Source: Mycobacterium noviomagense (GTDB lineage Bacteria > Actinomycetota > Actinomycetes > Mycobacteriales > Mycobacteriaceae). From it: 64,000 nucleotides of DNA. The notes beneath the pieces were generated by a model that did no database searches, was not told the origin of the DNA, and was given only the letters and a program-made list of their open reading frames with translations. Shown here piece by piece: positions 1 to 64,000 of this stretch. The position numbers were made by a program, and so were the translations under genes. The stretch is from positions 3,038,001-3,102,000 of the forward strand of contig NZ_AP022583.1 in the NCBI RefSeq assembly GCF_010731635.1, given 5' to 3'. Each line of letters begins with the position of its first letter. The first letter of the stretch is position 1.

Positions 1-53
1 GCTGTGATGGTTGTGGCTGACGGACCTGAGAAGTTAGACCAAGGAGATATCCG

Positions 54-1232
54 GTGTCGACATCGTTGCCGCCGCTCGTCGAGCCAGCAGCCGAGCTGAC
101 CCGGGAGGAGGTTGCGCGCTACAGCCGCCACCTGATCATCCCGGATCTCGGGGTAGACGGGCAGAAGCGGCTGAAGAACGCCAGAGTGCTGGTGATCGGC
201 GCGGGCGGGCTCGGAGCGCCCACGCTGCTGTACCTGGCCGCCGCCGGCGTGGGCACCATCGGCATCGTTGACTACGACGTCGTCGACGAATCGAACCTGC
301 AGCGCCAAATCATCCACGGGGTGTCCGACATCGGCCGACCGAAGACGCAGTCCGCGCGCGACTCGATCGCCGAGGTCAACCCGCTGGTGCAGGTGCGACT
401 TCACGAGACGAAGCTGGAGCCGGGCAACGCCGTCGAGCTGTTCAAGCAATACGACCTGATCCTTGACGGCACCGATAACTTCGCGACCCGCTATCTGGTC
501 AACGACGCCGCGGTGCTGGCGAAAAAACCGTATGTCTGGGGATCGATCTACCGCTTCGAAGGCCAGGTCTCGGTGTTCTGGGAGAACGCACCCAACGGCC
601 GGGGCCTCAACTACCGCGACCTCTACCCCGAAGCGCCGCCGCCGGGCATGGTGCCGTCGTGCGCCGAAGGCGGTGTGCTGGGCATCCTGTGCGCCTCGAT
701 CGCGTCGGTTATGGGCACTGAGGCGATCAAGCTCATCACCGGGATCGGCGAGCCACTGCTCGGCCGGCTGATGATGTACGACGCGCTGGAGATGAGCTAT
801 CGCACGATCACCGTCCGCAAGGATCCGTCGACGCCCAAGATCACCGAGCTGATCGACTACGACGAGTTCTGCGGGGGGGTGTCCGCGGACGCCACGGATG
901 CGGCCGCCGGCTCTGCCATCACCCCACGCGAGCTACGTGAGCTCATGGACTCCGGCAAGAAGTTCGCATTGATCGACGTGCGCGAGCCGGTGGAATGGGA
1001 CATCAACCACATCGACGGCGCGCAGCTGATCCCGCAGTCGTCGATCAATTCCGGTGAGGGCCTGGCCAAGCTGCCGCACGACCGGATGCCGGTGCTGTAC
1101 TGCAAGACTGGCGTGCGCTCGGCTGAGGCGTTGGCCGCGGTGAAGAAGGCCGGGTTTTCCGACGCCGTCCATTTGCAGGGCGGCATCGTGGCGTGGGCCA
1201 AGCAGATGCAGCCCGACATGGTGATGTATTGA
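54..1232 (+). CDS. moeZ: MoeZ: ThiF/MoeB-type adenylyltransferase with rhodanese domain
   Basis: A cytosolic enzyme that, by family, adenylates the C-terminal glycine of ubiquitin-like sulfur carriers (MoaD, CysO) and loads sulfur on them for molybdopterin and cysteine synthesis. The Rossmann nucleotide-binding glycines are at residues 49-54 (IGAGGLG region). The C-terminal rhodanese domain, from about residue 285, has its active-site Cys350 in the loop CKTGVRS. The 392-aa length fits mycobacterial MoeZ (Rv3206c). The GTG start has AAGGAG seven bases upstream. No partner sulfur-carrier gene is in the window. Confidence 0.95.
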   Translation: MSTSLPPLVEPAAELTREEVARYSRHLIIPDLGVDGQKRLKNARVLVIGAGGLGAPTLLYLAAAGVGTIGIVDYDVVDESNLQRQIIHGVSDIGRPKTQSARDSIAEVNPLVQVRLHETKLEPGNAVELFKQYDLILDGTDNFATRYLVNDAAVLAKKPYVWGSIYRFEGQVSVFWENAPNGRGLNYRDLYPEAPPPGMVPSCAEGGVLGILCASIASVMGTEAIKLITGIGEPLLGRLMMYDALEMSYRTITVRKDPSTPKITELIDYDEFCGGVSADATDAAAGSAITPRELRELMDSGKKFALIDVREPVEWDINHIDGAQLIPQSSINSGEGLAKLPHDRMPVLYCKTGVRSAEALAAVKKAGFSDAVHLQGGIVAWAKQMQPDMVMY

Positions 1233-1371
1233 TCCGGTGACGATGCAGGGCGCGTAGCGGCCTAAGGAGGAGCCGGGCCATCGTGTTTAGCGCGGTAACG
1301 ATGCGGCTCAAGGTTGCTGGCGCGTCGTGTCTAGCGGCATTACCCGTCGTCAGCGCGGTTACCCTGACCCT

Positions 1372-2226
1372 GTGACTGTCGAGCGGCCGCCCGAGCACGT
1401 TTTGGCGGCGTTCGGGCTAAGTGGAGTGCGCCCGGTACCGCTGGGTGACTGCTGGGAAGGCGGCTGGCGGTGCGGCGAGGTGGTGTTGTCGATGGTGGCC
1501 GACCACGCCCGTGCGGCGTGGTCGGCCCGGGTACGCGAGACGCTGTTCGTCGACGGAGTGCGCCTGGCCCGTCCGGTCCGTTCGACCGATGGCCGATATG
1601 TGGTGTCCGGCTGGCGCGCCGACACGTTCGTCGCCGGTAGGCCTGAGCCCCGCCACGACGAAGTGGTCTCCGTGGCCGTGCGGTTACACGAGGCGACCAG
1701 CAAACTAGAACGTCCACGTTTTCTGACCCAGGGTCCGACCGCGCCGTGGGCGGAGGTCGATGTGTTCATCGCCGCCGACCGTGCCGCCTGGGAGGAGCGT
1801 CCACTGCATTCAGTGCCGCCTGCGGCGCGGATAGCCCCGGCGACGGCCGACACCCAGCGCTCAATCGACCTGATCAACCAGCTTGCGGGATTGCGCCGAC
1901 CGACCAAGAGCCCTAGCCAGCTGGTGCACGGGGATCTTTATGGGACGGTGCTTTTCGCGGGAACGGCCGCCCCGGGCATCACTGACATCACGCCGTACTG
2001 GCGGCCCGCATCATGGGCGGCGGGTGTGGTTGTGGTTGACGCGCTGTCATGGGGGGAGGCCGACGACGGGCTCATCGAGCGATGGGATGCGCTGCCGGAG
2101 TGGCCGCAGATGTTGTTGCGCGCCTTGATATTTCGGTTGGCAGTGCATGCGCTGCACCCGCGGTCGACGGCGGCGGCATTCCCTGGTCTGGCCCGCACGG
2201 CGGCGTTGGTCCGGCTGCTGCTTTAA
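1372..2226 (+). CDS. TIGR02569 family protein (Rv3205c-like)
   Basis: A conserved actinobacterial protein of unknown function, about 284 aa. The sequence LVHGDLYGT resembles the Brenner loop (HGDxxxxN) of aminoglycoside-phosphotransferase-like kinases, but the expected Asn is not there, so catalysis is doubtful. I chose the GTG at 1372, which gives an N-terminus beginning VTVERPPEH that matches what I recall of M. tuberculosis Rv3205c; an in-frame start at 1327 would add 15 unlikely residues. It ends in a 4-base tail-to-tail overlap with the alkyltransferase-like gene on the other strand. Confidence 0.8.
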   Translation: MTVERPPEHVLAAFGLSGVRPVPLGDCWEGGWRCGEVVLSMVADHARAAWSARVRETLFVDGVRLARPVRSTDGRYVVSGWRADTFVAGRPEPRHDEVVSVAVRLHEATSKLERPRFLTQGPTAPWAEVDVFIAADRAAWEERPLHSVPPAARIAPATADTQRSIDLINQLAGLRRPTKSPSQLVHGDLYGTVLFAGTAAPGITDITPYWRPASWAAGVVVVDALSWGEADDGLIERWDALPEWPQMLLRALIFRLAVHALHPRSTAAAFPGLARTAALVRLLL

Positions 2227-2519
2227 AAGCGGTGACGGACCTCCTCCAGCGCGACCCTGCCGTCGACTGCAAGCACCCCTTCGGCGCGCAGCAGCTCCAG
2301 CTGCCGCGCAGCCAGATGCCGCGCCGGCCGACCTGAGGCGGTGATCACCCGGTGCCAGGGCAGATCGGCGGAGTCGGTGCGCATGATCCAACCGACGATG
2401 CGCGGGCTGGAAAGCTCTGCGGCAGAAGCGATATCGCCGTATGTGGCGACCCTGCCAGCGGGAATCGCGGCGACCAACGCCCGCACTCGCTCCACCTGCT
2501 CGCCGGTCACCGCTGCCAT
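2223..2519 (-). CDS. Alkyltransferase-like protein (MGMT fold, Trp for Cys)
   Basis: A 98-aa protein with the O6-alkylguanine-DNA alkyltransferase C-terminal fold. The canonical PCHR active site reads PWHR at residues 54-57, so the alkyl-accepting Cys is replaced by Trp. That is the hallmark of ATL proteins, which bind O6-alkylguanine and flag it for nucleotide excision repair instead of reversing it. The start codon at 2519 lies 2 bases past the lipV stop, so the pair is probably co-transcribed with lipV first. The M. tuberculosis counterpart is Rv3204. Confidence 0.9.
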   Translation of the reverse strand: MAAVTGEQVERVRALVAAIPAGRVATYGDIASAAELSSPRIVGWIMRTDSADLPWHRVITASGRPARHLAARQLELLRAEGVLAVDGRVALEEVRHRF

Positions 2520-2521
2520 GG

Positions 2522-3304
2522 TCAGCCCAGCCGTTCGCGGATCACCGCGGCAACTTCTGCGGGCTTGGCCAGCGGCACCATGTGGTCGCACTCCACATCG
2601 ACCAGGCGGAAATCGGGCCCAAGCCGCCCGCGCAGTGCCCTGATGAGTTTTTCGCTGACGTACGCCGGCGAGGTCCACGTCGCGCGCATCAGCGTCGTCG
2701 CAGTTCCCTTGGGCGGCAAGACGATGTCACGGGCCAGCTCGCTCCAATAGGACATCATCGCCGGCAGGCTGATCCGCCAGCCGTACCGTCCGCCCGGCAG
2801 CGCCACCAGGTGCTGCTCGAGCTCGGCGTCAAGCAGCGCTGGATCGACGTCGGCCCATGAGCCGGTTGCTTTTTCCGCGCGCGCTTCCTCGACGTCGGAG
2901 TAGTCGGGTGAGGCCAGCATCGCCTCGGCGACCTCACGGATCCACTGGCCGTCCAGGCCGATCGCCGGGTCCAACAGCACAAGCGCCGCCACTTTGTCCG
3001 GGTGGGTGGCGGCCAGGTGCAGCGCCACCGCACCGCCGAACGAATGGCCGACCACCACGGCGGGGCCATCGGTCTGCTGGTCGAGCCAGGCCCCCAGCGC
3101 CTTGACATTGGCATCAATGGTCCACGGTGCGGCCCACGACGACCTGGCGTGCCCGATCAAATCCGGTGCGGCAATGCTGATCTCGGGTAGGTGGTGAGTG
3201 GCTAACCGCTGCCAGCGCTGACCGTGCCCGGTGAGGCCGTGTAGTGCCACGACTTGCACCGGTCCCGGCGGGCCGTACTGGTGCATATGAAGATCGTCGG
3301 TCAC
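2522..3304 (-). CDS. lipV: LipV-like alpha/beta-hydrolase
   Basis: A 260-aa alpha/beta-hydrolase, probably an esterase or lipase acting in the cytosol. The nucleophile elbow GHSFGG places Ser88; an HG oxyanion pair lies near residues 22-23 and the likely catalytic His is 241 (CDHMVPL). No signal peptide is seen. It is first in a two-gene leftward operon with the alkyltransferase-like gene. The order next to Rv3204 supports equivalence to M. tuberculosis lipV (Rv3203). The natural substrate cannot be read from the sequence. Confidence 0.87.
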   Translation of the reverse strand: MTDDLHMHQYGPPGPVQVVALHGLTGHGQRWQRLATHHLPEISIAAPDLIGHARSSWAAPWTIDANVKALGAWLDQQTDGPAVVVGHSFGGAVALHLAATHPDKVAALVLLDPAIGLDGQWIREVAEAMLASPDYSDVEEARAEKATGSWADVDPALLDAELEQHLVALPGGRYGWRISLPAMMSYWSELARDIVLPPKGTATTLMRATWTSPAYVSEKLIRALRGRLGPDFRLVDVECDHMVPLAKPAEVAAVIRERLG

Positions 3305-3498
3305 GCGTCGATCGTGCCAGCCCGCGCGCAGGACGTGAACCGGGCCGGGTTAGTGAGCCCACCAGACCGCGAAATATGTGACAACGGGCACAGGTTATAT
3401 GTGGCAAGCGTGCATGGCCGCCATGCGATGACCATGTTGATTGCCCTGCCGCGCAAACCAGTTCACCGGCGATCCGGACGCGAAGGAGGCGAGAATCG

Positions 3499-3825
3499 AT
3501 GAGCGACTACCGTCGGCCGCCGCAGACACGCCGGGCCGGCGCACGGATTCTCGACACCGCCGAAGGTGTGCTCGTCGCCTTACGCCGGTACCGGCTTGAC
3601 CGGGCGTTCGTCGAAATCATGCAGACGGCTAAGCACCACGGCCTCAACCCACTCAGCCTTGCTGACGCGTTGGTCGCCCTCGCCGAGGACGGACTGAGCA
3701 CTGATGTCGACGACGCGGCTGCCGCTGTCGCGCTGAGTACCTGGGGTCACCTGTTCAGCGGCGACAACCGAGTTGGGGCAGCAGCCGAGCACACGAACAA
3801 CTTCCCCGGCGAGGACGACGCCTAG
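3499..3825 (+). CDS. ANTAR-domain protein
   Basis: A 108-aa protein whose residues 18-65 look like a stand-alone ANTAR RNA-binding domain: two helices with an Ala-rich face, a stretch like AFVEIMQTAKHHGLN, then a third helix. ANTAR domains act as transcription antiterminators on dual-hairpin RNAs. No GAF, PAS or receiver domain is attached, so the input signal is not visible. AAGGAGG lies 9 bases before the ATG. It converges on the small acidic protein gene of the heat-shock module. The ANTAR assignment comes from pattern reading and is moderate. Confidence 0.65.
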   Translation: MSDYRRPPQTRRAGARILDTAEGVLVALRRYRLDRAFVEIMQTAKHHGLNPLSLADALVALAEDGLSTDVDDAAAAVALSTWGHLFSGDNRVGAAAEHTNNFPGEDDA

Positions 3826-3840
3826 CACAATCGCAGGTTT

Positions 3841-4050
3841 TCACACTTGGCTTCCCACGTCGTCGTCCGGCAGCGGCACGATGGTGGCTTGGTCGATCAC
3901 GTCGGCTTCGTTGGCCTCCCGGTCACTGATGTCTGCGACATACTCTGTGTCCAACTCGATTTCGTCGCCGACATCAACTGTTCGGTGCTGGTCGATCGCG
4001 TCGGCTTCAGGTGTTTCGTCAACCGGCAGGATCTTCTCGACCTCCGCCAT
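3841..4050 (-). CDS. Small acidic protein downstream of merR
   Basis: A 69-aa, strongly acidic protein without recognisable domain, with Asp/Glu spread along its whole length and no membrane segment. Its ATG at 4050 has GGGAGGAGG just upstream, and it starts 32 bases inside the end of the MerR gene in another frame, so translation is probably coupled. I do not recognise the family. Position suggests a role with the heat-shock module, for example as an accessory of the regulator or of Hsp18; this is inference. Confidence 0.6.
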   Translation of the reverse strand: MAEVEKILPVDETPEADAIDQHRTVDVGDEIELDTEYVADISDREANEADVIDQATIVPLPDDDVGSQV

Positions 4051-4414
4051 GATCCCTCCTCCCCTTCTTTCCTGCGGTGGCGCCTGACGCGCGCTTTCGG
4101 CCGGCTTTGAGTTTCGCATTGTCGGATTGGAGCTGGGTGTTATCGAACTCGAGCTGACTGTTCCTGTTCTCCAAGTCGAGTATGCGTGCGATGCCGGCGA
4201 GGTTCACCCCCTGAGCGACCAATTCAGAAATCCGCTCCAGACGCCGCAAGTCGTCGTCGCTGTAGCGGCGCACGCCGCCGTCGGTACGAGACGGCGTGAG
4301 CAGTCCTCGACGCTCGTAGAGCCGCAACGTCTGGGGCGCAATCCCGGACAGTTCGGACATCACCGAAATGCCGTACACCCCGCGCGCGGAACGGGGTAAC
4401 GCGTCCTCGGTCAA
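4019..4414 (-). CDS. MerR family (HspR-like) transcriptional regulator
   Basis: A 131-aa regulator with an N-terminal MerR winged-helix domain (about residues 13-80; APQTLRLYERRGLL is the typical recognition region) followed by a Leu/Asn-rich coiled coil and a basic tail. HspR-type MerR proteins repress heat-shock genes. It is divergent from hsp18, and the 114-base gap holds two perfect inverted repeats (listed separately), so it probably controls hsp18 and itself. The start appears to be TTG at 4414, backed by GGAGAAGGG directly upstream. No effector-binding domain or Cys cluster is seen. Confidence 0.82.
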   Translation of the reverse strand: MTEDALPRSARGVYGISVMSELSGIAPQTLRLYERRGLLTPSRTDGGVRRYSDDDLRRLERISELVAQGVNLAGIARILDLENRNSQLEFDNTQLQSDNAKLKAGRKRASGATAGKKGRRDHGGGREDPAG

Positions 4415-4459
4415 CCCTTCTCCATCTCGACATCAAACGCTATTACTACTTGCGCAACC

Positions 4460-4475
4460 ATACCATGCGTGGTAT
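4460..4475. promoter_or_regulatory. Perfect inverted repeat, candidate MerR operator 1
   Basis: ATACCA-TGCG-TGGTAT is a perfect 6-bp inverted repeat with a 4-base spacer in the merR-hsp18 divergent gap. It does not match the HAIR element known for HspR (CTTGAGT-N7-ACTCAAG). Its centre is 24 bases from the second repeat. Confidence 0.6.
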
Positions 4476-4482
4476 CACAAAG

Positions 4483-4500
4483 CTATGTCAGCAGACATAG
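4483..4500. promoter_or_regulatory. Perfect inverted repeat, candidate MerR operator 2
   Basis: CTATGTC-AGCA-GACATAG is a perfect 7-bp inverted repeat with a 4-base spacer, 28 bases before the hsp18 start codon. It shares only its geometry, not its sequence, with operator 1, so the two may bind different proteins or different states of one protein. Confidence 0.6.
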
Positions 4501-4528
4501 ATCATCTGCTGTATCTGGGAGGTGAAAT

Positions 4529-4951
4529 ATGGTTTTGATGCGCACAGACCCGTTCCGGGATCTCGACCGCTGGACTCAGCAGGTGCTCGGTACGGCGGCC
4601 CGGCCCGCGGTCATGCCGATGGACGCCTGGCGTGAGGGTGACAAGTTCATCGTGGAGTTCGATCTGCCTGGCGTGAACACGGATTCGCTCGACCTCGACG
4701 TGGAACGCAACGTGCTGACCGTCCGTGCCGAGCGACCCGACCTCGACCAGAACCGGGAGATGGTGTCGGCTGAGCGGCCACGAGGGGTGTTCAGCCGTCA
4801 GCTATTCCTTGGCGAGAACCTCGACACCGACAGAATCGAGGCCAGCTACCACGACGGGGTATTGCGGCTCGCCATCCCGGTGGCCGAGAAGGCAAAGCCC
4901 CGCCGCATCGAGATCAACCGCGACGCCGAGCGCACGGCGATCAAGGCCTGA
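4529..4951 (+). CDS. hsp18: Hsp20/alpha-crystallin small heat-shock protein (18-kDa antigen type)
   Basis: A 140-aa ATP-independent holdase chaperone. The alpha-crystallin domain spans about residues 30-130 and starts with [12 protein letters not shown]; the stretch [15 protein letters not shown] and the block [18 protein letters not shown] match the immunodominant 18-kDa antigen of M. leprae and M. avium. M. tuberculosis has no close copy. GGGAGGTG precedes the ATG by 4 bases. It is divergent from the MerR regulator and followed by a J-domain gene, a layout typical of a heat- or stress-inducible unit. Confidence 0.93.
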
Positions 4952-5291
4952 CGGCCTCCGCTTACGCGCCGCATCGGCGGGTGGGCCGCGATCGCCCCCG
5001 CCGGTCGGCGCGTTCGCGGCAGTGGTTGACAAACACTCGAGGAGGTGATGCCCCGACTGTTTGGGACGGTTACAACGGTTAAAAACCCACGCAGTGACAC
5101 TCGTGCGTCCGCGAATGTTGCTACGTACCCAAGGCGCGACTGACGCAGCACGACTGCGTGCGCACCGCCACTGAGCGTGGCTCTGGCTGCGGACCGCACA
5201 GACGTCAGGGTGGGCGCGCATACGATGGCACCCGAAGGCGCGCCCACCCTGCGCACCTGCGTCGGCGCGGTAAAAGATGCGGTGGCCGAAG
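4952..5291. other. Intergenic region between hsp18 and the J-domain gene
   Basis: 340 bases without a convincing gene. It holds a TTGACA box at 5026-5031 with no clear -10, and a 31-codon reading frame (5048-5143) that starts just after a strong AGGAGGTG but has no recognisable product. It also holds the 14-bp hairpin listed next. Confidence 0.5.
5206..5251 (+). repeat. 14-bp perfect inverted repeat upstream of the J-domain gene
   Basis: CAGGGTGGGCGCGC (5206-5219) is the exact reverse complement of 5238-5251, with an 18-base loop. It ends 40 bases before the J-domain ATG. There is no T tract, so it may be a processing, Rho-related or structural (possibly temperature-sensitive) element rather than a classical terminator. 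Confidence 0.65.
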
Positions 5292-5606
5292 ATGACGGAC
5301 CCATACGCGGTGCTCGGTGTATCGCCGAGCGCTAGTCAAGACGAAATCACGCACGCCTACCGGCGGGAATTGCGTGCGCATCACCCCGATGTGCGCTCGG
5401 CGCAACCGAGTTCAGCTGACGATGAGCGGCTGCGCCAAATCCTGGCCGCCTACGCGTTGTTGCGTGACCCGCGTCGCCGCTCGGACTACGACCGCACCTA
5501 TGCCGTCGAGGAAAGCCCTCCTCCGGCGCCGGTGACGGTCACCCATATCGGCTACCCCGACGATCGGCCGCCATTGTGGGCGGGGCCGGTCCGCTGGCAT
5601 CGCTGA
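5292..5606 (+). CDS. Short J-domain (DnaJ-like) protein
   Basis: A 104-aa protein that is almost only a J domain (residues 2-70), with the DnaK-stimulating HPD triad at residues 31-33, followed by a short Pro-rich tail. There is no Gly/Phe region or zinc-finger, so it is a class III Hsp40. It would hand clients to DnaK, plausibly those held by the neighbouring Hsp18. The ATG at 5292 (MTDPYAVLGV) is the natural J-domain start; a longer form from 5277 is unlikely. Confidence 0.85.
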   Translation: MTDPYAVLGVSPSASQDEITHAYRRELRAHHPDVRSAQPSSADDERLRQILAAYALLRDPRRRSDYDRTYAVEESPPPAPVTVTHIGYPDDRPPLWAGPVRWHR

Positions 5607-5673
5607 ATGCGCCTGACCTGCAGTGCTGGCCGCGCAGGCCTGACTTGTCAGACCCCAGTGGTGTCATGCCGGC

Positions 5674-8600
5674 ATGGATCGCTGGGATGTTGAGGCTCGG
5701 GTGGCGTTGCATCCTGGCCTGCGTGGGCGGTTGCGTGTGCTCGGCGGCCCGGGAACCGGCAAGAGCAGTCTGCTGGTCGATGCCGCGGTAGCGCACATCG
5801 CCGCTGGGATCGATCCGGAATCTGTTCTGCTGCTTACCGGTTCGGGTCGAGTCGGAATCCGTACGCGCAGTGCATTGACGGCCGCGTTGTTGCGCTCGCG
5901 CGCGGATGGCCGGCAACCGGCGGTGACCCGCGAGCCATTGGTGCGCACCGTGCACAGCTATGCGTTTGCGGTGCTGCGGCTCGCCGCCCAGCGGGCCGGT
6001 GATGCACCGCCGCGGCTGGTCACCAATGCCGAACAGGACGCGATCATCCGGGAACTGCTGGCCGGTGACATCGCCGACGGGCCGGCAGCAATGGTCAACT
6101 GGCCGGCGCAGTTACGCCCGGCGTTGGGCACGGGCGGGTTCGCGGCTGAGCTTCGCGATCTACTGGCTCGGTGCGCCGAACGCGGAGTCGATGCAGTGCA
6201 ACTGCGGCGGCTGGGCCGGCTGCACGGGCGCCCGGAATGGGTGGCCGCCGGCCAATTCGCGCAACAATACGAGCAGGTGATGCTGCTGCGCGCCGCGGTC
6301 GGCACAGCCGCCCCGCAAGCGAGGGTTCCGGCGCTGGGTGCAGCCGAACTGGTCGGAGCGGCCCTGGACGCGTTCGCCGCCGACCCGCAGCTGCTGGCCG
6401 CTGAACGCGCCCGGGTTCGGCTGCTGCTGGTCGACGACGCCCAGCAGCTCGACCCGCAGGCGGCTCAGCTGGTTCGAATGCTTGCTGCGGGTGCGGATCT
6501 CGCGTTGATCGCGGGGGATCCCAGCCAGGCGGTGTTCGGTTTTCGCGGTGCCGATCCGGCCGCATTGTTGGCCGACGATTCGCCGTCGGTGAGGTTGACG
6601 GTGTCGAAGCGCTGCGCTCCGGCCGTGGCCGGTGCGATCACGGCGATCGCGCGCCGGCTTCCCGCAGGAGTTGGCGGGACGGTCACCGGCTCAGCCGCCG
6701 ATTCCGGTTCTGTGGCAGTACAGTTGGCGGCCTCGCCGCATGCGGAGGCCACGATCATCGCCGATACCTTGCGGCGCGCACACCTGATCGACGGAGTGCC
6801 GTGGTCACAGATGGCGGTCATCGTCCGGTCGGTGTCGCGGGTTGCTGCGACGTTGCCGCACGCGCTGGCCAGGGCCGGTGTCCCGGTGGCGATGCCGTCC
6901 ATCGGCGGCTCGCTGCCCGAACAGCCCGCGGCGCGGGCTCTGCTGACTGTGCTGGCAGCGACGGCCGATGGCCTGGACGCCAGCCAGGCGATGACGCTGT
7001 TGACCGGACCAATTGGGCGGGTGGATCCGGTGTCGCTGCGCGCACTGCGGCGTGCGCTGCGCCGCGGCGGCTCGGAGTCAGACTTCGGTGACCTGCTGGT
7101 GACCGCGCTGACGAGCGACGAGCCGCTGCGGCTGTCGGCGGTGCAGGCGCGCCCGCTGCGCCGGGTGCGCTCGGTACTTGGTGCTGCCGCCCGCTGCCAT
7201 CGGGCAGGCCAGGATCCGTGCTACACGCTGTGGGCGGCCTGGCACCGCTCCGGTCTGCAGCGTCGGTGGTTGACGGCAATTGAGCGCGGCGGCCCGGCCG
7301 GCGCTCAGGCGGCGCGGGACCTCGATGCAGTGACGGCGCTGTTTGACGTCACCGGCGAGTACGTCTCGCGAACTGCTGGAGCCTCGCTGCGCGGGCTCGT
7401 CGACCACGTCTGCGGTCTGCAGCTTCCCGCCGCCCGCCGCGAGCCGGGGGCACCGGCTGAGCAGGTCAGTGTGCTCAGCGCGCACGCTGCGCTGGGACAC
7501 GAGTGGGACCTGGTCGTCATCGCCGGCCTGCAAGATGGCTTGTGGCCCAACACCATCCCACGCGGCGGAGTGCTGGCCACCCAGCGGCTGCTCGACGTTA
7601 TCGACGGTATCGGGCAGGACGTCTCGATATGGGCTCCGCTGCTGGCCGACGAGCGCCGGTTGCTGGTGGCGGCGATGGGTCGCGCCCGTCGGCGGCTCGT
7701 CGTGACCGCCGTGGACGCCGAAGCAGGCGACGTCGCCGCGGCAGCCGACTCCGAACTACCGTCGCCGTTCTTCTTCGAAGTGGCCCAATGCGCCACGGAT
7801 GATCTTGACCTCACGCCGGCGACGTCGCCGCGGCTGCTGTCGGCGTCGGCGGTGGTGGGCCGGCTGCGCGGCGTGGTGTGCGCGCCGGATGGTGCTGTCG
7901 ACGAAGTCGAACGTGCTAGCGCCGCAAGGCAATTGGCGCGGCTGGCCAAAGCTGGTGTGCCGGGCGCGGACCCGGTCCAGTGGTATGGCCTCATTCCCGT
8001 CAGCACGGAGCAGCCGCTGTGCAGCGGCGACGATCACGTGGTCACGCTGACGCCGTCGAGCCTGCAGACGCTCGCCGACTGCCCGCTGCGCTGGTTGGCC
8101 GAGCGGCACGGCGGAACCGGCCCGCGCGATCTGGGCGCCACCATCGGGTCGCTGCTGCACGCGCTGATCGCCGAACCGGGCGGCAGCGACGCGCAGCTGC
8201 TGGCCGAGCTCGAACGGGCTTGGCAGCACCTGCCATTCGAGTCGCCGTGGTATTCGGCCAACGAGCTGACCCGCCACCGTGCGATGGTCGAGACGTTCCT
8301 GGCTTGGCGGGCGCAGAGCCGTCGGGAGCTGACTGAGGTCGGTGTCGAGGTGGACGTCGACGGCGTCATCGAGACAGAGGGCGGCGCTCGGGTCCGGCTG
8401 CGCGGACGTGTCGACCGGATCGAGCGCGACGCCGCCGGGCGGCTGGTGATCGTCGACGTCAAGACCGGCAAGACACCGGTCAGCAAGGACGATGCGCAAC
8501 GGCACGCGCAGCTGGCGATGTATCAGCTGGCGATCGCCGAGGGCTTGGTAGCCCAGGGCGACGAGCCGGGTGGCGCCCGCTTGGTCTACCTGGGCAGGAG

Positions 8601-8790
8601 CGGACCCAACGGCGCCACCGAACGCGAGCAGGATTCGCTCACGCCGACCACGCGCGAGGACTGGCGCAAACTTGTCCACGAGGCTGCCGCGGCCACAGCC
8701 GGCCCGCGGTTCATCGCCCGGATCAACGACGGCTGCACGCACTGCCCGATACGGCCCAGCTGCCCGGCACATCTGGGGAGCCCGCAGTGA
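5674..8790 (+). CDS. adnA: AdnA: helicase-nuclease subunit for double-strand break resection
   Basis: One subunit of the AdnAB heterodimer that resects DNA ends in mycobacteria. The 1038-aa protein has an N-terminal UvrD-like motor with Walker A GGPGTGKS (residues 24-31) and a degenerate motif II (VDDAQQ), and a C-terminal RecB-type nuclease with DVK (Asp928, Lys930). A [4Fe-4S] staple is indicated by Cys in LADCPLRW plus Cys1021, 1024 and 1030. The degenerate motor fits the known division of labour, in which AdnB drives translocation. It overlaps adnB by 4 bases (GTGA). Confidence 0.95.
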   Translation: MDRWDVEARVALHPGLRGRLRVLGGPGTGKSSLLVDAAVAHIAAGIDPESVLLLTGSGRVGIRTRSALTAALLRSRADGRQPAVTREPLVRTVHSYAFAVLRLAAQRAGDAPPRLVTNAEQDAIIRELLAGDIADGPAAMVNWPAQLRPALGTGGFAAELRDLLARCAERGVDAVQLRRLGRLHGRPEWVAAGQFAQQYEQVMLLRAAVGTAAPQARVPALGAAELVGAALDAFAADPQLLAAERARVRLLLVDDAQQLDPQAAQLVRMLAAGADLALIAGDPSQAVFGFRGADPAALLADDSPSVRLTVSKRCAPAVAGAITAIARRLPAGVGGTVTGSAADSGSVAVQLAASPHAEATIIADTLRRAHLIDGVPWSQMAVIVRSVSRVAATLPHALARAGVPVAMPSIGGSLPEQPAARALLTVLAATADGLDASQAMTLLTGPIGRVDPVSLRALRRALRRGGSESDFGDLLVTALTSDEPLRLSAVQARPLRRVRSVLGAAARCHRAGQDPCYTLWAAWHRSGLQRRWLTAIERGGPAGAQAARDLDAVTALFDVTGEYVSRTAGASLRGLVDHVCGLQLPAARREPGAPAEQVSVLSAHAALGHEWDLVVIAGLQDGLWPNTIPRGGVLATQRLLDVIDGIGQDVSIWAPLLADERRLLVAAMGRARRRLVVTAVDAEAGDVAAAADSELPSPFFFEVAQCATDDLDLTPATSPRLLSASAVVGRLRGVVCAPDGAVDEVERASAARQLARLAKAGVPGADPVQWYGLIPVSTEQPLCSGDDHVVTLTPSSLQTLADCPLRWLAERHGGTGPRDLGATIGSLLHALIAEPGGSDAQLLAELERAWQHLPFESPWYSANELTRHRAMVETFLAWRAQSRRELTEVGVEVDVDGVIETEGGARVRLRGRVDRIERDAAGRLVIVDVKTGKTPVSKDDAQRHAQLAMYQLAIAEGLVAQGDEPGGARLVYLGRSGPNGATEREQDSLTPTTREDWRKLVHEAAAATAGPRFIARINDGCTHCPIRPSCPAHLGSPQ

Positions 8791-11700
8791 CGCCGACGCC
8801 GCGCTACAGTCCAAGCGAATTAGCCTGTGCCCTAGGTCTTTTGGAGCCGACTGCCGAGCAGGCCGCGGTGATCGCCGCGCCGCCGGGTCCGCTGGTGGTC
8901 ATCGCCGGGGCCGGTGCGGGCAAAACCGAGACCATGGCCGCGCGGGTGGTGTGGCTGGTCGCCAACGGTTATGCCTCGCCCGATCAGGTGTTGGGGTTGA
9001 CGTTCACCCGCAAGGCCGCCGGTCAGCTGCTGCGCCGGGTCCGGTCGCGGCTGGCCCGGCTGGCCGGAGTCGGTATGGCAACCGCAGGCCGGGCAGCCCA
9101 GGAGCCGACCGCGGGACCGGCGGTCAGCACGTACCATGCGTTCGCCGGTTCGCTGCTGCGCGAACATGGCCTGTTGCTGCCGGTCGAATCCGACTCCCGG
9201 CTGCTCAGCGAGACCGAGTTGTGGCAGCTCGCCTTTGACGTGGTCAGCGGTTACCGCGGCGAGTTGCGCACGGACAAGAGTCCGGCCGCAGTAACTGCGA
9301 TGGTGCTGCGGCTGTGGAGTCAGCTCACCGAGCATCTCGTCGACACCGATCAGCTGCGCGACACCCATCTGGAGTTAGAACAGCTGGTTCACACCCTGCC
9401 GGCCGGTCCATACCAGCGGGAGCGGGGCCCCAGTCAGTGGCTGTTGCGGTTGCTGGCCACGCAGACCGAGCGCGCGGAGTTGGTGCCGCTGGTTGACGCG
9501 CTGCACCGGCGGATGCTCACCGAGAAGGTGGTCGACTTCGGTTTGCAGATGGCCTCAGCGGCGCGGCTGGCATCGAGCTTCCCCCAAGTCGGTGCGCAGT
9601 TGCGCGAACGCTATCGGGTGGTGCTGCTCGACGAATACCAGGACACCGGGCACGCCCAGCGCGTCGCGTTGTCGACGCTGTTCGGTGGCGGGGTCGACGA
9701 CGAACTGGCGCTGACGGCCGTCGGCGACCCAATCCAGTCGATCTACGGCTGGCGCGGTGCCTCCGCGACCAACCTGCCGCGGTTCGCCACCGACTTTCCC
9801 CGATCCGACGGCAGCCCCGCGCCGATCCTCGAGTTGCGCACAAGCTGGCGCAACCCGCCGAGAATCCTTCACTTGGCCAACGCCGTTTCCGCAGAAGCGC
9901 GGCGCCGCTCGGTCGCCGTGCGAGCCCTTCGCGCGCGCCCAGACGCCCCGCCGGGCGCAGTCCGCGTCGCCTTGCTGTCCGACGTGCAAGCTGAACGCGA
10001 GTGGATCGCCGACCATCTGCACCGCCTCTACCAGCGCTGCCGCGTCGGCGGCGTTGCAGCGCCGACCGTCGCGGTCCTGGTCCGGCGCAATGCCGACGCC
10101 GCGCCGATGGCCGATGTGCTGCGTGCCCGCGGCGTCCCGGTGGAAGTGGTAGGACTGGCCGGGCTGCTGTCCATTCCCGAGGTGGCCGACGTGGTGGCGA
10201 CGCTGCGGTTGGTTGCCGACCCGACCGCCGGGGCGGCGGCGATGCGGGTGCTGACCGGTCCGCGGTGGCGACTCGGGGCCCGCGACATCGCGGCGTTGTG
10301 GCGGCGCGCGCAAGAACTTGGCGGCCACCCGCAGCGCGGGCCGGCCTTGACGGCCGAGCAGCTCGCCGCGGAGTCCGGACCCGATGCCGACAGCGCATGC
10401 CTGGCCGACGCGATCAGCGACCCGGGCCCAGCCGGCGAGTATTCGGCGCCCGGATATCAGCGCATCCTCGCGTTGGCCGACGAACTGGCCGGACTGCGCG
10501 GCCACCTGGATCACCCGCTACCGGAGCTGGTCGCCGAGGTGCGGCGAGTGCTGGGCGTCGACTGCGAGGCCCGCGCGTTGCAGCCGAGTCGCGCCGAGTG
10601 GGCCGGTGCCGAGCATCTCGACGCGTTCGCCGATGTCGTCTCGGCGTATGCGGAGCGGGCCGTCACGTCGCCGGCCCTCTGCCCGGCTTCGGTGGCCGGT
10701 CTGCTGGCCTACCTGGATACGGCTGCGGTCGTCGAAAACGGATTACCGCCCGCGCAGCTCACCGTCGCCGCAGACCGCGTCCAAGTGCTCACGGTGCACG
10801 CCGCGAAGGGTTTGGAGTGGCAGGTGGTGGCCGTGCCGCACCTGTCGGCCGGCGTGTTTGCCTCCACCGCGTCGACACGCACCTGGCTCACCGACCCCGC
10901 CGACCTGCCGCCGCTGCTGCGCGGCGACCGGGCGTCGGCTGGCGCACACGGCGTCCCCGTCCTGGACACGTCGGACGTCACCAACCGAAAGCAGTTGTCC
11001 GACACGATCTCCGCGCATCGCCGCCAACTCGAGCAACGCCGCGTCGACGAAGAGCGTCGGCTGCTGTATGTGGCCATCACCCGAGCCGAAGACACCCTGC
11101 TGGTATCGGGCCATCACTGGGGGGCGACCGGCATCAAACCACGCGGACCGTCGGACTTCCTCTGCGAACTCAAGGACGTCGTCGACCGGTCGGCCGCCGC
11201 CGGCGAGCCCTGCGGAGTGGTGGAACAGTGGGCCCCACCACCCGCCACGGGAGAACCGAACCCCTTGCGCGACACGGTGATTGAAGCAGTCTGGCCCGCT
11301 GACCCGCTGGGCGCGCGCCGTCGCGACGTCGAGCGGGGAGCGGCGCTGGTGGCCGCGGCGATGTCAGCGGACGCGCCGACGGGCGCCGACATCACCCAGT
11401 GGGTGGCCGACGTCGATGCCCTGCTTGCCGAGCGGACACGCGACCCGCAGCAACCCGCTGCGGCGCTGCCCAACCAGTTGTCGGTCAGCGATGTGGTGGA
11501 GCTGGGCCGCAACCCGAGCGCCGCGCGGCAGCGGCTGACCCGGCGGCTACCGGCACGGCCCGAGCCACATACCTTGCTGGGCAGCGCATTTCACGACTGG
11601 GTCCAGCGGTTCTACGGCGCTGAGCGGCTCTTCGACCTCGACGACCTGCCAGGCGCCGACACTGGCGCCGCACAGGCCGACGCCGAGGAGCTGGCTGCGT

Positions 11701-12065
11701 TACAGGCGGCGTTCACCCGGTCACCGTTGGCGGCGCGCACCCCGGTCGCGGTCGAAGTGCCGTTCGAAATGGCCATCGGCGAGACCGTGGTGCGTGGCCG
11801 CATCGACGCGGTGTTCGCCGACCCAGATGGTGGGGCCACCGTGGTGGACTGGAAGACCGGTGAACCACCGGACGGGCCGGAGGCCATGCGGCAGGCCGCG
11901 GTCCAGCTCGCCGTCTACCGGCTGGCGTGGGCGGGCTTGCAGGGCTGTCCGGAATCCGCGGTCCGCGCGGCCTTCCACTACGTGCGCACCGGAGTCACCG
12001 TCGAACCGGAGGTGCTGGCGGGACCGGAGGAGCTGGCCGGGCTGGTGACCGACACCTCGGTGTAG
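8787..12065 (+). CDS. adnB: AdnB: helicase-nuclease lead motor subunit
   Basis: The partner of AdnA, 1092 aa. The SF1 motor is intact: Walker A GAGAGKT at residues 41-47, motif II LLDEYQDT, motif III GDPIQSIYGWRG and a late VTRAxxxL-type motif. The C-terminal RecB-type nuclease keeps DWK (Asp1021, Lys1023). The protein lacks the Cys staple seen in AdnA. The GTG start overlaps the adnA stop, so the two subunits are translationally coupled, as expected for an obligate heterodimer. Equivalent to Rv3201c. Confidence 0.95.
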   Translation: MTPTPRYSPSELACALGLLEPTAEQAAVIAAPPGPLVVIAGAGAGKTETMAARVVWLVANGYASPDQVLGLTFTRKAAGQLLRRVRSRLARLAGVGMATAGRAAQEPTAGPAVSTYHAFAGSLLREHGLLLPVESDSRLLSETELWQLAFDVVSGYRGELRTDKSPAAVTAMVLRLWSQLTEHLVDTDQLRDTHLELEQLVHTLPAGPYQRERGPSQWLLRLLATQTERAELVPLVDALHRRMLTEKVVDFGLQMASAARLASSFPQVGAQLRERYRVVLLDEYQDTGHAQRVALSTLFGGGVDDELALTAVGDPIQSIYGWRGASATNLPRFATDFPRSDGSPAPILELRTSWRNPPRILHLANAVSAEARRRSVAVRALRARPDAPPGAVRVALLSDVQAEREWIADHLHRLYQRCRVGGVAAPTVAVLVRRNADAAPMADVLRARGVPVEVVGLAGLLSIPEVADVVATLRLVADPTAGAAAMRVLTGPRWRLGARDIAALWRRAQELGGHPQRGPALTAEQLAAESGPDADSACLADAISDPGPAGEYSAPGYQRILALADELAGLRGHLDHPLPELVAEVRRVLGVDCEARALQPSRAEWAGAEHLDAFADVVSAYAERAVTSPALCPASVAGLLAYLDTAAVVENGLPPAQLTVAADRVQVLTVHAAKGLEWQVVAVPHLSAGVFASTASTRTWLTDPADLPPLLRGDRASAGAHGVPVLDTSDVTNRKQLSDTISAHRRQLEQRRVDEERRLLYVAITRAEDTLLVSGHHWGATGIKPRGPSDFLCELKDVVDRSAAAGEPCGVVEQWAPPPATGEPNPLRDTVIEAVWPADPLGARRRDVERGAALVAAAMSADAPTGADITQWVADVDALLAERTRDPQQPAAALPNQLSVSDVVELGRNPSAARQRLTRRLPARPEPHTLLGSAFHDWVQRFYGAERLFDLDDLPGADTGAAQADAEELAALQAAFTRSPLAARTPVAVEVPFEMAIGETVVRGRIDAVFADPDGGATVVDWKTGEPPDGPEAMRQAAVQLAVYRLAWAGLQGCPESAVRAAFHYVRTGVTVEPEVLAGPEELAGLVTDTSV

Positions 12066-12106
12066 GTGTCATGGTTACATTTGTGTCGTGCGCCAGGTGA
12101 TGACGG

Positions 12107-13174
12107 ATGGCCATGGCGAAAGATAGGTTGGCCGGTCTCGATGACACGCTGACCGCCCGACCCGGGCATGCATTGGTCGGCGTGTTGCGAATTCCGGAAA
12201 GCCCTGTCAGCCCGGTGCGCATCATCGTGCGCCGGGTCGTCATCGCCGTGGTGGTATTGCTCGCCGCCGCTGTGATCGTCTATCTGGGCCGCGGCGGCTA
12301 CCGCGACCTGAAGGGCGGCCCGCTGACCTTCCTGGACGCCGTGTACTACGCCACGGTGTCGCTGTCCACCACCGGTTACGGCGACATCACGCCCATCACC
12401 GAATACAGCCGCCTGGTCAACGTCGTGGTCATGACGCCGCTGCGAATCGCGTTCCTGGCCGTGTTGGTCGGCACGACGCTCGAGGTTCTCTCCGAGCGGT
12501 CGCGGCAGGGATGGAAGATCCAGCGTTGGAGGAGCAGAGTGCGCAACCACACCGTCGTCATCGGCTACGGCACCAAAGGCAAGACCGCGGTCGCCGCCAT
12601 GCTCAGCGACGAAGCGGCACCCAGCGACATCGTCGTCGTCGACACCGACCAAGCCGCCCTGGACCACGCGTCGGCCGCTGGCCTGGTCACTGTGCACGGT
12701 GACGCGACCAAAGCCGATGTGCTGCGCTTAGCAGGGGCGCAGCATGCAGCCTCAATCGTCGTGGCCGCCAACCGTGACGACACCGCCGCGCTGGTCACCC
12801 TTACGGCGCGAGAGATCGCGCCGAAGGCCAAGGTCGTCGCCTCGATCCGGGAAGCCGAGAACCAGCACTTGCTGCAGCAATCAGGCGCGGACTCGGTGGT
12901 GGTGTCCTCGGAGACTGCCGGCCGATTGCTCGGCATCGCCACGACCACGCCCAGTGTCGTGGAAATGATCGAGGACCTCCTCACGCCGGAGGCGGGGTTC
13001 GCTATCGCTGAACGCGAAGTCGAGCAGAGCGAGGTGGGCGGGTCGGCGCGGCACCTGCGCGACATCGTGCTCGGCGTGGTTCGCGACGGCAATCTGCTGC
13101 GTGTCGACGCCCCCGAGGTGGACGCGATCGAGGCCACCGACCGGCTGTTGTACATCCGCAGCGCGGGTCACTAG
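12107..13174 (+). CDS. Two-TM potassium channel with RCK domain (Rv3200c-like)
   Basis: A 355-aa membrane protein with a MthK-like layout: TM1 at about residues 39-60, pore loop with selectivity filter TTGYGD at 88-93, TM2 at about 103-125, then a cytosolic RCK/TrkA-N Rossmann domain (glycines at 153-158, GYGTKG) and a TrkA-C-like end. It should conduct K+ under control of a ligand such as a nucleotide or cation. It is tightly linked to nudC, whose start codon overlaps its stop by one base. An NAD-related link is only a guess. Confidence 0.9.
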   Translation: MAMAKDRLAGLDDTLTARPGHALVGVLRIPESPVSPVRIIVRRVVIAVVVLLAAAVIVYLGRGGYRDLKGGPLTFLDAVYYATVSLSTTGYGDITPITEYSRLVNVVVMTPLRIAFLAVLVGTTLEVLSERSRQGWKIQRWRSRVRNHTVVIGYGTKGKTAVAAMLSDEAAPSDIVVVDTDQAALDHASAAGLVTVHGDATKADVLRLAGAQHAASIVVAANRDDTAALVTLTAREIAPKAKVVASIREAENQHLLQQSGADSVVVSSETAGRLLGIATTTPSVVEMIEDLLTPEAGFAIAEREVEQSEVGGSARHLRDIVLGVVRDGNLLRVDAPEVDAIEATDRLLYIRSAGH

Positions 13175-14094
13175 TGGCCGACTTTCAGCTGCGCAGCGTT
13201 CCGCTGCTGTCTCGAGTGGGCGCCGACCGAGCCGATCACGTGCGCACCGACGTCCAAGCCGCCATTGCAGGTTGGGCGGAAGCCGCTGTGCTGCGGGTCG
13301 ATTCACGCAATCAGGTGCTCGTCGCCAACGGCCGAGTGCTCTTCGACGCAGCAACCGCGCTGGGCGACAAGCCGCCACGCGATGCGGTGTTCCTCGGCCG
13401 CATCCACGGCGGCCGCCACGTCTGGGCGATCCGGAGCCCGCTGCAGGCGCCCGACGACGCCGACGTACGCGTGGCCGACCTGCGCCGAGGGGGGCAGCTG
13501 TTCGACGACCTCAGCGCCCAGCTGGTGTCGTGCGCCACCGCATTGCTGAATTGGCATGACAGCGCGCGCTTTTCGCCCGTGGACGGCACGCCGACCCAGC
13601 CCGCCAGGAGCGGCTGGGCCCGAATCAACCCGCTCACCGGACAAGAGGAGTTTCCGCGCATCGACCCCGCGGTGATCTGCCTCGTCCACGACGGCGGGGA
13701 CCGCGCCGTGCTCGCCCGCCAGGCGGTCTGGCCGGAGCGCCGGTTTTCGTTGCTGGCCGGATTCGTCGAAGCCGGCGAGTCGTTCGAGCTCTGTGTCGTC
13801 AGAGAAGTCCGCGAGGAAATCGGGTTGACTGTGCGCGATGTGCGCTACCTGGGCAGCCAGCCGTGGCCGTTTCCGCGCTCGCTGATGGTAGGTTTCCACG
13901 CCATCGGCGACCCCGATCAATCGTTCTCGTTCAACGACGGCGAGATCGCCGAAGCCGAGTGGTTCACCCGCGACGAAGTACGCGATTCGCTGGACGCCGG
14001 TGACTGGACAAGTGCTTCGGAGTCCAAACTCCTTCTGCCGGGGTCGGTTTCGATCGCCCGCCAGATCATCGAGTCGTGGGCAGCCCGGGACTGA
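13174..14094 (+). CDS. nudC: NudC: NADH pyrophosphatase
   Basis: A 306-aa Nudix hydrolase that by family cleaves NAD(H) to NMN(H) and AMP, and whose mycobacterial members also hydrolyse isoniazid- and ethionamide-NAD adducts. The Nudix box runs from Gly196 to about residue 218 (GFVEAGESF...REVREEIGL), and the NudC signature SQPWPFP is at 228-234. The four zinc-binding Cys of E. coli NudC are missing from the linker region, as in the M. tuberculosis protein as far as I recall. The GTG start overlaps the preceding stop. Confidence 0.93.
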   Translation: MADFQLRSVPLLSRVGADRADHVRTDVQAAIAGWAEAAVLRVDSRNQVLVANGRVLFDAATALGDKPPRDAVFLGRIHGGRHVWAIRSPLQAPDDADVRVADLRRGGQLFDDLSAQLVSCATALLNWHDSARFSPVDGTPTQPARSGWARINPLTGQEEFPRIDPAVICLVHDGGDRAVLARQAVWPERRFSLLAGFVEAGESFELCVVREVREEIGLTVRDVRYLGSQPWPFPRSLMVGFHAIGDPDQSFSFNDGEIAEAEWFTRDEVRDSLDAGDWTSASESKLLLPGSVSIARQIIESWAARD

Positions 14095-14098
14095 CGAG

Positions 14099-14362
14099 CT
14101 AACCGCTCAGATCGGCGAGCTTGGCCTTGACCTCGCCGACACCGGGGTTGGTCAGCGTCGACCCGTCAGCGAACTTGACGGTGGGAACGGTCCGGTTGCC
14201 GCCATTGACCGAACCGACGAACTCCGCCGCTGCAGGGTCTTGTTCGATATCGACCTCGTCGTAGGAGATGCCGGCAGTCTTCAACACGGTCTTGAGCCGA
14301 TGGCAGTACCCACACCACGACGTCGTATAAATCGTGAGCGGAGCCGTAAGAGCATCAGTCAT
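14099..14362 (-). CDS. mrx1: Mycoredoxin (glutaredoxin-like)
   Basis: An 87-aa thioredoxin-fold protein with the redox pair Cys17 and Cys20 in TSWCGYC. Mycoredoxin-1 reduces mycothiol mixed disulfides on proteins with electrons from mycothiol disulfide reductase. The cis-Pro segment TVPTVKF and the C-terminal helix are present. The ATG at 14362 gives the expected length. It is convergent with nudC (gap 4 bases) and divergent from uvrD2. Matches Rv3198A closely. Confidence 0.95.
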   Translation of the reverse strand: MTDALTAPLTIYTTSWCGYCHRLKTVLKTAGISYDEVDIEQDPAAAEFVGSVNGGNRTVPTVKFADGSTLTNPGVGEVKAKLADLSG

Positions 14363-14463
14363 AGCCGGTCCAACATAAATGAGGCCGTCGCTATTGCACC
14401 AACTCCAGACCGCGGCGTGGCGCTGCCGCCGGTTTGTCGGTGGCCGCTGCCAAGATGGACACC

Positions 14464-16569
14464 ATGCCGGTGACTGCAGACCCGTTGATCGCCGGCCTTG
14501 ACGACGAGCAACGCGAGGCAGTGCTGGCACCGCGCGGACCGGTGTGTGTGCTGGCCGGGGCCGGAACGGGCAAGACACGCACCATCACCCACCGGATCGC
14601 GCACCTGGTCGCCGACGGCCACGTCGCTGCCGGCCAGGTGCTGGCGGTCACGTTTACCCAGCGTGCCGCGGGGGAGATGCGCTCGCGGCTGCGCGCACTC
14701 GACGCCGCCGCCCAGACCGGCGCCAAGGTCGGTGCCGTGCAGGCGCTGACGTTTCACGCCGCCGCGCATCGCCAGCTGCGGTACTTCTGGCCGCGGGTCG
14801 TCGGAGACCGGGGCTGGCAGCTGCTGGACACCAAGTTCGCAGTCGTCGCCCGCGCCGCCAACCGAAGCGGGCTGCAGACCACCACCGACGACGTGCGTGA
14901 CCTCGCGGGCGAAATCGAGTGGGCCAAGGCGTCGCTGATCAGCCCCGAGCAGTACCCGTCGGCGGTGGCGCAGGCCGGCCGGGACATCCCGCTGTCTGCC
15001 GCGCAAGTCGCGGCCGTGTACGAGGCCTACGAGAGCCTCAAGACCCGCGGCGACGGGGTGGCTCTGCTCGACTTCGACGACCTGCTGCTGCACACCGCGG
15101 CCGCCATCGAAAACGACGCCGCGGTCGCGGAGGAATTCCGCGACCGCTACCGCTGCTTCGTCGTCGACGAATACCAGGACGTGACGCCGCTGCAGCAGCG
15201 GGTGCTCTCAGCATGGCTGGGCGATCGCGACGACTTGACCGTCGTCGGTGACGCCAACCAGACCATCTACTCGTTCACCGGGGCCACGCCGCGCTACCTG
15301 CTCGACTTCTCGCGGCGATTCCCCGAAGCCACCGTGGTCCGACTGGAGCGGGACTATCGGTCCACCCCGCAGGTGGTGTCGCTGGCGAATCGGGTGATCG
15401 CCGCGGCCCGCGGCCGGATGGCGGGCAGCAAGCTGCATTTGACCGGGCAGCGCGACCCCGGCCCCAGCCCGTCGTTTCACGAATACCCCGACGAGGTCGC
15501 CGAGGCCGCGGCAGTGGCGGCGTCGATATCGAAGCTCATCGAGGCCGGCACGCCCGCTGCGGAGATCGCGGTGCTGTATCGCATCAACGCGCAGTCGGAG
15601 GTTTACGAGGAGGCTTTGACCGAGGCGGGCATCCCGTACCAGATTCGCGGTGGCGAAGGGTTCTTCAGCCGCCAGGAGATCAAGCAGGCGTTGCTGGCCC
15701 TGCAGCGAGCAGCGGACCGCGGCGCTGAAGGCGAGCTGCCGCAGCTGGTGCGCGGCCTGCTCGAACCACTAGGGCTCACGGCGCAGCCACCGGCCGGCAC
15801 GCGGGCCCGCGAACGCTGGGAGGCCCTGACCGCGCTGGCCGAACTGGTCGACGACGAGGTGGCGCAACGCCCGCAGCTGGATCTGCCGGGTCTACTGGCC
15901 GAACTTCGCGTGCGCGCCGACGCCCGCCACCCGCCGGTGGTGCAAGGCGTCACGCTGGCGTCCCTGCACGCCGCGAAGGGACTGGAGTGGGACGCGGTGT
16001 TTTTGGTCGGTTTGACCGACGGCACCCTGCCCATCTCGCATGCGCTGGCCCACGGCGCCGATAGCGAACCGGTCGAAGAGGAACGCCGACTGTTCTACGT
16101 GGGAATCACCCGGGCGCGTGTGCATTTGGCGCTGAGCTGGGCGAGGGCCCGCAATCCCGGCGGGCGGCAGAGCCGCAAGCCGTCGCGGTTCCTCAACGGC
16201 ATCGCACCGCAGACGGATGCCGACACGACGCCGGCCAAGCCGCGGCGGGCTCGCGGTGCTGCGCCGCGGTGCCGGATCTGCAATGGCGTGCTGACCACCC
16301 CGGCGGCGGTGCTGTTACGTCGTTGCGAGACATGCCCCGGCGATCTCGACGAGGCATTGCTGCAGCGGCTCAAGGACTGGAGGCTGCGCACCGCCAAGGA
16401 CATGAAGGTTCCCGCTTATATCGTCTTCACCGACAACACGCTGACCGCGATCGCCGAGATGCGGCCCGCCGACGAGGCGGCGCTGGTCGCAATCCCCGGC
16501 ATCGGTGCCCGCAAGCTTGAGCAGTTCGGGCCCGATGTCCTGGAGCTAGTCCGCAACGGCAGCCAATAG
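14464..16569 (+). CDS. uvrD2: UvrD2: SF1 helicase with tetracysteine and HRDC domains
   Basis: An essential-type mycobacterial DNA helicase of about 701 aa. Walker A AGAGTGKT sits near residues 31-38, motif II is DEYQD, and motif III is [12 protein letters not shown]. After the motor comes a CxxC-CxxC zinc-type motif (CRIC and CETC) and a C-terminal HRDC domain ending in [13 protein letters not shown]. The ATG at 14464 ([11 protein letters not shown]) aligns best with Rv3198c; in-frame TTG 14434 and ATG 14455 would add 10 or 3 residues. Confidence 0.94.
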
Positions 16570-16594
16570 AATCGCCACCAAATCCCCAGCTCAG

Positions 16595-16632
16595 AAAATC
16601 GGTTGTCGGTTAGGCCTGCTACCGGTTAGCCT
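16595..16632 (+). promoter_or_regulatory. whiB7 promoter with AT-rich WhiB7 box
   Basis: AAAAT (16595-16599) lies just before a -35 TTGTCG (16603-16608), and a -10-like TAGCCT (16627-16632) follows after 18 bases. WhiB7-dependent promoters carry such an AT-rich patch beside the -35, and whiB7 is autoregulated. The position is about 330 bases before the whiB7 start. Confidence 0.7.
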
Positions 16633-16688
16633 CGAGCCACACTCACGACGCTGCGCGCGTCAAGCATGCCGGAGAGGAGGGCGCCACG

Positions 16689-16832
16689 ATGATCAACCGC
16701 GACGTGTTCGTAGTCGCGCCCGGCGCCCTGCATGCCGCCCATCCCGCCACCGCGGTCGCCGCATCAGCGGCAGCGCGCAAGCGTCGCACCGCCGCCGCGA
16801 GCGACCCGTCCGTGGGTCGGGGCTTCACGTAA
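16689..16832 (+). CDS. whiB7 upstream ORF (leader peptide)
   Basis: A 47-codon reading frame in the whiB7 leader with a strong GGAGAGGAGGG site before its ATG. The product (MINRDVFVVAPGALHAAH...) is Ala-rich with a basic patch AARKRR. Leader ORFs of whiB7 act as sensors: a stalled or slowed ribosome changes the folding of the mRNA downstream. Its last codons overlap the strand that can pair with the terminator stem, exactly where such coupling would be needed. It probably has no function as a free peptide. Confidence 0.75.
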   Translation: MINRDVFVVAPGALHAAHPATAVAASAAARKRRTAAASDPSVGRGFT

Positions 16833-16864
16833 GTACCCGCTAACCAGTACAGCTGGCCACGGAC
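16802..16864 (+). promoter_or_regulatory. Alternative hairpins of the whiB7 leader (antiterminator)
   Basis: CGACCC (16802-16807) can pair with GGGTCG (16814-16819). In competition, GTCCGTGG (16808-16815) is the exact complement of CCACGGAC (16857-16864), which contains most of the 5' arm of the terminator. The two pairings exclude each other, the classical arrangement of a transcription attenuator. Confidence 0.65.
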
Positions 16865-16898
16865 CCGAAAGATCCCGTGGCCATTGTCTTCTTCGCTC
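16854..16898 (+). terminator. whiB7 leader attenuator terminator
   Basis: TGGCCACGG (16854-16862) and CCGTGGCCA (16875-16883) form a perfect 9-bp stem with a 12-base loop, followed by a T-rich run (TTGTCTTCTTCG). It ends about 60 bases before whiB7 and would stop transcription before the gene unless the antiterminator forms. Confidence 0.75.
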
Positions 16899-16959
16899 AC
16901 CACCTGGTCCGGATCTGCCGACAAGACACCCACCTCGACCAGGAAGCAGGTGAACCCAC

Positions 16960-17226
16960 ATGTCGACCCTGACCGTCGGCGAAGAGACCCGGCCGGAGTT
17001 GCCGTGTAATCGCGACCCCGACTTGTGGTTCGCCGACAGCCCAGCCGATCTCGAGCGAGCCAAGGCGCTCTGCGCGCATTGCCCCATCCGGCGTCGGTGC
17101 CTGGCCGAGGCGCTGGAACGCGCCGAGCCGTGGGGTGTGTGGGGCGGTCAGATCCTCGAGCGCGGAACGATTGTGAGCAGCAAGCGGCCCCGCGGACGTC
17201 CGCGCAAGGAGGTCGTCGCCGCCTGA
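16960..17226 (+). CDS. whiB7: WhiB7: iron-sulfur transcription factor for intrinsic drug resistance
   Basis: An 88-aa Wbl protein that binds the primary sigma factor and activates intrinsic resistance genes upon ribosome stress. The four [4Fe-4S] Cys are 16, 38, 41 and 47; the GVWGG turn is at 59-63; the AT-hook RGRPRK at 78-83 is specific for WhiB7. AGGAAGCAGG precedes the ATG. Regulation is by an autoregulated promoter plus a leader attenuator (separate entries). Equivalent to Rv3197A. Confidence 0.97.
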   Translation: MSTLTVGEETRPELPCNRDPDLWFADSPADLERAKALCAHCPIRRRCLAEALERAEPWGVWGGQILERGTIVSSKRPRGRPRKEVVAA

Positions 17227-17234
17227 CGCCGAAG

Positions 17235-18578
17235 CTAGACCACTGCCGTGTCCGGTTCGGCGAAGCCGGGGATCAGCTCCTCGGACAGCGCCTTCATCGG
17301 CACATGCGCGTCCAGCTGACACAGGATCGCGCCCACCGACGCGATCACCCGCATCGGGATCGCCAATTTGGCCGGCAGATCCAGCTGCCGCACCGTCTTG
17401 ATCTGGGTCACCGACTGGTCGATCTGGCGTGCCGTCATCCGCTGCAGCCATTTGCGCGTGTAGTGGAAGACCTCGACCTGGATCGGTTCGACGTACTGGC
17501 GCAGCATGTCGTCGATGTCGCGCACCGACACGTGCTGACCCTTCTGTATAAAGCCGGCCTTCTCCATCGTCGGTAACAGCAGGTCGTAGTTCTTCTCGCG
17601 GGCCAACCGGATCGTCATACCCAGCTCGACGGGAAAACCACCGGGCAGCGGTGCCACCGCGCCAAAGTCGATGACACCCATCCGGTCATCGGCCAACAAC
17701 ATGAAATTGCCGGGGTGAGCATCGCCGTGGATCATCTCCAGGCGCCGCGGCGCGTCGAAGGTGAACTCAGCCAGCCGGGTGCCCATCAGGTCGCGTTGTT
17801 CGACTGTGCCGTTGCGGATGATCTCGGCCATCGGAATGCCGTCGATCCACTCCTGGATCACCACCTTGGGCGCGCTGGCAACGACGTGCGGCACCACGAA
17901 GTGCGGGTCGTCGTGATAGGCCTTGGCGAACGCGCGCTGGTTGTTGGCCTCCAGCCGATAGTCCAGTTCCATCTCGGTGCGCGAGATCAGCTCGTCGACG
18001 ATGCCTTGAACGTCCACGCCCGGAGCAAGCTGCTTGACCACTCCGGTCATGCGCCGCAATGTCTTCAAGTCGGCCCGCAACGCTTCGTCGGCACCCGGGT
18101 ACTGAATCTTGACGGCAACCTCGCGGCCGTCGTGCCACACCGCTTTGTGCACCTGCCCGATGCTGGCCGAGGCCACCGGGGTGTCGTTGAAGTCGATGAA
18201 TCGCTGGCGCCACTTGGTGCCCAGCTGCGCGTCGAGCACCCGATGGACCTTGTGGGCCGGCAGCGGCGGAGCGTCCTTCTGCAGTTTGGTGAGCGCTTCG
18301 CGATACGGCTGGCCGAACTCCTCGGGGATCGCGGCTTCCATCACCGACAGCGCCTGGCCGGCCTTCATCGCGCCGCCCTTGAGCTCACCTAGCACGGTGA
18401 ACAGCTGGTTGGCGGCCTTTTCCATCAACTCGGCGTTGACTTCGTCTTGCGACTTGCCGGTCAGTCGCTTGCCGAACCCGAGCGCGGTGCGGCCGGCGAT
18501 GCCGACCGACAGGCCGGCCAGCCTCGCATTCCGGGCCGCGCGCCCACGTTTGATGTCTGTCACAGATCCATCATCCAT
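17235..18578 (-). CDS. ABC1/UbiB-type atypical kinase (Rv3197-like)
   Basis: A 447-aa protein of the ABC1/UbiB/ADCK family. The family-specific motif MKAGQ is at residues 71-75, the Ala-rich nucleotide loop reads SASIGQVH, the catalytic loop region HGDAHPGNF and the DFG (VIDFGA) follow. The start at 18578 gives MDDGSVTDIKRG, which matches Rv3197. Members bind ATP and act in lipid or quinone metabolism; in mycobacteria Rv3197 has been tied to macrolide tolerance, but I am not certain of the mechanism. Convergent with whiB7. Confidence 0.85.
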   Translation of the reverse strand: MDDGSVTDIKRGRAARNARLAGLSVGIAGRTALGFGKRLTGKSQDEVNAELMEKAANQLFTVLGELKGGAMKAGQALSVMEAAIPEEFGQPYREALTKLQKDAPPLPAHKVHRVLDAQLGTKWRQRFIDFNDTPVASASIGQVHKAVWHDGREVAVKIQYPGADEALRADLKTLRRMTGVVKQLAPGVDVQGIVDELISRTEMELDYRLEANNQRAFAKAYHDDPHFVVPHVVASAPKVVIQEWIDGIPMAEIIRNGTVEQRDLMGTRLAEFTFDAPRRLEMIHGDAHPGNFMLLADDRMGVIDFGAVAPLPGGFPVELGMTIRLAREKNYDLLLPTMEKAGFIQKGQHVSVRDIDDMLRQYVEPIQVEVFHYTRKWLQRMTARQIDQSVTQIKTVRQLDLPAKLAIPMRVIASVGAILCQLDAHVPMKALSEELIPGFAEPDTAVV

Positions 18579-18621
18579 GACGGGCGTCAACTCGAGGGCA
18601 TCGATCTGGCAACGACGGATG

Positions 18622-19503
18622 TCAACAGGAACACATTGGGTGCCTGGACCAGTGCCGCGCCACAATCGAGCCGGCGTTCAGATCGAATTCCAGCGTCGCG
18701 TTCAGCGCCGCCGGTGGGCTTGGGTCGGGCGGGTCTATGCCGCGCACGGCCCCGATCACCCGGTTGACCTGGCTCAGCGCGAGCGCTGCCGTGCCCATCA
18801 GCGTTGCTGGATCGGCGGCGCCGACGGTGTCACGCAGCTGCGCGGCGACCGCTGGCCACGCGGCGTCGCGGTCACGCCGGTGTAAGTCCGCGCAACCGAG
18901 ACAACTGGTCATCCCGGGTATCACCAGCGGACCGACCAGGCCCACTCCGTCGCGCACCCGGACCGGTAGATGCGGGACGCCGTCGCTGTGCAAATCGCGC
19001 AGCATCCGTGGGTCGGCGACCAGGTAGTCGGACAGCACCACCAGGTCGGTGCGCCCGGCGGTCGGCGCCGCGTGCGGCTGGCTGCTGCGCCGAATACGCG
19101 CACCCGAGCAGCGCAAACCTTCACTTAGCAGGTCCGACAGCGGCCCGCGGCCGTGCACCTGGATCGACGGCGACCGTCCCCTGCGTTGCGGGCGACGCTG
19201 CGTCGCCACGCCGGCGCCGACGAGTTGGGCGATCAACCCGGCAAGCTCGTAGGCATCCGCCAGACCGTGGTCGGCGGCTTGCCGTTGCAGCTCGGTCAGC
19301 GATATCCGCGATTGCATGGATCGCAGCAGCGCGGCGAGCCCTCCAGCCGTCAGCCCGCGCGGCGGGCGTACCAGCACTGCCCGTCGTGGGTCCCAACCCA
19401 CTTGCACGGCACCGTCGGGACGCAACAGCACCGGCATCGCCGGGTCCAGCGCGTACACCGACGCCGGCGGGTTGTTCGATTGCGGCACAGCTGACTGTGT
19501 CAC
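18622..19503 (-). CDS. Cyclodehydratase-like protein of the ocin/ThiF type (Rv3196-like)
   Basis: A 293-aa protein resembling the TOMM (thiazole/oxazole-modified microcin) cyclodehydratase partner family: an N-terminal PqqD-like winged-helix portion (about 20-100) and a C-terminal ThiF-like portion with CLGCADLHRRDRD, the CxxC normally used for zinc. The chain ends in CSC. No YcaO protein, precursor peptide or dehydrogenase is nearby, so it is an orphan with unknown substrate. It lies between the ABC1 kinase and the zincin-like gene, as in M. tuberculosis. Confidence 0.65.
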   Translation of the reverse strand: MTQSAVPQSNNPPASVYALDPAMPVLLRPDGAVQVGWDPRRAVLVRPPRGLTAGGLAALLRSMQSRISLTELQRQAADHGLADAYELAGLIAQLVGAGVATQRRPQRRGRSPSIQVHGRGPLSDLLSEGLRCSGARIRRSSQPHAAPTAGRTDLVVLSDYLVADPRMLRDLHSDGVPHLPVRVRDGVGLVGPLVIPGMTSCLGCADLHRRDRDAAWPAVAAQLRDTVGAADPATLMGTAALALSQVNRVIGAVRGIDPPDPSPPAALNATLEFDLNAGSIVARHWSRHPMCSC

Positions 19504-19522
19504 GCCGGGCGCTACCCGGCGC

Positions 19523-20887
19523 TCAGTTGTCCACAGGGCCGTCCGGGCCGTCGTGGCCCTCGTCGATGCCGCGCTCGAATTCGGCGAGCATGTCGTCGAT
19601 ACCGCTGGTGTCGCCGCCGATGACCCGGTCGATGAAGGCGGCCGGCTCGTCGAGATCCTCCGATGCCGGCAGCAGATCGGGGTGCTGCCATACCTTGTCG
19701 CGCGCGTCTATACCGGCGGCCTGCGTCAGACGCTCCCACAGCGCGGCAGCCTCGCGCAGCTTGCGCGGCCGCAGCTCCAGGCCGACCAGCGTCGCAAAGG
19801 TCTGTTCGGCGGGCCCGCCAGTGGCGCGACGCCGGCGCAGCGTCTCGCTGATCGCGGCGGCACCGGGAATCCGGTCGTCCAGCGCCGCGCTCACCACCGC
19901 CTGCACCCAGCCGTCGATCAACGCCAGCAGAGTCTCCAACCGCTCAAGCGCCTGCACCTGCTCCGGTGTGGTCTTGGGCTCGAAGACTCCTTGGTTGAGT
20001 AGCTGCTCGACAGCCGACGGATCGGTCAGCGAGGCCGGGTTGAAGTCGCGGGCCAACTCCTCGATCCCCGCCATGTCGATGTTCATGCCCTTGGCGTAGG
20101 CCTCGACCGCGCCGAGCAACTGACTGGCCAGCCACGGCACATGGCTGAACAACCGGTGGTGCGCGGCCTCACGCGCCGCCAGAAACGTGAGGATCTCGCT
20201 GCGCGGCCGCTCGAGGCCGTCAGCGAACGCCTCGATAGCCTCGGGCAGGAGCGCCGCGACCCCCTTCGGTCCCAGCGGCAGGCCGATATCGGTGGAGGTC
20301 AGCACTTCGCGCGACAACCGGCCCAGCGCCTGGCCCAGCTGCGAGCCGAACGCCATGCCGCCCATCTGAGACATGATCGATAGCAGCGGACCAGCCATAT
20401 TCTTGGCTTCCTCGGGCAGCGCCGCCGCCCATACCGTGGAGATCTGCTGGGCCATCGGATCGCATAGCCGCTTCCACGTGTCGAGCGTGTTGTCCACCCA
20501 GTCGTTGGGCGACCAGGCGACGGCCTTGGTGGTGCCCGCCGGGATGGCGGTCACCCCGTCCAGCCACGTCTCGGCCAGATGCACCGCATCGCCGACGGCC
20601 GAGTTCGTGGCAGCCGGGATCGGCGCCACGAAACCGATCGAGCTTTTCGCGAGCTGGCGGGCCACGTCGTAGTTCACCGGGCCGGCCGCCTGGCCGGTCG
20701 TCATCACGCTGCCGGCACCGCTGAACATCTGGCCCAGGCGAGTGAAGATCTGGCCCAGGTCGGCCATGTCGAAGTTCCCGCCGAAACCGAATGGGTCAGA
20801 CGAGCCGGAGCCGGATTCGGGGTCATTCTTCCCCTTGTCGCGGTCCGGGTCTTCTCCGGCGGAGAAGCCGAACGGCAGGTCAGCCAT
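19523..20887 (-). CDS. Zincin-like metallopeptidase family protein (DUF2342, Rv3195-like)
   Basis: A 454-aa actinobacterial protein of the family often named zinc-dependent metalloprotease or F420-biosynthesis-associated protein. The motif REAAHHRLF stands where zincins have HExxH, so the first His is Arg and the activity is uncertain. The N-terminus is Gly/Asp-rich and disordered. I use the ATG at 20887 (MADLPFGFS); an in-frame ATG at 20905 is the alternative. It is divergent from the PDZ protease, with a 114-base gap. Confidence 0.8.
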   Translation of the reverse strand: MADLPFGFSAGEDPDRDKGKNDPESGSGSSDPFGFGGNFDMADLGQIFTRLGQMFSGAGSVMTTGQAAGPVNYDVARQLAKSSIGFVAPIPAATNSAVGDAVHLAETWLDGVTAIPAGTTKAVAWSPNDWVDNTLDTWKRLCDPMAQQISTVWAAALPEEAKNMAGPLLSIMSQMGGMAFGSQLGQALGRLSREVLTSTDIGLPLGPKGVAALLPEAIEAFADGLERPRSEILTFLAAREAAHHRLFSHVPWLASQLLGAVEAYAKGMNIDMAGIEELARDFNPASLTDPSAVEQLLNQGVFEPKTTPEQVQALERLETLLALIDGWVQAVVSAALDDRIPGAAAISETLRRRRATGGPAEQTFATLVGLELRPRKLREAAALWERLTQAAGIDARDKVWQHPDLLPASEDLDEPAAFIDRVIGGDTSGIDDMLAEFERGIDEGHDGPDGPVDN

Positions 20888-21001
20888 GACCTCAACGTTA
20901 CTCATCGGGGACGCTCGGTGCGCGTCCGCCATCACGCTGTGAGTGAACCGCTGCCCGCCGAGAAAACAGGCCACTCAGCCGACCCCTTTAGGGTTAGCAA
21001 C

Positions 21002-22024
21002 GTGAACAGGCGGATTCTGACGCTGATTGTGGCGCTGGTGCCGATCGTGGTGTTCGGTGTGCTCCTCGCGGTCGTGACGGTGCCCTACGTGTCACTGGGT
21101 CCCGGTCCGACCTTCGACACCCTCGGGGAAGTGGACGGCAAACAGGTGGTCGACATCGAGGGCACCCAAACGCACCCGACGTCGGGTCACTTGAACATGA
21201 CGACGGTGTCCCAGCGCGACGGGCTGACCTTAGGGGAAGCGCTGACGCTGTGGTTGTCGGGACGCGAGCAACTGGTGCCGCGCGATCTCGTCTACCCACC
21301 TGGCAAGTCACGCGAAGAAGTCGACAAGGCGAACAACGCCGACTTCAAGGAATCCGAGGACAGCGCCGAGTACGCCGCACTGGGTTACCTGAAGTACCCG
21401 CAGGCCGTCACTGTTGCCGCGGTCACCGATCCCGGCCCGTCGGTGGGCAAACTCAAGGCCGGCGACGCGATCGACGCGGTCAACGGCACACCGGTGACCA
21501 GCGTGGACCAGTTCACGTCGATGCTGAAGAACACCAAACCCGGTCAGCTCGTGCTGATCGACTACCGCCGCAAGAATGAGCCTGCAGGCGTTGCGCGGAT
21601 AACGTTGGGCTCCAAGCCAGGTCGCGGGTACGGCTTTTTAGGTGTCGCGGTGCTGGACGCGCCGTGGGCACCGTTTGTTATCGACTTCAACCTCGCGAAC
21701 GTCGGCGGCCCTTCGGCGGGGCTGATGTTCAGCCTGGCCGTTATCGACAAGCTGACGACCGGAGACCTGGTCGACTCGAAGTTCGTCGCGGGCACCGGCA
21801 CGATCACTGCCGACGGCAAGGTGGGCCCGATCGGCGGAATCGTGCACAAGATGGTGGCCGCGCGCGAGGCCGGGGCGAGCGTCTTTCTGGTGCCGGCGAA
21901 GAACTGCTACGAGGCCAATGCCGACAACCTCCCCGGCCTGCAACTGGTGAAGGTCGACACTCTGGGTCAGGCAGTGGACGCGCTGCACACCCTGGCCACG
22001 GGCGGCCAACCGCCGAGCTGCTAG
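21002..22024 (+). CDS. PDZ and Lon-type (S16) membrane-anchored protease (Rv3194c-like)
   Basis: A 340-aa protein anchored by one N-terminal TM segment (residues 5-27), with a PDZ domain at about 125-210 and a C-terminal Lon-type Ser/Lys protease domain. The dyad is Ser238 (GGPSAGLMF) and Lys283 (HKMVAARE). The catalytic domain faces outside the membrane. The GTG at 21002 gives the exact N-terminus of Rv3194c; there is no basis for the long upstream extension. Substrates are unknown; the next gene is a large membrane protein that may be functionally linked. Confidence 0.9.
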   Translation: MNRRILTLIVALVPIVVFGVLLAVVTVPYVSLGPGPTFDTLGEVDGKQVVDIEGTQTHPTSGHLNMTTVSQRDGLTLGEALTLWLSGREQLVPRDLVYPPGKSREEVDKANNADFKESEDSAEYAALGYLKYPQAVTVAAVTDPGPSVGKLKAGDAIDAVNGTPVTSVDQFTSMLKNTKPGQLVLIDYRRKNEPAGVARITLGSKPGRGYGFLGVAVLDAPWAPFVIDFNLANVGGPSAGLMFSLAVIDKLTTGDLVDSKFVAGTGTITADGKVGPIGGIVHKMVAAREAGASVFLVPAKNCYEANADNLPGLQLVKVDTLGQAVDALHTLATGGQPPSC

Positions 22025-22116
22025 CCCGGCGACGACGCGCGCGTGGGTGCGTACAGTTGTGACCATCCACCAAACCGCCGACGGCCACCGTCAACATCGA
22101 GCAGGGAGCGTAGCTA

Positions 22117-25107
22117 GTGGCGATGCGGCCCGCCGCGAGGATGCCAAAGCTGACCCGGCGCAGCCGGACACTCATCGCGATCGCACTTGTTGTCATCGTC
22201 TTGCTGCTGATTGGGCCGCGACTCATCGACGGGTACGTGGATTGGTTGTGGTTCGGCGAACTCGGGTACCGCTCGGTGTTCACCACCGTGCTGGTCACCC
22301 GGCTGGTGGTGTTTCTGGTCGCCGGACTATTGGTCGGCGGGATAGTGTTCGGCGGTCTGGCGCTCGCGTACCGCACCCGGCCGGTGTTTGTACCCAGCGA
22401 CGGCAACGACCCGGTGGCTCGGTATCGCGCTGTGGTGATGACGCGGCTGCGGGTGCTCGCCATCGGCATCCCTGCGGTGATCGGCTTGTTGGCCGGGATC
22501 ATCGCGCAGACCTACTGGGTGCGGATTCAGCTGTTCCTGCACGGCGGTGACTTCGGGATCAGAGATCCGCAGTTCGGCAAGGATCTCGGCTTCTATGCGT
22601 TCGAGCTGCCGTTCTACCGTCTGGTGCTCAGCTATTTGTTCGTCGCCGTTTTCCTCGCGTTTGTGGCGAACCTGGTGGCGCACTACGTGTTCGGCGGGAT
22701 CCGGCTCGCCGGGCGTACTGGCGCGCTGAGCCGCTCGGCCCGGATCCAGCTGATGAGCCTAGTCGGGGCGCTGGTGCTGCTCAAGGCGCTGGCCTACTGG
22801 CTGGACCGCTACGAGCTGCTTTCCCATACCCGCGGCGGCAAGCCGTTCACCGGCGCGGGCTATACCGACATCAACGCGGTGCTACCGGCAAAGCTGATCA
22901 TGGTGGCGATCGCACTGATATGCGCGGCCGCCGTGTTCTCGGCGATCGCGCTGCGGGACTTGCGGATCCCGGCGATCGGGCTGGCGCTCTTGCTGCTGTC
23001 CTCCCTGATCGTCGGCGCGGGCTGGCCGCTGATTGTCGAGCAGATCAGCGTCAAACCCAATGCCGCGCAAAAGGAAAGCGAATACATCAGCCGAAGTATC
23101 ACCGCGACGCGGCAGGCCTACGGGCTGACCGATGACGTCGTCAGCTACCGCAACTACAGCGGCGACTCTCAGGCCACCGCCCAGCAGGTCGCGGCCGACC
23201 GGGCCACCACCTCCAACATCCGGTTGCTCGACCCAACGATCGTCAGCCCCGCGTTCACCCAGTTCCAGCAGGGCAAGAACTTCTACTACTTCCCCGACCA
23301 GCTGTCCATTGACCGCTATGTCGACCGCGACGGCAACCTGCGCGACTACGTCGTCGCTGCCCGCGAACTCAACCCGGACCGACTGATCGACAACCAGCGG
23401 GACTGGATCAACCGGCACACCGTCTACACGCACGGCAACGGGTTCATCGCGTCACCGGCCAACACGGTCCGCGGTATTGCCAATGATCCCAACCAAAACG
23501 GCGGCTACCCAGAGTTTCTCGTCAATGTCGTCGGTGCCAACGGCACCGTGCTCTCCGACGGCCCGGCTCGGCTGGACCAGCCGCGCACCTACTTCGGACC
23601 GGTGATCTCCAACACCGCAGCCGACTACGCGATCGTCGGCAAGAACGGCAAAGACCGAGAATACGACTACGAGACCAACACCGAAACCAAGAACTACACC
23701 TATACCGGCACCGGCGGAGTGCCGATCGGAAGCTGGTTGTCGCGCAGCGTGTTCGCGGCCAAGTTCGCCGAACGTAATTTCCTGTTCTCCAACGTGATCG
23801 GCTCCAACAGCAGGATCTTGTTCAACCGTGATCCCGCGCAGCGGGTAGAAGCGGTGGCGCCGTGGCTGACCGCCGACAGCAGCGTGTATCCGGCGATCGT
23901 CAACAAGCGGCTGGTGTGGATCGTCGATGGCTACACCACGCTGGACAACTACCCGTACTCGGAATTGACCTCGCTGTCCTCGGCGACCGCCGACTCCAAC
24001 GAGGTGGCGTTCAACCGGCTTGCTCCCGACAAACAGGTCTCCTACATCCGCAACTCGGTGAAGGCCACCGTCGACGCCTACGACGGCACCGTCACGCTCT
24101 ACGCGCAGGACGAGAAGGACCCGGTGCTCAAAGCGTGGATGAAGGTGTTCCCCGGCACCGTCAAACCCAAGAGCGAGATCACTCCAGACCTCGCCGAGCA
24201 CCTGCGCTATCCCGAGGATCTGTTCAAGGTTCAGCGGATGCTGCTGGCGAAATACCACGTCAACGACCCGGTGACGTTCTTCTCCACGTCGGACTTCTGG
24301 GACGTGCCGCTGGACCCGAACCCGACCGCGAGCAGCTACCAGCCGCCCTACTACATCGTCGCGAAAAACCTTGCCAAAGGCGACAATTCGGCGTCGTATC
24401 AGCTGACCAGCGCGATGAACCGGTTCAAACGCGACTACTTGGCCGCCTACATCAGTGCCAGCTCTGATCCGGCGACCTACGGCAAGATCACCGTGCTGAC
24501 CATCCCGGGACAAGTCAACGGACCCAAACTGGCTAATAACGCGATCACCACCGACACCGCGGTGTCGCAGGACCTCGGCGTGATCGGACGTGACAACCAA
24601 AACCGCATCCGCTGGGGCAATCTGCTCACCTTGCCGGTGGCCCAGGGCGGGCTGCTGTACGTCGAGCCGGTCTACGCCTCTCCGGGCGCCAGCGATGCCG
24701 CCTCGTCGTATCCGCGGCTGATCCGAGTCGCGATGATGTACAACGACAAGGTCGGCTACGGGCCTACGGTCAGCGACGCACTCACCGGGATATTCGGCCC
24801 GGGCGCAGGCGCCACCGCGACCGAAATCGCACCGGCCGACGCCGGTGCGCCGCCCAGCCCGGCAGGGGGATCCCGGGCGCCCGCCGATTCCCTTCCGACG
24901 GCCCCGCCACCACCGGCCGCGGCGGCCGTGCCCCCGTCACCCAACGGGGCCAGCACCTTATCGGCGGCCAAGGCGGCCGCGCTCAAAGAGATCCAGTCGG
25001 CGATCGGCGCGGCGCGCGACGCGCAGAAGAAGGGCGACTTCGCCGCCTACGGCGCCGCACTGCAGCGGCTCGACGACGCCATCACCAAGTTCAACAACAC
25101 CAAGTAG
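22117..25107 (+). CDS. UPF0182 family large membrane protein (Rv3193c-like)
   Basis: A 996-aa protein with about seven TM segments in the first 310 residues, a long extracellular middle domain (about 320-880), and a Pro/Ala-rich linker before a short C-terminal helix ([19 protein letters not shown]). The function of UPF0182 is not known. High conservation with Rv3193c over the whole length and its constant place after the PDZ protease suggest a shared envelope role. The GTG start at 22117 sits after GGGAGCG. Confidence 0.9.
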
Positions 25108-25215
25108 CGAGCCGCCCCCTTTCCGCGAGCGTGCGTGTCTGCACGCCGACACGCCGTAAACCGTGGCATTGTGCGCACTCTCGCCAGGCGCGCCGACAGG
25201 CCTAGCGCGATGGAT

Positions 25216-25245
25216 TTGGCCGCCGTGGCGGGTCTTCGGTAACCT
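25216..25245 (+). promoter_or_regulatory. Promoter of the initiator tRNA gene
   Basis: TTGGCC (25216-25221) and TAACCT (25240-25245) are spaced by 18 bases and end 12 bases before the tRNA. Confidence 0.5.
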
Positions 25246-25257
25246 TGCATTTACCGA

Positions 25258-25334
25258 CGCGGGGTGGAGCAGCTCGGTAGCTCGCTGGGCTCATAACCCA
25301 GAGGTCGCAGGTTCAAATCCTGTCCCCGCTACCA
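25258..25334 (+). tRNA. Initiator tRNA-fMet (CAT)
   Basis: A 77-base tRNA with encoded CCA. The anticodon loop CTCATAA has CAT at 25292-25294. Two initiator marks are present: an unpaired first base (C at position 1 facing T at 72) and three G:C pairs in the anticodon stem (GGG/CCC). D and T arms (GTTCAAAT) are normal. Confidence 0.96.
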
Positions 25335-25338
25335 AACG

Positions 25339-25373
25339 AAACAGCCCTCGGAGAACGCTCCGAGGGCTGTTTT
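25339..25373 (+). terminator. Strong intrinsic terminator after tRNA-fMet
   Basis: ACAGCCCTCGGAG (25341-25353) and its exact complement (25358-25370) form a 13-bp stem, 15 bp with the flanking A:T pairs, with loop AACG and a short T run. It ends tRNA transcription and could also serve the opposite strand, where the hypothetical gene ends 57 bases further on. Confidence 0.85.
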
Positions 25374-25429
25374 CATGCCCTTCGGAGCACTCTGCCCGCC
25401 AGACCTGGCAGATCAGGCGGCCGGGGGTG

Positions 25430-25915
25430 TCAGTGCCACATGAGTACCGGGCCAGCCGGCTGCGTACCATGCACACTCGTCTGCTGGCGACTGGCCGCGG
25501 ACTGAGCGATGTGGCGGCGCTGGCGGCGAAGATCGCGCATGATCCGGCGGTTGAGGACCCGGTCGTCGCGCTTGGTCAGTGAGCGGCTGCGCTGAACCAA
25601 ACGGTCCAGCTGCTGCCAGCTGAGCCCGTCGAGGTCGCCGTCTGAGTCATGGGTGGCGACAACCACTCCGCCGCGGAGCAGCGGCACTGTTTTGGCCGTG
25701 AACCTGGTTGTCGCCAAGAGCAATTCAGTAGCACTACGGTTGGGCCGACGTTGGCACCGCTGGGTCGAGGGGGTGAACCAGAAGTCGAATTGTCCGTCGG
25801 TGCTGGTCAGACTTTCAAGGCCACAGTCGTTAACGAGATCAGCTATGTCGGCCTTGCTGAACGCACGGGTCTCAAAGGCGAGGCCCGTGGGGCTGAAGTA
25901 CAGGACAGTATTCAT
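25430..25915 (-). CDS. Hypothetical protein
   Basis: A 161-aa soluble protein I cannot assign. It has a beta-rich N-terminal half with the stretch DFWFTP, then a positively charged helical C-terminal half (RSLTKRDDRVLNRRIMRDLRRQRR), which may bind nucleic acid. I start at ATG 25915 (MNTVLYFSPTG); an extension up to 26158 reads as low-complexity non-coding sequence. The gene and its upstream region look less GC-biased than their neighbours. Confidence 0.55.
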   Translation of the reverse strand: MNTVLYFSPTGLAFETRAFSKADIADLVNDCGLESLTSTDGQFDFWFTPSTQRCQRRPNRSATELLLATTRFTAKTVPLLRGGVVVATHDSDGDLDGLSWQQLDRLVQRSRSLTKRDDRVLNRRIMRDLRRQRRHIAQSAASRQQTSVHGTQPAGPVLMWH

Positions 25916-26249
25916 ATGGATGTTCCATTCCGCTCTTTCTTTGTTGTTGTGGAGGGCCGGCCAGGCCGACCCTGTTACTGGAGTTACCCATGCGACAGTT
26001 GGGACAAACATGCATAACAAAATTGCTACGCCAGGTTTGGGCGAAGCCCACGCAGGTTCAGACCACGCCTGGCTTGCGAAGGTAGCTGGCGGCACAGCGA
26101 CGGCGACTACAACGACCTGCGTTTTCGAGGTGACCAGCCACGCGTTCGAAGACGTCAACTATGTCGCGAAGACAGCCATCAGCAATCTGTAACGACTCAA
26201 CCGGATAAATGCGTCAATGCCACTGTGCGGCAGGGATCGGCGTTTCCGC
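25916..26249. other. Intergenic region with lower GC
   Basis: 334 bases between the hypothetical gene and the small secreted protein. Open frames exist on both strands but have no recognisable product or convincing ribosome site. Runs such as TTTGTTGTTGTG make it less GC-rich than the flanks. I see no clear regulatory element. Confidence 0.4.
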
Positions 26250-26516
26250 CTAACTGCCTCCGTATGTGGGCCCCGGCACGCCGTCGCGGTACGTCGTGCA
26301 TTGCCCCGATGCACCACCGGTGCAGCATGTCTCGATGAGAACGGGATCGGCACCCCAGTGAGGTTGTACCTGCTCCGACGTGTATTGGCCGCCGGAACTT
26401 TTACAGCTGTTCTCAATATCGGTTTGCGCGTGGGCAAGAGGTGCCGCCGAGATCATCACCGCCGCCGCGAGTGTGAAAGTGGCCGCAGGCATCGCGCTCA
26501 ACACAAGATGTTTCAT
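26250..26516 (-). CDS. Small secreted Cys-rich protein
   Basis: An 88-aa protein with a Sec signal peptide (residues 1-30, cleavage after AHA). The mature part of 58 residues has four Cys (38, 64, 65, 73), enough for two disulfides, and a TCCTGG...GQC pattern that I recall from small exported mycobacterial proteins of unknown function. GAAGGAAT precedes the ATG. It starts 12 bases after the LCP gene, so it is probably in the same transcript. Confidence 0.7.
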   Translation of the reverse strand: MKHLVLSAMPAATFTLAAAVMISAAPLAHAQTDIENSCKSSGGQYTSEQVQPHWGADPVLIETCCTGGASGQCTTYRDGVPGPTYGGS

Positions 26517-26528
26517 ATTCCTTCAATA

Positions 26529-28151
26529 TCACTTCACGCAGGGAATGTCATCGGCGGTCATCCGTGTCAGGTTGTTAGGCGTCGGTTCTCGTGTGCCGCT
26601 GCCGGTGGCGGGCACCGTGCTGACAGGCTCTGCGGAGGTTGTGGTCGGCGATGTGGATGTGTTGTTCGGGTAGTCAGAGCTGCTGAAATCCGTTCCCACG
26701 GTCAGTTGCACGGTGTCGGGGGCGACGGTGTCGGAGGCGGTAGCCGTGATGTTCAACTCGTCCGCGAGGTCGGCGGCGGCCGACTTCGCGCCGGGCCCGT
26801 AGGCGATCGAGCTTTTCTGCTTGGTGGACGGGGCGGTGCTGACCGACCCGGCCGTGAAAAGCCCTGTGGCTAATGACTTTTCCAGGTCCGCAGCCTGTCC
26901 TTCTTTTCCGGAGGCGTTGACGACGTCGAGCTTGACGCCACCCGCCGAGGGCAGCGCGGACGTGCTGTCACTTGTCGAGGCGCCCGCCGGTGGCGAATCG
27001 TTGCCCACCAGGTTGTGCACGATGGTGCGAACAGCAGAAACGTCGATGACATTGACGTCTTCACCGTCGGAGGTTTCCGTGAAATCCGTGACGGGAAGCG
27101 TGTACAGCGCGACCGGTCGACTTGGGTGCGACGACGCGTTGCGCAGGAATTCCTCAAGGTCGAAGCCCGCGTCGACGGCCACGTTTTGCTTCGCGACTTC
27201 GAAGAGTCTGTGCAGCCGCACGGGGTTGGACACCACCCCGCTGCGGCGCAGCGCGCTTACCAGCGAGGCGATGAAGGCCTGCTGGCGGCGCGTCCGATCA
27301 AGGTCGGTGAACGCCGCATTGTCGGAGTCGCGGCGTTGCCGCACGAACGCCATCGCCTGCGCCGCACTGATCTGCTGGCGGCCCCGATGAAAGTCCGCTC
27401 CGGAGTAGTAACGATCCGAGGTGTCCTGGTTCACGCACACCGTGATGGGTTCGACCACCTTGGCGATCTGAAAGAACCCCACCAGGGTGACCTCGATGAA
27501 GTGGTCGATCGGGACCTGCAGTAGACGCCTGACCGTGCTGATCTCGGCTTTGCGGCCCGCCTCACGCGCGGCTTGTTCTTTCATCGCGGGATCTTGCCTG
27601 TGCGCGCCGGGGGCGCCGGAGTGTGCGTTGGCCGAGCCATCCATGACGGCCTCGTAGGCCAGCCGGTAGGCCTCCTTGACCTTGCCCCGGCAGTCCGACC
27701 CTGAGCAGCCAGCCAGGTCGACATAGTCGTCGCGCGGGATGGAGATCGCCGTCGCCGGAGCGTCTCCGGCCGGCAAATGCAACAGGATCAGCGCATCGGT
27801 GTCGTTCTCGCCGGTATCTTCATCGCCTGCATGCAGCGCGTCGTAGATGTCTGGCGGCAAGGGTTGGCCTCGCTGGTCTCGTCGGCTATCCAGCCCCATG
27901 ATCAGGATGTTTTGCTCGCTCCCCGTCGATTCCGGTGCACCGGCCAGTGCGTCGGACGTGGTGATGCCAGCTGATGCGGTGCGATAGGCGCTCCACGCGA
28001 TACCCGTCACGACGATCACCACAGTCGACGTCAGCGCAGCGAGCACCCTGGCACCGACCACGACGGAGTGGCTGCGGTACCGACGATGCTGCGTCCCGGA
28101 CGCCCGTGAACGAGCTTTTGCATCGCCTTGGGCGTCCGCCCGATGTGTCAT
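26529..28151 (-). CDS. LytR-CpsA-Psr (LCP) family cell-wall ligase
   Basis: A 540-aa type II membrane protein: basic cytosolic N-terminus, TM at about 30-55, LCP domain at about 80-305 (NILIMGLDSR, SIPRDDYVDL, FVRQRRDSD hold the conserved acidic and Arg residues), and a LytR_C domain at about 375-475, then a Ser/Thr-rich tail. LCP enzymes attach arabinogalactan and other glycans to peptidoglycan from lipid carriers. The closest M. tuberculosis relative by memory is the CpsA group (Rv3484). ATG 28151 is preferred to GTG-like starts at 28214. Divergent from the GT9 gene. Confidence 0.88.
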   Translation of the reverse strand: MTHRADAQGDAKARSRASGTQHRRYRSHSVVVGARVLAALTSTVVIVVTGIAWSAYRTASAGITTSDALAGAPESTGSEQNILIMGLDSRRDQRGQPLPPDIYDALHAGDEDTGENDTDALILLHLPAGDAPATAISIPRDDYVDLAGCSGSDCRGKVKEAYRLAYEAVMDGSANAHSGAPGAHRQDPAMKEQAAREAGRKAEISTVRRLLQVPIDHFIEVTLVGFFQIAKVVEPITVCVNQDTSDRYYSGADFHRGRQQISAAQAMAFVRQRRDSDNAAFTDLDRTRRQQAFIASLVSALRRSGVVSNPVRLHRLFEVAKQNVAVDAGFDLEEFLRNASSHPSRPVALYTLPVTDFTETSDGEDVNVIDVSAVRTIVHNLVGNDSPPAGASTSDSTSALPSAGGVKLDVVNASGKEGQAADLEKSLATGLFTAGSVSTAPSTKQKSSIAYGPGAKSAAADLADELNITATASDTVAPDTVQLTVGTDFSSSDYPNNTSTSPTTTSAEPVSTVPATGSGTREPTPNNLTRMTADDIPCVK

Positions 28152-28310
28152 GACGAAACGCAGAATAGCCAGGTCGGCTCTCTTGTAACCGCCGTTTGCC
28201 GAGGTCGGCGCCATGCTGGGAAGAGGCCCGCCGTGTCATCGAGTTTGCTGAGCGATGCGGGTCGGGTAACCGCCCCACATCAATCGCAGTCGGAGTGGAA
28301 GAGGGCGAGC

Positions 28311-29417
28311 GTGCCGGTGCCGACGGTGGCGGTGGGGGCCATCGAACAGCGCTGGCCTGATGTTCGGCGGATCGCTGTCCTGCGCGGCGGCGGGCTGGGC
28401 GATCTGCTGATGGCCGTGCCCGCGATGGAGGCGCTGGGGGCTGCCTATCCCGACGCCGAGCTGGTGCTGCTGTGTGCGCCGCCGCATACCGCACTGCTGA
28501 CCACCCGGCCGTCGCCGGTGAGCCGGGCGCTGCCCCTGCCGCAGGTCCCTGGCATCTACGACCCCGCCAACGACGGCGGCTACCCGCCGGAGCAGGACAG
28601 GTTCTGGGACTGGATGCGACGCCACCCGATCGACTTGGGTGTCCAACTACACGGCGGCGGCGCATCGTCGAATCCTTTTGTCAAAAGCCTGCGCCCGAAA
28701 TGGACGGTCGGAGCGCGTGCTGACGACGCCGAGCCACTCACCCGATGGATTCCGTACCGGCTCTATCAGCACGAGGTATTGCGCTGGCTGGAAGTCGCCG
28801 GGCTGGCCGGGGCGCCACCTGTCACGCTGGAACCGTCGATCGCGGTTACCGACGCCGACCGGCAGCGCGCCGAACAGGTCATGCCGTCGTCTTCCGGTCC
28901 GGTGGTGGCCGTTCACGCAGGCGCTCGTGATGCTCGACGCCGTTGGCCGGCAAAGCATTTCGCGACGGTAGTGAGCCAATGCGTGAACGACGGCGCCCGA
29001 GTGGTCATCGTCGGCACACCGCACGAGCAGGAGCTGATGCGCGAGATCGCCGAGCGAGCGCGCGCAACGGTGCCTTGCGCGGACGCCGATGCGGTTGTCA
29101 CGCTGAGCGACCTGGACCTTTCGGCGCTGTGCGGAGTATTGGCCCGCTGCGACGTGCTGGTGGGCAACGACAGCGGAGTTCGTCACTTGGCCAAGGCTGT
29201 CGGCACAGCAACAGTGGGAATCTTCTGGCTGCCCAACGTCTTTCATTACGCGCCGTTGGGACGCTCGCGAGATCGGGTGTTGATGTCGTGGACCAGCCGC
29301 TGCACCGTGTGCGACCGAGACTGTGTGTCTGCTGCCCCGTGCAGTCACGATTCTTCGTTCGTGTCCGACATTTCACCCGATGCGGTGATGAAGGAGCTGC
29401 GCGACTTGTTGGTTTAG
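28311..29417 (+). CDS. Glycosyltransferase family 9 (heptosyltransferase-like)
   Basis: A 368-aa GT-B enzyme of the ADP-heptose:LPS heptosyltransferase family. Seen are the N-terminal VLRGGGLGDLLMAVPA loop (residues about 21-36), the VHAGARDARRRWP donor-site region and the GNDSGVRHLAKAVG signature. In Gram-negatives these enzymes add heptose to lipid A core; mycobacteria have no LPS, so the acceptor must differ. The GTG at 28311 follows GGAAGAGGG. It overlaps the HldE-like gene tail to tail by 4 bases. Confidence 0.85.
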   Translation: MPVPTVAVGAIEQRWPDVRRIAVLRGGGLGDLLMAVPAMEALGAAYPDAELVLLCAPPHTALLTTRPSPVSRALPLPQVPGIYDPANDGGYPPEQDRFWDWMRRHPIDLGVQLHGGGASSNPFVKSLRPKWTVGARADDAEPLTRWIPYRLYQHEVLRWLEVAGLAGAPPVTLEPSIAVTDADRQRAEQVMPSSSGPVVAVHAGARDARRRWPAKHFATVVSQCVNDGARVVIVGTPHEQELMREIAERARATVPCADADAVVTLSDLDLSALCGVLARCDVLVGNDSGVRHLAKAVGTATVGIFWLPNVFHYAPLGRSRDRVLMSWTSRCTVCDRDCVSAAPCSHDSSFVSDISPDAVMKELRDLLV

Positions 29418-30862
29418 CAGTCGGCCGACGCCCGGATCCGCGCAATCGTCTCGGTGGTCGAATGATTGGCGACGTAACCCAATGTGCGAACCTCGCCGCC
29501 GTAGGCGCGCACTACTGGTGCCTCAGGCAGCATTTCGGCGGTGTAGTCGCCGCCCTTGACGTAGATGTCGGGCCGCAGCCGCTGGATCAGCGACGCCGGT
29601 GTGGCGTCGTCGAACACCGTCACGTAGTCCACACAACTCAACTCGCCGAGCACCGCCGCCCGGTCGATCTCGTTGTTGATCGGTCGCATCCAGCCCTTGA
29701 GTCGGCGCACGCTCTCGTCGCTGTTGATTGCCACGATCAGCACGTCGCCGGCCTGCCTGGCTTGCTTGAGATAGGCGACGTGGCCGCGGTGCAGCACGTC
29801 AAAGCAGCCATTGGTAAACACAATTCGGTCCCCTGCACTCCGGTGGCGAAGGACCCTGCGCGCCAACTCATCCGACGAAATAGGCGCACCGCTTTCGGCG
29901 ACCATCCGTTCGTCGAGCTCGGCTTTGGTACACACCGACGTGCCCGGTTGCGTGGTGACGATGTCGGCGGCGCGCTGGCCGTAGTCGGTGGCGTGCTCCG
30001 CCGACATCCCTTGCAGCAGGCCGAGCGTCATGGCCGCGGCGAAAGTGTCGCCCGCGCCGGCGCAGTTCTCTTCCGGCGCACGTCGGGCGGAGGTGCGGTA
30101 CGGGGGGCGATCGCCGTCGAGCAACACGACGCCCTCGCTGTCGAGGGTGACGACGACTGTGCCCGCCCCGGTCGCGTCCGCCAGCTGGCCACGGTGCGCG
30201 ACGACGAAGTCGGCCCGCGACTGACCGTCCGCTTTCGCGTCGGGCAACAGGGCCATCGACTCCGCGGCGCTCGGCGTCGCCACATCGGGCCGCACCGACC
30301 GCCACGCGCCCAGCCGGTGGCCGTCGACGACCAGCAGCGGCAGGCGGTCGCGGATCGCATCGATTGCGGCGAAAACCTGGGAATGCGCGACGTCGCTGCG
30401 ATAGTCGCAGATCACCAGCGCGTCCGCGGCCTCCAGCGCGGCAGTGAGCCCATTGGCCAAGGCTTCCCCAGCCGCTGCCAACGGCGGATCGCCTTGGTCG
30501 AAGCGCAGCAGCACGCGATTGGCGGCGACGACGCGGCTTTTGCTTGGCGTCGTGCGCCCGGCCGCGGTCACCGCATGCTCCGTGCCGACACCGTGGCGGT
30601 GCAGTTCGCGCCACAATGAGACGCCCACATCGTCATCGCCGATGAGCGTCACGATCTCGGTCTGGGCGCCCAGCGCGGCCAGGTTGGCCGCGGTGTTGGC
30701 TGCCGCGCCCGGACGGACACGGGATTGTTCGACGTCCACGACTGGGGCCGGTCCTTCGCGGGACAGTCGCCGACACGTCCCGGACAGCCACACGTCGAGC
30801 ACGCTGTCCCCAAGGACCACCACGTGCGGCGGCGAGATCGGTGAATTGCGTGGGTGCCGCAT
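29414..30862 (-). CDS. hldE: Bifunctional heptose-7-phosphate kinase / heptose-1-phosphate adenylyltransferase (HldE-like)
   Basis: A 482-aa fusion of a PfkB sugar kinase (about 1-320; catalytic motif NCAGAGDTFAAAM) and a cytidylyltransferase-fold nucleotidyltransferase (about 340-482; FTNGCFDVLHRGH with HxGH). By family it makes ADP-D-glycero-beta-D-manno-heptose from the 7-phosphate. GGAGGT precedes the ATG at 30862 by 6 bases. It faces a heptosyltransferase-like gene, which supports a working ADP-heptose route. GmhA, GmhB and HldD are not in the window. Confidence 0.88.
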   Translation of the reverse strand: MRHPRNSPISPPHVVVLGDSVLDVWLSGTCRRLSREGPAPVVDVEQSRVRPGAAANTAANLAALGAQTEIVTLIGDDDVGVSLWRELHRHGVGTEHAVTAAGRTTPSKSRVVAANRVLLRFDQGDPPLAAAGEALANGLTAALEAADALVICDYRSDVAHSQVFAAIDAIRDRLPLLVVDGHRLGAWRSVRPDVATPSAAESMALLPDAKADGQSRADFVVAHRGQLADATGAGTVVVTLDSEGVVLLDGDRPPYRTSARRAPEENCAGAGDTFAAAMTLGLLQGMSAEHATDYGQRAADIVTTQPGTSVCTKAELDERMVAESGAPISSDELARRVLRHRSAGDRIVFTNGCFDVLHRGHVAYLKQARQAGDVLIVAINSDESVRRLKGWMRPINNEIDRAAVLGELSCVDYVTVFDDATPASLIQRLRPDIYVKGGDYTAEMLPEAPVVRAYGGEVRTLGYVANHSTTETIARIRASADC

Positions 30863-31107
30863 CACATACCTCCGGCGTCTGTCGAGGCCGGTCAGCGGGC
30901 TCGGGCCCGGCGCGTCACCCGGTGTGGGTTTCCGCCACACCGCTGGGCAAAACGCATCCCTTGCCGCGGCGCGGTGTTTGGCAGCCGGTTGTTGCGGGAA
31001 GTTTCGCGTCGGCGGGTCGTTTGGTGATCTAACACCTGTCACAGCGTTACCCGGCTAAACTTCCGGCACGAGGTGCGGCAACGTCGCCGCATCCGAGGAG
31101 AGCGGCG

Positions 31108-32079
31108 ATGAGTACTCGGCGATCGGCTCGGGGCAGCACACCCGGTGCGCTGCCTGAGGTCTTGCCGCCCAGCCGCACCGTGAACGTCCGTGCCGCCGAC
31201 GGGACCCGGTTGCACACCCAGGTGTTCGGACCGCCGGACGGCTATCCGATCGTGCTGGCGCACGGCATCACCTGCGCGATCCGGGTGTGGGGATACCAGA
31301 TCGCCGACCTGGCCGCCGACTACCGGGTGATCGCCTTCGACCATCGCGGCCACGGACGCAGCGGGGCCCCTCCGCGTGGCGGTTACAGCCTCAGCCACCT
31401 CGCCTCTGACGTCGAGGCGGTGCTGCAGGCCACGCTGGCGCCGGGGGAGCGTGCCGTGCTCGCCGGGCATTCGATGGGCGGTATCGCGATCGCCGCTTGG
31501 TCCGACCTCTACCGCCACAAGGTCGAGCACCGCGCCGACGCAGTTGCGTTGATCAACACCACGACCGGGGATCTGGTGCGCAAGGTGAACCTGGTTCCGT
31601 TCCCGCGACAGCTTGCGGCGGCGCGTGTGCTGGCCGGCCGCCGCCTGATCGCCACGTTCGGTGGTTTTGCGGCGCCCAGTTTGATGAGCGGTCCGATCCG
31701 CGACTTCATCGCGATGCTAGCGGTCGGCGCCGACGCCGACCCAGCGGTTGCGGCGCTGATCTACGAGTTGTTCACCGCCACCCCACCGGCAGCCAGAGGC
31801 GGCTGCGCCAGGATGCTCGCCGACACGTTGGGACGACGGCACATCAGCCTGACCGGCCTGACCGTCCCGACGCTGGTGATTGGCAGCGAGCGCGACCGGC
31901 TGACCCCGATCAGCCAGTCGCGCCGGATCGCAAGCACCGCACCGAATCTCGTCGGCCTCGTCGAACTGCCCGGCGGCCACTGCGCGATGCTCGAGCACCC
32001 CGTCGAGGTCAACCGGCAGCTGCGGACCTTGGCCGCGGCGGCCGCAAAAGCCAGCGGGGTACGGCGGATCAGCTCATAG
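31108..32079 (+). CDS. hpx: Alpha/beta-hydrolase (Hpx-like non-heme haloperoxidase family)
   Basis: A 323-aa alpha/beta-hydrolase with nucleophile Ser122 in GHSMGG, oxyanion AHGIT near 51-55, a probable acid at Asp279-type position (GSERDRLTP) and His in GGHCAML. The family name haloperoxidase is historical; an esterase or similar is more likely. GGAGAGCGGCG lies before the ATG. It converges on aofH with a 6-base overlap, the same order as Rv3171c and Rv3170, which is why I use the hpx name with moderate trust. Confidence 0.75.
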
Positions 32080-33414
32080 CCGCCCGGCTACCTCGGCGGC
32101 TGCCCGCTGCCCGGAGCGCACGGCGCCGTCGAGAAACCCCGTCCACTCGTCGGCGGTCTCCGTGCCGGCCCAGTGGATACGCCCGACCGGGCGGCGTAAC
32201 CACGCCCCGTAGCGAGTCCACGAACCCGGCGGCACCGCCGCAGTCGGCCCACCTGCCGCGAAATCCTCAGCGCCCCAACGATGATCGACGTAGTCAAGCG
32301 GCTCCAGCGCGGCATCGCCGAACAGCGCGGCGAACCCGGCCAGCGCGCGTCGGCGGCGCTCGTCGGCCGGCAACGGATCAAAGGTGCGGGCATCGGCGAA
32401 GCCCAACAGGATGCCCGGCCCACCGGGCTGCGGGCTGACGTCGAAGGTGATGAACACCGGGCCTTCGTCGGAGAGGGCTTGCCCGGAGCAGCCGTCGGCC
32501 CGCCAAAACGGTGTCGGGTAGGCGGCGTAGGCCTTGCTCAGCCGCCCTTGCGGCCAAGAGGTCGCCAGTTGCTGGTATTCGATGGGCAGCGAAGGAGTGA
32601 ACTCGATCGTCGCCCGATGAGCGGGCGGAATCGCGAAGATGGCGAATTGCGCTGCAGCTTGGCCCTTTTCGCATGTGACCGTCACACTCGCATCGTTTTG
32701 GTCGATGCGGCGGACCGGGGCGCCCACCACGACGCGCTCGCCGAGTTCGGCGGCCGCCTTGTCGGCGATCTGCTGGGTGCCGCCCGGGAAGCGGTCCTGC
32801 TGGGCGCCGGCTTCGACGTCGAGCAGCCGGTCCAGCCCACCCGCAGCCCGGACGTAGCGGGCCGCGTGCAGCATGGACACCTCGTCGGGTTCGCAACCCC
32901 AGGTGACCCGGGACATGATGGCCAGCAAGTCACGTGCGGTGGTGCCGGCGCGCACCGAACGAAGCCAGCCGCCCAGCGACTGGGCGTCCAGCTGCGCCGC
33001 ATGCTGGGCGGTCCACGGCTCGCCCAGCGGCACCGTGCGTGCCAGCCGTTCGAATTGCCAACGCACACGGCCGATGTCGACAAGTCCGGGCAGCGAGAGC
33101 TTCGGGATGGTGCCGTGATACGACCGGACCCGCCCGCGCCACCGGATCCGGTTGGCGCCGTCGTGGTAAGTGGGCACGGTCGGAATTCCGAGCTCAGCGG
33201 CCAGCGCCAGCACCGTGTCCTGGGTCGGGCCGACGAAGGTGCCACCCAGGTCGACGGGTACGCCCGCGACGGTCCCGGTGTGCGAGCGTCCGCCCACCCG
33301 ATCGCGGCCCTCGAGCACCAGCACGTCGAGACCGCGACGCGTCAGCTCACGGGCCGCGGCGAGGCCGGCGAAACCAGCGCCGACCACCACGACGTCTGCA
33401 TTCCACTGCGACAT
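32074..33414 (-). CDS. aofH: Flavin-containing monoamine oxidase (AofH)
   Basis: A 446-aa FAD amine oxidase. The N-terminal dinucleotide motif [14 protein letters not shown] is at residues 8-21, followed by [12 protein letters not shown], and the C-terminal FAD segment reads [14 protein letters not shown]. By family it oxidises primary or secondary amines with O2. No signal peptide is seen. It is the Rv3170 equivalent and is followed on the same strand by genes on both sides of the BVMO locus. Confidence 0.92.
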
Positions 33415-33419
33415 GTCCG

Positions 33420-34394
33420 CTAGTCGCGCATTCTGAGCACGACCTTGCCCCTGGCGCTGCGGTTTTCCAGCGCCGCGATCGCGTCAGCGGCTCGCTGCAG
33501 CGAGTAGACCTCCGGCTGCGGCGGCGCAATCGTGCCCGCCGCCAGCAGCGGCTGCAGCTGCGACCACTGGTGCGCGAGATAACCCGGATGCGACATCGCC
33601 CACGCGCCCCAGCCCACGCCGACCGCGTCAAGGTTGTTGAGCAGCAAGCGGTTCACCTTCACCGTCGGAATGTCGCCGCCGGTAAAGCCCACCACCAGCA
33701 GCCGGCCTCCCGGGGCCAGCGACCGCAGCGAGTCGGTGAACCGGTCACCGCCGACCGGATCGACCACGATGTCGACTCCGCTTCCAGCGGTCATGTCTCG
33801 CACCGCCTCTTTGAACCCGTCGGCCAGCACCACGTCAGTGGCCCCGGCCGCTCGGGCGATATCGGCCTTGTCCTGCGTGCTGACCACCGCGATGGTCCGC
33901 GCCGCGCCCAGTGCGGGCGCCAGCCGCAGCGCCGACGTGCCGATGCCACCGGCCGCGCCGTGCACCAACACCGTCTCGCCGTCGCTGAGCCGGCCTCGCT
34001 GGGTCAGCGCGAAGTGCACGGTGAGGTCGTTGAACAGCAGCCCGGCGCCGGCTTCGAACGACACCGTGTCCGGCAGCGGGAACACCTGCTCGGGCGGCAA
34101 TGCGATGACCTGCGCCATGCCGCCGCTGAGCATGGTCAGCGCCGCCGCCCGATCACCCGCGCTGACCTGCGCTCCCGCGGGTGCGCTGCGCACGACGCCG
34201 GCCGCCTCGGCGCCGGGCACGAACGGCAGCTCCGGCTTGTGCTGGTAGAGCCCGCGGGTCAGGAGCGCGTCGGGAAACGCGACACCTGCCGCGTACACGT
34301 CGACGACGACCGCGCCGTCGCCGGCCGGCTCGTCGAGCTCGACTACCCGCACCGCCTCGGGGCCGTCGAGCCGGGAAACCTGTACTGCACGCAT
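33420..34394 (-). CDS. Zinc-independent NADPH:quinone oxidoreductase (MDR family, FadB4-like)
   Basis: A 324-aa medium-chain reductase. The substrate domain begins MRAVQVSRL; the nucleotide-binding motif [18 protein letters not shown] is at about residues 140-157. There are no structural or catalytic zinc Cys, which fits quinone oxidoreductases. The block [20 protein letters not shown] closely resembles what I recall of Rv3141 (FadB4). GGAAGAGG lies before the ATG at 34394; GTG 34400 is an alternative. Divergent from the BVMO gene, so the pair may share control. Confidence 0.83.
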
Positions 34395-34466
34395 CGCCAC
34401 CTCTTCCTGTCGAATGTGAACTTAGTCTGGTAGGTACAGACACCACTCGGGCGAGGGAGTTTCTCG

Positions 34467-35939
34467 ATGACCGACGAGCCGTTCTTCGACGTAGTGATCA
34501 TCGGTGCCGGGATCTCCGGGATTGGCGCCGCCTACCGAATCCGGGAGCGCAACCCACAGCTTCGGTTCGTGATTCTGGAGCGACGGGAGCGTCTCGGCGG
34601 GACGTGGGACCTGTTCCGCTATCCGGGGGTGCGGTCCGACAGTGACATCTACACACTGTGCTTCCCGTGGGAGCCGTGGACCCGCCCGGAGATGATCGTC
34701 GACGGTGAGCACATTTGGCAGTACCTGGACGAGACCGCCCGCAAGCATCACATCGACGAGCACATCCGCTTTAACACCTACGTGCGCTCCGCCGACTGGG
34801 ATTCGAGTACCGACACCTGGGCGATCCGGACCGAACAGGACGGTGTCGAGACGACGTACCGCGGCCGGTTCGTGTTCTTCGCCACCGGCTACTACGACTA
34901 CGACAACCCCTACACGCCAACATTTCCCGGCATCGAGGAGTTCACCGGCGAGGTGGTGCATCCGCAGCACTGGCCGGAGTCACTGGACTGCACCGGCAAG
35001 CGCTGCGTGGTGATCGGCAGCGGCGCCACCGCAGTCAGCCTGATTCCCGCGCTGTGCGAGCAGGCTGCTCACGTGACGATGCTGCAACGCACGCCGTCGT
35101 ACATGATCTCCGCGCCCAAGGTGGAGCCGACGGCCGTCGCGATGCGAAAGTGGTTGCCACTGAGGGTTGCTCACTGGCTTGTGCGCTGGCGCAACGCGCT
35201 TGTCGCCGTGCTGCTGTGGGAGGTGTCGCGCCGCGCCCCGGAGGTCATGAAGCGACACCTTCGCCGCATTGCCGAGCGCAACCTCCCCGAGGGCTACGAC
35301 ATCGACACCCATTTCCGGCCGCCGTACAACCCGTGGGACCAGCGGATGTGCTTCCTGGTGGGCGCCGATTTGTACAAGTTGATCAGCGATGGTGCGGTCG
35401 ACGTCGTCACCGACCACATCGACCACATGGACGCCACCGGCATCGTGCTGAAGTCCGTTCGGCACCTCGACGCGGATGTGATCATCACCGCGACGGGGCT
35501 GCAGCTGCAGGCGCTGGGCGGGATCACGCTGAGCCTCGACGGCGAAAAGATTAACCCCCACGACCGCTTCGTCTACAAGCGACACATGTTGGAGGACGTG
35601 CCCAACGCAGCCTGGTGTGTGGGCTACGTCAACGCATCCTGGACGTTAGGCGCCGACATGACTGCACAATCAGTGGCAAAGTTGTTGGAGTACATGAACT
35701 CTCACGGCTACACCCGCGCCTATCCGCACCTCGGCGACGCCGACATGCCCGAGCAGCCGACGTTGAACTTGCAGTCCGGTTACGTGCTGCGTGCTTTGGA
35801 TGTGCTGCCGAAGTCGGGCACTCGCCGGCCGTGGGTGGTCAGCCACGACTTCCTGCGCGACGTGCTCGACTACCGGCTGCGCCCGGTCGACGACGACCAC
35901 ATGGTCTTCGGCCGCGCGGCGGCCGAGGAAGCCGCTTGA
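34467..35939 (+). CDS. Baeyer-Villiger flavin monooxygenase (EthA/MymA-like)
   Basis: A 490-aa FAD/NADPH monooxygenase. It has the FAD motif GAGISGIG (13-20), the fingerprint FTGEVVHPQHW of Baeyer-Villiger enzymes (FxGxxxHxxxW) and the NADPH motif GSGATAVS. Such enzymes insert oxygen next to a ketone or oxidise sulfur; EthA of M. tuberculosis activates ethionamide. Length and sequence blocks put it in the EthA/MymA/Rv0565c group, but I cannot say which. No EthR-like gene lies next to it. Confidence 0.87.
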   Translation: MTDEPFFDVVIIGAGISGIGAAYRIRERNPQLRFVILERRERLGGTWDLFRYPGVRSDSDIYTLCFPWEPWTRPEMIVDGEHIWQYLDETARKHHIDEHIRFNTYVRSADWDSSTDTWAIRTEQDGVETTYRGRFVFFATGYYDYDNPYTPTFPGIEEFTGEVVHPQHWPESLDCTGKRCVVIGSGATAVSLIPALCEQAAHVTMLQRTPSYMISAPKVEPTAVAMRKWLPLRVAHWLVRWRNALVAVLLWEVSRRAPEVMKRHLRRIAERNLPEGYDIDTHFRPPYNPWDQRMCFLVGADLYKLISDGAVDVVTDHIDHMDATGIVLKSVRHLDADVIITATGLQLQALGGITLSLDGEKINPHDRFVYKRHMLEDVPNAAWCVGYVNASWTLGADMTAQSVAKLLEYMNSHGYTRAYPHLGDADMPEQPTLNLQSGYVLRALDVLPKSGTRRPWVVSHDFLRDVLDYRLRPVDDDHMVFGRAAAEEAA

Positions 35940-35970
35940 GTCAGATTGGCCGGCTCGCCCCCTTGCCGCG

Positions 35971-37085
35971 CTACGGCGCGACCGTCAGCCAGTCTTTGAA
36001 GCCCGACGGGTCGTGGCGGCCCAGAACCCCGTGCTCGTAAAGCCCCCAGCCCTCGACCGGTTCGCCGTCACCGTCGCGGCACAGCGCGCGACCCACATGG
36101 TCGATCACCCCGAATCCTGACCGCCCAATGATCGCCGGGTCGGTCATGTCGTAGGTGAGCCGCTCGGTGAACTTCTCGCCTTTCCACATGCCGTGCAGCC
36201 AATCCGAATCCCCGCCGTAGCCGCCACCGACGTGGATCGGCACCGGCAGTTTGGATTCGACGTCGAAGCGCACCGGTGTGCCGTCGGGGGTGCTTGCCTC
36301 GATCGTCGCCCCGGTCGGAGTCCGCGTGCCGGACCGGTACCGTGTGCTGACCCGAGGCCACCCGAGCTGTTCGACGCGGCCGTCGCGCCAGATCCGCGTG
36401 CAGTCATTGAGCGAGCGAAACCCGTTGGGTTCCTCCTGAATTATCAGCACGACGGCGAAGTCGTCGAACGCCATCGGCATGTACAGCCACCACATGCCCT
36501 CGAACGGCGGATCGGCCGGCCGGCCCGCCGGTTCCGGCTCGCCGACCGGTCGGATGCCCCACGACCGGTCGCGGCTGCCGATCCACGTCGCGGGGTCGAC
36601 GGTGATCTCTTCACCGTCCACGGCGATCCGGCCGCTCCAGCTGCCCAGCTGGGCGAAGCGTTGTGCGTCAAGCGTGATCCGGTTACCGGAGCGCAGCACG
36701 TGCGGCTGTTCTTGGACCACGTCGAACAGGCCCCGCCAGGTCAGATCGACCGCGATGCCTTCGGTTTCCTCGAGAATCACCCGCAGTTGCCGCAGCGGCT
36801 CGATCACCTCGATCCGGTAGCCGCCGACGTGCTGGTTGAGCCGGTCCTGGTCGATGGCGTCGGAGAGGTGTACCGCGGTCTGGGTGTCGCCGCGACGGAT
36901 CAGCACGAAGGCGTCCTTGACACCGAGGTTCGGGTAGTAGCCGATTCCGGTGATCAGAAAGATGTCGCCGGTGCGGTCGTGGGCGTTGAGGTAGGAGCGG
37001 TCGTAGAAGTTGCGGTCGGACGAACCCGGCCACGCGATCGGCTGCGGAAGCTGATGTACCGGGAACTCGTCAAGTGGTCCGAGCA

Positions 37086-37086
<1 letters not shown>
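35971..37086 (-). CDS. Conserved hypothetical protein (Rv3169-like)
   Basis: A 371-aa beta-rich, Trp- and Asp-rich protein without TM segment or signal peptide. I recognise only its equivalence to Rv3169 by position and length. Its layout (two repeated beta-rich halves, WIGSRDRSWGIRP) recalls hydroxyneurosporene-synthase/CrtC-like lipocalin folds, but that is weak. The ATG at 37086 shares one base with the stop of the kinase-like gene (TGATG), so both are translated from one transcript and likely work on one pathway. Confidence 0.75.
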
Positions 37087-38257
<1,171 letters not shown>

Positions 38258-38259
<2 letters not shown>

Positions 38260-38872
38260 GAAAGCAGACCCGTCCACTGTTGACAAGGCCCCCGGCGCCG
38301 GACGCCCCCGGGATCCACGTATCGACGCTGCCATATTGGCGGCTACCGCGGAACTGCTTGTGCAAATCGGCTATTCGAACCTCACGCTGGCGGCCGTGGC
38401 CGAGCGCGCCGGAACCACCAAGACAGCGCTGTATCGCCGGTGGTCCAGCAAGGCCGAACTGGTGCACGAGGCCGCGTTCCCGGCAGCGCCCACCGCGCTG
38501 GCCGCCCCGGCGGGCGATGTGGCCGCTGACGTCCGAGCGATGATTGCGGCCACGCGTGACGTGTTCACCAGCCCGGTGGTGCGTGCCGCGCTGCCCGGGC
38601 TGGTCGCCGACATGACCGCCGACGCAGAGCTCAACGCGCGGGTGATGTCGCGCTTCGCCGACCTGTTCGCAGCTGTGCGCCGACGATTGCGTGACGGCGT
38701 CGAGCGTGGCGAGGTGCACTCCGACGTCGACCCGGACCGGCTGATCGAGTTGATCGGGGGAGCGACGCTGTTGCGGCTGCTGCTGCGCCCGGACGAAGAA
38801 CTCGACGACGCGTGGGTGGACCAGACGAGCGCAATCGTCGTCCACGGCGTCACAGTAGGGTCAGTCCGGTGA
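38258..38872 (+). CDS. TetR family regulator (Rv3167c-like)
   Basis: A 204-aa TetR repressor: HTH at about residues 40-60 (TLAAVAERAGTTKTALYRRW) and an all-helical ligand domain (TetR_C type). The ATG at 38258 is chosen because it follows the candidate operator. It is divergent from the Rv3168/Rv3169-like pair and its stop overlaps the GTG of the broken SDR gene, so it originally headed a regulator-SDR operon. Rv3167c of M. tuberculosis has been linked to lipid and host-cell-death control. Confidence 0.85.
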
Positions 38873-39753
38873 CAGGGTGACTCGACGGGCGCGCCGCGAT
38901 CATCACCGGCGCTAGCCGCGGACTGGGCCGTGCGATCGCGTTGGCGCTCGCGGCCGAGGGCGCGGCGGTCGCAGTCGTCGGGCGTACCGAGCAGGTATGG
39001 GATGGCAGGCTCGCCGGCACCATCGGTGAGACGGTCGCCGACATCGAGGCCGCCGGCGGGCGAGCGGTGCCCGTCCGCGCCGACCTGCTGGACCATGACG
39101 ACATCGCCCGTCTGGTCGACCAGACCCGAGAAGCTTTGGGCCCCATCACGATTCTGGTCAACAACGCGGCATTCACCGCTCCTGGCCGGCCGCCGAAACC
39201 GGGGGAGGAGACGCGCCCCAAACCGATGCGCGCCGCTTCTGACCCAGACAAACCGGACTGGCCGCCGTTCCTTGGCACACCGCTGGGCGCGTATCGGCGG
39301 CATTTCGAGATCGCAGTGTTCGCTGCCTACGAGTTGATGCAGTTGGTGTGCCCGGACATGCTCGCCGCCGGCTTCGGCTCGATCATCAACATCACCTCTG
39401 TCGCGTCGCGGCTGCCCGGCGACGGGCCGTACGGCGACCGCAGCGGCGGCGTGCTGCCCGGCTACGGTGGATCGAAAGCCGCGCTGGAGCACCTGACCCA
39501 ATGTGCGGCGTTCGACCTGCAGGACCGCAACATCGCCGTGAATGCACTCTCGCCGTCGAAACCGATCCTCACCCCCGGGCTTGCCTATTACGCCCGCGAT
39601 TTCGACGAGGTGGCCTCCGCCGACGAATTCGCGCAAGCAGCGGTGCGCCTGGCGCTCGTGGATGCTCAGCAGGTCACCGGGCGGACAACCGGACATCTGC
39701 AGGTTCTCGACGGCAGCTTCCGGCCATACCGGCACAGCGTCGCCTCGGGCTGA
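38869..39753 (+). pseudogene. Short-chain dehydrogenase with in-frame stop at codon 4
   Basis: The reading frame encodes an SDR with the cofactor motif TGASRGLG (about residues 13-20), active-site region SVASR...YGGSKAALE and C-terminal LQVLDGSF. The natural GTG start (38869) overlaps the TetR stop, but the fourth codon is TGA (38878-38880), where family N-termini such as MTGRLDGR suggest CGA. The next in-frame start, TTG 38941, would delete the cofactor motif. So the gene is inactive unless read-through occurs or the base is a sequencing error. Confidence 0.75.
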
Positions 39754-39779
39754 CGGCGCATCGGCGTGTGGCGGCCCAA

Positions 39780-41173
39780 AGGCTAAGGCGCCCGCCCACT
39801 TTTCATCGCCGTCGGGCGGGTCGGGGTCACCCCGCAGAAGTTCTTCGGGGTGGTGGGCATGGTTGATCTCCGGTGGACCGGTGCCGTCGGTCCAGCCCAG
39901 TCGGCCACTCTTGGTGACCTGCGTGCGACGCTCGCCGCGGCTTGCCATGCCGTGGTGGCAGCCGCAGCCGAAGTACAGCTTGTCGGCATCGGTCCGACCG
40001 CCCCAGTCCGGCGAATGGTGAACTTCGCAGTGATAGCCCGGTTCCAGACAGTTGGGATGAGTGCAGCCGCGGTCGCGCGCATAGCAGATCAGCCGCTGGT
40101 CGGCAGTGGCCGATCCGACTTTGCCGTCCCAGGTAAGGCGGACGTCCGGTGTGGTTGTCAAACACCGCAAGGTAGTGAATTGCCTTGGCGGCCATACGGA
40201 TCAGATCGCGCATCGGCAGCCGAGAACCGCCGCCGGTGCGTGCGGGCGCCGGCATCTGGATCGACGGGTCCGCCACCGCGTGGGCGGCCCGGTCAAGTTC
40301 GGCCAGCGTGGTCGTGACGATCACAGTGACGGGATGGCCGCGGTGCGAGCCGAACTTGCCGGAGCAGATCGCGGCTTCCAGCCCGAGTTTGAGCGCGTCG
40401 TGACAGCGCTGGGCGGGGGTCCGATGATCACGCTGCTCCGGATCGGTTTCGCGTCGGTGCCGGCCGGGCCGCACCACCGCTTCGATGGCTTCGAAATAGG
40501 CGCGAGTCTGGGGATCGATCAGCCCGCTCAGCTGTGACATCCCATCCGCGCCCTGCGGGCTCAAGCGCAGCCCTCGGCGCCGGGCACGGTCGTGGTCGTC
40601 GAAGTGACCGTCCGGATTGAGGTGGTCGGCGATGCGCTGACCTAACCTGGCGACGATGCCGGCGTCGAGTTTGGCTGCATGCTGAACCAGCGTGCGCTCA
40701 GCATTTGCCGCATCAGTTGGCGAAACGCAGCTGGGCAGTTCGTCGACCGCTCGGCACACCGCGCGGATGTGGTCCTCGCCGACGGTGCCCGCCTGGATCG
40801 CGGCCTCTAACTCGGGAAGCTCCGGCGGCATTGGGGCACCGGTCAGCGAGCGGCGAGGTCGGATCCGCGCCGCGAGCCTGAAGCGGCGGGTGATTTCTTT
40901 CGGTGTGATCCGCAGCCGCGCCCACAGCATGTCGCGCACCGCCGGGACCGCGCCGGTCTCGTCTGGCGGGTCGGCGAGCTCGCCGAAGAACCGGTACGTC
41001 AGCCCGCGGTTGACGCGATGTTGGGTTTCCAACCGTTCGGCGACGTCGACGCGGAATTTGTTGCCCACCACTGTCGACGACGTGTCACGCAAAACGTCGT
41101 GGGCAGCGTCGATGACGCCGAGAGCAGGAGTGATCCGCTCCCGTGCCTGCGCGGCGCTGACCCGTCGACTCAT
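39780..41173 (-). pseudogene. DUF222/HNH endonuclease family protein (13E12 repeat type), frameshifted
   Basis: The start (MSRRVSAAQARERI) and the DUF222 part run in one frame from 41173 to about 40110. The HNH part (CYARDRGCTHPNC...CEVHHSPDW...CHHGM) continues in another frame from about 40130 down to about 39780. The break lies around 40105-40130, after HTGRPPYLGRQSRIG. The first frame ends at 39827 in nonsense residues. The 13E12 family is multi-copy in mycobacteria and often decayed. The exact end is unclear, since the second frame runs on without a stop. Confidence 0.8.
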
Positions 41174-41376
41174 GCCTCGAAGCTATGGAGCGCCGGGGAC
41201 AAATATCCGGTGGCGGCACGTCGTCAAACAAAAGTTGTGGACAAGCCCGCAATTGTGGATAACCCGGCCGAGCCCGCGCCGTCACAGGAAGACAGAGGAA
41301 GAAGTGTCGGTACCGCAAGCTACTATCCACGACTCCCGCGCAAGCGCCCCGTGAAGCCCAGTGCTTGGATCAGGCC

Positions 41377-41835
41377 ATGGCCGATGACGCCGAAGTGCCT
41401 CGTGTGGTGAGTGCCAGCCGCGAGATCGCCGCGGCGGCGAAAGAAATTTTCGAGTTGATCGCCGATCCGTCTCAGCAACCTCAGTGGGATGGCAACGACA
41501 ACCTCGCCGAAGCCCCACCCGGACAGCGTGTCCGACGCCTAGGTGACGTATTCATCATGAAATTGACCCTCGGCAGCGTCCGCGAGAACCACGTTGTGGA
41601 GTTCGAGGAGGGCCGGCGCATCGCCTGGCGCCCTGCCGAAAAGGGCCGCCGCCCACCGGGACACCTGTGGCGCTGGGAGCTCGACCCCATCGACACAACC
41701 CATACGCGGGTTACTCACACCTACGACTGGACGCAGCTGACCGATCGCAACCGCATTCCCCGCGCCCGCCGCACAGCGCCGGATAAACTGCGGGCGTCGC
41801 TGGATCGCCTCGCCGAGATCGCCGAGCGCGGCTAG
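41377..41835 (+). CDS. SRPBCC family protein (polyketide cyclase/dehydrase-like)
   Basis: A 152-aa protein with the helix-grip START-like fold: an N-terminal strand-helix with IAAAAKEIFELIADPSQQPQWDG, a central HVVEFEEGRRIAWRP and a C-terminal helix. Mycobacteria carry many such proteins, used to bind hydrophobic ligands or shape polyketide products; the ligand here is unknown. The ATG at 41377 is chosen over an upstream TTG. It lies alone between the decayed HNH gene and the moxR3 operon. Confidence 0.82.
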   Translation: MADDAEVPRVVSASREIAAAAKEIFELIADPSQQPQWDGNDNLAEAPPGQRVRRLGDVFIMKLTLGSVRENHVVEFEEGRRIAWRPAEKGRRPPGHLWRWELDPIDTTHTRVTHTYDWTQLTDRNRIPRARRTAPDKLRASLDRLAEIAERG

Positions 41836-41960
41836 ACGGCAGCCCCACCGCACCGCCCGGCAACTGCCACTATTTGCTGGCAATCCAGACAGCTGACGTG
41901 CAAGTATGGGGCAACGCCGATGCCGCAACGGCGTCAGGCAACCGGTTGAGTGGTGTGCCA

Positions 41961-42890
41961 ATGCGTGACAAGGCGACAGGGCGCGCGGTCGCCGTGATCG
42001 TGCTCTTGATGGTCGTCGCTGCGTCGTTGCGCGGATACATCCCTGAGCATGGACGCGCGCCCCGTCAGACGAGCAGCCCGCTCAGCATGGTAATCGTGAT
42101 GGCGCTGCTCACGGTGACCCTGGCGATCATGGTGATCGCCCTGATCACTCGGTTGCAGGAGCCACGCAAAACGGCAACCGGTGCCGGCGCTCTGCCGGAC
42201 GCGCTCGGTGGTGGCAGGGGACGGCCGAGCTGGCGTGTGGTGCTGGTAGCGCTGGCGGTGCTCGTCGTGTGGCTGGCGATCGTTTGGGCGCTGACGCGTT
42301 TGCTCGCCGGCCACGACACCGTTCAGCTTGGCCCTCAACCTCCGCAGCCGTCGAGCACGCCAAAGCCGCCCGCCAACAGCACCATCCCACCGCCGTCGCG
42401 GCATGAGGGGGGCCGCGACGTGTTGGGCTACCTCGCAGCGTCGACGGTGACGCTGGTGGTGCTGCTCGCGGCGGCCGCGGCTTTCGGCTTTCGCAGACAA
42501 CGACGCATCGCTGCGCCGTTCGTCCCGACCGAGAAGCCTCCCAAACCCGCGCCGAAGGCTGCCCAAACTCTCGCGCGCGCAGCAGAACTCGGCCTTGCTG
42601 AGATCGGAGATCTCAGCCGCGAACCGCGGGAGGCGATCATCGCCTGCTATGCCGCGATGGAAGGCGAACTTGCGCACTTCCCCGATGCGGTCCCGCAAGC
42701 ATTCGACACCCCGACGGAGGTGCTGGCCCGAGCCGTCGACCACCACGCGCTGCATGCCGACAACGCCGCTCAGTTGGTAAACCTGTTCGCCGAGGCCCGG
42801 TTCAGTCCGCATGTGATGAACGAGAGGCACCGAGAGGTCGCTGTACAGGCGCTGCAGCTGGTGCTGGCAGAGTTGCGGAGCGCCGCATGA
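41961..42890 (+). CDS. DUF4129 membrane protein of the moxR3 operon (Rv3166c-like)
   Basis: A 309-aa membrane protein with about four TM segments (near 8-24, 43-62, 92-112, 155-173) and a C-terminal cytosolic DUF4129 domain (CYAAMEGELAHF...VNLFAEARFS). DUF4129 proteins regularly travel with MoxR ATPases and DUF58 proteins. It begins a five-gene operon in which the first four genes overlap by ATGA. The ATG at 41961 has only a weak ribosome site; upstream in-frame starts to 41874 cannot be excluded. Confidence 0.82.
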   Translation: MRDKATGRAVAVIVLLMVVAASLRGYIPEHGRAPRQTSSPLSMVIVMALLTVTLAIMVIALITRLQEPRKTATGAGALPDALGGGRGRPSWRVVLVALAVLVVWLAIVWALTRLLAGHDTVQLGPQPPQPSSTPKPPANSTIPPPSRHEGGRDVLGYLAASTVTLVVLLAAAAAFGFRRQRRIAAPFVPTEKPPKPAPKAAQTLARAAELGLAEIGDLSREPREAIIACYAAMEGELAHFPDAVPQAFDTPTEVLARAVDHHALHADNAAQLVNLFAEARFSPHVMNERHREVAVQALQLVLAELRSAA

Positions 42891-43372
42891 AAAAGATTGT
42901 GGTGTCGAGTATTTGCATCATCGTAGGGACAGAGCTGCTGGCCTTGGCGTTGCACGACCGACGGCTTGTGCTGTGGACGTCGGGCGCCGCTGCGGCTTTC
43001 GCCATCTTCTCTGTCCGCCGGTTCGTAGGCCGCGACATCTCACCCCGACCGGCCGAGCCCAGCGCCGACCTGTTCGGAAACTCGCTACGCAGCTGGTTGA
43101 CTCGAACCGAGACCATGATTCGCTGGTCGGAATCCACCCGATTGGACTGGGATCGTCATCTTCGCCCCATCCTCGCCCGAAGATTCGAAATCGCCACTGG
43201 TCAAAGGCAAGCGAAAGATCGGGCAGCGTTTCAGGCGGCCGGCAGAATGCTTTTCGGCCCGGAACTGTGGGGATGGGTAAATCCGGACAACATCGCGCGT
43301 GCCGGGGCTAAGCAGCCCGGGCCGGGTCGTGAGACGCTGGAGGAAATTCTGCAACGCTTGGAGCAGACATGA
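42887..43372 (+). CDS. Membrane protein of the moxR3 operon (Rv3165c-like)
   Basis: A 161-aa protein with two closely spaced N-terminal TM segments (about 4-22 and 27-44) and a soluble C-terminal part rich in Arg and Trp. I recognise no domain beyond its equivalence with Rv3165c. The start overlaps the previous stop and its own stop overlaps moxR3, both as ATGA. It is probably a membrane adaptor of the MoxR system. Confidence 0.78.
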   Translation: MKKIVVSSICIIVGTELLALALHDRRLVLWTSGAAAAFAIFSVRRFVGRDISPRPAEPSADLFGNSLRSWLTRTETMIRWSESTRLDWDRHLRPILARRFEIATGQRQAKDRAAFQAAGRMLFGPELWGWVNPDNIARAGAKQPGPGRETLEEILQRLEQT

Positions 43373-44349
43373 CCGGAGGGTTGGCGGGACCGGCTGCGAC
43401 CACCACCGCGCACTGCGAGGCGGTGCTCGACGAAATCCAGCGAGTCGTGGTGGGAAAGCGGGCCGCACTCACGCTCATCCTCACCACAGTCCTGGCGCGT
43501 GGCCACGTCCTTATCGAAGACCTTCCCGGCCTCGGCAAGACTCTGATCGCCCGATCGTTCGCCTCTGCATTGGGACTGGCCTTCACCCGCGTACAGTTCA
43601 CACCCGATCTGCTGCCGGCCGACCTTCTCGGCTCGACGATCTACGACATGCAGTCCGGTCGCTTCGAGTTCCGGCCCGGACCGATCTTCACCAATCTTCT
43701 GCTCGCCGACGAGATCAACCGAACCCCGCCCAAAACGCAGGCGGCGCTGCTGGAGGCGATGGCCGAGGGCCAGGTCAGTATCGACGGCGAAACCCACAAG
43801 CTGCCAACCCCGTTCATCGTCTTGGCCACTGACAATCCGATTGAGTACGAGGGCACCTATCCACTCCCGGAAGCGCAACTGGACCGATTCGCCATCCGGC
43901 TGGAACTTCGCTACCTCTCTGAGCACGACGAAGCCTCTATGCTGCGCCGCCGCCTTGAACGCGGGTCGGCCGAGCCGACAGTCAATCAAGTCGTCGACGC
44001 CCACGACCTCTTGGCCATGCGTGAATCCGTCGAACAGGTCACCGTGCATGACGACGTCCTGCACTATGTGGTGTCGCTGGCCAACGCCACCCGGCATCAC
44101 CCGCAGGTTGCCGTCGGCGCTAGCCCACGAGCCGAACTCGATCTGGTACAACTTTCCCGTGCCCGTGCGCTTCTGTTGGGCCGCGACTACGTGATACCGG
44201 AAGACGTCAAGGCGCTCGCCGTACCTGCGATGGCACACCGGATTACGCTGCGGCCCGAAATGTGGGTGCGAAAGATCCAAGGCTCCGATGTCATCGAAGA
44301 GCTGCTGCGACGGGTGCCGGTACCGCGCGCACGCGGGACGACTGAATGA
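43369..44349 (+). CDS. moxR3: MoxR-type AAA+ ATPase
   Basis: A 326-aa AAA+ ATPase: Walker A GLGKT at residues 54-58, Walker B LLADEINR with the MoxR insert PPKTQAALLEAMAEGQV, sensor 1 LATDNPIEYEG, and an AAA lid 2 domain at the C-terminus. MoxR proteins act with VWA/DUF58 partners as chaperones for metalloenzymes or envelope complexes. It is the third gene of the operon, flanked by DUF4129 and DUF58 proteins, and corresponds to M. tuberculosis moxR3 (Rv3164c). Confidence 0.92.
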   Translation: MTGGLAGPAATTTAHCEAVLDEIQRVVVGKRAALTLILTTVLARGHVLIEDLPGLGKTLIARSFASALGLAFTRVQFTPDLLPADLLGSTIYDMQSGRFEFRPGPIFTNLLLADEINRTPPKTQAALLEAMAEGQVSIDGETHKLPTPFIVLATDNPIEYEGTYPLPEAQLDRFAIRLELRYLSEHDEASMLRRRLERGSAEPTVNQVVDAHDLLAMRESVEQVTVHDDVLHYVVSLANATRHHPQVAVGASPRAELDLVQLSRARALLLGRDYVIPEDVKALAVPAMAHRITLRPEMWVRKIQGSDVIEELLRRVPVPRARGTTE

Positions 44350-45602
44350 CTGCACCCAATACCTGTGATGTCGAGCTGCGTTGGCGCGCATCTCCTTTGA
44401 CCATAGCCATTGCCAGTTGTGCGGGCTTTGCACTGGCGGCCGCGGTAGTCGGCTCACGTTGGCAGCTGATCGCCTTCGCTGCGCCGCTGATCGGCGTGCT
44501 GTGCTCCATTAGCTGGCAGCCTCGGGTACCCAACGTCAACGCACACGCCCAACCCGGTTCACAGCGATGCTTCGAAGCCGAACAGGTACAGCTCAGTGTG
44601 TGGGTCACTGCCGAATCAAATGGCGCCACGGTGTATCTCAGCATTCTAACCATCGATGGCATGCAGCTCGACATTCTGGAAAACGCATCGAGTCAACGGA
44701 AATCTGTTGCCGTGTCGGCCAGCCGGTGGGGCAAATACCCGATCCGGGCGCGGGTCGACGTGGTGGCGCGCGGTGGGTTGCTCGCAGGCACAGCAACCGT
44801 TGATGTCGCCGAGGTAATCGTCTTCCCAGTCGCACCGCCACAATCGACCTCGATCCCGCAGACCGAGTTGCTTGATCGCCTGGGCACCCACCTTACGCGG
44901 CACATCGGCCCGGGCGTCGAGTACGCCGACATTCGCACTTATGTGCCGGGCGACCAGCTGCGCACGATCAACTGGCCGGTAAGCGCCCGCCGCCGCAGAC
45001 TGCATGTGACCCAACGGTTGACCGACCGGGCCGCAGATGTTGTGGTCCTGATCGACACTTATCCGCAGCCTCCGGGACCGGCAACAGAGGCCACCGAGCG
45101 AATCGCGCGAGGCGCGGCTCAGGTCGTGCAAACCGCGCTGCGCAGCGGCGACCGCGCCGGCATCGTCGCACTCGGTGGACGCCAACCGCGCTGGCTCGGC
45201 GCCGATATCGGGCAGCGGCAGTTCTATCGTGTCCTCGACACCGTGCTGGCGGCAGGTGATGGATTCGAAACCACCAGCGGAACGTTGGCGCCGCGGGCGG
45301 CGATGCCTCCCGGTGCGATCGTCGTCGCGTTTTCGACGATGCTCGACACGGAATTCGCACTGGCGCTGATCGACTTGCGCAAGCGCGGGCACGTCGTGGT
45401 CGCCGTCGATGTCTTGCAGGGGGCGCCGTTCCAGGATCTAGATGACCCGCTGGTCGCCCGTTTGTGGGCATTGCAGCGGTCCGCCATGTATCGCGATATG
45501 GCCACGATCGGCGTCGACGTGGTGGCCTGGCGGCCGGATCAGACGTTGGATCAATCGATGCGCGCGGTGCCTGACCACCGCCGCCCGGTACGGGCCCGCT
45601 GA
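44346..45602 (+). CDS. DUF58 protein, VWA-like partner of MoxR
   Basis: A 418-aa protein with two N-terminal TM segments (about 18-35 and 40-55), a beta-rich extracytoplasmic part and the DUF58 signature YVPGDQLRTINW near residue 198. A VWA-like fold follows, in which the MIDAS is degenerate (VVLIDTYPQPPG). It overlaps moxR3 by ATGA. Role: membrane partner through which MoxR acts. Equivalent to Rv3163c. Confidence 0.87.
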   Translation: MTAPNTCDVELRWRASPLTIAIASCAGFALAAAVVGSRWQLIAFAAPLIGVLCSISWQPRVPNVNAHAQPGSQRCFEAEQVQLSVWVTAESNGATVYLSILTIDGMQLDILENASSQRKSVAVSASRWGKYPIRARVDVVARGGLLAGTATVDVAEVIVFPVAPPQSTSIPQTELLDRLGTHLTRHIGPGVEYADIRTYVPGDQLRTINWPVSARRRRLHVTQRLTDRAADVVVLIDTYPQPPGPATEATERIARGAAQVVQTALRSGDRAGIVALGGRQPRWLGADIGQRQFYRVLDTVLAAGDGFETTSGTLAPRAAMPPGAIVVAFSTMLDTEFALALIDLRKRGHVVVAVDVLQGAPFQDLDDPLVARLWALQRSAMYRDMATIGVDVVAWRPDQTLDQSMRAVPDHRRPVRAR

Positions 45603-45603
45603 C

Positions 45604-46035
45604 ATGATGATCCGTATCTTCTCGACCGTCTTCGGACTGCTGATGGTGGCGGGCATTGCTGTCGGGTCGCAGGGGCCGGCGTTCGTGGCCGCGATGGCGG
45701 CGGTGGCGGCGGTGATGGCAGGCATGGTGTTCCGCCCGGCTGCGACGCTCGCGGTGTTACTCACCGTGGTGGTAGTCGCGTTCACCGAGCCATCCTCCGT
45801 AGTTGTCGCTGTGTCCGGGCTGGCAGCTGCCGCCTATCTGGTGCTGCGACACGCGCCCGGGCCAGGCGCCTCAGCGATGACAATGACACCGCCGACAATG
45901 ATTGCCGCGGTGGGGTTTACGTTCGTCGGGTTGGTCGCGGTATCGTTTCCGCTTCAACTACCGTGGCTGCCCGTGTTGGCGCCGCTGGCCGTATTCGCCA
46001 TCTATGTGTTGGCGACCCGGCCGTTCGTACGATAA
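45604..46035 (+). CDS. Small integral membrane protein (Rv3162c-like)
   Basis: A 143-aa very hydrophobic protein with about five TM segments and Gly/Ala/Val-rich helices, without polar motifs. It starts one base after the DUF58 stop, and ends the moxR3 operon. Function unknown; the operon context suggests it is a membrane subunit of the MoxR3 complex. Confidence 0.8.
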   Translation: MMIRIFSTVFGLLMVAGIAVGSQGPAFVAAMAAVAAVMAGMVFRPAATLAVLLTVVVVAFTEPSSVVVAVSGLAAAAYLVLRHAPGPGASAMTMTPPTMIAAVGFTFVGLVAVSFPLQLPWLPVLAPLAVFAIYVLATRPFVR

Positions 46036-46070
46036 CTACGCCGGTTGTTACCGAGACGCGCCTCGAGCGC

Positions 46071-46099
46071 TTCATTCTGAACAAAAATTAGGTTATAGT
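46071..46099 (+). promoter_or_regulatory. Promoter with island palindrome, copy 1
   Basis: TTCATT (46071-46076) and TATAGT (46094-46099) are 17 bases apart. The palindrome copy GAACAAAAATTAGGTT (46079-46094) fills the spacer. It heads the rightward LLM oxidoreductase operon, so a bound repressor would block RNA polymerase. Confidence 0.6.
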
Positions 46100-46163
46100 C
46101 GGCGTGTTTTCGCGGGACTACACGCGAAATGCTTGGAGCAATCCGAATCGATCGGCAACACTG

Positions 46164-47144
46164 ATGTTCACGCTTAGGTTCGACATGCGGGCGCCTGAGA
46201 AAGGTGCTCGGCCGAGCGATCTTTACGCCGCCGCGATCGAGATGTGCGCGTGGGCAGCAACACGCGGCGCAATTGTCGCGGTGCTCTCCGAGCATCATGG
46301 CACCGACGACGGACATCTACCCTCTCCGCTGATATTCGCCGCGGCGACCGCTGCTCGGACCGAGCGCCTAGCGATCATCCTTGTCGCCGTGCCTATCCCG
46401 TTCTGGGATCCGGTCCGGCTGGCCGAAGAGATGGCCGTGTTGGACATCATCAGCAACGGCCGCGTCACTTATGCGTTCGGTATTGGGCATCGGGCTGAAG
46501 AATACGAGCACTTCGGCGTGGACATGCGCCGACGCGGGCGGCTCGCGGGCGAGAATCTGGCCTTGCTGCTCGAACTGCTCAAGGGAGAGGCGGTGATCCA
46601 CGAAGGCCGGCGTATCCACGTGACGCCGCGGTGCGCCACCAACGGCGGCCCGAATATCATGCTCGCGGGTGGCAGCCCGGCTGCCGTCAAGCGCGCCGCG
46701 AAGCACGGCCTTGGCTTCATTTCGCAGACGAATAACCCTGCACTGAAAGAGCTTTATGAGTCGCAATGCCGGGCCAACGGACACGCGCCCGGGTTTACGC
46801 AGTTCCCCGACGGCAGCGCACCGACCGCTGTGTTCGTCGCGGACGACGTGGATGGCGCGTGGAATGAGCTGGGACCGTATCTGCTTCACGATGCAATGAC
46901 GGCGGCGGCATATCGGCACGGCGACGACACCGTGGCAAGCATTTCCCGGGCCCAGACTGTGGAGGAACTGCGTGCCGCACCAAGGCCTTACCGCATTTTC
47001 ACGACCGATGAAGCAACCGAGTATGTGCGTGGCGGCCGCAGCTTGCCACTGCTACCGCTGTGCGGCGGCTTACCGCCCGGCCTCGCCTGGCCATACCTTG
47101 AGCGAGCCGCATCGGCAGCGGCACAAGCGCACGAGAACGCCTGA
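46164..47144 (+). CDS. LLM-class (luciferase-like, probably F420-dependent) oxidoreductase
   Basis: A 326-aa TIM-barrel oxidoreductase. N-terminal FTLRFDMRAPE, then SEHHGTDDGHLPSPLIFAAA (active-site His region), ISNGRVTYAFGIGHR and NIMLAGGSPAAVKRAAKHG are all typical of LLM flavin or F420 enzymes. In mycobacteria most use F420. It may act as monooxygenase or as dehydrogenase on the island's substrate. The ATG at 46164 is used; the upstream in-frame codons overlap the promoter region. First gene of a three-gene operon. Confidence 0.85.
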   Translation: MFTLRFDMRAPEKGARPSDLYAAAIEMCAWAATRGAIVAVLSEHHGTDDGHLPSPLIFAAATAARTERLAIILVAVPIPFWDPVRLAEEMAVLDIISNGRVTYAFGIGHRAEEYEHFGVDMRRRGRLAGENLALLLELLKGEAVIHEGRRIHVTPRCATNGGPNIMLAGGSPAAVKRAAKHGLGFISQTNNPALKELYESQCRANGHAPGFTQFPDGSAPTAVFVADDVDGAWNELGPYLLHDAMTAAAYRHGDDTVASISRAQTVEELRAAPRPYRIFTTDEATEYVRGGRSLPLLPLCGGLPPGLAWPYLERAASAAAQAHENA

Positions 47145-47167
47145 AAGCCAACAACAGAGGGAGGGAG

Positions 47168-48244
47168 ATGGCCGTGAATCACATTCGCGTCGTGGTCTGG
47201 TCGACCGGGGGTGTCGGCTCCATCGCCATCGACGCGATTCGGCGCCGGCCGGACCTTCAGCTCGTCGGGGTCTGGGTGCATTCCCCGGCGAAGGTCGGGC
47301 GCGACGCCGGCGAGCTGGCCGGCGGCCCGGCGATCGGTGTGTCCGCGACCAACGATGCCGATGCGCTGATCGCGCTGCAGCCAGATTGCGTCGTGTATGC
47401 CGCCAGCGGCCCGCAGCGCGATGCCGACGCGGTGCCCGACTATCTGCGGTTGCTCAAGGCGGGGATCAACGTTGTGTCAACCACCTCAACAAGTCTCGTC
47501 TACCCGCCGGCATACTTTGCGGCCGAATGGCGCGACCAGCTCCAAGAAGCGGCGACGTCCGGGGAGGCCTCGTTCTACGCATCCGGAATCTTCCCGGGGT
47601 TCGGTTCGGACCAGCTGGCTCTGGTTTTGACGACACTGTCGAAGAGAATCCGCGCCGTCAAGGCGACGGAGGTGGCGCTTAACGACCACTACCCGGTGGC
47701 CAGCGTCATGATGGACGGGATGGGGTTCGGCCGGCCGCTTGATTTCGAACCGATGCTGAAGACGCCCGGGTTCATCGAAATGGCTTGGAGCGCACCGATA
47801 CACCTGATCGCCGACGGCCTCGGGGTCAAAGTGCAGGAGCTACACGGCTCACTCGAGCGGCAGTTGACCGATCGGGACATCGAAGTCGCGTTCGGCACGA
47901 TCAAAGCGGGGACATGTGGGGCGGTCTGCACCCGGGCTGCCGGCGTTGTCGAGGGTCGGGAGGCAATTGTGATCGAGCACATCATCCGGATGGCCCGCGA
48001 CGTGGCGCCCGACTGGTTGAGCTCCGAACACGACGCCACTTACCGCGTGGACATCGAGGGTGATCCCGACATTCACTGTGCCATGACGCTCGGCGATGTC
48101 CAAGGTCACGGGGCCGGGCGGGGCGCGATGACGGCTACCGCAACGCGCGTCGTCAACGCCGTTCCCTACGTGGTGGAAGCACCAGCGGGACTGCTCAGTT
48201 CGCTCGACCTGCCGCTAACTCTGCCCCGCCACGCCGTCGAATAG
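47168..48244 (+). CDS. NAD(P)-dependent dehydrogenase of the DapB/diaminopentanoate dehydrogenase-like type
   Basis: A 358-aa protein with an N-terminal Rossmann domain (VVVWSTGGVGSIAIDAI, residues 8-24) and a DapB-like continuation (VVSTTSTSLVYPP, FYASGIFPGFGSDQ). The family is annotated as dihydrodipicolinate reductase-like or 2,4-diaminopentanoate dehydrogenase; mycobacteria carry many paralogs in lipid-catabolic loci, so an amino-acid role is unlikely here. GAGGGAGGGAG directly precedes the ATG. It lies 23 bases after the LLM gene. Confidence 0.82.
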   Translation: MAVNHIRVVVWSTGGVGSIAIDAIRRRPDLQLVGVWVHSPAKVGRDAGELAGGPAIGVSATNDADALIALQPDCVVYAASGPQRDADAVPDYLRLLKAGINVVSTTSTSLVYPPAYFAAEWRDQLQEAATSGEASFYASGIFPGFGSDQLALVLTTLSKRIRAVKATEVALNDHYPVASVMMDGMGFGRPLDFEPMLKTPGFIEMAWSAPIHLIADGLGVKVQELHGSLERQLTDRDIEVAFGTIKAGTCGAVCTRAAGVVEGREAIVIEHIIRMARDVAPDWLSSEHDATYRVDIEGDPDIHCAMTLGDVQGHGAGRGAMTATATRVVNAVPYVVEAPAGLLSSLDLPLTLPRHAVE

Positions 48245-48260
48245 GCGCACGAGAATCACG

Positions 48261-48905
48261 ATGCGAATCGATCGTGAACTTGTGTTCGCTGCAGTCGCGG
48301 ACGAGCGGCGCCAGATGGCGACGCTGCTCGACGACTTGAACGATACGCAGCTGTCGACGCCAAGCCTATGCGCAGGTTGGGACATCAAGACGGTTGGCGC
48401 ACATTTGCTCAGCGTGTGCACTGACAGCTTCTGGACGTTCCAGGGAATGGCTCTGCGACGCGGGAGTCTTGATCGCGCTATCGATGAGCTGGCGCGACGG
48501 CGCGCGCAGTTACCAGCCACACGGATCGCCGCCGCACTGCGGTGCCACGCTGACCGCAGGGTCAGTCCACCGGTATTCGGACCACTTGACCCGTTGGCCG
48601 ACATATTGGTGCATGGTGGCGACATCAGGATTCCGCTCGGTATGGCCTTCAATCCAGACCGGGAACGCGCAGCGCTCGCGCTTGATTTCCTGACAAAGCC
48701 ATGGCGATTCGGTTTCGTGCCAATAGGCTTCCTGTGCGGGATTCGCTTGTGTGCCATTGATATCGACCGGTCTTGGGGAACGGGAGCGGAAATCCGGGGG
48801 CCGGTAGCGGCGTTGATGATGACGGTCTGCGGCCGCAGCGCGCTACTTCACCAGCTCGAGGGACCCGGCTTACAACCACTCCATGATCGTCTCGCGCGCC
48901 GATAA
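48261..48905 (+). CDS. Maleylpyruvate isomerase N-terminal (mycothiol-dependent, DinB-like) family protein
   Basis: A 214-aa four-helix-bundle protein of the mycothiol-dependent enzyme family. The segment LCAGWDIKTVGAHLLS carries the conserved W and H of the metal site, and VHGGDIRIPLGM the second conserved H-D pair. Enzymes of this family isomerise or conjugate via mycothiol. It is last in the rightward LLM operon and converges on the SDR gene with a gap of 3 bases. The specific reaction cannot be assigned. Confidence 0.8.
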   Translation: MRIDRELVFAAVADERRQMATLLDDLNDTQLSTPSLCAGWDIKTVGAHLLSVCTDSFWTFQGMALRRGSLDRAIDELARRRAQLPATRIAAALRCHADRRVSPPVFGPLDPLADILVHGGDIRIPLGMAFNPDRERAALALDFLTKPWRFGFVPIGFLCGIRLCAIDIDRSWGTGAEIRGPVAALMMTVCGRSALLHQLEGPGLQPLHDRLARR

Positions 48906-48908
48906 CAG

Positions 48909-49751
48909 CTACGTCAGCGACACGCGCCCCATGATCAGGTCGATGATCGGCTTACCGGGCGCCCACGACCCGGTAAGCGACGACATCACGTGACCGTTGT
49001 CGACGAGAAGAGTGACGCCGCTGATGCCGCACGCGGCATCGCTGTTCAAAAAAACCATCGCGTTGGCCATCTGCTGCGGCGTGTGGATCTCGCAGCCGGT
49101 CGCATCCCGGTAGTCCTGGGCAAAGGTCAGCCAGAGATCGGCATTCGCCCGGGCAAGCGGCGTATCGGTCGGGCCCGGGCAGATCGCGTTGATGCGCACA
49201 CCCTTGGCCAAGAACGGGTACGCCTTTGTCGCGACGTATGCGTTGATCGCCTGCTTACTGAAGCCGTAGTGGATGATCCCTTCCGGCTCATGGGCCTTCG
49301 CCCAGGCGTCGGCCGACTCGTAGTCGGGTGTCGCCAGGAACTCCTGCAACCGCGGCAAATCACTTTCCCAACCGATGCCGCCCACAGATGAGATAAAGCA
49401 GATCGCCGAACCGCGGGGGAGTCGGCCATCGGCCAGCATCGTCTCGATCAGATGCCGGTGCCCGATGAAGTTGATACGCATCAGCTTCGGCCCGTCCGCC
49501 ACGCCGGCCGCCGAGAAGATGGCGTGGACAGGTCCGTCGACCTGCTCGAGAGCGGAGTCGATCGACGAGCGATCAGACAGGTCGACCTGCACCGTTTGCG
49601 CAACCTCGTACGGCACCGGGGCGTAGTCCATCACGACCACATGGGCGCCGAGCTCCGCCGCGGTCTGGGCTGCGGCAGCGCCCATTCCGGTGGCGCCGCC
49701 GACGACGAGCACCCGCTTGCCGTCGTATCGGAACTGATCGATGGCCGTCAT
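48909..49751 (-). CDS. SDR oxidoreductase (coniferyl-alcohol dehydrogenase-like)
   Basis: A 280-aa short-chain dehydrogenase with GGATGMGAAAA as cofactor motif (about residues 18-28), a D (VVMDY) that favours NAD, a catalytic Ser in ICFISSVGG and YGFSKQA as the YxxxK motif. The layout, with an insert between Ser and Tyr, matches coniferyl-alcohol dehydrogenase-type or 3-alpha-HSD-type SDRs. It is a one-gene leftward unit behind palindrome copy 2. AGGAGAG lies before the ATG. Confidence 0.85.
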   Translation of the reverse strand: MTAIDQFRYDGKRVLVVGGATGMGAAAAQTAAELGAHVVVMDYAPVPYEVAQTVQVDLSDRSSIDSALEQVDGPVHAIFSAAGVADGPKLMRINFIGHRHLIETMLADGRLPRGSAICFISSVGGIGWESDLPRLQEFLATPDYESADAWAKAHEPEGIIHYGFSKQAINAYVATKAYPFLAKGVRINAICPGPTDTPLARANADLWLTFAQDYRDATGCEIHTPQQMANAMVFLNSDAACGISGVTLLVDNGHVMSSLTGSWAPGKPIIDLIMGRVSLT

Positions 49752-49789
49752 GGCTCTCCTCTCTGAGGCTACTGCAGAAGCACAAAAGC

Positions 49790-49819
49790 ACTCTACGCGG
49801 AACATATATTTGGTTTCAA
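49790..49819 (-). promoter_or_regulatory. Promoter with island palindrome, copy 2
   Basis: On the minus strand TTGAAA (49819-49814) and TAGAGT (49795-49790) are 18 bases apart. The palindrome GAACATATATTTGGTT (plus-strand reading, 49800-49815) covers the spacer. The SDR start is 38 bases downstream of the -10. Confidence 0.7.
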
Positions 49820-49831
49820 TAGGTTCGGCGT

Positions 49832-51208
49832 TCAGCCCGTGCGCTCGGCGACTCCGCGCACCACCGTGTCGCGCGCAAGGCTCAGCGCGGTCTGTTTCCC
49901 CTGGGTCCGAACGATGTTTTCGGGCATCCACAGAACGTCCATGACGCAGCGCGAGAGCATCTCGAGCGAGGGGCTGTCAATGCGGATGTCTTTAGACCTA
50001 ATCCCGTCGGATAGCAACGATTTGAGTTGTCGCAGCCGCATGGTGAACAACAAGCCGGGATTGGGCGTATCCGGTGGAGACTGGCGCATCCATGCCAGCT
50101 GGATCTTCCACTCGTCCGGGAAGCGGTCCAACGCATTGATGTTGATCCAGGTCAGTGCGTCGAGCTTTTCGACGGGTGTTGCATCAGCGCGAAGGACGCT
50201 GGCAAATCCTCCGCCGGCCTTGTGGCCGAACGACTCCATGATCGACGCGAGAAGTTCGTCCTTCGAGCCGATCAGTCGGTAGACGGTGCCGGTGCCGAGT
50301 CCAGCGGCCGAAGCGATGTCTCTGATGGTGGTGACTTCGTAACCTTTGCGGCCGAATTCGGCTCGCGCGACCGCGCGGACATACGCGGCCTTGTCGTCGA
50401 CCTCAGACTTAGTCTCCTCGACCCATGTCTCGATGGCTTCTTCCGCGACCGCAAACGCCTTGGAATTGTTCAATTCCTGGTCACTGGGCGGTCGGCTTGC
50501 GAGCCCCTGCAACATGATGCGGCACAATAGCGCTGCGGCCTGGTCGGCGACAGCGGTGTGCCGGATGATGTCAAGCCCGACATGCATCATCGACTGGCAA
50601 ATGCGGTCGGCCAGCGTGGGCAGATCGATATCGGCTCTGATGTAGCCGCTCCACCTGCCGGCCCGCAACGTCTGCAGCATCGCCTCCTGCACGGCGGTGG
50701 GTGGCTGCCGCAGGAGTGCAACGAGTTCCCGATTGGCGCTCGGCGCCTCATAGAACGACATCTGCAGCGCGGCGCGATGCTGCACGGCACACCGCGCGAT
50801 CGCCGCACCCAGCTCGACGATCTGTTCGGAGATCGGACGCGAGCCGGGGTCATCCAGTCTGTCGTGGGCGATTTCGCCGATGCGCTCCAGATCGGCGTGA
50901 TATCGCCGGACCAGTTCGACCAGGATCGCTTCCTTGGACTCGAAATGGTGATACAGGCTTCCGGGAAGAATGCCCGCGGCGTCAGCGATCTCCTGCAGCG
51001 ACGTCCGTAAGCCCGAAGACGCGATCAACGAAGCAGCGGTCTGGAGGATTTCGGTCCGCCGCGTCCCGTCGTCGTAGGCTCCTCCGGCATCCTTGCCGGC
51101 AGCCCCAGAGCGGGAGCGGCCAGCCCGTACCGGCACCTTGTTGTCGCGTGCCTCTAGGCGGGCAGGGTTCGCGGAGACCGTAGCCCGGGCCGGTTGCTGA
51201 AGCCCCAC
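49832..51208 (-). CDS. Transcription regulator with two TetR domains in tandem (Mce3R-like layout)
   Basis: A 458-aa protein made of two complete TetR units. HTH 1 is at about 71-91 (SLQEIADAAGILPGSLYHHF) and HTH 2 at about 294-315 (TIRDIASAAGLGTGTVYRLI), each followed by an all-helical ligand domain. Only a few TetR proteins have this layout; Mce3R of M. tuberculosis, repressor of a lipid-catabolism regulon, is the known case. One chain can bind an asymmetric palindrome. GGAGGTGTT precedes the GTG start. It is the only regulator in the island and thus the best candidate to bind the five palindromes. Confidence 0.88.
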   Translation of the reverse strand: MGLQQPARATVSANPARLEARDNKVPVRAGRSRSGAAGKDAGGAYDDGTRRTEILQTAASLIASSGLRTSLQEIADAAGILPGSLYHHFESKEAILVELVRRYHADLERIGEIAHDRLDDPGSRPISEQIVELGAAIARCAVQHRAALQMSFYEAPSANRELVALLRQPPTAVQEAMLQTLRAGRWSGYIRADIDLPTLADRICQSMMHVGLDIIRHTAVADQAAALLCRIMLQGLASRPPSDQELNNSKAFAVAEEAIETWVEETKSEVDDKAAYVRAVARAEFGRKGYEVTTIRDIASAAGLGTGTVYRLIGSKDELLASIMESFGHKAGGGFASVLRADATPVEKLDALTWININALDRFPDEWKIQLAWMRQSPPDTPNPGLLFTMRLRQLKSLLSDGIRSKDIRIDSPSLEMLSRCVMDVLWMPENIVRTQGKQTALSLARDTVVRGVAERTG

Positions 51209-51386
51209 AACACCTCCACGGCGCCGGATTGCGTCCTGGTCGGGCCGAAACGCCGACCCAACTTTTGGTTTACGCTACCAGAGGGTAACCTCGCTGTGCG
51301 CCCGCTGAACGGGCACGCGCCGCCCGAACCCCGTAGCTATGTCGGGTTTGCTGTCAAGGCGCCTGACACGTTCATCAGTGCTACGT

Positions 51387-52034
51387 CTAAATGGTCGGGC
51401 CGTCCCACCCGTTGACGGCGACCACCTCCTCGAGTGGCCGTCGACGTGCCGGGTGAAACGTCTTGCCGTGGCGCAGACGGCCAACCGGAAGGAGGCACCC
51501 CTGCACGTAACTGTCCGGGATGCCGAGCAGCTCGCGGACGGCGTCCTCGTGGTGCAGGTGCAGCGTCGTCACGCAGGTCCCGTAACCGCGGGTATGCAGG
51601 GCAAGCTGGAAATTCCACACCGCCGGGAAGATCGAGCCGTACAGGGTGGCCTGGTGGAACGACTCGTCGCCGTCGATGCGTGGCAAATATGGTTCATAGC
51701 AGGGGATTACGAGCAGCGGCACTTTCGCCATGTTCTCGACGAGCCACTCGGTCGACGACATCAGACGCCCACCAGGGGTGTCGGCGGGCACCAATTCGGC
51801 GACCATCTGGCCGCCCACCCGCAGCAGGTAGGCGTCGCGGTACAGCCCGGCGATCTTCTCGCGCAGCGTGGGGTCGGTGACCACGAGCCAGCGCCAGGAC
51901 TGTTGGTTGGATCCGTTGGCCGCCTGTAATCCGATGCGAAGGCAGTCACGGATGTCGCCGAGGTCGAGGGGCGCATCCAGATCGAGCGACTTTCGGGCCG
52001 ACCGGGTTGCGGTCAGTAGGTGCTCGATGTCCAC
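51387..52034 (-). CDS. Nitroreductase-family flavoprotein
   Basis: A 215-aa FMN-dependent nitroreductase-like protein: N-terminal TATRSARKSLD (FMN phosphate region), AANGSNQQSWRWLVV, a central insert and GIPDSYVQGCLLPVGR near the C-terminus. Family members reduce nitro groups, enones or flavins, or dehalogenate. GTG 52034 lies 10 bases after the amidohydrolase stop; a TTG start at 52073 would overlap it. Second gene of the leftward amidohydrolase operon. Confidence 0.83.
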   Translation of the reverse strand: MDIEHLLTATRSARKSLDLDAPLDLGDIRDCLRIGLQAANGSNQQSWRWLVVTDPTLREKIAGLYRDAYLLRVGGQMVAELVPADTPGGRLMSSTEWLVENMAKVPLLVIPCYEPYLPRIDGDESFHQATLYGSIFPAVWNFQLALHTRGYGTCVTTLHLHHEDAVRELLGIPDSYVQGCLLPVGRLRHGKTFHPARRRPLEEVVAVNGWDGPTI

Positions 52035-52044
52035 GAGACTGCAG

Positions 52045-53331
52045 TCAGTTCGACGTCGGTAGCTTCGCGGCAAGGTCCAGCACTGTCACGGTGTCCGTGC
52101 CGGTCTTCTTGAGCCGTGCGGAGGATCGGTAACCCAGGTCGACGTCTTTGGCCTGCGCCCGCAGGGCGCCGACGGTGGCCTGCTCACGTGGGATGTGTTT
52201 GAACAGGTCGAACGAGAAAAGCCGGATGGCGTTCTCGTGGGTGATCTTGTTGATCTCGTCGTCGGGCACACCGTCGAGGTAGATGGCCAGCGTCTCCGGC
52301 GCGACCGGCCAGGTGGAATCGGAATGCGGATAGTCACATTCCCACGTGATCATGTCGATGTTGAGCTTGTGGCGGCTCTCGATGCCGAAGCCGTCGTCGA
52401 TGAAGCAGGTGATGATCCGCTCGTTGAACACATCGCTGGGCAACTTGTCGCCGAAATCCTGATGCGTCCAGGCCCGGTGCATCTTGTAGACGCGGTCGAT
52501 GCGTTCGAGGAAGTACGGGATCCAGCCGATCCCGCCTTCGGACAACGCGAACTTCAGGTCGGGAAACTTGCGCAGCACCGGCGACCACACTAGGTCGGCG
52601 GCGGCGTTGACGATGCTCATCGGCTGCAGGGTGATCATCGTGTCGACTGGCGCCTCGATCGATGTGATGACTACTGACGACGACGAGCCGATGTGCAGGC
52701 AGACGACCGTGTTCTCGTCGTTGCAGGCCTGCCAGAACGGATCCCAATGCGGGTTGTGCAGTGAGGGATACCCGAGTTTTTCCGGGTTCTCGGAGAACGT
52801 CACCGCGTGGCAGCCCTTCTTGGCCACCCGCCGCACCTCCTCGGCCATCAACTGCGGGTCCCAGATCGGCGGCAGCGCGAGCGGAATCATGCGACCGGGG
52901 TACGTGCCGCACCACTGGTCGATGTGCCAGTCGTTGTAGGCACGCAGAACCGTCAGGCCGAGGCCCTTGTCCTTTGCGCGAGCGAAATATTGACCGCAGA
53001 ACTGCGGGTAGGACGGGAAGTTCATCGCGGCGACGACACCGTTGGCGTTCATGTCGCGGATCCGCTCATGGATGTTGTAGCAGCCCTCGCGGATCTCGCT
53101 GAGTTTGGTTGGCTCGGCGCCGTACTCGTCCGGTGGGCGGCCAGCGACCGCATTCAGACCGACATTGGTCGCTTCCTGCCCTTCGAATACCCAGGCGTCC
53201 GTGCCGTCGGGTCGCTGGATCAGCTTGGGCACATCGTCCTTGTATTTCTCGGGGATGTGACCCTCGAACATGTCGGGGGGTTCGACGAGGTGGTCGTCGA
53301 CGGAGACCAGGATGAAGTCGTCCATTTTCAT
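52045..53331 (-). CDS. Amidohydrolase 2 (COG2159) family metal-dependent hydrolase
   Basis: A 428-aa TIM-barrel hydrolase or decarboxylase. The N-terminal metal motif has VDDHLVEPPDMF (His14); CLHIGSS (metal His in the middle), and ITWECDYPHSDSTWP (active-site Asp) are seen. This subgroup is common in mycobacterial catabolic loci and related to aminocarboxymuconate-semialdehyde decarboxylase-type enzymes, so ring-product hydrolysis or decarboxylation is possible. AAGGAG lies 8 bases before the ATG at 53331. Confidence 0.88.
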   Translation of the reverse strand: MKMDDFILVSVDDHLVEPPDMFEGHIPEKYKDDVPKLIQRPDGTDAWVFEGQEATNVGLNAVAGRPPDEYGAEPTKLSEIREGCYNIHERIRDMNANGVVAAMNFPSYPQFCGQYFARAKDKGLGLTVLRAYNDWHIDQWCGTYPGRMIPLALPPIWDPQLMAEEVRRVAKKGCHAVTFSENPEKLGYPSLHNPHWDPFWQACNDENTVVCLHIGSSSSVVITSIEAPVDTMITLQPMSIVNAAADLVWSPVLRKFPDLKFALSEGGIGWIPYFLERIDRVYKMHRAWTHQDFGDKLPSDVFNERIITCFIDDGFGIESRHKLNIDMITWECDYPHSDSTWPVAPETLAIYLDGVPDDEINKITHENAIRLFSFDLFKHIPREQATVGALRAQAKDVDLGYRSSARLKKTGTDTVTVLDLAAKLPTSN

Positions 53332-53363
53332 GGTGTCTGCTCCTTGTGCGTCCGACGAGCGCG

Positions 53364-53392
53364 ACTTTACTGTGGAACAGATATTTGGTCAA
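53364..53392 (-). promoter_or_regulatory. Promoter with island palindrome, copy 3
   Basis: On the minus strand TTGACC (53392-53387) and TAAAGT (53369-53364) are 17 bases apart. The palindrome GAACAGATATTTGGTC (53375-53390) lies over the spacer and -35. It serves the amidohydrolase operon and, being between divergent genes, may also act on the rightward AveC operon. Confidence 0.75.
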
Positions 53393-53412
53393 CAAAGTCG
53401 GGAGATCGGGCC

Positions 53413-53529
53413 GTGGGCGCTGTCATCATGTTGGGCACGCTATTCGGATTGATCGTCCTGATATTCGGTCTGGTGCAACACTTCGACCCGGAAGCACGTC
53501 GTGCTCCGAGCCAAGAGCGTGATCGATGA
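53413..53529 (+). CDS. Single-pass membrane micropeptide coupled to the AveC-family gene
   Basis: A 38-codon frame from GTG 53413 (or 33 codons from ATG 53428) encoding one TM helix (MLGTLFGLIVLIFGLV) and a short charged tail. Its TGA overlaps the ATG of the AveC-family gene (ATGA), the same coupling used by the subunit pairs in this island. That supports translation and a role as a small membrane partner of the AveC-like protein. No homology can be judged at this length. Confidence 0.55.
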   Translation: MGAVIMLGTLFGLIVLIFGLVQHFDPEARRAPSQERDR

Positions 53530-54311
53530 GCGCCGAGTTGACGTCCCTGCTGAAGGCGGCGATCGGCTTCGCCTACGTCGGAGGCGTCGCGTTTGTCGCA
53601 ATTGGCGTGTACCTGAGCTATCGCCAGCGCCGCCTGCACCCACTCCTGCTCCTGTGCATCTCGGCGATCTCGTTCTCGTGGATCGAGGCCCCCTACGACT
53701 GGGCGATGTACGCGCAGTTCCCCCCTGCGCTGCCTCGCATGCCGTCGTGGTGGCCATTGAACATGACGTGGGGCGGGCTGCCCTCGTCCGTGCCGATCGG
53801 CTACATCTCCTACTTCGTGCTGCCCGCCGTGATCGGCGCGACGCTCGGTCGATGGTTGAGCGCGAAGTTTCGCTGGCGCAGACCCGCCACGCTCCTTACT
53901 GTCGGGCTCGTCGTCGGGTTCTGCTGGGCCTTCCTCTTCAACGCGATCGTGGGAGCCCGGTTGGGCGTCTTCTACTACGGCCGTGTGATCCCAGGGCTGG
54001 GACTGTGGGAAGGGACCAAGCACCAGTACCCGATCTACGACTCCCTGGCGATGGGCGTGCAGATGATGGTCTTCACTTACCTGCTTGGGCGGACGGATTC
54101 CGAAGGACGAAATGTCATTGAAATGTGGGCCGACAAGAGGTCGACGAGCCGACTTCAATCGTCGGTTCTGTCCGTCATCGCCGTCGTCGTCATCGGAAAC
54201 GTCCTCTACGGAGCTGTTTTCGCGCCTCATCTCGTGACCAAGCTGGCCGGTTGGGTGACCGCCGGCCCCACGGCACAGTTGTTCCCCGGTGTAGCGAACC
54301 AGCCCCGGTAG
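53526..54311 (+). CDS. AveC-family (spirocyclase-like) integral membrane protein 1
   Basis: A 261-aa protein with about six TM segments and conserved polar residues between them (WIEAPYDWAMYAQFPP, YISYFVLP, KHQYPIYDS). It resembles the AveC family, whose founding member in Streptomyces shapes the spiroketal of avermectin; related mycobacterial proteins are known only from genomes. A membrane-bound enzyme acting on a hydrophobic substrate is likely. The larger paralog lies at 61282-62409. Confidence 0.72.
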   Translation: MSAELTSLLKAAIGFAYVGGVAFVAIGVYLSYRQRRLHPLLLLCISAISFSWIEAPYDWAMYAQFPPALPRMPSWWPLNMTWGGLPSSVPIGYISYFVLPAVIGATLGRWLSAKFRWRRPATLLTVGLVVGFCWAFLFNAIVGARLGVFYYGRVIPGLGLWEGTKHQYPIYDSLAMGVQMMVFTYLLGRTDSEGRNVIEMWADKRSTSRLQSSVLSVIAVVVIGNVLYGAVFAPHLVTKLAGWVTAGPTAQLFPGVANQPR

Positions 54312-54324
54312 GCGATCGCAGTAA

Positions 54325-55254
54325 CTACGTAGTGATTCCCAGCCGCTCGCAGACGCCGAAGACTTCCTCGAAAATCGATCCCGGCACGGTGAACGGTTCG
54401 GTGGCCGACACCTCGGCCAGATGCTCAGCGACGTCTTCGACGGTCGGTTTGCTTCCCGGCTCGGCGAGCCAGCCCTGGCCGAGCCCGACGAACACCCGCG
54501 CGAAGCGCCCAGCACAGGCGGAGTAATTCTGATGAGTGAGGTCACACTCGCGGCTGGCCAGGAAGACGACCATGGGGACGACCAGTTCAGGCTGGATGAC
54601 TTTCAGAAAGCCCAGTTCTTCAAGCGCTTTCGCGTCGCCGACGGTTTCGGTGACCATGCGGGAAAACCCGAACGGCAGCACGGTGTTGGCCAGGATCCCG
54701 TGCTCGGCGCCTTCGATCGCGATGACGTTGGTCAGCCCGACCAGGCCGGCTTTGGCCGCGGCGTAATGCGCTTCGAGTGGCTGGCCGAACATCCCGCCGG
54801 ACGAGGAGATGAACACGAACCGGCCGTAGCCCTGGGTCTTCATCACCCGATAGGCGGGCTGGCTCAGATAAAAACCGCCGTCGAGATGCACGCTGAGCAT
54901 GCGTCGCCAGTCTTGAGGCGACAGCTCCTCGAACGGGATGCTGTTGAAGATGCCGGCGTTGCTCACCACCGCGTCGAGGCGGCCGAACCGGTCGAGGGCG
55001 GCGCGCACGATCGTCTCACCGCCTTCGGGGCTGTCGACCGAATCATGCGACGCCACTGCGGTGCCGCCCGCCCGCTCGATCTCCTCGACGACCTGGTCGG
55101 CGACCGTGGCGTCCGACCCCTCTCCGTGCATGGTTCCGCCGAGATCGTTGACGACCACAGCGGCGCCGCGGCGCGCCAGCTCGATCGCGTACAGCCGGCC
55201 AAGGCCTCGCCCTGCTCCGGTGACGATGGCGACCTGGTCGGTGAAGTTGATCAT
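54325..55254 (-). CDS. SDR oxidoreductase (17-beta-HSD type 4-like)
   Basis: A 309-aa SDR with TGAGRGLG (residues 12-19), NNAG-equivalent SNAGIFNS, catalytic SSSGG and YAAAKAG. The segment VVNDLGGTMHGEG is typical of the dehydrogenase part of peroxisomal multifunctional enzyme type 2, which oxidises 3-hydroxyacyl-CoA in beta-oxidation of branched or steroid side chains. It is the third gene after two acyl-CoA dehydrogenases, with ATGA overlap, so a beta-oxidation step is likely. Confidence 0.87.
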   Translation of the reverse strand: MINFTDQVAIVTGAGRGLGRLYAIELARRGAAVVVNDLGGTMHGEGSDATVADQVVEEIERAGGTAVASHDSVDSPEGGETIVRAALDRFGRLDAVVSNAGIFNSIPFEELSPQDWRRMLSVHLDGGFYLSQPAYRVMKTQGYGRFVFISSSGGMFGQPLEAHYAAAKAGLVGLTNVIAIEGAEHGILANTVLPFGFSRMVTETVGDAKALEELGFLKVIQPELVVPMVVFLASRECDLTHQNYSACAGRFARVFVGLGQGWLAEPGSKPTVEDVAEHLAEVSATEPFTVPGSIFEEVFGVCERLGITT

Positions 55255-56357
55255 GCGTTGCTCCTTGCCAATTGGTGTACGAGTTGCGCACCGACCTCCT
55301 CGAGGTAGCGGTCGGGTCCGCCATGGAACGACTGCCAGTTCAGAAGGCGCTTGAGATAGAGATGGGCATCGTGCTCCCAGGTGAAGCCGATACCGCCGAA
55401 AACCTGGATCGCGGTGTCGCCGACGGAGGCCAGCTGGCAGGCGAATGCCTTGGCGCGCACGGCGGCCAAGTGCCGCTCGTGGGACTCAGCGGCGTCGGCA
55501 GCCCACAGCGCGTGCATGACACCGCCACGTACCAGCTCGACGGTTTCGAACATGTCGACGCACAGATGCTGAATCGCTTGGAACGAACCGATCGGTTGGC
55601 CGAATTGCTTGCGCACCTTGGCATATTCGACTGCTGAATCCATGACCGCATGGGCAGCGCCGAGCGCGTCGGCGGCAGAGGCGATCAGCACGTCGTCGAT
55701 GAGCGCGTCGACCGTATCCGGGGAGCCGACGGCGAGACGCTGCGCCGGGGCATCGTCAAGTGCGACGCGGAACTGCTTGCGGGTCTGATCGATTCCCGGC
55801 TGCGGTGTTACAGCGACACCGGGGGAGGAGGTCTCCACTGCGAAAAGCGCTGTGCCGTCGGGGTCGTTACCCAGCACCAGCAGCACGTGTGCCGCGGCAG
55901 CGTCCGGTAGCTGGGCGATCTCGCCATGCAGCGCCACCCGACCGCCTTCCTCGCTGGCCCTCGGCAGCGATCGGTCGAAGTCCAAAGGGCCCACCGTGGC
56001 AATCGTGGCGCCGGCCGCGATCCCGGCCAAGAGCGCGGCTTCCTCAGCGCCAAATCGGGTCAGCGCACGAGTCGCCGCGACTGCGCTCGATAGCCAAGGC
56101 CCCGGGTAAAGCGCCGCACCCAGTTCCTCGAGGACGATCCCGGCTTCCACCATGCTCATGCCAGCACCGCCGTGCCGTTGCGGCACCAAAAGCCCTGTGG
56201 TTCCGAGGTCGGCAAGGCCTCGCCAGACGTCCCATGTCATGCCCGTCGGATCATCAAGTAGAGGGCGCACGTGACCGGCGATCGTGGCTTTTTCGGCAAG
56301 GAACCGCCGCACGGTGTCGCGAAGGGCCAGCTGCTCGTCGCCCATCTCGAGGTTCAT
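55251..56357 (-). CDS. Acyl-CoA dehydrogenase, subunit-like protein 2
   Basis: A 368-aa acyl-CoA dehydrogenase fold: N-terminal helical domain, middle beta domain and C-terminal helices with RKQFGQPIGSFQAIQHL and QVFGGIGFTWEHDAHLYLKR. It is shorter than its neighbour and reads like the beta-type subunit of the alpha2-beta2 acyl-CoA dehydrogenases that mycobacteria use for steroid side chains (FadE pairs). Both neighbours overlap by 4 bases. Substrate unknown. Confidence 0.88.
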   Translation of the reverse strand: MNLEMGDEQLALRDTVRRFLAEKATIAGHVRPLLDDPTGMTWDVWRGLADLGTTGLLVPQRHGGAGMSMVEAGIVLEELGAALYPGPWLSSAVAATRALTRFGAEEAALLAGIAAGATIATVGPLDFDRSLPRASEEGGRVALHGEIAQLPDAAAAHVLLVLGNDPDGTALFAVETSSPGVAVTPQPGIDQTRKQFRVALDDAPAQRLAVGSPDTVDALIDDVLIASAADALGAAHAVMDSAVEYAKVRKQFGQPIGSFQAIQHLCVDMFETVELVRGGVMHALWAADAAESHERHLAAVRAKAFACQLASVGDTAIQVFGGIGFTWEHDAHLYLKRLLNWQSFHGGPDRYLEEVGAQLVHQLARSNA

Positions 56358-57511
56358 TTGCGCGGCAACCCCAGGACGCGTTGCGCGGTGACGTTCTTGT
56401 TGATCTGCGTCGTGCCGCCGGCAATCGTGAGCGAGCGCGAGGCCAGCCGGCGCTCAGCCCACCGACCATTGGCGGCGACGGGCCCAAGCACGTCGAAAGC
56501 TAGTGCGGCAAGGTCTTGCCCGAGCTCGCCCCATATCGTCTTGGCCAGGCTGGCCGACGCGAAGGCGTCGCCACCGTGCAGCATCGCCGAAATCGACCGC
56601 TGGCAAAGCACTTCCAGGTACTTGGTCCGCACCGCCAGCTCTCCAAGGCGGCGCAGCGTCACGGGATCCTGCAGCGCCGGCCGGCCGTTGACCGCGATCC
56701 CCGCCAGATCGGCCACCAGATCCTCGAGCTGCACCTGCAATCCGGCGTATAGCCGCGCTGCTCCGGCACGCTCATGGCTGAGCGTGGTGGTGGCGACCTG
56801 CCAACCCTGGTTTTGCGGGCCGAGCAGCGCATCCGCCGGCACCCGCACATCGTCGAAGAACAGCTCGGCGAAATCGGCTTCTCCCGTGAGGGTCACGAGA
56901 GGCCGGGCCTGAATGCCCGGTAATGCCATGTCGACGATCAGGCATGAGATCCCCTTGTGCTTCGGCGCTTCCGGGTCGGTACGCACGTACAGCTGGCACC
57001 AATCAGCTCGGTGCCCAAGCGAAGTCCAGATCTTCTGACCGTTGACCACGAAATGGTCTCCGACCCGCACCGCTTTAGTACGCAGCGAGGCGAGATCCGA
57101 TCCAGCCTCAGGTTCCGACATTCCCTGACACCAAATATCGTCGGCGCGAACCATCCGGGGAAGCAGCGTGCGTTTCTGCTCCTCGGTTCCGTACTGCATG
57201 ATCGCCGGCGCGATGTTGTTGATCCCGATGACGTTGAGCGGGACAGGCATCCGTGCCCGAGTTGTCTCCTCGGCGTACACGAGCTGCTCCAGCACCGTCG
57301 CGCCGCGACCGCCGTACTCACGCGGCCAAGAAACGGCCGCCCAGCCTGCGTCCGCGATCGTCGCGTTCCATGCCCGCAGCGTCTCGAATGCAGCATCGTC
57401 GCGGCCGCCCATGCGGCCCGCGGCCACAACGTCATCGGTCAGGTTGGCAGACAGCCACGCCCGCAATTCATTGCGAAAGTGCTCCACTTCGGCAGGGTAT
57501 GAAAAATCCAC
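56354..57511 (-). CDS. Acyl-CoA dehydrogenase, subunit-like protein 1
   Basis: A 385-aa acyl-CoA dehydrogenase. CQGMSEPEAGSDLASLRTKA and the KIWTSLGHRADWC strand form the FAD site, and the C-terminal TIAGGTTQINKNVTAQRVLGLPR replaces the common YGGTxEIQ motif. Together with the next gene it probably forms a heterotetramer. GTG 57511 is used. First gene of a three-gene leftward operon under palindrome copy 4. Confidence 0.9.
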   Translation of the reverse strand: MDFSYPAEVEHFRNELRAWLSANLTDDVVAAGRMGGRDDAAFETLRAWNATIADAGWAAVSWPREYGGRGATVLEQLVYAEETTRARMPVPLNVIGINNIAPAIMQYGTEEQKRTLLPRMVRADDIWCQGMSEPEAGSDLASLRTKAVRVGDHFVVNGQKIWTSLGHRADWCQLYVRTDPEAPKHKGISCLIVDMALPGIQARPLVTLTGEADFAELFFDDVRVPADALLGPQNQGWQVATTTLSHERAGAARLYAGLQVQLEDLVADLAGIAVNGRPALQDPVTLRRLGELAVRTKYLEVLCQRSISAMLHGGDAFASASLAKTIWGELGQDLAALAFDVLGPVAANGRWAERRLASRSLTIAGGTTQINKNVTAQRVLGLPRK

Positions 57512-57553
57512 GGTGTCCTGTCGGCCTCACACGTTTGACTGCGGCCAAGCCGA

Positions 57554-57582
57554 ACTCTACGGTGGAACAGATATTTGGTCAA
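57554..57582 (-). promoter_or_regulatory. Promoter with island palindrome, copy 4
   Basis: On the minus strand TTGACC (57582-57577) and TAGAGT (57559-57554) are exactly 17 bases apart, a near-ideal primary-sigma promoter. The palindrome GAACAGATATTTGGTC (57565-57580) is identical to copy 3, and the identity extends over 22 bases (57562-57583). It lies between the acyl-CoA dehydrogenase operon and the NorD-like gene. Confidence 0.78.
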
Positions 57583-57612
57583 CCAGACGCCACCCTGCCG
57601 GAAGAGGGCTCC

Positions 57613-59268
57613 GTGGAAGAAGCAGACAGTCTGCGGCGCTTCAACCTGCTTGCCTCCGCGCTCGCAGGCCGCACGGTGCAGGTCGCAGCGGGCATGCCTG
57701 GCGAGCCGGCCTGGACCGACGGCAGCCTCATCTTCCTGGACCCGGCCACCAGCGTCCGATTCCAGCTCGAAGCGCTAGCCATCCAGGCGTCGCTGCTCGC
57801 AGCCGGAAGCCTCGAACCTGCGATCACGCGCAGGCTCAACCGGCGCTCCGCGGTGGCGCGGCGATACTTGGCCATCGAAGGCCATCGGGCGCTGACAACA
57901 AACGAGGATCTGCTGCCGTTGTCGGTGCGCCCGCTGATCGACCGGGAGCTCGCAGCGCGAACCGATTCGCCCGCCGCGTCGCTGGCCGCTGCGCGGAGCC
58001 GCGAGGCGATCGCCGACCCGCCCATGGTATTCGGAGAGATTCGTGCGCGAAAACTATTGGCTTTCAAGGAGAAATTGCACACGACCGGCCAGCACATCCC
58101 GCGTCAGCAGCGTGACCAGGTACTCGCCGAACTCGACGACGACAACGCCGGGAACGCTGTCGATATGTTCTCAAGCCCGATCGGCGGCGGCGGTGCGCTG
58201 GGCCGGTTGTTCCAGAAGATGCTCGGTGCGGTGCGCCGGCTGGGTGAGGGCGGCCAGCCCGGGGCGGATACCCCGACGCACCGGAAGCGCTCCACTCCGC
58301 GAGGTGGCGCCAGCGCCGTCGTCTCCAACCGCATGGCGCCAGCGGTGGACGGGGCCGAGGAAGAAACCGGCGGCACAAAGTATCCCGAATGGGACATCTA
58401 CCGGCGCCGGTACCGGCCGGACTGGTGCACGGTGCACGAGGTGGAGCCGCTGCCTACGGGTAGCACATCGACGGGAATGTGGGGCGGTTACGGTGTGCGT
58501 CGACCGCTCGCCCGCCTCGGGCTGGGTCTGGACCGGTACCACCGACAGCCTCAAGGCGACGACATCGATATCGACGCCGCGGTCGAAGAACGCGTGGAGC
58601 TGATGGCCGGCTCCGCCCCCGACGAGGCAGTGTACGTCGACAGCCTTCGCCGCCGCCGCGACCTTGCCGCGCTGCTTTTGCTCGATGTCTCCGGCTCGGT
58701 GGCCGAGCCCGGCGCGATCGGTGAGACCGTACACACGCAACAGCGCGCGGCGGCGGCTGCGTTGACGTCTGCTCTCCATGATCTCGGTGATCGTGTGGCG
58801 CTGTATGCCTTTCACTCGCAGGGCCGCTCGGCGGTGCACCTGATGCCGGTGAAGCGCTTCGACGACAACCTCGACGCCCTGGTGATGCGGCGACTCAGCG
58901 GGCTGAAACCAGGCGCGTACTCCAGGCTGGGGGCGGCGATCCGGCACGGCGCCGCAGTGCTGGAGAGCCGGGGCGGCACGCCACGTCGGCTGCTGGTCGT
59001 GCTGTCTGACGGTCTGGCGTACGACCACGGCTATGAACGCGTGTACGGCGCCGCCGACGCGCACCGTGCGCTTGCCGAGGCCCGCCGCCGGGGCATCGGA
59101 TGCCTGTGCCTGACGGTCGGCGCCAGTACGAATGTCGATGACCTGCAGCGGGTATTCGGCAGCGCCGCGCACGCGACTATTCCGCGGCTCGAGGAACTCG
59201 GTCAGGCCATCGGACCGCTGTTTCGCTCGGCGCTGGGCTCTGCTGATGTTCGACGGCGGGTGGCGTAG
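57613..59268 (+). CDS. VWA-domain protein of the NorD/CoxE/CbbO type
   Basis: A 551-aa cytosolic protein with a long helical N-terminal part, an acidic middle segment and a C-terminal VWA domain. The MIDAS is intact: DVSGS at residues 358-362, Thr-type loop YSRLGAAIRH and LSDGLAYDH. NorD, CoxE and CbbO proteins pair with a MoxR ATPase to activate a metalloenzyme. The GTG at 57613 follows GGAAGAGGG; upstream in-frame codons cross the promoter of the opposite operon. Followed directly by the NorQ-like gene. Confidence 0.83.
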   Translation: MEEADSLRRFNLLASALAGRTVQVAAGMPGEPAWTDGSLIFLDPATSVRFQLEALAIQASLLAAGSLEPAITRRLNRRSAVARRYLAIEGHRALTTNEDLLPLSVRPLIDRELAARTDSPAASLAAARSREAIADPPMVFGEIRARKLLAFKEKLHTTGQHIPRQQRDQVLAELDDDNAGNAVDMFSSPIGGGGALGRLFQKMLGAVRRLGEGGQPGADTPTHRKRSTPRGGASAVVSNRMAPAVDGAEEETGGTKYPEWDIYRRRYRPDWCTVHEVEPLPTGSTSTGMWGGYGVRRPLARLGLGLDRYHRQPQGDDIDIDAAVEERVELMAGSAPDEAVYVDSLRRRRDLAALLLLDVSGSVAEPGAIGETVHTQQRAAAAALTSALHDLGDRVALYAFHSQGRSAVHLMPVKRFDDNLDALVMRRLSGLKPGAYSRLGAAIRHGAAVLESRGGTPRRLLVVLSDGLAYDHGYERVYGAADAHRALAEARRRGIGCLCLTVGASTNVDDLQRVFGSAAHATIPRLEELGQAIGPLFRSALGSADVRRRVA

Positions 59269-59272
59269 CGAA

Positions 59273-60067
59273 ATGCGCGGACCGCGACCCTACTACGTAC
59301 CCGTCGGCAACGAAGAGCAGATCTTCAAAGCTGCCTTCCGGCAGAGGCTTTCGATTGTGCTCAAGGGACCGACCGGGTGCGGCAAGACTCGATTCATCGA
59401 AGCCATGGCGCATGACCTGGACCGGCCGCTGATCACCGTAGCCTGCCACGACGACTTGACGACCGCGGATCTGGTCGGGCGGTTTCTGCTGAAAGGCGGC
59501 GAGACGGAGTGGGTCGACGGCCCACTGACGCGGGCCGTGCGCGAAGGCGCGATCTGCTACCTCGACGAGGTTGTCGAGGCCCGCCAAGACACCACCGTCG
59601 TCCTGCATCCCTTGGCAGATCACCGCCGTCAGCTCCCGATCGAGCGGCTCGGCATCACACTGGACGCCGCGCCGGAATTCTGCCTTGTGGTGTCGTATAA
59701 CCCGGGCTACCAGAGCGTGCTCAAGGATCTCAAAGACTCAACGCGGCAACGAATGGTCGCGATCGAATTCGGCTTCCCCGCGCCGGACGTCGAGGAGAAG
59801 ATCGTGGCGCACGAAGCTGGCATCGACCACGACAAGGCTGCCGAGCTGGTGCGGTTGGGCCAGGCGATCCGCCGCCTGGAAACCGCGGGGCTGCGCGAGG
59901 TGGCCTCGACGAGAGTGCTCGTTGCGGCGGGCCAGCTGGTGGCCGAAGGACTGACCCTGCGCGAAGCCGCACGCGCTGCGATCGCCGGGCCCCTCACCGA
60001 CGACTCCGTGGTGTCGAGCGGGCTCGTCGAGATGATCGACGTGTACCTGAGCGACCACCCCAGTTGA
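59273..60067 (+). CDS. NorQ/CbbQ-type MoxR AAA+ ATPase
   Basis: A 264-aa AAA+ ATPase with Walker A GPTGCGKT at residues 32-39, the NorQ/CbbQ signature TVACHDDLTTADLVGRFLL, Walker B AICYLDEVVEARQD and sensor VVSYNPGYQS. It belongs to the NorQ/CbbQ branch, distinct from MoxR3 of this window. The ATG at 59273 is 5 bases after the NorD-like stop. Probable role: ATP-driven remodelling of an enzyme with the VWA partner; the client is not obvious. Confidence 0.87.
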   Translation: MRGPRPYYVPVGNEEQIFKAAFRQRLSIVLKGPTGCGKTRFIEAMAHDLDRPLITVACHDDLTTADLVGRFLLKGGETEWVDGPLTRAVREGAICYLDEVVEARQDTTVVLHPLADHRRQLPIERLGITLDAAPEFCLVVSYNPGYQSVLKDLKDSTRQRMVAIEFGFPAPDVEEKIVAHEAGIDHDKAAELVRLGQAIRRLETAGLREVASTRVLVAAGQLVAEGLTLREAARAAIAGPLTDDSVVSSGLVEMIDVYLSDHPS

Positions 60068-60073
60068 CGATGA

Positions 60074-60120
60074 TTGACGGTCGCCACAGCCACCGCTAGG
60101 GTCAGAACAAATATTAGGTC
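60074..60120 (+). promoter_or_regulatory. Promoter with island palindrome, copy 5
   Basis: TTGACG (60074-60079) and TAGGGT (60097-60102) are 17 bases apart. The palindrome GAACAAATATTAGGTC (60105-60120) lies directly after the -10, over the expected transcription start, 46 bases before the substrate-binding-protein gene. Confidence 0.7.
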
Positions 60121-60165
60121 GTACCGCACAGTCGTTGCGCAGACCGCCAGAGACCCGGAGGTCAG

Positions 60166-61278
60166 ATGTCCTACGAGAGCACCGCCGAGCCGATCAAGAT
60201 CGGCTACCTGATGGACTTCCGGCTGCCCGAGGGCTTTCCGGAGACGTACTTCGAGGACTTGACGCAGCCATTCGACCTGGTCTTCAAACAAGCCACCGAA
60301 CACGGCCTGCTCGACCGTTCCATCGAAATCATCTACCGGGAGGTGGAAGGACTACCCAAGGGGTCGGTCAAGGCGGTCATCGATGCTTACGGCGAACTGT
60401 GCGACGAGGGCTGTCTGGCAATCTTCGGCCCGAGCATCACGGACAATGCGGTTCCCACGCGAGAGGCGATCGAGGAGCGTTTCAAGGTGCCGGCAATCAG
60501 CGTCACCGGCTCAGACGCAGCGCTTGGAGAATGGTTTTTCTCTTTCCCGATGGGATCGCTGACAGACGAGCCGATTTTCTGGTCGGATCTGCTTGCCAAA
60601 GGCGGCCACACCGAGGTCGGTGTGCTGAAGGAGCGGTCACTGGTTGGCGAGACCTACCTGGCGAACTTCCGCGAGGCCTGCAAGCGCAAGGGAATCCGCA
60701 TCGTGGCGGAGGCATCGATCGCGCAGACAGGCCAAGACATTTCGGAGGCGGTACGGACACTGTACGAAGCGAAAGCACCGGCGATTGTGCACTGCGGCTT
60801 CGGATTCGGAATCGTGTTCATCAACCCTGCCCTCGAAGCGCTGGACTGGGACCCGCCTCGCTTCACCAGTACCGCGTTCCAAAACGCGTGGCTCAACCCG
60901 ATCATGTGGAACGCATTCATGGGCTGGGTCGGAATCGACCAATACGACGAGGGCAACCTGGTGGGACAGAAGTTCCTCGACGAATACAACGAGGCCTACG
61001 GTCGGCGCCCGGAGTGGTGCGTGCCGGTCGTCAACCGCGACATCGCGATGACGTTAGTGCGTGCATTGAGCGACGCACATCCATTAAGCCCCAGGGGCGT
61101 AAAAGAAGCACTGGAGCGGGTGAAGATGATGCCGGCCGCCTCCGGCGCACCCGGTACCAGGGTTTCGTTTGGCAACTGGACACGACGGGCCTGGATGGGC
61201 GCCGGCTACCTGGTAGCCCGCAAACTCGACGCGGACGGCGTCACCTCCCATCTTGTCGCCCGCTTCGGTGAGGAGTGA
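60166..61278 (+). CDS. Periplasmic-binding-protein type I (ABC substrate-binding) fold protein without signal peptide
   Basis: A 370-aa protein of the Leu/Ile/Val or amide-binding protein family (Peripla_BP_6): KIGYLMDFRLPEG at the start, IFGPSITDNAVPTREAIEE, and ISVTGSDAALGEWFF form the N-terminal lobe. No signal peptide or lipobox is present; MSYESTAEPIKIGY begins directly with the first strand, behind CCCGGAGG. So it is likely cytosolic, as a ligand sensor or carrier, unless exported by another route. No ABC permease or ATPase is nearby. Confidence 0.82.
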   Translation: MSYESTAEPIKIGYLMDFRLPEGFPETYFEDLTQPFDLVFKQATEHGLLDRSIEIIYREVEGLPKGSVKAVIDAYGELCDEGCLAIFGPSITDNAVPTREAIEERFKVPAISVTGSDAALGEWFFSFPMGSLTDEPIFWSDLLAKGGHTEVGVLKERSLVGETYLANFREACKRKGIRIVAEASIAQTGQDISEAVRTLYEAKAPAIVHCGFGFGIVFINPALEALDWDPPRFTSTAFQNAWLNPIMWNAFMGWVGIDQYDEGNLVGQKFLDEYNEAYGRRPEWCVPVVNRDIAMTLVRALSDAHPLSPRGVKEALERVKMMPAASGAPGTRVSFGNWTRRAWMGAGYLVARKLDADGVTSHLVARFGEE

Positions 61279-61281
61279 CCA

Positions 61282-62409
61282 ATGACCACCGAGCAGGCGC
61301 AGCCGTCCACCGCGCGTCAGACCGCCGAACCGAAGAAGGGGTCCGTTTGGACCGTCTTCTGGGTCTTCGTCGCGGTTGTGGTGCTCGCCGTCGTCGCGTA
61401 CTTTGCGCGCAAAGGCGCTGTCTCCGAACGAATCCGAAATCCGAACGTCATTGGCGCTCCGCGACCGGTGGAACCCCTATTCGGCTATCACCATTGGCTG
61501 GGGCTGTTTCAGATCTTCACGATCATCTCGATGTCGATCATCATCGCGGTCTACGTGGTGGCGTGGCGCAGACATCCCGCTCATCCCGTACTGCTGATGG
61601 GAATCGTGACGACGCTGATCGTCTGGCAGGACCCCATCATGAACTGGTCGCCCTACGCTGTCTACAACCCGCAACTGTGGCACTGGCCGGAAGATTGGCC
61701 CCTGGTGTCGCTGTCACCGACGGTGGAGCCGTTCCTGGTGATCGGCTACATCATGTTCTACCTCGGTCCTTACTTCCCGGCAATCTGGATCCTGCGCAAG
61801 ATCCAGGCGCGTCGGCCCCTCGACTCGTTCGTCTGGCGCCACCCGCTGATCAGTCTGGCGGCGATCATCTTGCCTGTCGGGATAGTGATCGACGCGATGC
61901 TCGAGGTCACGCTGGTGCGCACCGGCTTTTACATCTATTCCCAAGTGATCCCGTTCGGCTCGGTATTCACCGGCAAGACATACCAATTCCCGTTCATCTG
62001 GGAAACCGTGATGGTGACATTCGTGATGATTCCGGCGGGTGTCTTGCTGTATCGCGACGACACCGGCCGCACAGTTGCCGAAAAGCTCGCTCAACGGGTT
62101 CGCGTCTTCGCCGGCCACCCGACGCTGGGCATGTTCGTGGTGATGTTCGTGATCATCAACATCGCCTACTTCGGCTACGGCACCGGGTTCGCCATCATCA
62201 AGTGGACCCGAACCGCCACCTCGGTCGCCTGCCCGTGGCCCTATCCAGAAGCCAAAGTCTATGATCCCCAAGGGTTTTACGAGAAAGCAGGATCGCCCGG
62301 CCCATACTCGGTGGGCATCTGGTCGACGTGGATGAGCGCACAGCCTCACGGGCGGCCGCAAGTAGAGCCGCCCGCAGGCGGCGGTCCGTGTGGGCCCGGC
62401 CATGGGTGA
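61282..62409 (+). CDS. AveC-family (spirocyclase-like) integral membrane protein 2
   Basis: A 375-aa membrane protein with about seven TM segments (first at about 20-40). Polar conserved parts include WQDPIMNWSPYAVYNPQLWHWPEDWP, comparable with the WIEAPYDWAMY part of the first AveC-like protein, and a Trp/Tyr/Pro-rich C-terminal part. It starts 3 bases after the binding-protein stop. The two paralogs in separate operons of one regulon suggest two steps or two substrates. Confidence 0.75.
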   Translation: MTTEQAQPSTARQTAEPKKGSVWTVFWVFVAVVVLAVVAYFARKGAVSERIRNPNVIGAPRPVEPLFGYHHWLGLFQIFTIISMSIIIAVYVVAWRRHPAHPVLLMGIVTTLIVWQDPIMNWSPYAVYNPQLWHWPEDWPLVSLSPTVEPFLVIGYIMFYLGPYFPAIWILRKIQARRPLDSFVWRHPLISLAAIILPVGIVIDAMLEVTLVRTGFYIYSQVIPFGSVFTGKTYQFPFIWETVMVTFVMIPAGVLLYRDDTGRTVAEKLAQRVRVFAGHPTLGMFVVMFVIINIAYFGYGTGFAIIKWTRTATSVACPWPYPEAKVYDPQGFYEKAGSPGPYSVGIWSTWMSAQPHGRPQVEPPAGGGPCGPGHG

Positions 62410-63289
62410 GCCGCCTACGGTCGTCATCACTGGCGCGTCGCGAGGCCTCGGCTTCGCGTCCGCGGTCCAACTCTACAAGCAAGGCTGGCGGGTCGTCGCA
62501 GCGATGCGCACCCCCGACGCCGGGCTCGAAAAACTACGGGCGGCAACGGGCGCACCCGCCGGTGATCCACGTTTGGTCGGCGTGCAGCTCGACCTCACCG
62601 ACTCCGCATCGATCACAGCCGCGGCCAAAACGATGGAGGAGACCGTCGGGGCGCCTCATGTGCTGGTGCACAATGCCGGGATATCGGCGGCGGGAATGCT
62701 TGAGGAAACACCGATGGACCTGTGGGAGCGGATGTTTGCCACCCACGTTTTCGGACCGGTGATGCTGACCAAGGCATTGCTGCCCTCGATGCGGGCCGCC
62801 GGCCGCGGCCGGATCGTGGTGATCTCCAGCCAGGGCGGTGTCCGCGGCATGCCCTCGATCGCCGCCTACTCCGCCGCAAAGGGCGCCTTGGAGAGGTGGG
62901 CCGAATCGCTGGCCGGCGAAATCGCACCGTTCGGGTTAGGCGTCACCGTCGTGGTGGCCGGCACGTTCGACACCGACATCATCACCGACGCTGGCACTTC
63001 TGACCATCGCGATTTCGAGGGCCCGTACGGCGCGCACCATCCCAAGATCGATCGGCGCGGTCGGCTAGCAATGCGTGTCCTTGCCAACCCACCGGAACGC
63101 TTCGCGCGACGGCTCGCCAAGGTTCTCGACGAGCGCGCCCCGTTCGCGCGGCACGCGATAGGCATCGATGCGCGTATGTTGCTGATCGCCACCCGCGTGC
63201 TGCCGGGCAGGCTACTTTTTCATGTGACCCGTCTGGCGATGGGTCTCCCACGCCCCGGTGCCCTGCGCAACGCCGGAGAAAGAGAGTGA
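62402..63289 (+). CDS. SDR oxidoreductase
   Basis: A 295-aa classical SDR: TGASRGLG (residues 10-17), AMRTPD after strand 2 with an Arg that suggests NADP, HNAGISAAG, catalytic SSQGG and YSAAKGA. The C-terminal tail (LLIATRVLPGRLLFHVTRLAMGL) is hydrophobic and may touch the membrane, which fits the upstream AveC-like protein. The ATG at 62402 overlaps the AveC stop by 8 bases; GTG 62390 is possible. Its stop overlaps the start of the aldehyde dehydrogenase. Confidence 0.87.
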   Translation: MGEPPTVVITGASRGLGFASAVQLYKQGWRVVAAMRTPDAGLEKLRAATGAPAGDPRLVGVQLDLTDSASITAAAKTMEETVGAPHVLVHNAGISAAGMLEETPMDLWERMFATHVFGPVMLTKALLPSMRAAGRGRIVVISSQGGVRGMPSIAAYSAAKGALERWAESLAGEIAPFGLGVTVVVAGTFDTDIITDAGTSDHRDFEGPYGAHHPKIDRRGRLAMRVLANPPERFARRLAKVLDERAPFARHAIGIDARMLLIATRVLPGRLLFHVTRLAMGLPRPGALRNAGERE

Positions 63290-64000
63290 GCATCATGGCT
63301 GACACAACGAAAGTCCGCTTCGAGTCGCGAATGCTTATCGACGGCAAGCTCGTCGACGGCGAGGCCGGCACGTTCACCAACATCAACCCGGCCACCGAGG
63401 AGGTGCTCGGCGAAGTCGCCGACGCGTCGAAGGCGGACATGCACCGCGCAATCGACGCGGCGCGGCGGGCGTTTGACGAAACCGACTGGTCGACCAGCCC
63501 CGGTTTTCGCAAGGCCTGCCTCGAGCAGTTCCAGGAAGCGCTCGAGGCCGAAAAGGAAGCGTTGCGCGAAGAGCTCATCCTCGAGGTCGGCTGCCCGCGC
63601 GCGATCACCTACGGGCCACAGCTCGACGCCCCACTGGCCGATGCGCTGCGGTACCCGATCAAGCTGATCGACGAATACCCTTGGGAGACCGATCTTGGCG
63701 ACGCGCTCGTGGCTGTGACCGGTCAGATGACCACCCGTAAGGTGTGGCGCGAACCAGTGGGGGTGGTAGGCGCGATCACGCCGTGGAACTTCCCGTTCGA
63801 AGTCACCATCCACAAGCTCGCCCAAGCGCTGGCCACCGGCAACACCGTCGTGCTGAAACCGGCCCCCGACACCCCGTTCAACGCGACCCGGCTCGGGCGC
63901 CTGATCGCCGAATCCACCGACATCCCCGCCGGTGTGGTCAACGTCGTCACCGCGTCGGATCACCTGGTAGGGGAGGAACTCACGCTGTCACCCAAGGTCG
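63286..64000 (+). CDS. Aldehyde dehydrogenase, N-terminal part (runs past the window)
   Basis: The first 238 residues of an NAD(P)-dependent aldehyde dehydrogenase. Visible are LIDGKLVDGEAG, TITPWNFPFE-type strand (AITPWNFPFEV) with the conserved Asn of the active site, and VVLKPAPDTPFNA for cofactor binding. The catalytic Cys lies beyond the window end. The GTG at 63286 overlaps the SDR stop (GTGA) and has GGAG at a good distance; ATG 63295 is the alternative. It probably oxidises the aldehyde made by an alcohol dehydrogenase of the island. Confidence 0.9.
   Translation, partial: MSIMADTTKVRFESRMLIDGKLVDGEAGTFTNINPATEEVLGEVADASKADMHRAIDAARRAFDETDWSTSPGFRKACLEQFQEALEAEKEALREELILEVGCPRAITYGPQLDAPLADALRYPIKLIDEYPWETDLGDALVAVTGQMTTRKVWREPVGVVGAITPWNFPFEVTIHKLAQALATGNTVVLKPAPDTPFNATRLGRLIAESTDIPAGVVNVVTASDHLVGEELTLSPKV

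Follow-up and report, generated by a model that had tools for sequence, protein, structure and literature searches.

A conserved 16-bp candidate operator and a fused double-TetR protein point to a self-regulated catabolic regulon in mycobacteria

In a 64,000-nucleotide stretch of the Mycobacterium noviomagense genome (the window), the 16-mer GAACAnATATTwGGTy heads the operons of an island of catabolic genes. It is very likely that this 16-mer is the operator of the protein encoded at 49832..51208, which would repress the island operons, its own gene included, until released by an inducer. The best reading of the data is a conserved, self-regulated repressor regulon over a P450/acyl-CoA-type catabolic pathway, in which the double-TetR protein would bind and repress.

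Results

The five copies listed in a sequence-only reading of this DNA are real, with all coordinates and letters correct. Four match the motif exactly (49800, 53375, 57565 and 60105), and the copy at 46079 has one mismatch. When the window was scanned with up to three mismatches, eight matches were found, i.e. the five copies and three of the same sites on the opposite strand; dinucleotide shuffles gave a mean of 0.52 matches, and 0 of 100 reached eight. Whole-genome counts were made by pattern searches allowing mismatches. In the 4.78-Mb genome only the five island copies were found with at most one mismatch. Four further places had two mismatches, three of them inside open frames (L006, L007 and L009) and one outside (L008), and the reversed-pattern control gave one place at up to two mismatches. 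The sequence-only reading had named a motif equally frequent away from promoters as evidence against a regulon. The genome holds no other such site within one mismatch, and in loci from 80 named relatives 283 of 294 sites were located at most 200 bp upstream of an island gene, compared to 8.7% of random positions; the reversed motif had no matches.

The best copies had been described as palindromic at 12 of 16 positions, which holds for 53375, 57565 and 60105 (counted by eye). The symmetry is indeed imperfect, but most sites are better described as asymmetric pseudo-palindromes than as degenerate palindromes, with the unlike half-sites GAACA.. and, on the opposite strand, GACCw... Positions 3 and 14 are symmetric in 43 of 289 sites, chiefly in the class preceding the AAA+ gene. 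The flanks past the promoter elements are little conserved in the site collection.

Four copies lie mostly within promoter spacers of 17-18 nt and reach the border of the -35 or -10 box, and the fifth lies directly beyond a -10 box, as had been proposed. The first, GAACAAAAATTAGGTT (46079..46094, + strand), is in the promoter TTCATT-17-TATAGT of the luciferase-like monooxygenase (LLM) operon, where its last base is the first base of the -10 box and the -35 box is weak. The first start codon of the LLM gene (46104..47144, +) is at the predicted transcription start, and the true start is therefore probably further in. Genes for a DapB/DAP-dehydrogenase-like oxidoreductase (47168..48244, +) and a mycothiol-dependent maleylpyruvate-isomerase-like protein (48261..48905, +) follow. 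The second copy, GAACATATATTTGGTT (49800..49815, +), is inside the - strand promoter TTGAAA-18-TAGAGT of the short-chain dehydrogenase gene SDR1 (48909..49748, -), for which the nearest NCBIfam model, coniferyl-alcohol dehydrogenase, scored below cut-off.

Two copies share the letters GAACAGATATTTGGTC, and at both of them a second, divergent promoter-like sequence ends at the operator. The copy at 53375..53390 (+) is in the - strand promoter TTGACC-17-TAAAGT of the operon of the Amidohydro_2 protein (52045..53331, -), next to which a nitroreductase-fold protein is encoded (51387..52073, -); the same copy is just past the + strand promoter-like TTGTGC-18-TACTGT of AveC-like spirocyclase-family protein 1 (53526..54311, +). 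The copy at 57565..57580 (+) is in TTGACC-17-TAGAGT, the - strand promoter of operon 54325..57511, which encodes two acyl-CoA dehydrogenases (56354-57511 and 55251-56357) and SDR2 (54325-55254). It is also just past the + strand promoter-like TTGACT-17-TACGGT of operon 57613..60067, consisting of a VWA/CoxE-like gene (reading frame open from 57253, with a likely start close to 57613 and end at 59268, +) and a CbbQ/NorQ-like AAA+ ATPase gene (59228-60067, +). The fifth copy, GAACAAATATTAGGTC (60105..60120, +), is just past TTGACG-17-TAGGGT and heads operon 60166..63999 (+), with genes for a Peripla_BP_6 binding protein (60166-61278), AveC-like protein 2 (61282-62409), SDR3 (62390-63289), an aldehyde dehydrogenase (63286 to beyond the window, +) and, outside the window, a cytochrome P450 (L140:2793-4004).

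Each inferred island operon is headed by one operator, in agreement with the earlier claim that all are covered. The operators span -35, -10 or start regions, as expected of repressor sites and as that reading had argued. A consensus promoter scan of 45600-64000 picked out four promoter-like sites, of which three coincide with operators (shuffle mean 2.3). For 208 of the 279 sites tested, a consensus promoter was found within 45 nt. In relatives the LLM-class sites also run into TATAGT-like letters, with a TTG-type -35 box in 0 of 8. SDR1-class sites were present in 34 of the 80 loci and PBP-class sites in 52, with a promoter at 51 of these 52. The divergent arrangement at 57565 is repeated in relatives.

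The count of five missed a sixth, diverged site, 51255..51270, which reads AACCAAAAGTTGGGTC on the - strand. It is about 47 nt ahead of the earliest candidate start codon of the double-TetR gene and 1 nt past a -10-like TAGCGT (51277-51272), and it is probably an autoregulatory site. Its PWM score of 6.7 is within the shuffle range and no better. The TAGCGT/operator block at the regulator promoter was kept in all 10 aligned sequences, the window included, and a regulator-class site with at most two mismatches was present in 56 of the 80 relatives' loci; a TTG-type -35 box accompanied just 1 of the 56.

Among genus genomes, 116 of the 120 that have the double-TetR gene contain the exact site, as do 2 of the 76 that lack it (G005 and G147, both fragmented assemblies); these genomes are not mutually independent. 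Two regulator-bearing genomes, G053 and G186, had no site at up to one mismatch, and near the double-TetR gene of G186 no site scored 12 or more. Besides the G005 and G147 sites, the regulator-less genomes had eight one-mismatch sites in seven genomes, four in open frames of at least 150 codons and four elsewhere. The binding-protein gene was matched in 115 of the 120 regulator-bearing genomes, with no listed match in G053, G119, G142, G183 and G186, although a site within one mismatch is present in G119, G142 and G183. Without the regulator, a close match to the binding-protein gene (E below 1e-190) was found only in the fragmented G005 and G147, and in five other regulator-less genomes (G066, G072, G141, G158 and G184) the matches were all distant (E 1e-80 to 1e-93). 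Regulator and targets are for the most part co-inherited, so that co-occurrence alone cannot single out the regulator. Related sites were also found near double-TetR proteins of 33-45% identity outside the genus. Judged from these sequences, the operator is old and conserved across many species carrying the putative fused repressor gene.

The candidate binder (49832..51208, -) is a 458-aa polypeptide in which Pfam recognises two TetR_N stretches. Its structure was predicted with confidence (pTM 0.83), and in a fold comparison limited to solved structures it aligned to one chain of Mce3R across residues 42-451. The model is that of a fused, asymmetric pseudo-dimer like Mce3R, with the halves packed within one chain. 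The recognition regions of the two halves are unlike in every aligned sequence, GSLYHHF in the first and GTVYRL with variants in the second. Near the L163 homologues the left halves of the sites read GAGCAA and the GGTT half is unchanged; the cases are too few to count, and the pattern is suggestive as to which helix-turn-helix reads which half-site. By sequence, the nearest single-TetR relatives are KstR2 and the KstR2-like 2ibd, and KstR2 ranks among the closest solved structures. The double-TetR protein very probably docks on the 16-mer. The earlier proposal of this protein as the binder gains from the co-occurrence, the sites near distant homologues and the variant at its own promoter, while binding, repression and the switching of the operons as one are still deduced from sequence.

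Discussion

Two different TetR halves of one polypeptide would fold together as a pseudo-dimer, and one molecule could therefore set two non-identical recognition helices on unlike half-sites. The bound protein would cover the spacer, the edge of the -35 or -10 box or the transcription start and exclude RNA polymerase, so keeping off the island operons, divergent pairs and the regulator gene included. Release is expected from a small molecule of the pathway, perhaps a CoA thioester, as with KstR2.

There is a small chance that the double-TetR protein binds but acts as an activator or dual regulator. Activation is known for some TetR-family proteins, and LuxR/HapR and FasR, which are such cases, were among the PDB structural matches. 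The sites, however, cover the -35 box, spacer and -10 box or the start region, and are not upstream of the -35 box. It is somewhat less probable still that the sites are read by a different TetR protein, KstR2 being the likeliest. The core AACARATATTwGGT is in register with the KstR2 motif AnCAAGnnCTTGnT, and the sequence kinship of KstR2 and 2ibd would fit. However, the inner G:C pair of that motif is A:T in the five island sites, and none of the five exact KstR2-motif places in the genome (reversed control three) is in the island; two of the five, at a distance of 7 kb from each other, have the letters of KstR2 sites known from publications. The exact 16-mer is, moreover, absent from 74 of the 76 genus genomes without the double-TetR gene. 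That the 16-mer is a promoter element (an extended -10 or sigma-factor element) rather than an operator is very improbable: it coincides with promoters in most site classes, but its position relative to the -10 box varies (in the spacer, past the box or across its start), it serves both strands, and most genomes without the double-TetR gene are without it. Chance or a spreading repeat is contradicted by the conservation data, the shuffles, the near-zero reversed controls and the poorly conserved flanks, and can practically be dismissed.

The proposed repressor regulon may bear on terpenoid-like catabolism. The best solved relative of the island amidohydrolase is DitZ (8uyr), matched almost end to end (E 2e-114), followed by PtmU3, and this likeness is a pathway lead only. 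We take 'dit' to stand for diterpenoid degradation and PtmU3 to be a diterpenoid thioesterase; the DitZ and diterpenoid literature searched contained nothing decisive on the pathway or on these meanings. We tentatively entertain, as a wider and rather doubtful reading, that a second widespread class of fused double-TetR proteins, apart from Mce3R, runs a terpenoid-like catabolic regulon by reading a hybrid operator. The regulon would comprise the DitZ-type amidohydrolase, P450, AveC-like and acyl-CoA dehydrogenase genes and extend to roughly three fifths of the sampled mycobacterial species, and other actinobacteria would have related regulators and operators. Of the two recognition helices, the invariant KstR2-like first one might then read the WGGTy half and the more variable second one the GAACA half.

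In the literature searched, neither a description of the island regulon or motif nor the five 14-letter motif strings were found, and the matches listed for double, fused or tandem TetR proteins were off-topic. Repressors of the double-TetR type form a recognised subfamily that has been little studied. Here a distinct subfamily would be matched to a compact, exact operator, a set of target genes and a promoter layout that is conserved, so that short probes can be used to test binding, asymmetry and inducer. The system also opens a way into a catabolic pathway present in many mycobacteria, whose proteins include two of the AveC-like kind, a P450 and an AAA+/VWA pair.

Comparison with known systems

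KstR, an autoregulated catabolic repressor of the cholesterol regulon, has the motif TnnAACnnGTTnnA, a 14-bp palindrome partly overlapping the -10 box, according to its report (PMC1995591). The island system shares with it the promoter-overlapping palindrome, the catabolic regulon and, as a candidate, autoregulation; site and spacing differ, the NCBIfam KstR model matches the second half weakly and below cut-off, and KstR gave no full-length match to the island regulator.

KstR2, a single-TetR repressor also of the cholesterol regulon, has a published symmetric motif with the half-site AnCAA at -7 to -3 from the centre, and the island's AACAr and, in the other half, ACCwA are in the same register. 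In the island system, in contrast, the halves are unlike at positions 3 and 14 in most sites and the DNA-binding domains are fused.

Mce3R of Mycobacterium tuberculosis (PDB 9b7y) is a double TetR repressor and, as a 2024 paper states, the first structure of the subfamily. It acts on DNA as a homodimer of double-TetR chains and is reported to bind two 25-bp nonpalindromic sites, 53 bp apart, whereas a single 16-bp pseudo-palindrome was found at each island promoter examined. Identity to the island regulator is 17% in the structural alignment, and the sequence match (phmmer, profile search) is confined to about 90 residues of the N-terminal half. The island regulator is a double-TetR protein, yet it differs from an Mce3R orthologue in both full-length match and operator layout.

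Results

The sequence-only reading placed five copies of the 16-mer GAACAnATATTwGGTy at the island operons, four in promoter spacers and the fifth past a -10 box. All five were present, at 46079, 49800, 53375, 57565 and 60105, and a simple promoter fit gave the same arrangement. On the minus strand, 49800 lies in the spacer of TTGAAA-18-TAGAGT, 53375 in that of TTGACC-17-TAAAGT and 57565 in that of TTGACC-17-TAGAGT; 46079 lies in TTCATT-17-TATAGT, and the fifth copy, 60105, directly beyond TTGACG-17-TAGGGT. Plus-strand promoter-like sequences at 53375 (TTGTGC-18-TACTGT) and 57565 (TTGACT-17-TACGGT) each end 1 base before the operator, so that one operator is common to each divergent gene pair. 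A general scan of 45600-64000 gave four promoter-like sites, three of them at these operators (shuffles averaged 2.3).

As to whether the motif is equally frequent away from promoters, a pattern search of the whole genome (one contig of 4,779,798 bases; the window is bases 3038001-3102000) found the five island copies and no other site with at most one mismatch. Four further sites had two mismatches, three within open frames and one outside, and the reversed pattern matched once at up to two mismatches.

A sixth, diverged site, AACCAAAAGTTGGGTC, lies on the minus strand at 51270-51255. It lies 1 base after TAGCGT, the box of the double-TetR gene's own minus-strand promoter. The case for this site is its conservation, since its score of 6.7 falls inside the shuffle range: the block CTGGTAGCGT..AACCAAA..TT.GGT/GTT was kept in all 10 aligned sequences (eight from the 80 loci described below, plus locus L040 and the window). 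The window's site is symmetric at positions 3/14.

At E up to 1e-20, 121 of 198 genus genomes had the regulator, its closest named relative being that of Mycobacterium xenopi (91% identical). From 311 relatives the best 80 were taken, as named loci around the regulator; they contained 294 sites with two mismatches at most and no match to the reversed motif. These counts are not independent events, the loci being related and some species represented more than once. Most sites (283) lay within 200 bp upstream of an island-gene ortholog (random positions, 1395/16000), and none inside a mapped gene body (6417/16000). The regulator class, mostly TAACAAAGATTTGGTT, was seen in 56 of the 80 loci. By number of sites it came first (56), followed by the binding protein (52), AAA+ gene (44) and SDR1 (35) classes, those of the VWA/acyl-CoA-dehydrogenase/SDR2 region (24, 22, 19 and 10), amidohydrolase (9), LLM (8), smaller classes (10) and others (5). 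The extra site before the AAA+ gene, between the VWA and AAA+ genes, was present in 44 of the 80 loci, is mostly symmetric (GAACAGATGTTTGTTT) and has its own promoter; the window, where these two genes overlap, is without it.

In ten classes (279 of the 294 sites, the other 15 belonging to small classes), a promoter TTG[AC]NN-16..18-TANNNT occurred within 45 nt of 208 sites. The regulator and LLM classes accounted for 1/56 and 0/8, and the remainder for 207/215. Controls gave 80/5000 random windows and 35/365 gene-upstream windows without a site.

Among 165 distinct sites with at most one mismatch, conservation was confined to the 16-bp core, beyond which only promoter letters stood out, although core conservation is partly built in because the set was selected by motif. 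Position 14 was G in all and position 3 was A in 95%, making the operator halves unlike. At up to two mismatches, 231 of 289 sites kept this asymmetry and 43 were symmetric, most of them from the class that precedes the AAA+ gene (T14 in 38/44).

Regulator and exact site occurred together in 116 of 196 genus genomes, the regulator alone in four (G053, G142, G165, G186), the site alone in two and neither in 74. The two genomes with only the site, G005 and G147, are fragmented assemblies (720 and 700 contigs), both with the binding-protein gene. At up to one mismatch the respective counts were 118, 2, 9 and 67. The reversed motif occurred exactly in none of the 196 genomes, and in five at up to one mismatch.

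Discussion

Co-occurrence alone does not prove which protein binds, as the target genes are inherited together with the regulator. Three further facts help here. Five regulator-bearing genomes had no binding-protein match among those listed, and three of them still carried a site at up to one mismatch. In G053 the regulator was the sole mapped island gene within the 30 kb retrieved (L172), and a site lies 60 nt before it, adjoining a TAGCG-type box. Distant homologs, too, had related sites nearby: GAACAAATGTTAGGTT and GAACAGATGTTTGGTT near 44-45%-identical double-TetR proteins in Cryptosporangium genomes, and, in another genus, GAGCAAAGATTTGGTT and GAGCAATTATTTGGTT close to two copies (33-40% identical). 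In loci L143 and L159-L163 their PWM maxima exceeded every one of 100 dinucleotide shuffles; in L144 a single shuffle was not exceeded. Against the pairing counts G186, where no site scoring at least 12 was found near its regulator copy.

G178 and G096 (L142/L143 and L147/L148) each hold a second, diverged copy of the regulator (51% and 59%), with a partly paralogous gene set and related sites of its own. A contig labelled as a Deltaproteobacteria MAG (DOUU01000019.1) carries an exact site together with regulator, VWA, AAA+ and AveC-like genes, and looks like a mis-binned mycobacterial contig.

We infer that one double-TetR molecule per site would block RNA polymerase, either at the spacer or at the start, holding the LLM, SDR1, amidohydrolase/nitroreductase, AveC-like, acyl-CoA dehydrogenase, VWA/AAA+ and binding-protein operons and the regulator's own gene. 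By analogy with KstR2, release might come from an intermediate of the pathway, perhaps a CoA thioester.

The amidohydrolase (52045-53331, minus strand) matches DitZ (8uyr) almost end to end, with PtmU3 next, a likeness that gives a lead to a terpenoid-type substrate. The binding-protein operon reaches, after an aldehyde dehydrogenase, a P450 that lies outside the window. Together, the DitZ-like amidohydrolase, P450 and acyl-CoA dehydrogenases point, as a lead, to a cyclic terpenoid or steroid-like compound.

The Peripla_BP_6 protein (60166-61278, plus strand) has an N-terminus, MSYESTAEPIKIGYL, without a signal peptide evident by eye, and may act in binding or sensing inside the cell. A short plus-strand frame of about 33-39 codons (MLGTLFGLIVLIFGLV..FDPEAR, 53413-53529) overlaps the AveC-like gene through an ATGA at its end; similar frames precede that gene in four of five relatives compared, and the product might be a small membrane protein that partners AveC-like proteins.

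Fused TetR regulators as a kind are already known. The operator strings had no match in the literature searched, and the parts of that literature available held no description of this double-TetR subfamily. The motif of KstR2 is AnCAAGnnCTTGnT (PMC3068626). The genome has that motif exactly in five places, all outside the island, and two of these, separated by 7 kb, bear letters of published KstR2 sites. The island operator lacks the inner G:C pair of the KstR2 motif, with which AACARATATTwGGT otherwise lies in register around the centre.
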